A stretch of 30,930 nt of DNA from a virus. A model generated the notes under the pieces. The model made no database searches, was not told the origin of the DNA, and saw only the letters and a program-made list of their open reading frames with translations. Of this stretch, positions 1 through 30,930 are shown in pieces (position 1 is the stretch's first letter; every line of letters starts with the position of its first letter). The DNA lies in IMG/VR virus record IMGVR_UViG_3300037963_000737, positions 1-30,930 of that record; one strand, given 5' to 3'. The translations under genes and the position numbers were made by a program.

Positions 1-340
1 TTATATTATTTATTTCTACTGACCCTGCTGCTAAATCGTGATACATATGAACTGTATAAGTATCAGCCGTTCCTGCATGGTCGTAGCCACTACCACTAAC
101 AACATAATCCGTACTATTCATATCAGCGTTTATATCTATTCGATAATCACCTGTACCACCATCAACAATTGCACTTATGTTAAAGCTATCCCTCACACCT
201 GTTAAATCTACAGTGCCATTTACAGCAGTGCCATCAAAATTTACCCATGCTTTAGCACTGCCTTCTGCCAATGTTTCTGTGGAAACACTATTACTACCAT
301 TTGCACTTTTTAATGTATCTACTCTTAATTCACTAGCCAT
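1..340 (-). CDS. small tail-fibre-like protein, 3' end beyond window
   Basis: The frame opens at ATG 338-340 and stays open to base 1, giving 113 visible residues without a stop. It begins MASELRVDTLKSANG, the same N-terminal block (M-x-x-L-[KR]-V-D-x-[IL]) as the neighbours at 340-735 and 4161-4553. It also carries the family's middle signature: KAW, then V-R-DSFNIS. The start overlaps the stop of the upstream gene as TAATG, so translation is probably coupled. By family it is a small beta-rich fibre or adhesin subunit of the virion, perhaps one of several alternative receptor-binding proteins. That role is inferred from position and modular structure, not from a recognised domain. An alternative is a non-adhesive fibre-associated structural protein. 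Confidence 0.75.
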   Translation of the reverse strand, partial: MASELRVDTLKSANGSNSVSTETLAEGSAKAWVNFDGTAVNGTVDLTGVRDSFNISAIVDGGTGDYRIDINADMNSTDYVVSGSGYDHAGTADTYTVHMYHDLAAGSVEINNI

Positions 341-735
341 TATGCTAAATCTCCAAATATTTGTGTGGATATGCTATTTGCATTTGCACCACTATTAACA
401 GAAGCTGTATTTGTTGTAAAAAACTGCCCAGAACTAGATGTTGAACGAGCATGGCTTCCTGCTATTTCTGTGCCACTTAACAATCCAAATGTAGTTTCAT
501 CAACTAGTGCAGCACCACCAAAAGAAAAGTTTGCATTACCCATGTTATTTGTAAATGCGTATTTGTATTGACCTCCACCTATATCTGTAAGTGTGCTTGA
601 ATTAAAACTATCTGCATAAGCTATAGTGCTTGCTGTTCCATCAAAAAAATTCCATGCTTTACATAATCCAGCCATAGTATCTTGTGTACTACCAGATGTC
701 TTTCCTATGCTATCTACTTTTAATATACTTGCCAT
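340..735 (-). CDS. small tail-fibre-like protein, GDLA-tail family
   Basis: This 131-aa protein belongs to the local paralogous family. Its N-terminus is MASILKVDSIGKTSG, the middle has KAW...DSFNSSTLTDIGGG and FTNNMGN, and it ends in IFGDLA. The first ~25 residues nearly match the start of the protein at 4161-4553 (KVDSIGKTSG, TQDTM), while the C-terminal halves differ. It is rich in Ser, Thr, Asn and Gly with no Cys-based fold and no catalytic motif, as expected of a beta-structured fibre tip. The N-terminus is probably an attachment module and the variable part the outward-facing surface (inference). The stop overlaps the next start and its own start overlaps the previous stop, both as TAATG. 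Confidence 0.8.
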   Translation of the reverse strand: MASILKVDSIGKTSGSTQDTMAGLCKAWNFFDGTASTIAYADSFNSSTLTDIGGGQYKYAFTNNMGNANFSFGGAALVDETTFGLLSGTEIAGSHARSTSSSGQFFTTNTASVNSGANANSISTQIFGDLA

Positions 736-1130
736 TATGCTAAATCTCCTGCAACTATATAAGCTGCTATTCCGGGGTCTGTTGCACTATTTGATTGATT
801 ATAATGTGCAAATCTACAAGAAGCTGCTAAAGTATAATCTGTGCTATTGACTATATGGTCTCCATTCATTCCAATATTTGACATAGAATAAAAAGCGTTA
901 TTCATGTTATTAGTAAAATTTGTATCTATAAAACCTGTGCCTATGTCTGTCACAGTTGATGAGTTAAAACTGTCTTGAATATTACCTGTTATTAAGTCAC
1001 CTCTAGTTTGCATCCAAAATTTATTTAATCCTTGTTGCAAATTAATCGTAGCAGAACCTTCACCTTGAATAGTTATAGAGCCTGCTGTTGTTTTACCTTT
1101 TATGGTATCTACATTTAACTGACTTGTCAT
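735..1130 (-). CDS. small tail-fibre-like protein, GDLA-tail family
   Basis: The chosen start is ATG 1128-1130 rather than 1140-1142. It follows a GGAG box by 6 nt and overlaps the upstream stop as ATGA. The resulting 131-aa product begins MTSQLNVDTIKGKTTAG, has DSFNSSTVTDIGTG and FTNNMNNAFYS in the middle and ends VAGDLA, so it is a paralogue of the 340-735 and 3239-3658 products. The inserted block SITIQGEGSATINLQQGLNKFW resembles the short beta-strand text common near the N-terminus of phage fibres. Likely role: fibre or adhesin subunit at the tail. No domain was recognised beyond the shared family signature. Confidence 0.8.
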   Translation of the reverse strand: MTSQLNVDTIKGKTTAGSITIQGEGSATINLQQGLNKFWMQTRGDLITGNIQDSFNSSTVTDIGTGFIDTNFTNNMNNAFYSMSNIGMNGDHIVNSTDYTLAASCRFAHYNQSNSATDPGIAAYIVAGDLA

Positions 1131-1585
1131 ACTATACTCCAATAACCATTAACAGTAACTGTCGCTGACTGTGTAATAGGACCTGCTGAAACACCATTCT
1201 CATCTGCGTCTATAGTTATATCTGCACTTATAGTCTGTCCATTTAATCTAATTATACTATTGTTTCCTTTAAATGGATATCTTGTGTCTGACTCATTTTT
1301 TGTATAACTATTTGCTATTGTAAATGAATCATATACAACCATTTCCACTACATCATTTAAACTCGCACCTGTTACTAATACAACACTTGTTCCTGTTGTA
1401 GCTGTATAATCTGTACCTGCTTTAAGGAGAACACCATTTTGGTACACATCCATATACACACTATCTGAATAACTAAGTGTTAAAGAACTTTCATCTGAAC
1501 CACTAAAAGAAGTTTGACCTGCAGTTGCTTGATATACATATCTACTTCTTACTCCTTGATTAGGTGCTTTTCCTATATATGCCAT
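1127..1585 (-). CDS. tail-fibre-associated modular protein
   Basis: This 152-aa protein has two visible modules. Residues ~15-92 resemble the phage-fibre beta domain with the text VYMDVYQNGVLLKAGTDYTATTGTSV, where an oligomer describes a 'named' variable (xDVYxNGVxLxxGxDY). Residues ~105-152 (SIIRLNGQTISADITIDADENGVSAGPIT...ATVTVNG) match the C-terminal half of the 4550-4999 product, which has TSNITILATENAQVTGPLTVASGVTLTI. Similar C-terminal beta segments are common in marine phage fibres. The gene sits inside the small-fibre array and overlaps the next gene by 4 nt (ATGA). It is most likely a structural part of the tail fibre or its connector, with the precise position unknown. Confidence 0.75.
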   Translation of the reverse strand: MAYIGKAPNQGVRSRYVYQATAGQTSFSGSDESSLTLSYSDSVYMDVYQNGVLLKAGTDYTATTGTSVVLVTGASLNDVVEMVVYDSFTIANSYTKNESDTRYPFKGNNSIIRLNGQTISADITIDADENGVSAGPITQSATVTVNGYWSIV

Positions 1586-1588
1586 AAT

Positions 1589-1801
1589 TTACTCCGTTGG
1601 CTTTGTTGGAAATACAAAATCTTTATCATGTATACTTTGATATGTTTTTGTTATATCCCTTAATTTTTGTCTATATGTTGTCCAATCTGATGGAATAGAC
1701 GTACTAGTTTCTTGAGCTTTTATTACAACCCAATCACTTTCTTGAAGTAACTCATTTCTAAGTTTTCTTAACATTGATAATTTTGTTTCACTATCTGTCA
1801 T
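1589..1801 (-). CDS. tail-fibre/tail assembly chaperone-like protein
   Basis: The 70-aa product starts at ATG 1799-1801, which overlaps the upstream stop as TAATG. A longer frame from 1834 would run 34 nt into the previous gene and is less likely. The text LRKLRNELLQESDW followed by W-x-x-YRQKLRDIT and a terminal F-P-x-KP matches the pattern of the small phage tail assembly chaperone family (RxxLLxxSDW ... WxxYRQxLRDI ... FPxxP). Members usually sit next to fibre genes and are thought to help fibre folding or attachment without being in the virion. The Asp/Trp and YRQ-LRD positions are all present, so the assignment is fairly secure. The client is probably one of the neighbouring fibre proteins. 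Confidence 0.72.
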   Translation of the reverse strand: MTDSETKLSMLRKLRNELLQESDWVVIKAQETSTSIPSDWTTYRQKLRDITKTYQSIHDKDFVFPTKPTE

Positions 1802-2364
1802 TAACCTTTTATCTCCATTAATGTTAACTGACAAGTTCCACTTGCAAGTTCATCACTATTGTAGTTATAACCTCCAATATTTCTAAGTAGTGTATGAGTA
1901 TGACCATCACGTTCAACAACTCCTTGTATATTGTAAGTTACTGCAGAAGTTGTACTAGGTGAATCAGTAAAATGAAAAGGACAAGATTGAGGTCTACTAG
2001 CAGAATAACCTGCGTCTTTAAATACAGAATGCATAGCTCTTGCTCCAGTTGCATCACCACCATGCACAGTTGTTGCTGATGATAAATCAGTAGTTTCACC
2101 TATCACTGTACTTCCTCTTTTTAACCTAACTCCAAAATAATGAAAAACACCACTATGATTACTATATAAACCACCTATAGATACAAATCCAAAAATAAGA
2201 ATTTTATTACTCGTTGATGTAGGAGTAATTGAACCACTCATTAATGTTCTTGGAGTTGATGAATCTGAACTAGCATAAGAGTCTGATGTCATTTCTTCAA
2301 CTGACACTGTTTGTAAAACTGAACCACTTGGAAAAGCACCCGGTCCTAATTTAGTTAAAGCCAT
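1801..2364 (-). CDS. fibre-tip-like beta protein
   Basis: The 187-aa product begins MALTKLGPGAFPSGSVLQTVSVE. Its later text alternates hydrophobic and polar residues (KILIFGFVSIGG, YFGVRLKRGSTVIGETTDL, VTYNIQGVVERDG, CQLTLMEIKG). This layout, GSVLQ...SNKILI...RG...TCQLTLMEI, is common in marine phage proteins that form a jelly-roll-like tip, with a closing 'LTLMEI' strand. No catalytic motif is seen. Position within the fibre cluster supports a receptor-binding or fibre-tip role, but that is inference. An upstream AGGAG (rc of ctcct at 2370) fits the start. Confidence 0.72.
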   Translation of the reverse strand: MALTKLGPGAFPSGSVLQTVSVEEMTSDSYASSDSSTPRTLMSGSITPTSTSNKILIFGFVSIGGLYSNHSGVFHYFGVRLKRGSTVIGETTDLSSATTVHGGDATGARAMHSVFKDAGYSASRPQSCPFHFTDSPSTTSAVTYNIQGVVERDGHTHTLLRNIGGYNYNSDELASGTCQLTLMEIKG

Positions 2365-2373
2365 TACAACTCC

Positions 2374-2745
2374 TTATACGTATGGACTATCGCCTAATAC
2401 AGATGTATCCCAAGCTGCTTTTAGCTTTGCAATAGTATCTGCACTTGATATTGCACTTGCTGCAGGTGCATCTCTAAGTGCTTTCTTTTTAGTAACACTT
2501 GCAGTTTTTGCACTTGCATCATCTGCTTCTAATGCTTTCATGTACACGACATCTTCTGCTTCAAGCAAAGGCTTTCTTACTTCTCTGATTTTATCTTTAA
2601 AAATTTCTTTTGCTTTAGTCATATCTTCAGAGATAACATCACCACTTAATGTCCATGCTTCTCTAAAATGTCTATCAGATGGCTTGGTTACAGTTGAAGC
2701 ATCAACTGTTTTACCATCTTTATCCATTATATATGTTTTTGGCAT
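2374..2745 (-). CDS. hypothetical protein, fibre-module helical
   Basis: This 123-aa protein starts MPKTYIMDKDGKTVDAS with a good AGGAG box just upstream (rc of ctcctt at 2752-2757). The N-terminal ~35 residues look like a small beta domain. The rest is strongly helical and charged (MTKAKEIFKDKIREVRKPLLEAEDVVYMKALEADD), ending in an Ala-rich segment and WDTSVLGDSPYV. The REVRKPLLEAEDV..MKALE text is similar in style to phage tail-fibre assembly helpers that pair a short N-terminal module with a helix, so a chaperone or fibre-linker role is possible. No firm family was recognised. It sits next to another non-fibre protein (2757-3242) in the middle of the adhesin array. Confidence 0.7.
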   Translation of the reverse strand: MPKTYIMDKDGKTVDASTVTKPSDRHFREAWTLSGDVISEDMTKAKEIFKDKIREVRKPLLEAEDVVYMKALEADDASAKTASVTKKKALRDAPAASAISSADTIAKLKAAWDTSVLGDSPYV

Positions 2746-2756
2746 TGTGTTCTCCT

Positions 2757-3242
2757 TTATGCTGCCTTATGAGTGGCATTAATATTCTCATCAATTTTCC
2801 AAGCATTTCGCCACTCTCTTGTACTTGGAAGCTGATTCTTTTTACAAATAACTAATCTAGGTCGATTAGCTTTTTGATATTCTTTCCACACTCTTTGTGG
2901 TATGTCTTTCATAATTAAATATTCTATTGCTTGTTCTTCTGTCATTGCTTCAACAGGTTTAGTATTATGTAACAAATAACCTCTTGTATGTTTTTTAAAG
3001 TCAGGCTTTGCTTCATCTTCTGCTAATGCCCAATACACTTCTACAGGTGGTAGTATGCCACCTTGTAATGCACAAGCCATCCAATTAGGGTCAGGTACTG
3101 TTATCTTAGAACATTCTTCAGGCTTATCAGGGTCTTCCCATACAATTCGATAGTCTGATTGTTTGCCTTCTAAGTTCTCTTTTGCCCAACACAATCTATC
3201 CCATAAATGTGTGCCTTGAAACTCAGGTGTTTTTAATGTCAT
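2757..3242 (-). CDS. hypothetical protein of the fibre cluster
   Basis: The 161-aa product is mixed alpha/beta and unlike its Ser/Thr-rich neighbours. It has several Trp residues (HLWDRLCWAKENL, NWMACAL, VYWALAED, RVWKEY, REWRNAWKI), three Cys and a positively charged C-terminal third. I recall similar proteins beside tail fibre genes in marine phages but cannot name a domain. The start overlaps the upstream stop by 4 nt (ATGA). Its composition suggests a soluble, cytoplasmic-type fold, so it could be an assembly factor rather than a virion component (inference). Confidence 0.7.
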   Translation of the reverse strand: MTLKTPEFQGTHLWDRLCWAKENLEGKQSDYRIVWEDPDKPEECSKITVPDPNWMACALQGGILPPVEVYWALAEDEAKPDFKKHTRGYLLHNTKPVEAMTEEQAIEYLIMKDIPQRVWKEYQKANRPRLVICKKNQLPSTREWRNAWKIDENINATHKAA

Positions 3243-3658
3243 GCTACATCTCCATCTAATGAAAGCATATTATATTTTGAATCATAACCACTTCCATTAT
3301 AGCCTATAGTTCTTACAAAATAATCTGCTGTCGTTGGTTCTCTTTCTGCTGTACCATCTTGGTGCATATTAAATCCTAAAGATGATGAACTACCATAGTT
3401 AGGTGCATAAGAGCCATGAACTGAGTAATTAATATTTGCCATAACATTTGTCATAACAGGTTTAAACTCACTCGTACTATTATCTGATACTGATGATATA
3501 TTAAAACTGTCTTTTATTGTGTCACCATTCTGAGCATAATTAAGCCATGACTTAGATATGCCATTATATATGTAACTCGTATCAATAGACTTTTCTGTAT
3601 TAGTATTAACTTGGTCAGATGTTGTTAATGTATCAAATGCTATTGTTCCGTTTGCCAT
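3239..3658 (-). CDS. small tail-fibre-like protein, GDLA-tail family
   Basis: The 139-aa product has the family middle block (ISKSWLNY, then IKDSFNISSVSD, then VMTNVMANINYS) and ends LDGDVA, with SGYDS shortly before the end as in the 4161-4553 product. Its N-terminus (MANGTIAFDTLTTSD) has diverged from the LKVD form but keeps a V/F-D-T-L core. It overlaps the downstream gene by ATGA and the upstream gene by TAATG. Likely a beta-rich fibre or adhesin subunit. The role is inferred from the family's position between the long fibre gene and the end of the structural operon. Confidence 0.78.
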   Translation of the reverse strand: MANGTIAFDTLTTSDQVNTNTEKSIDTSYIYNGISKSWLNYAQNGDTIKDSFNISSVSDNSTSEFKPVMTNVMANINYSVHGSYAPNYGSSSSLGFNMHQDGTAEREPTTADYFVRTIGYNGSGYDSKYNMLSLDGDVA

Positions 3659-4164
3659 TATATAATCCTATGTCCATAACAATAAGTATATCCTTGTCCT
3701 GAAAAAGTTTGAATAGTAGGACTTGCACTTCCTTGTGCATCTCTTGCTCTATTATAAAAAGTTATTGTATCACCTTCAGCTAAATTTGCTATTGTTGAAA
3801 CAGCAACACTATAAGCTACTTGGTCAGAGTCATTTCCACTATCTGTTAAGTCGTAATTTGCTATTACACTTCCATTTTTATAAATAGCAGCTCTTGAACT
3901 TCTTCCATCATCTCCTATTCCATCAAAATCAATATATGCAACATAGTAAAGTTTGTATAACCCTGCTTGTCCAGAGGGAACTGTAAAAGTACTACTAGCA
4001 AAAGCATTATGAGTATCTATTTCATTTGCAGTTAATCCAGTATTTTGAACATATGTACTTGGTGAAATAGTATAGCTACTAGCAAGTTCTGCAAAAAAAG
4101 CACAAGCTACTGACACAGGACTTCCTGTTACAGTATTAATATTGTTAACTTTTAAAGTACTCAT
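3658..4164 (-). CDS. fibre protein with C1q-like jelly-roll domain
   Basis: The 168-aa product starts MSTLKVNNINTVTG, sharing its N-terminal anchor block with the family next door. The rest (from ~residue 20) looks like a C1q/TNF-type jelly roll: F-T-V-PSGQAGLYKLYYVAYI, then RAAIYKNGSVIA, then STIANLAEGDTITFYNRA, closing with TYCYGHRII. That order of strands and the aGlY, KNG and GD-x-I signatures are typical of phage fibre tips, where trimeric jelly rolls bind host surface polysaccharide or protein. The same short anchor joined to an unrelated C-terminal fold points to domain shuffling. It overlaps the neighbours by TAATG and ATGA. Confidence 0.78.
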   Translation of the reverse strand: MSTLKVNNINTVTGSPVSVACAFFAELASSYTISPSTYVQNTGLTANEIDTHNAFASSTFTVPSGQAGLYKLYYVAYIDFDGIGDDGRSSRAAIYKNGSVIANYDLTDSGNDSDQVAYSVAVSTIANLAEGDTITFYNRARDAQGSASPTIQTFSGQGYTYCYGHRII

Positions 4165-4553
4165 GCTAGGTCTCCAAATGCCATATGTCCTACTACCTCA
4201 GAATCATACCCACTATGACTTGAGTTTTTTGCATACCAAGAAGTTCCTCCTGTAACTTTATCTGAAGGAGTACCATTACTAGTTCTTGTTCCACTATGAA
4301 CCATACTTTTTGCATTAGTTGTATTGTCAGCATGAAGGCTTGAAGAAGCTACCCAATTTGTAGATGAAAAAACATTTGTCATCCTCCATGTTACTATTCC
4401 AGTTGCAGTGTCTTCCATAGTCGATTGATTAAAACTATCTAAAACCTCTGGAGTAGTTTGGTCAGTTAATGCCCACGATTTACACATTCCTGACATAGTG
4501 TCTTGAGTTTTACCAGATGTTTTTCCTATACTGTCTACTTTAAGTGTACTCAT
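4161..4553 (-). CDS. small tail-fibre-like protein, GDLA-tail family
   Basis: The 130-aa product begins MSTLKVDSIGKTSG with TQDTMSGMCKSW. It has DSFNQSTMEDTATG, a TNVFSSTNW segment, SGYDS near the end and a terminal AFGDLA. The N-terminal ~25 codons resemble those of 340-735 at DNA level as well, although the genes are 3.4 kb apart, while the C-terminal parts differ. The gene overlaps both neighbours by 4 nt. Likely a virion fibre subunit with a shared docking N-terminus and variable outer surface (inference). Confidence 0.8.
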   Translation of the reverse strand: MSTLKVDSIGKTSGKTQDTMSGMCKSWALTDQTTPEVLDSFNQSTMEDTATGIVTWRMTNVFSSTNWVASSSLHADNTTNAKSMVHSGTRTSNGTPSDKVTGGTSWYAKNSSHSGYDSEVVGHMAFGDLA

Positions 4554-4999
4554 GATGTTACTAACCTTCCACCACTTTCAATAGTTAAAGTAACTCCAGA
4601 CGCTACTGTTAATGGACCTGTAACTTGTGCATTCTCTGTAGCAAGTATAGTTATATTTGATGTTAAAGATTGTGCGTTAGTTCTAAACATTCCACCATGT
4701 TTAAAGTTTCCTTTATTTTCTTCTGCAGGTGTAATAGAACCTCGTGTAGATTCTAAAAAATATACAAAGATATTATTTGTACCACTTGAAGGTGCTGCAG
4801 TAAAAGTAAGTGTAGACCCATCAGGTACAGTATAAGCAGATGTATCTTGAACAACACCATCTACTGATACAAGTATATCCTGCACACTTGATATAGTTCT
4901 TCCTAATGCAAAAGTAGTATCACTACCATCACCATTAAATCTTACAACTGCAGGTGCTTGTTGAAAAGCAGAAACTACTTTATTACCTATTAAAGTCAT
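4550..4999 (-). CDS. tail-fibre domain protein
   Basis: The 149-aa product has an N-terminal fibre beta domain (FNGDGSDTTFALGRTISSVQDILVSVDGVVQDTSAYTVPDG). It then has the STLTFTAAPSSGTNNIFVYFL strand pair seen in T7-type and marine phage fibres, where 'VxVDGVxQ...Y.VxGxxLTFTxAPxxG' is a common text. The C-terminal ~45 residues (TNAQSLTSNITILATENAQVTGPLTVASGVTLTIESGG) match the end of the 1127-1585 product. Together these suggest a fibre connector or short fibre. The stop overlaps the downstream start by ATGA and the start overlaps the upstream stop by TAATG. The domain recognition is good; the location in the virion is not known. Confidence 0.8.
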   Translation of the reverse strand: MTLIGNKVVSAFQQAPAVVRFNGDGSDTTFALGRTISSVQDILVSVDGVVQDTSAYTVPDGSTLTFTAAPSSGTNNIFVYFLESTRGSITPAEENKGNFKHGGMFRTNAQSLTSNITILATENAQVTGPLTVASGVTLTIESGGRLVTS

Positions 5000-5328
5000 T
5001 AAGCAATCTCTAAGTAACTTGTTATTACATCTACTGAACTTACTGCACTTGAAGTAATCTTAATTTTATCAGAAGCATTAAGTACAACCTTTTGGTCTCC
5101 ACCTACAACTACTAATGTTGAACCTGCAGGTATTGGTGCATCCTTAACTAATCGAGCTGCTGCTCCACTATTTATGCTTAGTTCTGCAGTTACAGTTATT
5201 TGAGAACTTGTTATATTTGCTAAACTTAATCCTATAACTGTAGTTGATGTACTTGAAGGGCAGACATAGGCATCAGTTGTAGTTGTGCCTACTCCTGCAA
5301 CTGCTGATACTTTAAAACTATTTGCCAT
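4999..5328 (-). CDS. putative small virion protein
   Basis: The 109-aa product (MANSFKVSAVAGVGTTTTDAYVCP...) is almost all beta-prone Ser/Thr/Val text: TTVIGLSLANITSSQITVTAELSI, DAPIPAGSTLVVVGGDQKVVLNASDKIKITSS. The pattern resembles small phage proteins that form a beta-sandwich and often sit beside fibre genes. The 'IPAGSTLVV..GDK.VL..GD.I.' style is widespread in tailed phages, but no named family was recognised. An AAGGAA ribosome-binding site (rc of ttcctt at 5334-5339) lies 5-7 nt before the ATG. It lies directly downstream of the 982-aa fibre gene. Confidence 0.72.
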   Translation of the reverse strand: MANSFKVSAVAGVGTTTTDAYVCPSSTSTTVIGLSLANITSSQITVTAELSINSGAAARLVKDAPIPAGSTLVVVGGDQKVVLNASDKIKITSSAVSSVDVITSYLEIA

Positions 5329-5367
5329 ATTATTTCCTTGTTATTAATAGTTATTATACAGTATAAA

Positions 5368-8316
5368 TTAACCTAACGCAATAGCAAATGGTATAGGGTC
5401 TACACCACCTGCATTAGCTATAGAAGTAGCCATTGTCGCAGATAAGTTAGTTATAACTGTATTTATAGATGTGATTGCTGCAGTTCTAGTATTAATACTT
5501 GTAGCCATTGTTGCACTAAGATTTGTAACAACTGTATTAATACTTGTAATTGCTGCAGTTCTGTTATTTATAGATGTTGCAACAGTAGAACTAAGATTAG
5601 TAATTACAGTATTAATAGATGTAATAGCAGAAGTTCTATTATTAATAGATGTTGCAACAGTAGAACTAAGATTAGTAATTACAGAGTTTATACTTGTAAT
5701 TGCTGAAGTTCTATTTGAAATACTTGTAGCCATTGTTGCACTTACAGTAGCTACATCAGATGTTAATGCAATTGTACCTGTCGCATCAGGTAATGTTATA
5801 GTTCTACCTGCTGTAGGTGTAGGAGTAGCAAGTGTAATATCATGAGATGCATTACCATTAGGTCTTAAAAATTTTATATCACCTTGTCCAGTAATTGCAA
5901 GTATTCCATTACCACTCGCAGCTAAACCTAATAAATCGTTTGAATTACCTGAAGCAGTATCAAATATATATAATTGTTGGTTAGTGCTACCTTGCTCATT
6001 ATCTAAAGCAACTGCATTACCAAATTGTGATGAAAAATCAGTAGGGTTACCTGCTACATATTCTACTTTACCCCAGTTATCACCACTTTTATCTCCAAAT
6101 CCAATATATCCATCTTCTGATATTATTTGACCACCATTTACTGCAAGATTTCCAGTAATAGTTAAATCACCACTAACAGCACTTACAACAGTCAAAGCAT
6201 TTATTGTAAAAGCAGACACAGAAGTTATAGCTCCTCCTGCATTAGCAATAGATGTAGCAAGTGTAGCACTAAGATTAGTTATTACAGTATTAATAGATGT
6301 AATAGCAGATGTTCTATTGTTTACACTTGTTGCCATTGTAGATGATAAATTACCTATAACAGTATTTATAGAAGTAATAGCAGAAGTTCTATTACCAATA
6401 GATGTGGCAAGTGTTGAACTTAAATTACCTACTACAGTATTAATTGATGTAATAGCAGATGTTCTATTTCCTATAGAAGTTGCAAGTGTAGAACTTAGGT
6501 CACCTACTACAGTATTAATAGAAGTAATAGCATCTAAATTAGTTTTACTAAGTGCTGAAACATTTGCTATAGATGTAGCAAGAGTTGAAGATAGATTAGT
6601 AACAACAGTATTTATACTTGTTATTGCACTTGTTCTATTATTAATAGATGTGGCAAATGTAGAACTTAAATCACCTACTACAGTGTTTATAGATGTAATA
6701 GCGTCTAAGTTAGTTTTACTAAGTGCTGAAACATTTGCTATTGAAGTTGCTAGTGTAGAAGATAAATTAGTTACAACAGTATTTATACTTGTTATAGCAG
6801 TAGTTCTATTATTAATTGAAGTTGCTATTGTAGAACTAAGATTACCTACTACAGTATTAATAGAAGTAACTGCATCTAAGTTAGTTTTAGATAGTGCAGA
6901 TACGTTTGCTATAGATGTAGCAAGTGTCGAAGACAAATCACCTATTACAGTATTAATAGATGTTATAGCACTTGTTCTGTTTCCTATAGATGTTGCAAGT
7001 GTTGAAGATAAATTACCTACTACAGTATTAATAGAAGTAACTGCATCTAAATTAGTTTTAGTTAAAGCACTAACATTAGCAATTGAAGTTGCCATTGTTG
7101 CAGACAAGTTTGTAATTTTAGAATTAATACTTGTAATTGCATTTACACTAAGATTACCTATAACTGTATTAATAGAAGTTATTGCATCTAAATTAGTTTT
7201 AGATAACGCAGACACATTTGCTATACTTGTAGCCATTGTAGAAGATAAATTTCCTACTACAGTATTTATACTTGTAATTGCATCAAGATTTGTTTTAGAT
7301 AATGCACTTACATTTGCTATACTTGTTGCAAGAGTTGAACTAAGATTTGTTACAACTGTATTAATAGAAGTAATGGCAGTGGTTCTATTATTAATAGACG
7401 TAGCCATAGTTGCACTAAGGTCTGTTACTACACTATTAATACTTGTTATTGCACTTGTTCTATTAGCAATACTTGTTGCCATAGTTGCACTTAATGTTGC
7501 AACCTCTGCACTTGTAGCTACACTTTCACCATCCTTAAATAATCTTGTTGCATTTGCACTAACTGCAAATAAATTAGTTGCATTTAAAGAACTTACTGAT
7601 GTATCACTAAAACTTAATGTACCTGCAGTTAAGTTAGTTATACTTGCAGTTGTTGCTTTTAATATGCTTGTTTCAACTGTAGTAGCAGTTACTGTATCTG
7701 TAGTTATTTTAGTTCCTACAGTAAGATTGTTAAATGTTACATCTGTTGCACTTACTGCCTTCATATTAGTAGTGCCTTCAATAACTACATCACCACCAAT
7801 AGATGTATCATTTTCTACTGTAAGAGCAGAACCACTTAATGTTCCACCTACAAATGCATTAGAAGAAATAGTTGTTGTTACTGTTACATCTGTAATTCTA
7901 CCAAAATTATCTACAGTAAAATTAACCATAGGACCATAAGTAGCTGCAGAAACTCCTGAACTAGCTAAATTAATTGTAGGATTACCTTCAGTACCATTTG
8001 CATTAGATATAGTTAAAGGACTACCTACTGCAATAGTACGACCATGCACATTACCTGCAGATACTGCAACAATACCTGTTGTTCCTGTTAAGTCTGCAAT
8101 TGCATTAAGTTCTGCTGCAGTTGCAGAAAGTGTAGTTCCATCTATTTGAAGTGTTCCAGTAAGATTTATTTTATCTGTGGAAAGTTGGAGGGGTGTATTA
8201 TTACCTGCACCTGTTTGTACTGATAATAAATTTGTTGTTAAATCTGTATTACCTGCATCAACTTGTAATAAGTTTTTATAAGTATTTGCAATTTTTTTAC
8301 CTGTAAAGTCACTCAT
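5368..8316 (-). CDS. long tail fibre with 25/32-residue coiled-coil repeats
   Basis: The 982-aa product has a clear plan. Residues ~1-150 (KIANTYKNLLQVDAGN, LNAIADLTGTTG, ANGTEGNPTINLASSGV, NFTVDNFGRITDVTV) are typical N-terminal phage fibre text. Residues ~150-270 are short beta repeats. A long stalk of about 15 repeats follows (ATSI.NRTSAITSINTVV.NLS, 25 aa, alternating with 32-aa versions that insert VSALSKTNLD). A ~135-aa beta insert then carries the common fibre text AGRTITLPDATGTIALTSD, and a second stalk has four 25-aa repeats. Each stalk ends with ATSIANAGG, and the C-terminus is PIPFAIALG. The repeat periodicity fits a trimeric coiled coil. The protein is very likely the main fibre of the virion. 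No enzymatic domain is seen. Confidence 0.88.
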   Translation of the reverse strand: MSDFTGKKIANTYKNLLQVDAGNTDLTTNLLSVQTGAGNNTPLQLSTDKINLTGTLQIDGTTLSATAAELNAIADLTGTTGIVAVSAGNVHGRTIAVGSPLTISNANGTEGNPTINLASSGVSAATYGPMVNFTVDNFGRITDVTVTTTISSNAFVGGTLSGSALTVENDTSIGGDVVIEGTTNMKAVSATDVTFNNLTVGTKITTDTVTATTVETSILKATTASITNLTAGTLSFSDTSVSSLNATNLFAVSANATRLFKDGESVATSAEVATLSATMATSIANRTSAITSINSVVTDLSATMATSINNRTTAITSINTVVTNLSSTLATSIANVSALSKTNLDAITSINTVVGNLSSTMATSIANVSALSKTNLDAITSINTVIGNLSVNAITSINSKITNLSATMATSIANVSALTKTNLDAVTSINTVVGNLSSTLATSIGNRTSAITSINTVIGDLSSTLATSIANVSALSKTNLDAVTSINTVVGNLSSTIATSINNRTTAITSINTVVTNLSSTLATSIANVSALSKTNLDAITSINTVVGDLSSTFATSINNRTSAITSINTVVTNLSSTLATSIANVSALSKTNLDAITSINTVVGDLSSTLATSIGNRTSAITSINTVVGNLSSTLATSIGNRTSAITSINTVIGNLSSTMATSVNNRTSAITSINTVITNLSATLATSIANAGGAITSVSAFTINALTVVSAVSGDLTITGNLAVNGGQIISEDGYIGFGDKSGDNWGKVEYVAGNPTDFSSQFGNAVALDNEQGSTNQQLYIFDTASGNSNDLLGLAASGNGILAITGQGDIKFLRPNGNASHDITLATPTPTAGRTITLPDATGTIALTSDVATVSATMATSISNRTSAITSINSVITNLSSTVATSINNRTSAITSINTVITNLSSTVATSINNRTAAITSINTVVTNLSATMATSINTRTAAITSINTVITNLSATMATSIANAGGVDPIPFAIALG
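5400..5750 (-). repeat. fibre stalk repeat block 2 (four units)
   Basis: Four consecutive 75-bp units encode the 25-residue repeat near the C-terminus. They end in the same ATSIANAGG cap that closes block 1. Two units are close at DNA level: atagatgttgcaacagtag recurs at about 5570-5590 and 5644-5664. Edges are approximate. Confidence 0.78.
6235..7505 (-). repeat. fibre stalk repeat block 1 (about 15 units)
   Basis: This is an intragenic tandem repeat. About eight 75-bp units and six 96-bp units encode 25- and 32-residue repeats, with one shortened 15-residue unit (VNAITSINSKITNLS). Synonymous changes are common between units, so the amino acid pattern is better conserved than the DNA, which suggests selection on the protein. 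Block edges are approximate. Confidence 0.8.
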
Positions 8317-8591
8317 ATCATATTCCAGTATTTATCTGTATCTTCCCAATCTGTTGTTACACTTTGCCAATCTAAATTTCTATCAGCTATTGACTCGGGT
8401 CTTGCATCTTTTATAAAGAATGTTTCTGCTAACTTAGGAGTTCTATTTTGTGGATGACTTTTAGAATCATATATACCTTCATAGTCTTCAGGACAAACTA
8501 ACATCCCATAACTATTTTTTTTCATTACATTACGTCTGTATTCAAATCCACAAACGTCACATTCTATAAGTATATTTTTTCTAAGTGCCAT
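8313..8591 (-). CDS. Cys-motif (zinc-ribbon-like) protein, paralogue A
   Basis: The chosen start is ATG 8589-8591, which overlaps the upstream stop as TAATG and gives 92 aa beginning MALRKNILIECDVCGFEYRR. The text CDVCGFEYRRNVMKKNSYGMLVC-P-EDYE followed by HPQN provides C-x2-C, a third Cys and a His, plausible ligands for one zinc ion. The C-terminal part (RNLDWQSVTTDWEDTDKYW) is Trp/Asp-rich. It is a clear paralogue of the next gene upstream. Similar 'CDxCGF...L...G..VC..D.E..HPQ' proteins are frequent near the neck and fibre genes of tailed phages, so a minor tail or assembly role is likely, but its function is not known to me. Confidence 0.78.
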   Translation of the reverse strand: MALRKNILIECDVCGFEYRRNVMKKNSYGMLVCPEDYEGIYDSKSHPQNRTPKLAETFFIKDARPESIADRNLDWQSVTTDWEDTDKYWNMI

Positions 8592-8836
8592 TATGTTGGT
8601 AACCAATCCGTAACTGTAACACTTGTTTCAGGCATTGGTGACCTTCTATGAAAAAACCTTACCCTTTCTTCGTCATTAACAGCTTTTGTTTTATTCTGTG
8701 GATGATTATTTAAATCATACTTTTCATAATCTAAAAAACAAACCATTGAACCATAACTTGTTTTTTTTAAATCTCTTAATCTATATCTAAATCCACATAT
8801 ATCACATATGCCTAGTGTTTGTCTTGATGTAGACAT
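8591..8836 (-). CDS. Cys-motif (zinc-ribbon-like) protein, paralogue B
   Basis: The 81-aa product MSTSRQTLGICDICGFRYRLRDLKK has the same layout as paralogue A: C-x2-C, TSYGSMVC, DYE, HPQNKTK, and a C-terminal VTVTDWLPT instead of the longer Trp/Asp tail. The two genes are adjacent and joined by TAATG, as expected of a tandem duplication followed by divergence. C-C-C-H positions are conserved in both, which argues that metal binding (or another structural use) still matters. The start overlaps the upstream stop at 8836, again as a TAATG. Confidence 0.78.
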   Translation of the reverse strand: MSTSRQTLGICDICGFRYRLRDLKKTSYGSMVCFLDYEKYDLNNHPQNKTKAVNDEERVRFFHRRSPMPETSVTVTDWLPT

Positions 8837-9045
8837 TACTCCTCAAAATTTTCTCTAAGTGTTTCTAACTTATCTTCATACTCTGCAACTTTGCCAATAT
8901 TTTTATCTAGCTCTTCCATAATATCTCCATGTTCTCCTATTGCAACAGGATTAGAAAGATAAGTTTCTACATTTGCACTATGATAAGCAATCTTACCTAT
9001 AAAATATTTTTCAACTGCTTCATACATTATTCTTCTAGTTGCCAT
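8836..9045 (-). CDS. hypothetical 69-aa protein
   Basis: A small, acidic, mostly helical protein (MATRRIMYEAVEKYFIGKIAYHSANVETYLSNP...EELDKNIGKVAEYEDKLETLRENFEE). The final ~25 residues have heptad-like spacing of Ile/Val/Leu and may form a short coiled coil. It lies between the adaptor-like protein and the Cys-motif pair, with TAATG junctions on both sides. This placement is common for small neck or tail accessory proteins. No family recognised. Confidence 0.72.
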   Translation of the reverse strand: MATRRIMYEAVEKYFIGKIAYHSANVETYLSNPVAIGEHGDIMEELDKNIGKVAEYEDKLETLRENFEE

Positions 9046-9716
9046 TATACCCTCACCTGTGGTCTAATTAAAAGACTAACTCTTTCTCTATCTTCTTCTA
9101 AAGCTCTTGAAAGTCTTTCTTCATATTCTGTTTTTATCATTGCAATTCTTTCCATATCTACATTAGGTCTTTTCATTGACATATAATATGCAACACCTGC
9201 AGTCAAACAAGGTAAAAATCTTCTTGAAACATCAGGAGTTTGTATTGCAGACCTATTAACATCCTGCATATATCTTATAAGTTCTACTTTAACTTGGTCT
9301 GTAGAATTTTCAGGTAAGGGCCATAAATATATTTCAGGGTTATCTCTTTCATGTCTTACTGCATACTGAGTAGGTCTTCCTGTTTGTTTCTTATTAGGTA
9401 TCTTTAAAAACTCTTGCATAGATATTCTTTCAAGTTGAATATCTACATTGTCTCTATTGACAACTGCTTCTAATACATCTATACTAGAAGAAGCAAGAGA
9501 ATAAGTTGTTGTGCTTATAGATACTGTAAAAGTAGAAGTTTCTGCAGTCCATAACATAATGTCTCTATTCTGCCAATCTTGCAGTAATAAATTAATTGAC
9601 CTTCTTGCAGATTTAGGTTCATGTCCTAGTGTAGGCTCACCACCTATCATTTCTGTAGCTTCTTGGATAACTTCATCTATATCCATAGAAAAATTATATG
9701 TACCTGATGTACTCAT
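9045..9716 (-). CDS. head-tail adaptor / P22 gp4-like protein
   Basis: The 223-aa product shows the pattern of P22 gp4-type DNA-stabilisation/adaptor proteins. An N-terminal helix has DIDEVIQEATEMIGGEP; then comes ARRSINLLLQDWQNRDIMLWTAE, a beta segment STTTYSLASSSIDVLEAVV, the signature NKKQTGRPTQYAVRHERDNPEIYLWPLPE, and a helical C-terminus that ends with RERVSLLIRPQVRV. The GRP-x-x-Y and Y/L-W-P-x-P landmarks are characteristic of these neck proteins, which bind below the portal and retain packaged DNA. The start overlaps the stop of the 28-aa gene as ATGA. The fold assignment is by pattern; the sequence is distant from P22 gp4. Confidence 0.72.
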   Translation of the reverse strand: MSTSGTYNFSMDIDEVIQEATEMIGGEPTLGHEPKSARRSINLLLQDWQNRDIMLWTAETSTFTVSISTTTYSLASSSIDVLEAVVNRDNVDIQLERISMQEFLKIPNKKQTGRPTQYAVRHERDNPEIYLWPLPENSTDQVKVELIRYMQDVNRSAIQTPDVSRRFLPCLTAGVAYYMSMKRPNVDMERIAMIKTEYEERLSRALEEDRERVSLLIRPQVRV

Positions 9717-9799
9717 TTCTTTTTAATCTTTCTTTTTTTAACCTTTTTAATCTTAGGTTTTTTTATTTGCTGTGGTATGCTAACTCTGCTTATTGCCAT
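9713..9799 (-). CDS. very small basic protein (28 aa)
   Basis: This mini-gene is found by reading. It starts at ATG 9797-9799 after AAGGATAAGTA, encodes MAISRVSIPQQIKKP followed by a Lys/Arg-only tail (KIKKVKKRKIKKK), and stops with TGA overlapping the next ATG (ATGA at 9713-9716). A good ribosome-binding site and the coupled junction support it. Similar 'MAISRxQxPxQI' mini-proteins with basic tails are, as I recall, frequent in marine phages, usually just before a neck gene. It might bind nucleic acid or pack DNA (inference from charge only). Confidence 0.6.
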   Translation of the reverse strand: MAISRVSIPQQIKKPKIKKVKKRKIKKK

Positions 9800-9838
9800 T
9801 ACTTATCCTTTAGCCATTTAATCCACTTTAGTCTTTTA

Positions 9839-10189
9839 CTATGCAATTCCTTTTTTGTGTGTTTGACTTTTTGGTGGTCTTTTTTTCGACCCACTAGGAC
9901 CTGCCCAAAGTTTTTTATTCGCCCAATAAGCTGCAGACATTTTACCTTTGCTAATATTTTTTGCATGACGAGCTTTAAAACTTTTCCTAGCTTCTTTAGA
10001 ATAGTTATGACCCATTGAAGAGTCACCATAATGTATAAGTTTAATTCTATCACCTTCTTTAGCCAAGACCATACCTTTTTTGCCCGGTCGGTCAGACCTT
10101 TTAGGTTTATTAAATCCTGAAAATTTTTTGCCACGATATTCTATTCCTCCTGATGGTAATCTTTTTACTCCGGGATATTTTCCACTCAT
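9839..10189 (-). CDS. small basic phage protein (116 aa)
   Basis: The product is a Gly/Lys-rich protein: IEYRGKKFSGFNKPKR, then GMVLAKEGDRIKLIHYGDSSMGHNYSKEARKSFKARHAKNI, then KGKMSAAYWANKKLWAGPSGSKKRPP. The stretch AKEGD-x-IKLI-x-YGD...NYS-x-EARKSFKARH...KMSAAYWA-x-KLWAG matches a family of short basic phage proteins of unknown function that I recognise from many tailed phages, but whose family number I will not guess. It overlaps the upstream gene by ATGA. It probably acts on nucleic acid or in virion assembly given its charge and location, but this is inference. Confidence 0.8.
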   Translation of the reverse strand: MSGKYPGVKRLPSGGIEYRGKKFSGFNKPKRSDRPGKKGMVLAKEGDRIKLIHYGDSSMGHNYSKEARKSFKARHAKNISKGKMSAAYWANKKLWAGPSGSKKRPPKSQTHKKGIA

Positions 10190-10440
10190 GCTATCCTCTT
10201 TTTAGTTCTAGTTGTTTTTCTTTTTCTGCCTGAAGCAGTAACAGACCACTTGACCATTTTAGGTCCTGTCTTTTTCTTTGCTTCTGCTTTAGTAATACGA
10301 CCTGCTACTTTTGCAGGTCTACAAGCAGGATAAGGTCTTGACTTTTTTTCTTTGCCAGACCTACCACATTTTTTGCCAGTCTTAACATCTCGCCAATCTT
10401 CTTTAAACCACTTAGTTAAGCCACCTTTAGGTTTAGCCAT
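10186..10440 (-). CDS. small basic protein with CG...C motif (84 aa)
   Basis: The product MAKPKGGLTKWFKEDWRDVKTGKKCGRSG is followed by RPYPACRPAKVAGRITKAEAKKKTG and a basic C-terminus. The motif GGL-x-x-WF-x-E-x-W-x-D-x-x-x-G-x-x-CGR...YP-x-CRP recurs in small basic proteins of marine phages and large algal viruses, as I recall. The two Cys and nearby Arg/Pro could be structural rather than metal binding. TAATG joins it to the previous gene and ATGA to the next. Function unknown. The high charge and neighbours suggest membership of the basic-protein island. Confidence 0.78.
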   Translation of the reverse strand: MAKPKGGLTKWFKEDWRDVKTGKKCGRSGKEKKSRPYPACRPAKVAGRITKAEAKKKTGPKMVKWSVTASGRKRKTTRTKKRIA

Positions 10441-10598
10441 TAATAAGTTCCACCACGTTTTTTATATGTTTTTACTAACCAAGCATTTGCATATGCTGAC
10501 GGATATACTTTAAATTTACGTTTTGCTTCTGCTTTTACTCTTGAATATAACGCAGGGTTCTTTGGTTTAGACCCACTTTTCTTTTTAGCTACTGCCAT
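10440..10598 (-). CDS. small basic protein, KFKVYPSAYANAW family (52 aa)
   Basis: The start is placed at ATG 10596-10598, preceded by AAAGGAGAAAAC, rather than the longer frame to 10664. The 52-aa product MAVAKKKSGSKPKNPALYSRV ends AEAKRKFKVYPSAYANAWLVKTYKKRGGTY. The text KFxVYPSAYAN-W...YKxRGGxY is a strong signature of a small protein family found in tailed marine phages, some giant viruses and algae, of unknown function. The conserved aromatic block and basic N-terminus suggest a nucleic-acid-associated protein (inference). Confidence 0.82.
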   Translation of the reverse strand: MAVAKKKSGSKPKNPALYSRVKAEAKRKFKVYPSAYANAWLVKTYKKRGGTY

Positions 10599-10700
10599 GT
10601 TTTCTCCTTTACATACACAAATCTTCATACTTAGTTGTATGAAGTCTATGTTTTGATAAGTCACCTGTTTCTTTTTGAAATAATTTTAAAATCCATTGTA

Positions 10701-11144
10701 TCATAACTTGCCTGTCCATTTACCTACTAAATAAAGAATTGCACCACCAAATGCTAACATCATTATAATTAGTGTACCATATCCTGCTATTTCTTTCAAC
10801 TCTTCTTTTCTTTTTTGTTCAAGTCTTTCTTGTTCTCTTTTAGCTTTTCTTGCCTGTGCCTGAAACTTTTGCCAATCTGCCCATAATCCGGGTCTACCTA
10901 CATAAATCATTATCTGTTTGAGTTCTTCTTCTTTTTGCTTTAGTTCTTCTAAAGCCATAAACTCTTCTAAATCACTTGTATAAACACCTTTAGATTTTTG
11001 TTTATTTGCTTTTCTTTCTATAGATTCTTTAGCAAGTACAAAATCTGATATTTGTTTTCCACAACTTGCAAGTTCTTTTCCGTTGCTTATAAAACTTTTT
11101 ATGACTCCGAATGCTGCATTTGCTGCTGCGAGTTCTGCTAACAT
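10701..11144 (-). CDS. membrane-anchored coiled-coil protein (147 aa)
   Basis: The protein MLAELAAANAAFGVIKSFISNGKELASCGKQISDF has a charged helix-rich centre with DLEEFMALEELKQKEEELKQIMIY and a segment GRPGLWADWQKFQAQARKAKREQERLEQKRKEELKE. It ends in a single membrane-spanning segment (YGTLIIMMLAFGGAILYLVG). This architecture is widespread in marine phages within or next to virion genes. The protein may be an internal or tail-associated virion protein that meets the cell membrane during entry, or a lysis-related accessory; one membrane span near the C-terminus does not by itself make it a holin. The N-terminal Ala-rich helix is also amphipathic. Confidence is high for the gene, low for the role. 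Confidence 0.78.
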   Translation of the reverse strand: MLAELAAANAAFGVIKSFISNGKELASCGKQISDFVLAKESIERKANKQKSKGVYTSDLEEFMALEELKQKEEELKQIMIYVGRPGLWADWQKFQAQARKAKREQERLEQKRKEELKEIAGYGTLIIMMLAFGGAILYLVGKWTGKL

Positions 11145-11153
11145 TTTATTTCC

Positions 11154-11453
11154 TCATATTTTTTTATAAGCTTTTTTTAAACTTTCTTTACCTTTTTTAA
11201 ATATACTTACAACTTGATTCTTACCCATTACCTTTGCTCTTTGCTCACCAACAGTAAGGATTTGTATTTTTCTCGCATAAGGCTTATTGATTTTTTTAAC
11301 CTTTGCAACTGTTGCTCTTGCGTCAGTTGGTGTGGCAAACTTGATACTGACTGTATCTTTGGGATTTTCATCCGTGTATAAACGTCTGCCTGACCCTTTT
11401 GGTTTTTTACCCGTACCAACTTTAGGGTCTTTTCTTTTTTTTACTTTTACCAT
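11154..11453 (-). CDS. small basic protein (99 aa)
   Basis: The product MVKVKKRKDPKVGTGKKPKGSGRRLYTDENPKDTVSIKF is followed by ATPTDARATVAKVKKINKPYARKIQILTVGEQRAKVMGK and a Lys-rich tail. The block GTGKKPKGSGRRLYTDENPKDTV and the later KINKPxARKIQILTVxEQRAKVMGK are, as I recall, strongly conserved in marine phages, which suggests selection on an exposed basic protein. No enzymatic motif. It begins within the 44-aa gene upstream (overlap 32 nt). Function unknown; DNA or RNA binding is possible. Confidence 0.8.
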   Translation of the reverse strand: MVKVKKRKDPKVGTGKKPKGSGRRLYTDENPKDTVSIKFATPTDARATVAKVKKINKPYARKIQILTVGEQRAKVMGKNQVVSIFKKGKESLKKAYKKI

Positions 11454-11556
11454 TTTTTAAAATACTTTTTAAAGTTTTAGCTTGACTTGCATGAGTTTTA
11501 GAAGCTTTGCTTAAACCTTTAATAACTTTTTTAAGTTTTCTTTTTTGCTTTTCCAT
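11422..11556 (-). CDS. probable small basic protein (44 aa)
   Basis: This frame was read manually. It begins at ATG 11554-11556 (MEKQKRKLKKVIKGLSKASKTH), continues ASQAKTLKSILKNGK and ends at a TAA inside the 99-aa gene. It overlaps the C-terminus of the 401-aa gene by 26 nt and the start of the 99-aa gene by 32 nt. The spacing of AAAGG is short (about 2 nt), which weakens the initiation call. The text LKKVIKGLSKASKTHASQAKTL resembles a small Lys-rich phage protein with the pattern 'LKKVxxGLxKASKTHAxQAKxL' that I recognise from marine viromes, which is why it is kept. Confidence 0.5.
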   Translation of the reverse strand: MEKQKRKLKKVIKGLSKASKTHASQAKTLKSILKNGKSKKKKRP

Positions 11557-12736
11557 AACCTTTTATCTGTCTTGCTACACTTGTGTTACCTTTATGTTTT
11601 TCACCTTTTTCAGCTTTGTCATAAAAACTTGCTACAAGTCCACCACCAAACATAGGTTTAAATCCCATGTTCATTTTAGCCTTTGCAGGTAACATATGTA
11701 TTCCCGGATTTTCTGATTTAGATGGTAAATCTTTTAAAGATTTTAAATTACCCCCTGCTGATTTTTTAGCTACCTTTAAATTTCCTTGAGTTCCTTTTAC
11801 TGCTGCTTTATAGGCTGCAGAACCTGTTCCACCATATAAGTCCATAAGTCTTTTCCTATCCTTTTCATTTTTAGCAAATATATTACCCTTAGGTCCAAAG
11901 CCTGTATTACCACCTGCAGTTATATTAGTTCTCTTTTTTTCTTTAAGAGACTTTGTTTTATAAGTTTTAACATCTCTACTTTTTATATCCTTTAAAGACT
12001 TTTGGTTTTTAACTGTTTTTGTATTAGTTATATTTTTACTTTTTACTTTAGAATCCTTTGTATCTATAGCAAAAGGTAAAGTACCTGCTACTGCTAAAGC
12101 TGCAAGTTTCTTTTTATTTCTTGATAAAATATTACCTGTTTTCTTTTTAGATGGTGCTTTAGAAAAAATGTTAGAACTTTTCATAGATAATAACTTCTTA
12201 ACATTTGTTTTAGTTTTTTGACCACTACCACCAAATGATTTACTTTTATTACTAGGTGTATTAACAATAGTTAAAGCTTTTGATTCTTTCTTTTTGATTG
12301 GAAGTTTAGGTGTCTTATCTACAACTTTTCCTTGTAATACAAAACCTGTTTTAGCTTTAGACTTACTTTGTTTCTTTGCTCTATTTTGTTTTGCCTTATT
12401 AGATTGTAATTTTTTTAAACTCTGTTGTTGTTTTTTAAATTTTTGAATTTGTTCTTTAGATGCTAGTTTAGTACTAGTTTCAACTTCTTGTTTAGGTTTA
12501 GTTTGTTTCTTTTTTAAATTAGAAGCTCTTTTTTTAATTTGAGTAACCTTGCCTTTATTAGCATCTATATTTTTCTGTAATTGTTTTTTTTCTTTTTGAG
12601 TAGTTTTTTTAGAAGTTCCCTTTTTTTTATCTAAAAGGTTTTCTATTTTTTCATCTGCTTCTTTCAATTTTTTAGTAAGTTTAGTTTTACCTAATTTAAG
12701 AAGCTCTGCTCCTAATTTCATTTTAGTCGCAACCAT
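11531..12736 (-). CDS. long Lys-rich protein (401 aa)
   Basis: A highly basic, low-complexity protein. The N-terminal half is coiled-coil-like and Lys-rich (LLKLGKTKLTKKLKEADEKIENLLDKKKG; KEQIQKFKKQQQSLKKLQ). The middle has repeated SKSFGGSGQKTKTN/NILSRNKKKLAALAVAGTL (a weak hydrophobic segment). The C-terminal ~90 residues have TGFGPKGNIFAKNEKDRKRLMDLYGGTGSAAYKAAVKG, GFKPMFGGGLVASFYD and ARQIKGYGKAKKKT. The C-terminal GYGKA-basic motif also ends the 511-aa protein upstream. Such length and charge with little aromatic content suggests an extended protein that binds packaged DNA or is ejected with it. No domain was recognised. It joins the upstream gene at 12736 by TAATG. Confidence 0.78.
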   Translation of the reverse strand: MVATKMKLGAELLKLGKTKLTKKLKEADEKIENLLDKKKGTSKKTTQKEKKQLQKNIDANKGKVTQIKKRASNLKKKQTKPKQEVETSTKLASKEQIQKFKKQQQSLKKLQSNKAKQNRAKKQSKSKAKTGFVLQGKVVDKTPKLPIKKKESKALTIVNTPSNKSKSFGGSGQKTKTNVKKLLSMKSSNIFSKAPSKKKTGNILSRNKKKLAALAVAGTLPFAIDTKDSKVKSKNITNTKTVKNQKSLKDIKSRDVKTYKTKSLKEKKRTNITAGGNTGFGPKGNIFAKNEKDRKRLMDLYGGTGSAAYKAAVKGTQGNLKVAKKSAGGNLKSLKDLPSKSENPGIHMLPAKAKMNMGFKPMFGGGLVASFYDKAEKGEKHKGNTSVARQIKGYGKAKKKT

Positions 12737-14271
12737 TATTTTTTTCTCCCTGTAATAGCTTTACCATAACCACGCATTGCTTTACCAACACCTCTTATAG
12801 TTTTATCTTTTGTTCCTGACTTCATGCCAAGAGCTGTTCTTATACCTGTTCCTAATATATTACCAAGTTCCATCATATCATAAATTGTACTTGGACCAAG
12901 AGCAACAGTTGCATATGGACCCATACCTTTTATTTTTTTACCAATAGTTTTCTTTTTAGTTCCTGATTTATATTTAACCATTCCACCACTTTTTCTTTTA
13001 ATAACTTCTTTTTGTTTTGGAATATCTTTAAACCCTGCTACTGCTTTAAGTTTAGTTTGTAAACTACCAACTAACTTAGGTTTAGTTTTTATTTGTTTTT
13101 GTTGTAACTTTTCTATTCTTTGTTTAAGAGAATAGTAAGGATTACTTTCTTTATTTGCTCCTCTTGTAGGTTTTGCATTTTTAATTAAAGGTCTTGATTT
13201 TAAATCTTTAAGTGTTGCAACTGCAGGATTAGACATTAATCTGTTTTCAACTTTTTCTAAAGTTGTCTTTATTTTTTTTACATCTGCCTTTTCAACTGTT
13301 TCACTAAACTTTATTTGACCTTTTACATTAAATTTTTTTCTTTGAGCAGGAGACATTTCATCTAACTGTTTTTTTGACTTCATAGTTTTAGTAGTTATTT
13401 TAGGTTTAGCCTGTCTACCTAATAAACTATCTGCAAAACTTTTCTTTTCTCCACCAAAATCATTTGCTCTTATTTTTGTTATTGATTTTTTTAAACTAGA
13501 ACTTGTTTGTTTTCTTCCTAAAGCTTTATTAATAGTTCTTCTTTTAGGAAACTTTTTAAGTTCTCTTGCTTCTTGAACAGATACTTCTTCTTTACTTAAA
13601 GTTTCACCACTCATACTTTTTTTCTTTTGAACTACTGTAGGTCTAACCTTACCTCTTAGTTTTGCACTTGCTTGACCTGCTTCAAACTTAGGTTTAATAT
13701 CTCCTCGAATATAATCTAAAATATCTTTATTTGTTCTAACACCTTCTTCTTTCATTAATGCCTTTGGTCTTTTACCTAACTGAAGTTGTTTTCTTAAACT
13801 TTTTTGTTCATTAGATAATTTAGGAGGTGTAGGTGCATTAGCTCTTTCTATAAAGTATTTATTTTGATAAGTTCTTCCTGTAACTCTTCCTGCTTTTAAA
13901 ATTTCTTTTATAGACTTTCCTTTTGCTTTTGGATTAAGAGATTGTACTCTATCAGACAATGCAACAGAACCTCTTTCACCCATACCTGAAACTGCTTCTT
14001 CTGCACTTCCTCTTTTGTACTTCTTCATAACTTTTCTAGATTTTTCAATTACTGAAGCTCTTTCTTTTTTTTGTGCTTCAGTTAAACCTGTTAAATCTTT
14101 TTTACGTGCTTTACTTCTTGTAACAGGAATGTTTTTAAAAGAACCTACACTAAAAGTTTTTTTACCTTCTTTTTTAGCTTTTTGTCTATTCTTAAAAAAT
14201 AATTCTCTAAAAGCTTTAGTTCCTTTTTTTATTGCTTGAGTTCCTTTTTTTACTGCTTGAACTTTAGACAT
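12736..14271 (-). CDS. long Lys-rich protein (511 aa)
   Basis: An extremely basic protein. The N-terminal half (KKGTQAIKKGTKAFRELFFKNRQKAKKEGKKTF; EARELKKFPKRRTINKALGRKQ) is charged helix. The middle contains MSPAQRKKFNVKGQIKFSETVEKADVKKIKTTLEKVENRL, which could fold as a short domain. The C-terminal ~90 residues carry the typical Gly/Lys tail (RKSGGMVKYKSGTKKKT...) plus a hydrophobic stretch GPYATVALGPSTIYDMMELGNILGTGIRTALGM, followed by RGVGKAMRGYGKAITGRKK. The GGMVKYKSG and GYGKA endings resemble those of many marine phage structural genes. Role unknown. Its position between capsid/adaptor and neck suggests an internal virion protein (inference). Confidence 0.78.
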   Translation of the reverse strand: MSKVQAVKKGTQAIKKGTKAFRELFFKNRQKAKKEGKKTFSVGSFKNIPVTRSKARKKDLTGLTEAQKKERASVIEKSRKVMKKYKRGSAEEAVSGMGERGSVALSDRVQSLNPKAKGKSIKEILKAGRVTGRTYQNKYFIERANAPTPPKLSNEQKSLRKQLQLGKRPKALMKEEGVRTNKDILDYIRGDIKPKFEAGQASAKLRGKVRPTVVQKKKSMSGETLSKEEVSVQEARELKKFPKRRTINKALGRKQTSSSLKKSITKIRANDFGGEKKSFADSLLGRQAKPKITTKTMKSKKQLDEMSPAQRKKFNVKGQIKFSETVEKADVKKIKTTLEKVENRLMSNPAVATLKDLKSRPLIKNAKPTRGANKESNPYYSLKQRIEKLQQKQIKTKPKLVGSLQTKLKAVAGFKDIPKQKEVIKRKSGGMVKYKSGTKKKTIGKKIKGMGPYATVALGPSTIYDMMELGNILGTGIRTALGMKSGTKDKTIRGVGKAMRGYGKAITGRKK

Positions 14272-14281
14272 AAGTTTCCCC

Positions 14282-14992
14282 TTAGTATAATCTATTAGGT
14301 GTTGCAGAACCTGACTTCATTCCACCAACTTTACCACCACCACTAAACTTTTTAGTTTTACCACCTTTAGGTATAACTTCAAATCCAAATGTTACACCAC
14401 TACTTTTCTTTTTAGGTCTAGGTGTAGGAGTTTTAGTAGGCATAGCTTTTTTAGCTTTTGGTTTTTTATCTGTAGGTGTTGCAGGTGCTTTAGATTTATC
14501 ACCTTTTAAAGCTTTCATACCTTCATATGCTACAGTAGTTCCTATTATACCTTTAGCTAAAGACTTTGCCTTTTCTCTTTTTGTAGTTCTTGTTTGTTTA
14601 ATAGCTTTTTTAGTTTTTTGTTGATTAGCACTAGGCTTACCAAGTATTGAAGTTGTATTTCCTTTAGAATCTTTTTTATTAAATTTATCTTTGATAGCTT
14701 TTATGCCTTTCATTATACCACCAAACTTTTTCTTAGTAATTTTTTTTGGTGCTACTCCCGGTTTTGGAAGTGTGTTCATTGGCTTCTTTTTTCTACCCTT
14801 TATAGGTTTTCCTATTACTTTAGAACTATTTAGCATATCTAAAACTTGAGATGGAGATAATCCTTTATATAACTTTGGATTACTTCTTATTGCTCTTTCA
14901 ACTCTTTGAGCATCATTTAATTTTATTGGTTTAGAAGGCAATGATTTTTCATATAACATTTTTGCCATTCTTCCTGCTTTAGTTAATGTCAT
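14282..14992 (-). CDS. Lys-rich protein (236 aa)
   Basis: The product MTLTKAGRMAKMLYEKSLPSKPIKLNDAQRVERAIRSNPKLYKGLSPSQVLDMLNSS has a short structured N-terminus (a helix and YKGLSPSQVLDML). The rest is basic and low-complexity: PKKITKKKFGGIMKGIKAIKDKFNKK, then APATPTDKKPKAKKAMPTKTPTPRPKKKSSGVTFGFEVIPKGGKTKKFSGGGKVGGMKSG. The KFSGGGKVGGMKSG end matches a recurring C-terminal phrase of marine phage proteins. A weak hydrophobic stretch (AKGIIGTTVAYEGMKAL) is present. It is the first gene of the basic island after the adaptor and overlaps the adaptor stop by TAATG. Role unknown. Confidence 0.76.
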   Translation of the reverse strand: MTLTKAGRMAKMLYEKSLPSKPIKLNDAQRVERAIRSNPKLYKGLSPSQVLDMLNSSKVIGKPIKGRKKKPMNTLPKPGVAPKKITKKKFGGIMKGIKAIKDKFNKKDSKGNTTSILGKPSANQQKTKKAIKQTRTTKREKAKSLAKGIIGTTVAYEGMKALKGDKSKAPATPTDKKPKAKKAMPTKTPTPRPKKKSSGVTFGFEVIPKGGKTKKFSGGGKVGGMKSGSATPNRLY

Positions 14993-15648
14993 TATAAACT
15001 CCCTTGTATTACAGTGTTATCTCCCCCTGCAGGACTTGCAGGTGCTTGCATATCATCTCTTCTAGTTCTTCTTGACTGATTTAATAATGCTGCAAGAGCT
15101 TCTTTATATCTTGTTTCATATATTGACATTGGTTCATAGTTTTTCATATAAAGCAATGCTTCTACCATTGATGCATTATATAATGCGTCATAACAAAAAT
15201 CTGAAAAGTAATTATTAGGTGTTGCAGAAGCAAGTGTTACAGGTCTTGAAATATGTACTACCTGTCCACTTACTGTTGAAACAGGTGTAGGTGCAACTAT
15301 AACTGTAGTATTATCTCTTCTTGCATAATACTCAGGTGTGCCTGTACTTGCACTAACGGGCCAATAATCATTTATAAACTCATCAGTTCTTTGTAGTAAA
15401 TTAATTTTAGTTCCATTAGAAACTATATTAAAATTTTTTAGTATACGTGTTCCTTGAGGTAAGCTAATAATATTCTTGCCACTAGACACTGCAACAGATG
15501 TATAAGAAACTAAACCATAATCATCTAAGTCTTTGGTTAGTCTTAGCTCTGCTTTATTAACCATTTTAGGAACTGAAGATAAAAATTCATCACTTCCATT
15601 TTCAGTTGTTTCTAAAATGTCATTTACTAAATAAGTATAATTAGCCAT
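14992..15648 (-). CDS. head-tail adaptor-like protein
   Basis: The 218-aa product has the layout of phage adaptor proteins that dock under the portal: an N-terminal helix ANYTYLVNDILETTENGSDEFLSSVPKMVNKAELRLTKDLDDYGLVSYTSVAVSSG, then beta segments with PQGTRILKNFNI and the signature STGTPEYYARRDNTTVIVAPTP. A helical C-terminal half (YDALYNASMVEALLYMKNYEPMSIYETRYKEALAALLNQSRRTRRDDMQ) follows. The 'GTPEYYA...T..VAPTP' and 'E..Y...RY.EAL' positions are typical of SU10-type adaptors. This protein and the one at 9045-9716 are both adaptor-like, so two rings may be stacked under the portal. The fold is a pattern-based call. Confidence 0.72.
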   Translation of the reverse strand: MANYTYLVNDILETTENGSDEFLSSVPKMVNKAELRLTKDLDDYGLVSYTSVAVSSGKNIISLPQGTRILKNFNIVSNGTKINLLQRTDEFINDYWPVSASTGTPEYYARRDNTTVIVAPTPVSTVSGQVVHISRPVTLASATPNNYFSDFCYDALYNASMVEALLYMKNYEPMSIYETRYKEALAALLNQSRRTRRDDMQAPASPAGGDNTVIQGSL

Positions 15649-15946
15649 AAAAAACTGTTACTGTCGCTGCAGATGTTGGTGCAGAAACTTTAACAGGTCC
15701 TACCATTCTTATTCCATTATCTGCGACATCAATACTCCCTGCATCTACTGCTGTTGTTCCTAAAAATTTTATATTAGAACCTGCTGTACTACCATTCTCA
15801 TTTGTTTCACTACCTGTAATAAGAAATGTTCCTACACCTGAATAAGCAATAGTTCGTATTCTTGTATCTGCAACAGTTACACTTGAAAGAGTATCTAGTA
15901 ATGCACCACTACCTGTAACAAAACCTGTTCTTATATTTGTTGCCAT
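15641..15946 (-). CDS. putative small structural protein (101 aa)
   Basis: The start was moved to ATG 15944-15946, which has AAGGAGATTTTA just upstream; the longer frame (15976) would begin in the terminator region. The 101-aa product MATNIRTGFVTGSGALLDTL continues with TVADTRIRTIAYSGVGTFLITGSE and PVKVSAPTSAATVTVFYG. It looks like a small beta protein similar in length to phage head-closure or decoration proteins, but no family is recognised. It is the first gene after the capsid terminator and is followed immediately by the adaptor-like gene (8-nt overlap), so it may belong to the head-tail joining module. Confidence 0.7.
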   Translation of the reverse strand: MATNIRTGFVTGSGALLDTLSSVTVADTRIRTIAYSGVGTFLITGSETNENGSTAGSNIKFLGTTAVDAGSIDVADNGIRMVGPVKVSAPTSAATVTVFYG

Positions 15947-15967
15947 TAAAATCTCCTTGATATATTT

Positions 15968-15996
15968 ATTATACAAAAAAATAGGGAAGGATGCAA
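15968..15996 (-). promoter_or_regulatory. putative sigma70 promoter downstream of capsid
   Basis: On the minus strand a perfect -10 TATAAT (plus-strand 15968-15973) follows 17 bp after TTGCAT (15991-15996). The -35 box lies inside the terminator hairpin, so a transcript that ends at the terminator would be followed at once by a new start near 15961, just before the 15946 ATG. The -35 matches consensus at only three positions. This is sequence inspection only, not a tested promoter. Confidence 0.5.
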
Positions 15997-16015
15997 GACG
16001 CTACCCTTCCCCTTT
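15975..16015 (-). terminator. Rho-independent terminator after the major capsid gene
   Basis: In the minus direction, GGGAAGG (rc of 16005-16011) pairs with CCTTCCC (rc of 15984-15990). The loop contains GTCTTGC-type sequence that can extend the stem, and the stem is followed by a run of seven Ts (rc of 15975-15981). Upstream AAAAA on the minus strand also lets it work in the other direction. It lies 30 nt after the major capsid stop and would separate the capsid message from the adaptor genes. Confidence 0.85.
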
Positions 16016-16044
16016 TTGAGAAAATTAACAATTAAATGTTAATC

Positions 16045-16980
16045 TTAGGATGAGCCTGAAGCTCCAAAAAATCCTCTCCAATCAGAGAAGCCAAAGCTAT
16101 ATCTTTCTCTAGCTTTGAATCTGATATTACCTGTATCAAAATCCGGCTCCATTTTAGTTTGTAGAGGTGAACGTACAAACATCTTAGTTCCATTTGGAAC
16201 ATCTGTCTTTAAAAACCAAGCGTTTGTATCTGTAAATCTTCTATTTACAAAAAATCCACCCGGAATCATACCTTGATTTTTAATTGAGTTGATGTCATTT
16301 ACGTTAGTTACTCCATCACTTCCCTGTGTAGTCACAGCAGTTGATAAAGCACTATTTAAGATTTGGTCTGCTGTAAATGCCAAATCTGAAGGTATATGTA
16401 ATGAAGTGGTTTGACCACCAATTAAAATACCTCTGTCATCCTTTAACTTAGAAACAGTTATCAAAGCAGATTCTAGTGAAGCTTCTGATAAGTCAGTTGC
16501 TCCTAAGTTATTGCTTTGGTTACCTGCACCTATAGTTGGGTGACTTGCTGAAAATAATGGCTGACCATCACCACCTGTAAAAGATGAGTTGAAACCATTA
16601 TTAAACACATCTGCAGCTTTAACTTGCTTAGTATTAGCCATTGCTCTAGCTAATCCCTTTGCTCTTAATTTTGCAAAAGTGTCATATAAATTATCTTCCA
16701 TTGCTTCTTCAGTAACTGCGAAAGCTAATGCAATAGTTTCGTGAGTGTACCTTGAAGTGAAAGATTCTTGAGCATCATCATAGGAAACTGCAGCACCTTC
16801 TGCTTTAGTTGGTGCAGTGCCAAATCCTGTGAATAATACTTCTTCTTCAAATGCTCTGTCTGAGTTTTCTGTCTCAAACAAAGGTTTATGCTCATCAGCA
16901 ACTTCTCCATACTCCATGCCAAAAACTGCATTAAGTCCGGGAAGAAGTTCTTTTGAGATACTTGCTCTATTTATCGCCAT
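16045..16980 (-). CDS. major capsid protein, Mu gpT-like family
   Basis: The 311-aa product has the layout of the Mu gpT major head protein family: MAINRASISKELLPGLNAVFGMEYGE, then FEEEVLFTGFGTAPTKAEGAAVSYDDAQESFTSRYTHETIALAFAVTEEAMEDNLYDTFAKLRAKGLARAMANTKQ. Next is a central FSASHP segment (PLFSASHPTIGAG), which is a strong gpT-type landmark. The C-terminal half has the peripheral strands GTKMFVRSPLQTKMEPDFDTGNIRFKARERYSFGFSDWRGFFGASG, which is typical of the last strands of these capsids. HK97-fold shell formation is expected. Length is normal for the family. It is flanked by a decoration-like gene upstream and a terminator downstream, as expected of a highly expressed head gene. Confidence 0.9.
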   Translation of the reverse strand: MAINRASISKELLPGLNAVFGMEYGEVADEHKPLFETENSDRAFEEEVLFTGFGTAPTKAEGAAVSYDDAQESFTSRYTHETIALAFAVTEEAMEDNLYDTFAKLRAKGLARAMANTKQVKAADVFNNGFNSSFTGGDGQPLFSASHPTIGAGNQSNNLGATDLSEASLESALITVSKLKDDRGILIGGQTTSLHIPSDLAFTADQILNSALSTAVTTQGSDGVTNVNDINSIKNQGMIPGGFFVNRRFTDTNAWFLKTDVPNGTKMFVRSPLQTKMEPDFDTGNIRFKARERYSFGFSDWRGFFGASGSS

Positions 16981-16994
16981 AATCTATCCTCCCT

Positions 16995-17609
16995 TTAACC
17001 TAATAAATATGCTGTTATTGTTGCAGGAGCAGTCACTATAGGTGTCAAGAAGTTATCTGTATGCTGAACTAATCTTACATTCATTTTTAAATAAGCACGT
17101 TCATCTGCATCAGTAACTTGGTTGCCCGGTTCATCAACTGGATTTAGTGTACGAACCATTGCGATACCTGTAGTTCTAGTTGAAGCATCTACACTATGTC
17201 CAGATTTACCTGTAAATGTAGAGCCTGCTCCTAAAACAACGTTGAAGTTTTGAGAGCCATACAAGTCTCCTGCAGTAACAGACGCATCTGCCTGTACTTC
17301 AAAAACTTGATTTGGGTCATCACATACTAATCCAAAGGCATCAGTTGCTGATGTTCCTGAGGGCCAATATGCTTTAAATTTCTGTTCGCCATTCTCAACA
17401 TACCTGCAACCCATGAATACACCCTGTACTACTTCATTAGTATCAGTAACAGTTTGCAAATTACCTGCATTTATTCTTACTAAGTCTCCTGTAAAAATAT
17501 TTGCAGCATAACCTGAAGCTATAGGATATTCATTAGTTCCAATCGCATTAGGGTTATTACCACGTTTACGAGATGGTGAGAAGCCAAACGGAGCTGCGGT
17601 TGTAGTCAT
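16995..17609 (-). CDS. putative capsid decoration or accessory head protein
   Basis: The 204-aa product is beta-rich: FGFSPSRKRGNNPN, then YPIASGYAANIFTGDLVRINAGNLQTVTDTNEVVQGVFMGCRYVENG, then FKAYWPSGTSATDAFGLVCDDPNQVFEVQADASVTAGDLYGSQ. The TGDLV...GVFxGCxYV...FxxYWPxGT...DDPxxVFEVQAD pattern occurs in phages between scaffold and capsid genes, often annotated as a structural or head protein. An AGGGAGAAAAACG box precedes the ATG. A surface decoration or minor capsid role is likely but not proven. There is no catalytic residue set. Confidence 0.72.
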   Translation of the reverse strand: MTTTAAPFGFSPSRKRGNNPNAIGTNEYPIASGYAANIFTGDLVRINAGNLQTVTDTNEVVQGVFMGCRYVENGEQKFKAYWPSGTSATDAFGLVCDDPNQVFEVQADASVTAGDLYGSQNFNVVLGAGSTFTGKSGHSVDASTRTTGIAMVRTLNPVDEPGNQVTDADERAYLKMNVRLVQHTDNFLTPIVTAPATITAYLLG

Positions 17610-17662
17610 TCGTTTTTCTCCCTTAAATTAAAATTAACTACTAAAGACTACACACACTAAAC

Positions 17663-18163
17663 TTAACTTTGAAACTTAGGTGTTTTACCTTTAGTAACTT
17701 GACTTTTACTACTATTTCTAATCGGCATACGAGAATCACTTTGACTCATTAATTGTTGATTAACTGCATCAACCATTTCTGAACTTTTATTCTCATAAAA
17801 CCTTTGTCGATTTTCTGCTTTTTGTAATGGCATTTTTGCTAATGCTAAGTCTCCACGACAGACTGCACCAGTATACCGACCTTCATCTCTCACGAAAGAT
17901 GTATGTTGAATTTCAGGAACTTCATTAACGTCAACAAACTGCCATCCTTCTTGGACTCTTTTGCCAACATTTGTATAATCGTCTTTTCCACGAAGATTTA
18001 TACGTATCCAACGAAGAGCCATGCCCTCGTTTTTAAAACGATTAACCACAGTATCTGGAAGGTCAAGCATATTAGGCTCTCTAAATTCCATGTCCTGTTC
18101 CCTATTGTTGAGTTCACGAGTTTCAACATTACGTGATTTAGCCATTGTATTTGTTCGTGTCAT
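17663..18163 (-). CDS. putative head-module protein (166 aa)
   Basis: The product has an Arg/Glu-rich N-terminus and a conserved centre: ALRWIRINLRGKDDYTNVGKRVQEGWQFVDVNEVPE, then GRYTGAVCRGDLALAKMPLQKAENRQRFYENKSSEMVDAVNQQLM, then a basic tail. The text LRWIRI...DDY-x-NVGKR-x-x-EG-x-FV...GDL-x-LAKMP recurs in phages between portal/scaffold and capsid genes and is annotated without function. The start at 18163 has GGAG 8 nt upstream; an internal Met at residue 7 (MAKSRN) is an alternative. Likely associated with the head by position only. Confidence 0.75.
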   Translation of the reverse strand: MTRTNTMAKSRNVETRELNNREQDMEFREPNMLDLPDTVVNRFKNEGMALRWIRINLRGKDDYTNVGKRVQEGWQFVDVNEVPEIQHTSFVRDEGRYTGAVCRGDLALAKMPLQKAENRQRFYENKSSEMVDAVNQQLMSQSDSRMPIRNSSKSQVTKGKTPKFQS

Positions 18164-18178
18164 TTTAATTTCTCCACA

Positions 18179-19159
18179 CTATTTATTGTAAACTGTAGTA
18201 TAATCGCCTTCAGATTTTTCAACCTTGAGCTTTTCTGCAGCGTATTGTTCAAGAGGTATTCCCCACTTCTCTGCAAGTCTTATGTCTTCTTTAGACAGTC
18301 TGACCTTATTGCCTTTAGATGAGGATGACGGAGTGCGTGATGCTCCACCGACCACTTGAGCAGGAGATTTCGCTTCCTGCTGTCGAGGTGCAACGTCAAA
18401 CCTTTCGGGATATTGTTGCTTGAGTCTATTATCAATCTCTTGATAAAACTCAGGTTCAGAAGGGTCGTAACCTTCACCTTTTAATGTTTGGTCTATTTCT
18501 AATGCTAACGTAGTCATTACTTGGTCTTGACCAAACCAAGGATTTTTACCTGCCCAATCTAGTGCCATCTTGTCATACTTAACATTAGATGGTTGTGTAG
18601 GTTGTTGAACTTTAGGAGTTTCTTCTTCCTTTGTTTTAATTAAAGGTTTCTGAGACTCATATTGTTGTTTAGCAAGTTTTAAAGAGTTTGCATCATTCTG
18701 AGCATTATTTAAATTCTCTTGTGCAGAAACAATTAAATTATTATCACCTACTTCTAAAGCCTGCTTATATGCATCCTTTGCCATTTCAATACGACTATTA
18801 ATCTGTTGTTCAGTCGTTTCAAAATTTTTAGTAAAAGATGTTTCTGCTTCCTGTTGTTGAACTTTTAATTTATCTTCAAGTTCTTTTTGCTTTGAAATAA
18901 GTTGTTCAATTTGTTCATCTCTTTCTTTTCTTTGACGAACTAATTGACGTATTCTTTTTTCTGCACCTGATGTAAACTTTTCAGGTTCTTCTTTTTTAAC
19001 TTCTTCAGTAGGTTCTTCTACTTTAGGAGTTTCTTCTGTAGTAGCTTTTGGTTCTTCAGGCTTTTCTTCTTCTTGCCCTTCAATCTCAAACTCTACCTTT
19101 TCTTCTTCTTTTTTAGATTGTGAAGTATCAATCGTAGACCATTCGTCTTCTTTTGCCAT
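18179..19159 (-). CDS. putative capsid scaffolding protein
   Basis: The 326-aa product is acidic, Glu/Lys/Gln-rich and highly helical. The N-terminal ~60 residues are low-complexity acidic (EEEKVEFEIEGQEEEKPEEPK). The middle is a long coiled coil (GAEKRIRQLVRQRKERDEQIEQLISKQKELEDKLKVQQQEAETS) and the C-terminal ~30 residues are basic (KVRLSKEDIRLAEKWGIPLEQYAAEKLK). Phage scaffolding proteins show this layout, with a basic C-terminal helix binding the capsid protein. The text WAGKNPWFGQDQ...TLALEIDQTLKGEGYDPSEPEFYQEIDNRLKQQYPERFD is a common scaffold phrase in marine phages. The gene lies just upstream of the decoration-like and capsid genes, with its own candidate promoter. Confidence 0.8.
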   Translation of the reverse strand: MAKEDEWSTIDTSQSKKEEEKVEFEIEGQEEEKPEEPKATTEETPKVEEPTEEVKKEEPEKFTSGAEKRIRQLVRQRKERDEQIEQLISKQKELEDKLKVQQQEAETSFTKNFETTEQQINSRIEMAKDAYKQALEVGDNNLIVSAQENLNNAQNDANSLKLAKQQYESQKPLIKTKEEETPKVQQPTQPSNVKYDKMALDWAGKNPWFGQDQVMTTLALEIDQTLKGEGYDPSEPEFYQEIDNRLKQQYPERFDVAPRQQEAKSPAQVVGGASRTPSSSSKGNKVRLSKEDIRLAEKWGIPLEQYAAEKLKVEKSEGDYTTVYNK

Positions 19160-19204
19160 TTATTGCTCCATAGTTTGCGAAACTAAGCATTACGCATATT
19201 TTCT

Positions 19205-19233
19205 ATTTTACATTAAAATAATTAGCTTTACAA
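19205..19233 (-). promoter_or_regulatory. putative sigma70 promoter of the scaffold-capsid cassette
   Basis: On the minus strand TTGTAA (plus 19228-19233) is separated by exactly 17 bp from TAAAAT (plus 19205-19210), matching consensus at 4 of 6 and 5 of 6 positions. Expected start near 19198, 40 nt before the scaffold ATG at 19159. It is in the only sizable gap of the head operon (19160-19246), which also holds a short TTAGCT...AGCTAA inverted repeat. Confidence 0.5.
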
Positions 19234-19246
19234 TAGCTAAATTAAA

Positions 19247-19663
19247 TTAATTCGTTAGATTGTATGTTGGGTCTAAATCTTTAGGGTCTTCTACCACCAT
19301 AGATATTTGGTCATCATACAATAATAATAACTTTATTCCTTTATAAAAAAACTTTTGTCCTGTATGTTTTCCATAGCATACATAGTTTCCTGCTTCGCAC
19401 CAAGGTCCGTTAGGAAACTTATCTTCATCCATATAGGCATCATCTCCTATAACAAGAACTTTACCTACAGTTGTAAGATATGCAATATCATCTCTTACAG
19501 AATCAGGTAGCAATAAACCACCCTTAGTTTTTTCTTTTATTGAAATAGGTCTTACAAGAATATGAAAACCCGGAATATGTGGAAGTACATCAGGGTCTGC
19601 TACTGTATCATCTGTAATCCACTCACTATTTTTTGTTGCTCTTCCCATGCTAGGTTGTTGCAT
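19247..19663 (-). CDS. groES: GroES-like co-chaperonin
   Basis: The 138-aa product matches the cpn10/GroES fold by text. After an N-terminal extension of ~30 residues, PGFHILVRPISIKEKTKGGLLLPDSVRDDIAYLTTVGKVLVIGDDAY reproduces the GroES order RP-x...GG-x-x-L...G-x-V-x-x-G. The GGLLL block occupies the mobile loop that touches the chaperonin. The rest (EAGNYVCYGKHTGQKFFYKGIKLLLLYDDQISMVVED) matches the second barrel half, ending with the D-I-x-x-VV pattern. Phage co-chaperonins such as T4 gp31 modify host GroEL so that the capsid protein folds. It sits between portal and scaffold, so folding of the neighbouring head proteins is the obvious client role (inference). TAATG joins it to the 64-aa gene. 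Confidence 0.85.
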   Translation of the reverse strand: MQQPSMGRATKNSEWITDDTVADPDVLPHIPGFHILVRPISIKEKTKGGLLLPDSVRDDIAYLTTVGKVLVIGDDAYMDEDKFPNGPWCEAGNYVCYGKHTGQKFFYKGIKLLLLYDDQISMVVEDPKDLDPTYNLTN

Positions 19664-19857
19664 TAATCGTCATCCTCTTCATCTAACATTTTTTTAGTTA
19701 TATTTTTAATCTCTGCATTTGCCCATTCAATACCTGCAATGCGACCCACGCAGTTCATATACGTATGATAGTCTGAAGCCGAGCCATACGCAAGGGAATT
19801 TTTTATTGATTCAACTTCTTTAGTTAATTTTTTATTTATCTCTTCATATAATGTCAT
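19663..19857 (-). CDS. hypothetical 64-aa protein
   Basis: A small acidic protein (MTLYEEINKKLTKEVESIKNSLAYGSASDYHTYMNCVGRIAGIEWANAEIKNITKKMLDEEDDD). The pattern ...L..G.A.DY..Y...VGRI.G...A...I.....-x-M is, as I recall, common in small phage proteins beside portal genes. It has one central Cys and an acidic end. The start overlaps the portal stop by ATGA, and its own stop overlaps the co-chaperonin start. Probably a head-assembly accessory (inference). Confidence 0.75.
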   Translation of the reverse strand: MTLYEEINKKLTKEVESIKNSLAYGSASDYHTYMNCVGRIAGIEWANAEIKNITKKMLDEEDDD

Positions 19858-22334
19858 TTACTATTTCTTTCCTTCTGTGCATCTTGTAACATTTTAATTA
19901 ATACATCAGAAGTTTTTATAGTTTCTGCACTTTCAATATCGTCACCTTTTTTAATTAAGTCTGCAAGAACTTTTACTGCATTCATAGCCTGTTCAGTATT
20001 TCTGTCTTTATCTTTTTCTTCTGACTTTAACAGATTTTCTGCTCCTGCTTTATATGCATCTAGTGCAATCTTCTGTTCTTTCAAGTCTAGGTCTCTATTT
20101 TTTAATGCACCCTCTGAAAGTTCTTTTGCAATATTTGCCTGCAGTTTTTCTTTTTCTATTCCAAGTCTTTGTGCTTCCATCATAACCATTTGTTGTTCAG
20201 GTGTACCACCCTGTTGTGCCATTGCCTGATTTGCCATCATAACTTGTTGTGCTGCTTGAGCCATTACTTGTTCTACAACTCTTGGGTCTTTTACATTTTG
20301 TGGAGCTTGTGCAAGAATATTTTGTGTCATACCATTTATTTGCTCTTGGTATTTCATAACTACGTGTTCTTGTATATTAGCTTGTAATACAGGACTTACT
20401 CTTTGCATTATTGGATTACCACCATTTGCAGGGTCTTGTAAAAACATTGTCTTAATCTGAATATGAGCATCATGGTTTTGACCCATAAACGCTTTAATAG
20501 GTAAACCCTTAGTTGCTGCTTCAATATCTGTAACAGGGTCAAGAGGTTGGGGTTCAGGTTTGGATGGAAGTATTCTTTCAAGATTAGGAATATTTGCTGC
20601 GTTAAGCAAAGTTCTATTTAATTCTTCCATGTTAAACATTCCCGGAGGTGCAGTCTGTGCTAACTGCATTGCCATCTGTGTCATCATAAGTCTATGTGCA
20701 GATGAAGGTATATTAGGGTCACTTACAGGAATAATATCAATCTTATTATCAAAGTCTGTTCTAAATATTTCTGAAGATTCACCCGGAACATCATAAGGAT
20801 ATCTTTGTGGTAAACTTTCTGAATCTATACGTGCAAGTATTTTAAATTCTTCTTTTTGAGATTTATGAAGTCTTTTATGTATTGCAGTAAAAAACTTACT
20901 TGAAGCTTCAAGCAATGCCATAGTTGTACCTACAGGTCCATAGTTAGAACCTTCACTAATAATCTGCTCAGTTGTATCTGCAAACTTCTGACCTGCACCT
21001 GCAACATAAGTCATCATATTATATAATGTACCTGATGGTTCTTTATATGGAAACATAACAATAGATTTATTTAAATCCATACCTGTTGCTTCTACTTCTT
21101 TAAACTCACCCGGAGCAATAGGGTCATTATCTCCTACAACCTTTACACCCTTTGCTTTAAATCCACCCTGTAAGTTTGCAAACTGACCTGCATCAATTAA
21201 ACTTCTCATTGCTGCAGTTGCAGACATTGTAAGGTTTCCTAAAAAGTGTATAAGACCTAATCCATAAAAACCAAATCCCGGAACAAATCTATAATGTGTA
21301 AAAAACATTTTCTTTTGTTTTGTTATATCATCTTCATTCCAGTTTCTTCTAATAGATAAAACTTTTTGTGACTGCTCTTCTATTGTTACAATATAAGGAC
21401 AGGCTACATCATAGTCTTCTATTTCAAGATAACAGTGTTGTTCTAATAATGTATACTGAGGGTCATGTTCTGTAGAAGGTGTAAGACCTAATACTGTATC
21501 CATCTTTTCTGACATTGCAGATTGTTTTGGAAGTGTAGGTTCAGGAAGTTCCATATCTCTATACATTCCTGAATTAATTTGTTTTGCAAGTTCAATAGGA
21601 CTTCTATAAAGTATATGTGTATATCTATCTGCTCTTCTTAAATCTGTAGCATAATAGGATACATAAAATTGGTCAATAGGTACAAACTCACTAACAGGTC
21701 TGTTAATAGAGTTATCATAATATATTTTCTTTACTGCAGAACCTAGTAGTGGTAAATGAAACAACATTCTTTCTGCTTCATCAAAGTATTCAGGCATTTG
21801 TTCTGCTACTTGATAGTTCATAAAGTTTTGAACTCTATTTGCCTGTCTCTGTTTTGAATCGGTTATGTCACCAAGTACTTGTACTTTTACAGGACCTTTG
21901 GCAGGAAACAACTCACCACTTGCTTTACTCTGAAACTTAACTGCAGATTCTATAAGTAAAGGGTGTACTGCAGTTGCTGCACCTTCAAAAGGTTCTGTTG
22001 TATCTTCAAGTTTTAAACCAAGTAAGTCAAATCCTCTTTCAAACATTGACTCCCATTCAGTTCGTGAAGATTTATCTGCTTCATACTTTTCTATTACTGT
22101 TTGAGCAATATCATCTAAGTCTTGTTCTTCCATAAGTTCTGCAAGATTTTCATAGAACTCATTTGGTTCTTCAACTTCTTCTTCTACTTCTTCTGCATTA
22201 AATTCTATTTCAAGTTCACCTGTTTCAGGGTCAACTTCAAAGTTAACATTATCAGACCTTTTTTCTTTTTCCATGTCAAGGTTAATTACGTTAGCTTTTT
22301 CCTTCCCCTCGTTTGGGTTCTTCTCTACTGCCAT
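19854..22334 (-). CDS. portal protein, P22-like
   Basis: The 826-aa product is in the size range of P22-type portals. The N-terminal ~80 residues are acidic. A core begins with SSRTEWESMFERGFDLLGLKLEDTTEPFEGAATAVHPLLIESAVKFQSKASGELFPAKGPVKVQVLGD. The middle contains HCYLEIEDYDVACPYIVTIEEQSQKVLSIRRNWNEDD and HYRFVPGFGFYGLGLIHFLGNL. The tail runs KNRDLDLKEQKIALDAYKAGAENLLKSEEKDKD...MLQDAQKERNSK after a Gln/Ala/Met-rich segment. A long helical C-terminal barrel or coil is a P22-like trait. It forms the dodecameric ring at the packaging vertex, so it works with TerL (22487-24013) and the adaptors. AAGGA lies ~9 nt before the ATG. Confidence 0.88.
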   Translation of the reverse strand: MAVEKNPNEGKEKANVINLDMEKEKRSDNVNFEVDPETGELEIEFNAEEVEEEVEEPNEFYENLAELMEEQDLDDIAQTVIEKYEADKSSRTEWESMFERGFDLLGLKLEDTTEPFEGAATAVHPLLIESAVKFQSKASGELFPAKGPVKVQVLGDITDSKQRQANRVQNFMNYQVAEQMPEYFDEAERMLFHLPLLGSAVKKIYYDNSINRPVSEFVPIDQFYVSYYATDLRRADRYTHILYRSPIELAKQINSGMYRDMELPEPTLPKQSAMSEKMDTVLGLTPSTEHDPQYTLLEQHCYLEIEDYDVACPYIVTIEEQSQKVLSIRRNWNEDDITKQKKMFFTHYRFVPGFGFYGLGLIHFLGNLTMSATAAMRSLIDAGQFANLQGGFKAKGVKVVGDNDPIAPGEFKEVEATGMDLNKSIVMFPYKEPSGTLYNMMTYVAGAGQKFADTTEQIISEGSNYGPVGTTMALLEASSKFFTAIHKRLHKSQKEEFKILARIDSESLPQRYPYDVPGESSEIFRTDFDNKIDIIPVSDPNIPSSAHRLMMTQMAMQLAQTAPPGMFNMEELNRTLLNAANIPNLERILPSKPEPQPLDPVTDIEAATKGLPIKAFMGQNHDAHIQIKTMFLQDPANGGNPIMQRVSPVLQANIQEHVVMKYQEQINGMTQNILAQAPQNVKDPRVVEQVMAQAAQQVMMANQAMAQQGGTPEQQMVMMEAQRLGIEKEKLQANIAKELSEGALKNRDLDLKEQKIALDAYKAGAENLLKSEEKDKDRNTEQAMNAVKVLADLIKKGDDIESAETIKTSDVLIKMLQDAQKERNSK

Positions 22335-22479
22335 TCTTTTTTTTCCTTACTTTAAATTTTCTTACTATTGATTCGCAACCTATTTTCAAAGGTATCATAC
22401 CACATTTACAATCGGATGACCACCTTTTTTTGTTACATATAGAACAATATTCTACAGGACTGTATCTGAATATTTCCAT
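22291..22479 (-). CDS. small Cys-rich protein between terL and portal
   Basis: The start is set at ATG 22477-22479, 7 nt past the TerL stop, with GGAGAG 12 nt upstream, rather than the longer frame that would begin within TerL. The 62-aa product MEIFRYSPVEYCSICNKKRWSSDCKCGMIPLKIGC contains C-x2-C...C-x-C, a possible small zinc site, then a basic tail that runs 44 nt into the portal gene. Small Cys-motif proteins between terminase and portal are known in other phages, including HNH-type nucleases, but no HNH motif is visible here. Function unknown. The overlap with the portal is unusual and limits confidence. Confidence 0.6.
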   Translation of the reverse strand: MEIFRYSPVEYCSICNKKRWSSDCKCGMIPLKIGCESIVRKFKVRKKKNGSREEPKRGEGKS

Positions 22480-22486
22480 TATACAA

Positions 22487-24013
22487 TTATACTCTCCAAT
22501 ATGCAACTCTCTTGTTTCTTTTACTTTGGTCATCTTCCCATGAAGGGTCTTCAGGATGTATCAAATTCCAACTATCTTTCATGTAGTGTACTGCCATAGT
22601 CATACAGTCAACTTGGTCATCATGAGACCCATTAGGAAATGACATACATTCTGAAAATAAATCGTCTGCCCATACTTTATTTTTAGGCAACCATACTCTT
22701 CCTGATTCCATCATTGGTGTAGATGCATATACTCTTGCTACCTTATCCTTATCAGGCAGATAGTCTAATACAGGCAAGCCTGCTCTACGCATATCTTGTA
22801 TCAATGACTGACCACTTGCCTTTCTTTCTATAATACATACATCAGGTCTAAACTCTCTATACAAGTCTTGGGCAATACGTCTTAACTCAGGATATTCATA
22901 TCGACCTCTTGTATTACCTAGCAATATCAAATGAGATGACTGACCATAGTCTTCATCATAGTCATGGAATATTCCCCATGTCTGTATTACACTATAGTCT
23001 GCAGTTCTACTTGTACTAAATGCAGTATCATAGGTTTGTATAATAAACTCACACTCAGGAGGGTCTTCATAATCCCACCACTGTATATACTTTTTTTTAA
23101 TTATACCTCCATCATCAGGCGAAGGGTCTTGCATATAAAGTGAGTTCCAATATCTTGCACCATTGCTTGCTCTAATTTCTTGCTCATCTATCTTTAATAT
23201 TTCATCAGGCTTCCACTCTGGAAAATATGAGCTACCAACTGGCAGGTCCAGGAGTTCTGCTGCTTCTTCATTAAGCCATGCAGGAATACTAATTACGTGC
23301 CACGGATATGTATTCTGTTCTGCAGTCTTTTCTTGTTTAAGTAACCAACCACATAAATCATCATAGTGGTATCGTGTATTAATAATTATAATTGAACCAT
23401 TAGGCATAAGTCTTGTTCTTAAACCTGCAGGATACCATTCCTTTATATAACGTCTACCTGTTGCACTAAAAGAATCTTCTTCTGACATTACGTCATCAAG
23501 TAGTGCAATGTTTGCACCTCTACCTGCAACCTGACTTCTTACACCTGCTGCGTAATACGAGCCATTCTTATTTGTTTTCCACTTGCCTGCTGCTTTAACA
23601 TCACTACGTAATGCTACACCTTTAAATATTCTTTGAAACTTTTCAGTATTTACTATATCTCTTACAGTTCTACCAAAGTCAGATGCTAGTTGGTCACTAT
23701 GAGATACTGACATTATTTCATGATTTGAATAATTACCTATATACCATGCAGGAAATAACTTACTACATATTAAAGATTTAGAAGAACGAGGTGGTAGAAA
23801 TACCATAAGTCTCTTAATATCGCCATCTACCACACCCTGTAACTTCTGACATAACAGTTGTATATGTCTGCCCATCTTAAAATCAGATACAAGAGTAGGT
23901 GCAAACTGTTTAACAAAAGTTAAAAAGTCATCCTTTGCTCTAATACTTGTATATGATTCTAATTTAAATTTTAAATCTAGGTAATTATCTACCTTGTTTA
24001 ATTGTGCTTCCAT
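22487..24013 (-). CDS. terL: terminase large subunit (packaging ATPase-nuclease)
   Basis: The 508-aa product matches tailed-phage TerL. The ATPase part has a Walker A-like LMVFLPPRSSKS (residues ~69-80), the adenine-binding-type text SHSDQLASDFGRTVRD, and Walker B IALLDDVMSEED (~169-180) with acidic E178/E179. Motif III-type text INTRYHYDD follows (~211-219). The nuclease part has the RNaseH-like acidic set: QTYDTAFS (D329), CIIERKASG (E396), and NGSHDDQVDC (D465/D466). It packages phage DNA into proheads at the portal using ATP, then cuts it. The P-loop is unusual (PPRSSKS, no GKT), but such RSSKS-type loops occur in TerL proteins. Length is normal. Confidence 0.9.
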   Translation of the reverse strand: MEAQLNKVDNYLDLKFKLESYTSIRAKDDFLTFVKQFAPTLVSDFKMGRHIQLLCQKLQGVVDGDIKRLMVFLPPRSSKSLICSKLFPAWYIGNYSNHEIMSVSHSDQLASDFGRTVRDIVNTEKFQRIFKGVALRSDVKAAGKWKTNKNGSYYAAGVRSQVAGRGANIALLDDVMSEEDSFSATGRRYIKEWYPAGLRTRLMPNGSIIIINTRYHYDDLCGWLLKQEKTAEQNTYPWHVISIPAWLNEEAAELLDLPVGSSYFPEWKPDEILKIDEQEIRASNGARYWNSLYMQDPSPDDGGIIKKKYIQWWDYEDPPECEFIIQTYDTAFSTSRTADYSVIQTWGIFHDYDEDYGQSSHLILLGNTRGRYEYPELRRIAQDLYREFRPDVCIIERKASGQSLIQDMRRAGLPVLDYLPDKDKVARVYASTPMMESGRVWLPKNKVWADDLFSECMSFPNGSHDDQVDCMTMAVHYMKDSWNLIHPEDPSWEDDQSKRNKRVAYWRV

Positions 24014-24225
24014 GTTGTATTTATTTTATTACCTTCTTTTTCCATGTCTAAACATTTATAACTTTTGGGAAAGTACATTGGCATATGAATAGGCATTCCT
24101 TTTGCTATCTCATAAGCTCTTGATAAACACTTATCATGGGTTGAATGTGGACTATATAAGTCTTTTAATGTTACACACATATTTGGTTGATGCATTAAAC
24201 AAGCTAGTACGAATAATTCATACAT
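23998..24225 (-). CDS. small Cys-containing protein at the head of the virion operon
   Basis: The 75-aa product MYELFVLACLMHQPNMCVTLKDLYSPHSTHDKCLSRAYEIAKGMP has a short hydrophobic start (YELFVLACLMH), which could be a signal or membrane anchor, then C-x14-C and Met/Pro-rich text. The pattern (hydrophobic start; MCVTL.D..SPHST.D.C..RA.EI..G) recurs, as I recall, in small proteins near marine phage terminase genes. It follows a good AAGGA box, and its stop overlaps the TerL start by 16 nt. Function unknown, possibly secreted or periplasmic. Confidence 0.72.
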   Translation of the reverse strand: MYELFVLACLMHQPNMCVTLKDLYSPHSTHDKCLSRAYEIAKGMPIHMPMYFPKSYKCLDMEKEGNKINTTWKHN

Positions 24226-24245
24226 AAATATTCCTTATAAAAATT

Positions 24246-24254
24246 ATTATAACA
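24246..24254 (-). promoter_or_regulatory. putative extended -10 promoter of the virion operon
   Basis: On the minus strand the sequence TGTTATAAT gives an ideal extended -10 (TGnTATAAT; plus 24246-24254). No convincing -35 box lies 16-18 bp upstream, which is usual for extended -10 promoters. The expected start near 24239 leaves only ~14 nt before the ATG, containing the AAGGA box. Short but workable. This would start the leftward structural operon. Confidence 0.42.
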
Positions 24255-24550
24255 CTATTGCAAAAAATAGAAAAGTATGTTACCCTCTATTTAGACCTTC
24301 GGGGGTAAATACATACCTCCATCTCACCTATTATAACTATATTCAATACGTTATAAAACCAAAAATATTATATAAACTTAATTCAGGGGCAGCCTGATAT
24401 AGATTTTCTATGGTTAACTCCAGTGATTTTTAAAAATATTTGAGGGTAGGGTATATATATATAGTATATCCAGCCATTTTTTTGCTAGGGGTTAGACACT
24501 ATAATCTATATAACGTCAAAAAATTGACTAATTCTAAAAAATCTAGGTAG

Positions 24551-24572
24551 GATAGATAAGCAACAATATATA
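24551..24572 (+). promoter_or_regulatory. 22-bp motif copy R1
   Basis: Core AGATAAGCAACAATATAT. It is identical over 22 bp to R3, R4 and R5. It lies 203 bp before the first early gene with no credible coding frame between, so if it is a promoter it makes a longer leader. Confidence 0.7.
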
Positions 24573-24709
24573 ACACTATAATCAAATTTAAAAAGATTAG
24601 GTTTGTTTCTATTTAATCTAATGAATTTGTATTATGCTATTATTTATATGGTTTACTATACCTTATAAAACTATTTAAACTATTGAATACATTAGAATAT
24701 TCTTAATAG

Positions 24710-24731
24710 GATAGATAGACAACAATATATA
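24710..24731 (+). promoter_or_regulatory. 22-bp motif copy R2
   Basis: Differs from the other copies by two adjacent bases in the middle (GATAGAC in place of GATAAGC). It lies 43 bp before the start of the 93-aa gene at 24775. Confidence 0.7.
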
Positions 24732-24774
24732 AACAATATAGATAAATGATTAACTAATGAAAAGGAAAATGATT

Positions 24775-25056
24775 ATGGATTATAGAAATAATGATACGAA
24801 TCAAATTATTATGAAAATAAATGATAATAGATATTTATCCATTATTGAAGATAACATGAATGATGGATTAGTTGAAATTGCTATGATGGATGCTAACAAA
24901 GAATACATAGATGATGGTACTTTTAATGGTGGATGTATGATATGCTTAAACACTCAAGAATTAGCTATTGAATTATTAAAGTTAAACTTAGATAATTGCT
25001 ATAACTACAATAAAGAAAATGACGAATTAATTGAAGATACATTAAACGATAGATAA
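24775..25056 (+). CDS. hypothetical early protein (93 aa)
   Basis: The start is set at the third of three in-frame ATGs (24757, 24769, 24775). The sequence before it, GAAAAGGAAAATGATT, matches the ribosome-binding leader of neighbouring genes with the same 8-nt gap. The 93-aa product MDYRNNDTNQIIMKINDN has LSIIEDNMNDGLVEIAMMDANKEYIDDGTFNGGCMICLNTQELAIELLKLN and an acidic end. It resembles small acidic early proteins of phages that interact with host factors, but no family is recognised. Its stop codon lies in motif copy R3. First rightward gene after the divergent region. Confidence 0.72.
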   Translation: MDYRNNDTNQIIMKINDNRYLSIIEDNMNDGLVEIAMMDANKEYIDDGTFNGGCMICLNTQELAIELLKLNLDNCYNYNKENDELIEDTLNDR

Positions 25057-25069
25057 GCAACAATATATA
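25048..25069 (+). promoter_or_regulatory. 22-bp motif copy R3
   Basis: Starts inside the last three codons of the 93-aa gene; the stop TAA is part of the motif. It ends 22 bp before the ATG at 25092. Confidence 0.72.
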
Positions 25070-25091
25070 ACTATATGAAAGGATAAAGGTT

Positions 25092-25328
25092 ATGACTATA
25101 GAAAAAGTAAGAGTTACACAAAAACAAATTCATTCTAAAAGTAAGACTGAATTAGAAAAAATAGTTTGGGAATTATTTATACACTATATGTGTACAAATG
25201 AAAATACTGACGAATATCAAACTAGTGTTTTTCGTAGACACTTTTATAAAGTTAAAAAACAATTACCAAACTTTACTGATATTGAACATCAAAAATGTAG
25301 ATTAGTAAATGGTAAGCTTTACATATAA
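25092..25328 (+). CDS. hypothetical early protein (78 aa)
   Basis: The product is basic and helical: MTIEKVRVTQKQIHSKSKTELEKIVWELFIHYMC, then EYQTSVFRRHFYKVKKQLPNFTDIEHQKCRLVNGKLYI. It starts 22 bp after motif R3, preceded by GAAAGGATAAAGGTT. Two Cys; no recognised motif. The small size and placement directly behind a motif copy suggest an early-expressed host-takeover factor (inference). Confidence 0.72.
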   Translation: MTIEKVRVTQKQIHSKSKTELEKIVWELFIHYMCTNENTDEYQTSVFRRHFYKVKKQLPNFTDIEHQKCRLVNGKLYI

Positions 25329-25346
25329 CAAGAAAGGATAAAAGTT

Positions 25347-25496
25347 ATGTTTAAAAATAGAACTAGAAAAGAACTATTACAGTTATACAATATTTTATTA
25401 CATTTACATGATAGTGGTACTGTATGGTATAACGAAAATAAATACCATAAAGGATACTTTTTAAATGAACTAAAAAGAGCAATATTGAAAGGATAA
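25347..25496 (+). CDS. very small early protein (49 aa)
   Basis: Read manually: ATG 25347 follows AGAAAGGATAAAAGTT and the frame (MFKNRTRKELLQLYNILLHL...NEL) ends ILKG-stop. The last codons, TTG AAA GGA TAA, double as the ribosome-binding site of the next gene at 25503. This is a compact arrangement that supports both genes. The product is basic, helical and of unknown function. Confidence 0.65.
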   Translation: MFKNRTRKELLQLYNILLHLHDSGTVWYNENKYHKGYFLNELKRAILKG

Positions 25497-25502
25497 ACAA
25501 TT

Positions 25503-25745
25503 ATGTACAATGGATTTAAAAACTACCAAATATGGAATATATCATTATGGTTTAATAATGATTATGATATATACCAAACTATTATGAATTATCTTGGTCA
25601 AGGATTTACTAAAAAAGAACTTACTGAATTGATTGTAGATAAAGACTTACTTGGTAGTGATAGAACCAAAGATGGTGTAAAGTATACAAAACTAAACGTA
25701 TTTAAAGCACTTAAAGAATTTGATTATGAATCCTTAAAAGGATAA
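25503..25745 (+). CDS. hypothetical early protein with NxxxWNxxLWxxND motif (80 aa)
   Basis: The 80-aa product MYNGFKNYQIWNISLWFNNDYDIYQTIMNYL has the recognisable phage motif 'N-x-x-x-WN-x-x-LW-x-x-ND-x-x-x-Y'. This motif is found in a small domain of many phage and some bacterial proteins of unknown function. The rest (KKELTELIVDKDLLGSDRTKDGVKYTKLNVFKALKEFD) is helical. It ends ESLKG-stop, where the AAAAGGATAA resembles a ribosome-binding site, yet no gene start follows within range; the hairpin region comes next. It is the last gene of the first early block. Confidence 0.75.
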   Translation: MYNGFKNYQIWNISLWFNNDYDIYQTIMNYLGQGFTKKELTELIVDKDLLGSDRTKDGVKYTKLNVFKALKEFDYESLKG

Positions 25746-25756
25746 TAAACAAATAA

Positions 25757-25820
25757 AGATAGCTACATAGGAATATAAATTTTCCCCTTATTTCCTCCTA
25801 CAATTCCTATGTAGTTATCT
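25757..25820 (+). promoter_or_regulatory. 18-bp hairpin with C-rich, anti-Shine-Dalgarno-like loop
   Basis: AGATAGCTACATAGGAAT (25757-25774) pairs with ATTCCTATGTAGTTATCT (25803-25820) across all 18 positions, with one G-U pair. The loop of 28 nt is pyrimidine-rich with CCCC and CCTCCT. No T-run follows, so it is not a standard terminator, though it could still end or protect transcripts or be cut by RNase III. It sits between a gene end and motif copy R4. Confidence 0.75.
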
Positions 25821-25834
25821 ATATTTGATGTTTG

Positions 25835-25856
25835 GATAGATAAGCAACAATATATA
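25835..25856 (+). promoter_or_regulatory. 22-bp motif copy R4
   Basis: Placed after the 18-bp hairpin and 37 bp before the ATG at 25894. TTATCTAT of the hairpin's right side can pair with ATAGATAA in the motif, so the two elements could interact. Confidence 0.72.
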
Positions 25857-25893
25857 GAACTAAGCTTAATTAACAAAATGAAAGGATTAAATT

Positions 25894-26133
25894 ATGCTTA
25901 ATAATACTACTATAAACCAAGTCTATAAAAACTCTTTTGATAATCAAAGAATTTTTAAAGATAAAACTATTCAGATTGAGTTTAACGCTAATACTCAAAC
26001 GAATGAGATTGAAGTTACAACTACTACAATCAGAAATTCCTTCAGAGGAATTGGTGGTAAGTTTACTACACTTCAAGGTTATGGTGAATTACTTGCTAAG
26101 AAGTTTGGGCAAGGTATTACAGTAAAAAGCTAA
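25894..26133 (+). CDS. hypothetical early protein (79 aa)
   Basis: The product MLNNTTINQVYKNSFDNQRIFKDKTIQIEFNANTQTNEIEVTTTTIRNSFRGIGGKFTTLQGYGELLAKKFGQGITVKS is beta-rich in the centre with a Gly-rich end. It begins 37 bp after motif R4, preceded by ATGAAAGGATTAAATT. No recognised family. It is followed by a strong terminator, so it forms a single-gene unit with R4. Confidence 0.72.
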   Translation: MLNNTTINQVYKNSFDNQRIFKDKTIQIEFNANTQTNEIEVTTTTIRNSFRGIGGKFTTLQGYGELLAKKFGQGITVKS

Positions 26134-26167
26134 CTTAAATAATAATTTAATTAGCTAAATAAATTAT

Positions 26168-26200
26168 AAAGGGAAGCATTTATTTGCTTCCTTTTTTTTT
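26168..26200 (+). terminator. Rho-independent terminator
   Basis: AAAGGGAAGCA pairs with TGCTTCCTTTT-type sequence (stem 26168-26178 with 26184-26194, one G-U pair), followed by a run of ten Ts (26192-26201). It closes the R4 single-gene unit. Confidence 0.88.
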
Positions 26201-26215
26201 TATGAAAGGATTTAA

Positions 26216-26386
26216 ATGTACGAATTAATTAAAACAGATTTTATTAAATACAAATACCTAGTTTGGATTAATGCTAATAATACTTTAACTAAAAATTATT
26301 ACACTACATACAAACTAGCTAAAGAATTTTATGACCATGCAGTAAATAAGATTGGTCAAGATAATGTAACAATGGAAAGGATATAA
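26216..26386 (+). CDS. small early protein (56 aa)
   Basis: Read manually. ATG 26216 follows ATGAAAGGATTTAA, and the frame (MYELIKTDFIKYKYLVWINA..., TYKLAKEFYDHAVNKIG) ends MERI-stop immediately before the ATG of the next gene (26387). The last codons contain GAAAGGATATAA, which is also the ribosome-binding site of the next gene. Basic, aromatic (several Tyr) product of unknown function. Confidence 0.68.
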   Translation: MYELIKTDFIKYKYLVWINANNTLTKNYYTTYKLAKEFYDHAVNKIGQDNVTMERI

Positions 26387-26974
26387 ATGATTACAACTAA
26401 AAATATAATTGCAATCTACAAGTTAGCAAAACCAAGTGAAATTTATGATGGATTATCTTGGTATATAAACGCTAATAAAGATTGCCAAGAAATTGCAGAT
26501 AAGTTTAAGATACCATTACATATTGTAGTTGGTGTACTATCTGCACTTTCTCCAAATAATAAGTATGAACGTAATGTTCAAAATGCTAATGACTTAATTG
26601 ATGCATTTATGAATGGCAATGATATGGATAGTATTAAGGTTAGCACCTACCATACTATGAAACAAAAAGCTTGGTCGATACTACAACAGATGCCAAGCTA
26701 TGAAGAAACACTTGTAATTCTAAATGGTCAAAAGATTAAATCATTCTTTAGAAATATAATGGGTGATGAAACTGAAATTACTATTGATGGTCACGCAAGA
26801 AATATTTATTACAATGATAGACAAGGATTGACTACACCTAATTCTAATGTGGGCAAATTAGAATATGCCAAGATTCAGAAAGCCTATCAAAGAGCAAGTA
26901 AGAAACTTGGTATCAAGGCTTATGAACTGCAGGCTATTACATGGGTAACATGGAAAAGAATACATAACATTTAA
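26387..26974 (+). CDS. phage protein of unknown function (195 aa), STYHTMKQKAW/TIDGHA family
   Basis: The 195-aa product has the text KPSEIYDGLSWYINANKDCQEIADKFKIPLHIVVGVLSALSPNNKYERNVQNANDLIDAF, then STYHTMKQKAWSILQQMPSYEETLVILNGQKIKSFFRNIMGDETEITIDGHARNIYY. It ends KAYELQAITWVTWKRIHN. The order 'SALSPN...RNV...A...STY...KAW.IL......ILNG.K..SFF.NI.GD...TIDGHA' is characteristic of a protein family of unknown function found in many phages. The conserved Asp/His in IDGHA and a helix-rich layout are compatible with a glycosylase- or lyase-like helical fold, but this is speculative. Good confidence for the family, none for the reaction. Confidence 0.82.
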   Translation: MITTKNIIAIYKLAKPSEIYDGLSWYINANKDCQEIADKFKIPLHIVVGVLSALSPNNKYERNVQNANDLIDAFMNGNDMDSIKVSTYHTMKQKAWSILQQMPSYEETLVILNGQKIKSFFRNIMGDETEITIDGHARNIYYNDRQGLTTPNSNVGKLEYAKIQKAYQRASKKLGIKAYELQAITWVTWKRIHNI

Positions 26975-26991
26975 TGAAAGGAAATAAAGTT

Positions 26992-27420
26992 ATGAGAATA
27001 GGAAGTTTAATACAAGTACATCCAATTAAATATAGAGTTTATTGGAATAGAAAACTAAATAAATGGAGTCTACAAAATGCCAAGACAAATAAAGTTGAAG
27101 AGCATTTAGACCATGTAACATTAACTGATGCTAACTTTTTAGTTAGAAAGGGAACTCAAGAAAGGGTTAGAAAGGAGAAGAAAAAATATGTTCATGCTTT
27201 TGTAGTAGGATATAAAGTATTAGAAGATGTAACTACATTCTATAATTTAAAAGATAAAGATTTTAAATTAGATTGGCAAGGCATTAGATACAATCCATAC
27301 AAGGATGACTTCTTTTTCAATACATACTTACAAGAAGAAGTACCAAGTAATTGGAAAGGTAATGTCCATATGGAAGCATTGATACATGAAAATGGTATTG
27401 CACCTAAAGTATATATTTAA
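26992..27420 (+). CDS. hypothetical phage protein (142 aa)
   Basis: The start is ATG 26992 behind GAAAGGAAATAAAGTT rather than the leader ATG at 26974. The product MRIGSLIQVHPIKYRVYWN has the text YRVYWNRKLNKWSLQNAKTNKVEEHLDHVTLTDANFLVRKGTQERVRKEKKKYVHAFVVGYKV. It then has DWQGIRYNPYKDDFFF and ends VHMEALIHENGIAPKVYI. 'YRVYxN...WSL.....vv.H...V.L....F.V...G..RVRKEKxxxVHAFVVG...YNP' is a common phage gene text of unknown function. The product is basic and probably compact. Translation may be coupled to the upstream gene through the shared leader. Confidence 0.78.
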   Translation: MRIGSLIQVHPIKYRVYWNRKLNKWSLQNAKTNKVEEHLDHVTLTDANFLVRKGTQERVRKEKKKYVHAFVVGYKVLEDVTTFYNLKDKDFKLDWQGIRYNPYKDDFFFNTYLQEEVPSNWKGNVHMEALIHENGIAPKVYI

Positions 27421-27436
27421 CAGAAAGGAAAATAAT

Positions 27437-27694
27437 ATGACAATACAATATACAAACTTACCAATTGGTGTCTTATGTAGTACTGATAATTTCTACATAG
27501 AATTAGAAGTAAAAGACATGAATGAGGGCAAGGTTAAAATCATACACAATGAAAGTGGTATGACTGAGTATGAAAAATCATATAAAGGTCATGACTATAT
27601 TGACATACTCAATGACTGCATTGAACGTATGAAAAGACTAGAGCATAATCTTGTAGAAGTACAAGGTAAAGCAGAAAGCATGGTAGGTGCATAA
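27437..27694 (+). CDS. hypothetical early protein (85 aa)
   Basis: The start is ATG 27437, 7 nt after GAAAGGA; the longer frame (27386) would lie in the preceding gene. The product MTIQYTNLPIGVLCSTDNFYIELEVKDMNEGKVKI is mixed alpha/beta with an amphipathic end (IDILNDCIERMKRLEHNLVEV). No recognised family. Its stop overlaps the start of the 21-aa membrane peptide (TAATG). Confidence 0.7.
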   Translation: MTIQYTNLPIGVLCSTDNFYIELEVKDMNEGKVKIIHNESGMTEYEKSYKGHDYIDILNDCIERMKRLEHNLVEVQGKAESMVGA

Positions 27695-27759
27695 TGAATT
27701 ACGACTTGGTTGCACCTATTATGTTTTGGATAATAATTGCTTATTGTATTTGGTCATAA
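27694..27759 (+). CDS. 21-residue membrane peptide
   Basis: Read manually: ATG 27694 overlaps the upstream stop (TAATG), the peptide is MNYDLVAPIMFWIIIAYCIW plus a Ser, and it ends one base before motif R5. The central 12-14 residues are strongly hydrophobic, so it could be a single-span membrane peptide. Such mini-proteins are known in phage early regions, but this one could also be incidental coding between motif copies. Confidence 0.5.
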   Translation: MNYDLVAPIMFWIIIAYCIWS

Positions 27760-27781
27760 GATAGATAAGCAACAATATATA
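27760..27781 (+). promoter_or_regulatory. 22-bp motif copy R5
   Basis: Begins on the base after the stop of the 21-aa gene and ends 22 bp before the ATG at 27804, the same distance as for R3. Confidence 0.72.
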
Positions 27782-27803
27782 TAAATATGAAAAGGAGAAT
27801 AAA

Positions 27804-28163
27804 ATGAAAGCATATTTTATAAACGCTAAACATGAATACATTGTTGAACTAAATGTTAGAGACTATGAGCATAAGAAAGAACTCATAGAAGCTAACCTAT
27901 TAGAACTATATCCCTATCAAATAAATGGTAATGATATATGGACAGATGAAGAAGCACAACTCAAAGAATATTCTTATAACTTTGTGATTGATGAAAGATA
28001 CGTTGTTCATGGCAATGCAATTATAACATCAGTAGATGATGAGGGAGAATCTACATCTGTCAAAAACTTGACAGTTCAAGAACTAATATCAAGAGTTAGG
28101 TTCTTGGGTAAGCAATATGTAGACCATAGCAAGTTAGAATTTAAAGTAATGGAATGGAAATAG
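27804..28163 (+). CDS. hypothetical early protein (119 aa)
   Basis: The product MKAYFINAKHEYIVELNVRDYEHKKELIEANLLELYPYQINGNDIWTDEEAQLKEYSYNFVIDERYVVHGNAIITSVDDEGESTSVKNLTVQELISRVRFLGKQYVDHSKLEFKVMEW is acidic and beta/alpha mixed. The layout 'MKAYxIxxKxExIxEVxxxDYxxIYxLLEAxxFxxxxxxxxGDxIYVDDEGLLK...FxxxxYxxPxxGxGLVxGxDxxGEx' resembles small phage proteins I have seen in early regions, but no name is attached. It starts 22 bp after R5 with AAAAGGAGAATAAA. Confidence 0.72.
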   Translation: MKAYFINAKHEYIVELNVRDYEHKKELIEANLLELYPYQINGNDIWTDEEAQLKEYSYNFVIDERYVVHGNAIITSVDDEGESTSVKNLTVQELISRVRFLGKQYVDHSKLEFKVMEWK

Positions 28164-28176
28164 AAAGGAAAAACGA

Positions 28177-28383
28177 ATGAGCAAAACACCATACCTAGAT
28201 AAGAAAATGAAAGTGGTAAACTTCATTGAAGATGAGATGAAGAAAGGCAAAGCCAATCCAAAGATTAGAGGATGGGCAATGTCTAAGATACTTGAACAAG
28301 TAAAGGAAGAGTTTGGAGAAAGGGAAGTACCTTTCGCAAGAGATTACTTTACTAGATATTATGAAAGGAGTAAAAAGAAATGA
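28177..28383 (+). CDS. hypothetical early protein (68 aa), basic
   Basis: The product MSKTPYLDKKMKVVNFIEDEMKKGKANPKIRGWAMSKILEQVKEEFGEREVPFARDYFTRYYERSKKK is strongly basic and helical, with a possible helix-turn-helix (NPKIRGWAMSKILEQVKEEFG). It could be a small DNA-binding regulator, but the evidence is composition and helix spacing only. GAAAGGAAAAACGA precedes the ATG. The stop overlaps the next start by ATGA. Confidence 0.7.
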   Translation: MSKTPYLDKKMKVVNFIEDEMKKGKANPKIRGWAMSKILEQVKEEFGEREVPFARDYFTRYYERSKKK

Positions 28384-28604
28384 CACCAAAAGGAAACGTA
28401 TGGAACAATGCAGAGATGTATAAAGTTTATTTAAACCTACCAAGACTAAGCCTATGTGGTACTAGATTACTATGGGTAGTGATTGGTAGGAAGTGGGTAA
28501 AGCTTTGCACTCTTGTTGAAGATACTAAAATGAGAATATCAATTAGTGAATGGAATAACTTACAAAAGGAAAAGTATGATGAAAAGCATATCACAAATGA
28601 TTGA
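28380..28604 (+). CDS. hypothetical early protein (74 aa)
   Basis: The product MTPKGNVWNNAEMYKVYLNLPRLSLCGTRLLWVVIGRKWVKLCTLVEDTKMRISISEWNNLQKEKYDEKHITND is basic, beta-prone, with text VIGRKWVKLCTL...ISISEWNNL that resembles a phage protein pattern 'GRKWxKxxxLxExxxxxISxxEWN'. It overlaps its upstream neighbour by 4 nt (ATGA) and its downstream neighbour by about 28 nt. Unknown function. Confidence 0.68.
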   Translation: MTPKGNVWNNAEMYKVYLNLPRLSLCGTRLLWVVIGRKWVKLCTLVEDTKMRISISEWNNLQKEKYDEKHITND

Positions 28605-28779
28605 TGAAGAATTGCCAAAAGAATATACATTATTTTATATTGGTAACTATATGTCATCACATGGAATAGATGATAGAGGTTGGGCAGTTGAGAAAGATAA
28701 TAAAAAAGTAACATCTTACTATGCTACAAAAGACTTAAACTTATTATATAATTATTTAAAGAGAAAGGAAATAATATGA
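28576..28779 (+). CDS. hypothetical early protein (67 aa)
   Basis: The start is 28576 (MMKSISQMID...) or the next ATG at 28579, both just after AAAAGGAAAAGT; the spacing of neighbouring genes favours 28579. The product MKSISQMIDEELPKEYTLFYIGNYMSSHG has a Trp/Tyr-rich centre and a helical C-terminus. It overlaps both neighbours (28 nt upstream; 4 nt downstream, ATGA). No family recognised. Confidence 0.65.
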   Translation: MMKSISQMIDEELPKEYTLFYIGNYMSSHGIDDRGWAVEKDNKKVTSYYATKDLNLLYNYLKRKEII

Positions 28780-29096
28780 AAGTTAGAAAAATATTAAGAC
28801 TATTAGGAGTAGTAGAAAAACTACCAAGAAACTACAATGAAGATATACAACCTGTAGATTTTGGTACTTACTATTGTGAAACAAAAGATGAGTATTTAGA
28901 AATTATGGACATGGATTTTATATATGTATTGAATGCAATTAAAAAGCATGGCATAGGAACTGCTACTAATAATGGTGTGTTAATAAAGCAAATAGAAGAG
29001 CAAATAGAACAAATAGATAAGCTTACATTAGAGTTAACTAATGAGAAAGCTAAGAATATAAAACTAAAACAAATAAAGGAGATAATAAATGATTAA
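28776..29096 (+). CDS. hypothetical early protein with C-terminal coiled coil (106 aa)
   Basis: The product MKVRKILRLLGVVEKLPRNYNEDIQPVDFGTYYCETKDEYLEIMDMDFIYVLNAIKKHGIGTATNNGVLIKQIEEQIEQIDKLTLELTNEKAKNIKLKQIKEIIND has a compact N-terminal half and a ~40-residue coiled-coil end (heptad-spaced Ile/Leu). A dimeric small regulator is possible. It overlaps the upstream gene by ATGA and runs 8 nt into the next gene. Confidence 0.72.
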   Translation: MKVRKILRLLGVVEKLPRNYNEDIQPVDFGTYYCETKDEYLEIMDMDFIYVLNAIKKHGIGTATNNGVLIKQIEEQIEQIDKLTLELTNEKAKNIKLKQIKEIIND

Positions 29097-29400
29097 GTCA
29101 GATATTATAATTAAAAATATAAAACTAACTGTAAGTAAAGATGCATTGGACATGATTGCAGATGCCATAAATTCATACCTTGAAGATATGGAAAGTGGTA
29201 ATGATGAATTGTCTTTACGTACAATAGATGTAGGAAGAATACCTTTCTACAAAGTAGATAAAGGTTTATGTGAGCATACAAGAAAATGGTACATCAAATA
29301 TACTAGACTAGCTACTCAGTTGAACAGACTGAATAACAAAGTATTAGGTGTCAATGACTTGCATTGGAGAACTAGACAACAACTAGAGAGGTTAAGATGA
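29089..29400 (+). CDS. hypothetical early protein (103 aa)
   Basis: The product MIKSDIIIKNIKLTVSKDALDMIADAINSYLEDMESGNDELSLRTIDVGRIPFYKVDKGLCEHTRKWYIKYTRLATQLNRLNNKVLGVNDLHWRTRQQLERLR is basic at the C-terminus (VNDLHWRTRQQLERLR), with a helix-rich layout. No recognised family. It sits in the tightly overlapped run 28776-29621; the AAGGAGATAATAA before it is a clear ribosome-binding site. Confidence 0.7.
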   Translation: MIKSDIIIKNIKLTVSKDALDMIADAINSYLEDMESGNDELSLRTIDVGRIPFYKVDKGLCEHTRKWYIKYTRLATQLNRLNNKVLGVNDLHWRTRQQLERLR

Positions 29401-29621
29401 CTTGGATATTATATGTATTATTTATGTCAGATACTAGAGAGATGCAATTTGTAATAGAGAAAAGATATTTCCTAACTGAACAAAAGTGTATGTCTTATTA
29501 CAAGAATAACAATAGATACTTAGACAAGAAAACACATGAAATAATTCAACAAGCATATAAAAAATATGAAATAATTCATATTGGATGTATGCCAACAACT
29601 GCACATATGGAGATTAAATAA
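29397..29621 (+). CDS. hypothetical early protein with hydrophobic N-terminus (74 aa)
   Basis: The product MTWILYVLFMSDTREMQFVIEKRYFLTEQKCMSYYKNNNRYLDKKTHEIIQQAYKKYEIIHIGCMPTTAHMEIK has a short hydrophobic start (WILYVLFM) and two Cys spaced by ~33 residues, so it could be a small membrane-associated or exported protein. It is joined to the previous gene (ATGA) and the methyltransferase (TAATG), suggesting co-translation with both. Confidence 0.7.
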   Translation: MTWILYVLFMSDTREMQFVIEKRYFLTEQKCMSYYKNNNRYLDKKTHEIIQQAYKKYEIIHIGCMPTTAHMEIK

Positions 29622-30802
29622 TGAATGTATTAAATTTATTTGGTGGCATGGAAGTAGGAAGACTTGCTATGGACAGAGCTAATGTATCTGTAGATAAATA
29701 TTTTTCTGCAGAGATAGACAAGTATGCTATTCAGATAGCCAACAAAAATCATTCTGACATAATACAGTTAGGTGATGTAACTAAAATAGATACTGAGGAT
29801 TTACCTCAGATAGATTTACTAATGGGTGGTTCGCCTTGTCAAGGATTCAGTTTCGCAGGCAAGCAGTTAAACTTTTCTGACCCACGTAGTAAACTATTCT
29901 TTGAGTTCATAAGAATTATGAATGAACTAAAACCTAGATATGTATTGCTTGAGAATGTCAGAATGAAAAAGGAATATGAAGATGTGATTACAGAACACAT
30001 GGGATTCCCACCACAGTTACTAAACTCAAGTAAAGTTTCTGCACAAAACAGATGGAGAAACTATTGGTTTGGTACATACATCAATGGCAAGTATGAACAG
30101 ATAATGATTCCACCTTTGGAAGACAAGGGTTTAGTATTGAAAGATATATTGCAAGAAGACCATAATGAACCACCTATTCCTATCAATGAACGTAATGCTA
30201 GACATCATAGGAATGAAAACCAAAAAGGTTTGTGTACTACTGCTACAATGTACAAGGGTGCAGGCAATAATGGTATGACTATTGTAGATAGAAGTCTATC
30301 TGTGGGAGAAGCAGAAGAGTATTCACACTACAAATACAGAGCAACTAAGGAAGTCTATCACATGAATGGCAAAGCACCTACCTTACTGACTATGCAAGGT
30401 GGGAATAGAGAACCAAAGGTTGCAACCTATTCTACAAAGGGTGGTCGCATTGTAAATCGTAGGCTAGATGAGAGTGGTGTACGTAAAGACTATCAACTAG
30501 AGTTACCTTACACAACTCAAGTAGAGGTAAGAGATGATGACAAGACAAATTGTCTTACTACTGTACAAAAAGATAATGTTGTGGTACAAGGTATGACATG
30601 GAGAAAGTTAACACCTATAGAATGTGAGAGATTACAAACTCTACCTGACAATTATACAGAGGGTGTGTCAAAGACACAGAGATATAAAATGATTGGCAAT
30701 GGGTGGACAGTTGATGTGATTGCTCACATACTAGGAGAAATGTTATTACCTAAGAAAATAAAATCAATTAATTATGAGAAAGGATATTTTGTTTATGCCT
30801 AA
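29621..30802 (+). CDS. C5-cytosine DNA methyltransferase
   Basis: The 393-aa product has the C5-MTase motif order. Motif I is VLNLFGGMEVGRLAM (residues ~3-17; AdoMet binding). Motif IV is LLMGGSPCQGFSFAG (~66-80; catalytic Cys73 in PCQGFS). Motif VI is VLLENV (~108-113). Motif VIII is AQNRWRNYWFGTY (~141-153). Motifs IX and X come near the end as MTWRKLTPIECERLQTLP and YKMIGNGWTVDVIAHILGEML. It transfers a methyl group from AdoMet to cytosine C5 in a specific DNA sequence. No restriction partner is nearby, so it is an orphan enzyme, likely protecting phage DNA or shifting host/phage expression. The target is unknown. Complete and in-frame. Confidence 0.92.
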   Translation: MNVLNLFGGMEVGRLAMDRANVSVDKYFSAEIDKYAIQIANKNHSDIIQLGDVTKIDTEDLPQIDLLMGGSPCQGFSFAGKQLNFSDPRSKLFFEFIRIMNELKPRYVLLENVRMKKEYEDVITEHMGFPPQLLNSSKVSAQNRWRNYWFGTYINGKYEQIMIPPLEDKGLVLKDILQEDHNEPPIPINERNARHHRNENQKGLCTTATMYKGAGNNGMTIVDRSLSVGEAEEYSHYKYRATKEVYHMNGKAPTLLTMQGGNREPKVATYSTKGGRIVNRRLDESGVRKDYQLELPYTTQVEVRDDDKTNCLTTVQKDNVVVQGMTWRKLTPIECERLQTLPDNYTEGVSKTQRYKMIGNGWTVDVIAHILGEMLLPKKIKSINYEKGYFVYA

Positions 30803-30923
30803 AAAAGCTAGACCACATTGGGAAGTTATGTCTGATGATTCATTCAACAAGACATTAAAATTAATAATAATAATATTGTATGCATATGCAGTATTTGAAA
30901 TAGTAAAGGAGTTAGTATCATGA
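30795..30923 (+). CDS. small membrane protein (42 aa)
   Basis: Read manually: ATG 30795 overlaps the end of the methyltransferase by 8 nt, preceded by GAGAAAGGATATTTTGTTT. The product MPKKARPHWEVMSDDSFNKT ends with a hydrophobic helix (LKLIIIILYAYAVFEIV). A single span after a basic, polar N-terminus is visible. The end is a TGA sharing bases with the next ATG (ATGA at 30920). Function unknown. Confidence 0.65.
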   Translation: MPKKARPHWEVMSDDSFNKTLKLIIIILYAYAVFEIVKELVS

Positions 30924-30930
30924 CAATGTA
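30920..30930 (+). CDS. start of next gene (partial)
   Basis: ATG 30920 (Met-Thr-Met) overlaps the TGA of the membrane protein and is preceded by AAAGGAGTTAGTATC, a well-placed ribosome-binding site. Only three codons are in the window. Confidence 0.55.

Follow-up and report, generated by a model that had tools for sequence, protein, structure and literature searches.

A repeated 22-bp element before early phage genes, probably a virus-specific 'start reading here' signal, and its matched version in sister viruses

What reads a 22-base sequence that recurs, always in the same orientation, ahead of the early genes of a virus is the question raised by the window, the whole 30,930-bp stretch of the IMG/VR record IMGVR_UViG_3300037963_000737, which derives from an uncultured bacterial virus, probably a marine one. 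Five copies, starting at positions 24551, 24710, 25048, 25835 and 27760 on the + strand (R1 to R5), are the only occurrences of the motif in the entire record; R1, R3, R4 and R5 are exactly GATAGATAAGCAACAATATATA, and R2 is GATAGATAGACAACAATATATA, with two changes. The motif was not found on the minus strand of the window with up to three mismatches allowed, and dinucleotide shuffles of the window yielded a match in 0 of 100 cases, so that five copies are observed where none is expected. The original prediction, made from the letters of this DNA, is thus borne out in the number, coordinates and common strand of the copies, in the identity of four of them and the two differences in R2, and in their restriction to the early region, with no reverse-strand copy.

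R1 (24551..24572) has no gene directly after it and is separated from R2 (24710..24731) by 137 nt of non-coding DNA. R2 ends 37 nt before the ATG at 24769 of the first early gene (24769..25056, +; 99 aa when the ATG at 24757 is taken as the start), which has no assigned function and whose last codons lie inside R3 (25048..25069), the stop codon (TAA, 25054-25056) being overlapped by the motif. R3 is in turn located 22 nt before the ATG at 25092 of a unit of three small ORFs (25092..25745, +; 78, 49 and 80 aa, separated by 18 and 6 nt), while R4 (25835..25856) ends 37 nt before the ATG at 25894 of a single 79-aa ORF, likewise of unassigned function (25894..26133, +). R5 (27760..27781) begins one base past a TAA stop and ends 22 nt before the ATG at 27804 of a DUF3846 gene, the first of a tightly packed unit (27804..30802, +) that also comprises several small ORFs and a C5 cytosine DNA methyltransferase. 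The distances of R2 to R5 from their genes fall within the predicted 22-43 bp, and the coordinates confirm the expected crowding of R3 and R5 against the preceding stop codons. All early intergenic gaps of more than 18 nt are filled by R3 to R5, except for one which holds a terminator. The Shine-Dalgarno sequence begins 8-9 nt 3' of the motif at both R3 and R5, so that transcripts would have to begin at or just past the motif. Replication iterons, which are tandem, regularly spaced and near an origin, were rejected, given the uneven spacing of successive copies (159, 338, 787 and 1925 nt) and the position of R2 to R5, each before a gene start.

R4 belongs to an isolated unit, made up of this copy, the 79-aa ORF behind it and an intrinsic terminator, a combination that is conserved. 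The terminator (AAAGGGAAGCATTTATTTGCTTCCTTTT followed by T6; 26168..26201, +) closes the unit in the window, and an intrinsic terminator is conserved 282-342 nt 3' of R4 in the relatives carrying this copy. Between the R3 unit and R4 lies a 25-bp inverted repeat (25750..25827, +; 92%) with a C-rich loop. Several relatives have a hairpin at this position too, its loop being TTTCCCCTT and its stem differing in sequence; the MAFFT alignment of this hairpin included three misplaced stretches and was judged by eye on the five correct rows. In the L109/G001 subclade of the sister viruses R5 is missing and the T-tract of the R4 terminator is broken, a combination that would be expected if R5 were the promoter for the genes beyond. 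The coincidence of the two changes in L109/G001 represents one evolutionary event.

A search of related phages for the 22-mer showed that the motif is not limited to the window phage but forms a clade-wide array. Related IMG/VR phages carry three to five copies of a variant, GATACATA[G/A][G/A]AATCAATATATA, in the same early region, and two further relatives carry a more diverged homologue. In the whole 58-kb sister genome G001 (57,957 bp) the motif is likewise found on one strand and in the early region only, with no copies scattered elsewhere, as is also the case in the window record. Among the matches listed for a relaxed 21-mer in IMG/VR, every contig with multiple copies comes from one of the two clades, and the single matches look like chance. 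Only one single match was found in 84,980 bacterial and archaeal species genomes, a set which perhaps does not include the host; this near-absence suggests that the motif does not serve as a common regulon site of hosts. The 49 genuine copies of the two clades (10 from the window clade and 39 from the sister clade) form a sharp-edged block of 22-23 bp, in which positions 5, 11 and 13 are fixed differently in all 10 window-clade and all 39 sister copies. The sister R4 and R5 nevertheless match those of the window by their flanks (77% identity over the 60 nt upstream of R5). Since the clade-fixed positions differ while the flanks of R4 and R5 remain orthologous, separate sites changed in parallel, in the way that T7, T3 and SP6 promoters change along with what reads them, which indicates a putative trans-acting reader co-evolving with its sites. 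Gene conversion could in principle homogenise the clade-specific positions, but would require tracts of about 22 bp.

The likeliest role of the element, of which the sister viruses carry a matched version, is that of a virus-specific 'start reading here' signal. More specifically, and with a probability of roughly 55%, the 22-bp element would act as core promoter for four early transcription units, to which host RNA polymerase is redirected by a candidate phage-specified factor; R1 may drive a leader RNA only. Less in line with this reading is that R1 has no obvious gene behind it and that in the close relatives L003/L012 it has diverged by three mismatches, with nearly identical flanks. Positions 1-14 (GATAxATArrmAwC) would be read by this factor and the strands would open in the A/T block (positions 15-22, AATATATA), with the transcription start predicted at most about 8 nt from the element's 3' end, a bound derived solely from the position of the Shine-Dalgarno sequence. 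An ordinary sigma-70 promoter was rejected, as no consistent -35/-10 pair at 16-18 nt was found around the copies, in agreement with the original prediction that they share no -35 box at the standard distance, and as sigma-70 promoter-like matches (40 against 34.8 +/- 6.4 in shuffles) show no excess. A convincing sigma-70 promoter was also not found for the R4 unit. A promoter for a recognisable phage-encoded sigma factor was likewise dismissed: the Sigma70_r2 domain (PF04542) is found in 0 of 10 records, compared with 10 of 14 control genomes, in a search for recognisable domains that a very diverged factor could escape. Those without a sigma-70 domain include the window-clade contigs that add up to about one genome and the 58-kb sister.

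The chief alternative is that weak host-type promoters drive the early genes and that the element is the site of a phage repressor or activator lying over the -10 region, which switches these genes off or on. The operators of P1 C1 and of lambdoid phages are phage regulator sites placed over the -10 region, the TATA block of the motif is placed where a -10 box would fit, and the parallel change of the sites fits such a regulator equally well. The cluster A mycobacteriophages also provide examples of asymmetric, dispersed operators that a single monomeric protein reads (PMC9283540). This reading nevertheless appears rather unlikely, as no consistent -35 or -10 box surrounds the copies, and conservation spans a whole core promoter with the Shine-Dalgarno sequence directly behind it. 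Furthermore, neither the HTH_3 repressor family (PF01381) nor the integrase family (PF00589), the two families searched for, is encoded in the window-clade contigs or the near-complete sisters (G001, G007, G020, G024 and G025).

The repeats might instead be boundaries for the swapping of small early gene cassettes, kept identical by exchange. In L003/L012 the gene that follows the R3-equivalent site and its leader is not the one found there in the window, and the early ORFs are hypervariable. Exchange alone, however, leaves unexplained the placement on one strand 22-37 nt before genes led by a Shine-Dalgarno sequence, and the different fixation of three positions between clades with orthologous flanks makes such a linker improbable. 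Still a little less probable is a function at the RNA level, with the transcribed 22 nt serving a protein or small RNA as a site of binding or processing. Several relatives have palindromic repeats before their early genes instead, the stems of which change in a matched way between copies, and RNA-level control may on this account exist in the wider group. The window motif, however, is itself no hairpin, as none of at least 11 pairs was found at any copy in the window, which also speaks against a hairpin promoter of the type used by the N4 virion RNA polymerase. The window further yields no match to Rfam families, R1 has no gene behind it, and an RNA element would need a separate upstream promoter, of which none is evident before R4.

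The favoured identity in the original prediction, a promoter for a single-subunit (T7-like) phage RNA polymerase, has become very improbable. The motif is a strict block of about 20-23 bp, identical within a phage and variable between phages; its length, its strictness and the parallel change of its central block resemble the T7-family promoters, and TCAATATA within the sister version is loosely like T7 TCACTATA. A search for the RNA_pol domain (PF00940) was, however, negative in the window-clade contigs G020 (39.4 kb) and G024 (18.7 kb), which between them represent about one whole window-clade genome, in the sister G001 (57,957 bp), in G007 (52.8 kb) and in every other relative and isolate examined, with T7 recovered as positive control (9.9e-110). 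The ORF maps of G001 and G024 also show no unexplained large early gene, and the published relatives CRP-901/902 and HTVC027P are reported to lack an RNA polymerase (PMC10149686, PMC12753301). What stands of the broader proposal of a promoter or regulator site is a phage-specific early site with no usable -35 box. Equally improbable are stoperator-like sites of the kind present in mycobacteriophage L5, at which a bound regulator would stop elongating transcription between early genes. In favour of this reading, the copies are asymmetric, follow the direction of transcription and lie in short spaces between genes, close to stop and start codons (cf. PMC9283540). Against it, they number only four or five, all early and none among the virion genes, compared with more than 20 genome-wide in L5, the repressor and integrase families were not found in the contigs searched and R4 has its own conserved downstream terminator.

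Among the small proteins, that encoded by the ORF at 28177-28380 correlates best with the motif. It is present in every motif-bearing contig that is long enough and, in a first count, in 0 of 64 motif-free loci except L121, which is itself part of the motif-bearing G001. A wider search, however, recovered relatives in phages that have hairpin repeats and lack the motif. For its AlphaFold model (pLDDT 78, three helices) no match was found in the PDB, and the protein is not recognised as DNA-binding and is named by no library; it was set aside as the reader and retained as a weak lead. A 114-aa early protein of G001 was rejected as a regulator, having no family match. It is conceivable, although the odds are somewhat against it, that this apparently polymerase-less phage group employs a previously undescribed, fast-evolving specificity factor, distinct from single-subunit RNA polymerases and from recognisable sigma factors, which directs the host RNA polymerase to the 22-bp core promoter and co-evolves with it into mutually exclusive sister-clade types. 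The clade is a compact system, with a strict promoter-like site and an exclusive sister version both defined to the base, so that what reads the motif can be asked directly by means of short DNA baits and two-plasmid reporters.

The nearest cultured relatives are the HTVC023P-type pelagiphages, the CRP-901-type roseophages and DSL-LC04 (32-41% for TerL and 39-43% for the portal protein), and the same de novo search, covering HTVC023P, HTVC027P, 023Pt_psg01, DSL-LC04 and HTVC115P, returned no such repeat. Like the motif, the promoters of T7, T3 and SP6 are strict sequences of about 22-23 bp on one strand directly before genes led by a Shine-Dalgarno sequence, with a central block that differs between phages and agrees among all copies within a phage; unlike in the T7 family, the copies here are confined to the early region and the clade and its relatives have no single-subunit RNA polymerase gene. 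The cluster A/L5 sites, which are read by a phage protein, share with the motif the short, asymmetric, transcription-oriented form and the location in tight intergenic spaces (PMC9283540). They differ in that L5 has more than 20 sites of 13 bp, distributed genome-wide and bound by a repressor, compared with five early sites of 22 bp in the window. The start-associated sequences of cluster K phages are likewise repeated, asymmetric and found before the start codons of small early genes, but lie a few bases upstream of the ATG and contain the Shine-Dalgarno sequence, whereas the motif lies 22-37 nt upstream of the ATG with the Shine-Dalgarno sequence separate. A parallel in mechanism to that proposed here is offered by the middle and late promoters of T4, to which no motif sequence similarity was seen and for whose factors no homologue was identified, but where small phage proteins (MotA/AsiA and gp55) redirect the host RNA polymerase to a phage-specific core promoter.

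The five copies of the 22-bp motif (R1 to R5, starting at 24551, 24710, 25048, 25835 and 27760 on the plus strand) are present as described in the original prediction, and no further copy with up to three mismatches occurs on either strand of the whole 30,930-bp record, in agreement with the claim that no reverse-strand copy lies among the virion genes. Shuffled sequence yielded no matches, and the five-copy array is real and well above chance. The motif ends 37 nt (R2 and R4) or 22 nt (R3 and R5) before an ATG, each with a clear Shine-Dalgarno sequence, while R1 is followed by 137 nt devoid of genes and then R2. This non-coding stretch (24573-24709), which has a counterpart of about 137-290 nt in relatives, may represent a leader or a small RNA.

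In the record, a linear fragment, virion genes occupy the minus strand on the left, including those for the major head protein (16045-16980), portal (19854-22334) and terminase large subunit (22487-24013), and the right part forms the plus-strand early region of small ORFs, among which are a C5 DNA methyltransferase, DUF7178, an L5 gp82-like protein and DUF3846. The closest isolates are HTVC027P, 023Pt_psg01, HTVC023P, DSL-LC04 and CRP-901/902 (32-43% terminase and portal identity). A minus-strand gene (5368-8316) with many imperfect repeats at 75- and 171-bp spacings encodes a 982-aa protein, probably a tail fibre or adhesin.

Exact motif copies were found in five IMG/VR stretches, all from near relatives. 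Relatives with terminases ~92% identical carry the version GATACATA[GA][GA]AATCAATATATA in three to five copies per phage, located in the early region and oriented as in the window. Two further relatives (terminase 83-85%) each have four similarly arranged copies of TGTATACCTTA[AG]CAACC[CT]ATATA, the last adjoining the preceding stop codon upstream of the methyltransferase gene; when aligned by eye with the window motif, the first part of this version aligns and the last part is one base off. The sister-clade phage G001 (57,957 bp) contains five copies in its early region and none outside it. In a sister genome, the replication genes are similar to those of pelagiphages HTVC115P and HTVC103P/104P, including a T7-like endonuclease I. 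Across 49 copies the edges of the motif block are sharp. Positions 5, 11 and 13 are G, C and A in all ten distinct window-clade copies and C, A and T in 39 of 39 sister copies. The flanks of sister R4 and R5 best match those of window R4 and R5, respectively (77% identity over 60 nt for R5), and the array therefore predates the clade split, after which several dispersed sites changed alike. Selection by a shared putative reader would be the simplest cause of this parallel change, with gene conversion confined to the motif as the alternative.

If the genes behind R3 and R5 are expressed from the motif, their Shine-Dalgarno sequences, starting 8 and 9 nt past it, place the transcription start no more than ~8 nt from the motif end, such that the motif would span roughly -30 to -1. 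This span would suit a core promoter better than an upstream activator site. TATATA at motif positions 17-22 would occupy the place of a -10 box but matches TATAAT at only four of six bases, and, as previously noted, no -35 box is common to the copies.

Intergenic gaps in the early region are at most 18 nt, except for four, three of which contain R3, R4 and R5 and the fourth, of 82 nt, an intrinsic terminator (26168-26201). The terminator lies 282-342 nt past R4 in every R4-bearing relative read far enough; R4, in its own gap, one ORF and this conserved terminator thus form a closed unit. The subclade comprising L109 and G001 is without R5 and has an interrupted T-tract in the R4 terminator (TTTTCATTTC), a single event that matches expectation if the genes downstream now rely on read-through. 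A 25-bp inverted repeat (25750-25827; C-rich loop TTTTCCCCTTATTTCCTCC) makes up the DNA that separates R4 from the gene before it and lies directly 5' of R4; its loop might base-pair with Shine-Dalgarno sequences. At this place, several relatives carry a hairpin with a TTTCCCCTT loop and with stems that differ and change in a matched way. Promoter-like matches in the region are no commoner than in shuffles.

The placement and parallel change of the copies support their reading as phage-specific promoter-like sites, and to this extent the original prediction stands. The reader is likeliest to be host RNA polymerase together with a small phage protein beyond recognition by family searches. CRP-901/902 and HTVC027P have been reported to depend on host transcription (PMC10149686, PMC12753301). 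The phage records searched contained no Sigma70_r2, HTH_3 or phage integrase domain, and the motif was missing from the sampled bacterial genomes apart from one single match. The ORF at 28177-28380 encodes a 68-aa protein with three predicted helices, an invariant GK.NPK.RGW.M..I and ARDY pattern and no match to a known family. Every motif-bearing phage that was read far enough has this protein, and its co-occurrence with the motif was promising, but it failed as a candidate reader once more relatives were found, as it is also present in hairpin-bearing relatives. The single-subunit phage RNA polymerase proposed originally was not borne out: the RNA_pol domain (PF00940; positive control T7 at 9.9e-110) was absent from 14 relatives, the isolates and two window-clade records. 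Of these records, G020 (39.4 kb) covers R1-R4 with all upstream sequence, and G024 (18.7 kb) begins before R5 and reaches the start of the apparent terminase small subunit. No candidate RNA polymerase gene was found among the G024 ORFs, which are homologous to the G001 primase-helicase, DNA polymerase, exonuclease, endonuclease, ribonucleotide reductase and methyltransferase-like genes.

Palindromes are found in the wider phage group. Sigma-70-like promoters (TTGACA, TATAAT) occur upstream of the first early ORFs in the related loci L096, L098-L101, L103 and L108, with the -10 box within a palindrome (e.g. AAGGGTATAATGCCCTT) that looks like an operator over the early promoter. Three to five operator-like palindromes per phage are located between the terminase gene and the early genes in L056/L058 and L083 (TGTCAAAAATTTGACA; TGTGACATTTATGCAACA). 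The asymmetric motif is missing from L043, L049, L070, L087-L089 and L273-L280, where long palindromes, near-identical within a phage and unrelated between phages, with compensating changes in their arms, precede early genes. In L043, L049, L087-L089 and L273-L280 they are long hairpins at positions matching those of the motif. The asymmetric motif thus counts among several solutions by which this phage group marks early units. These palindromes may represent either RNA processing sites or operators, and are reminiscent of the early RNase III sites of T7.
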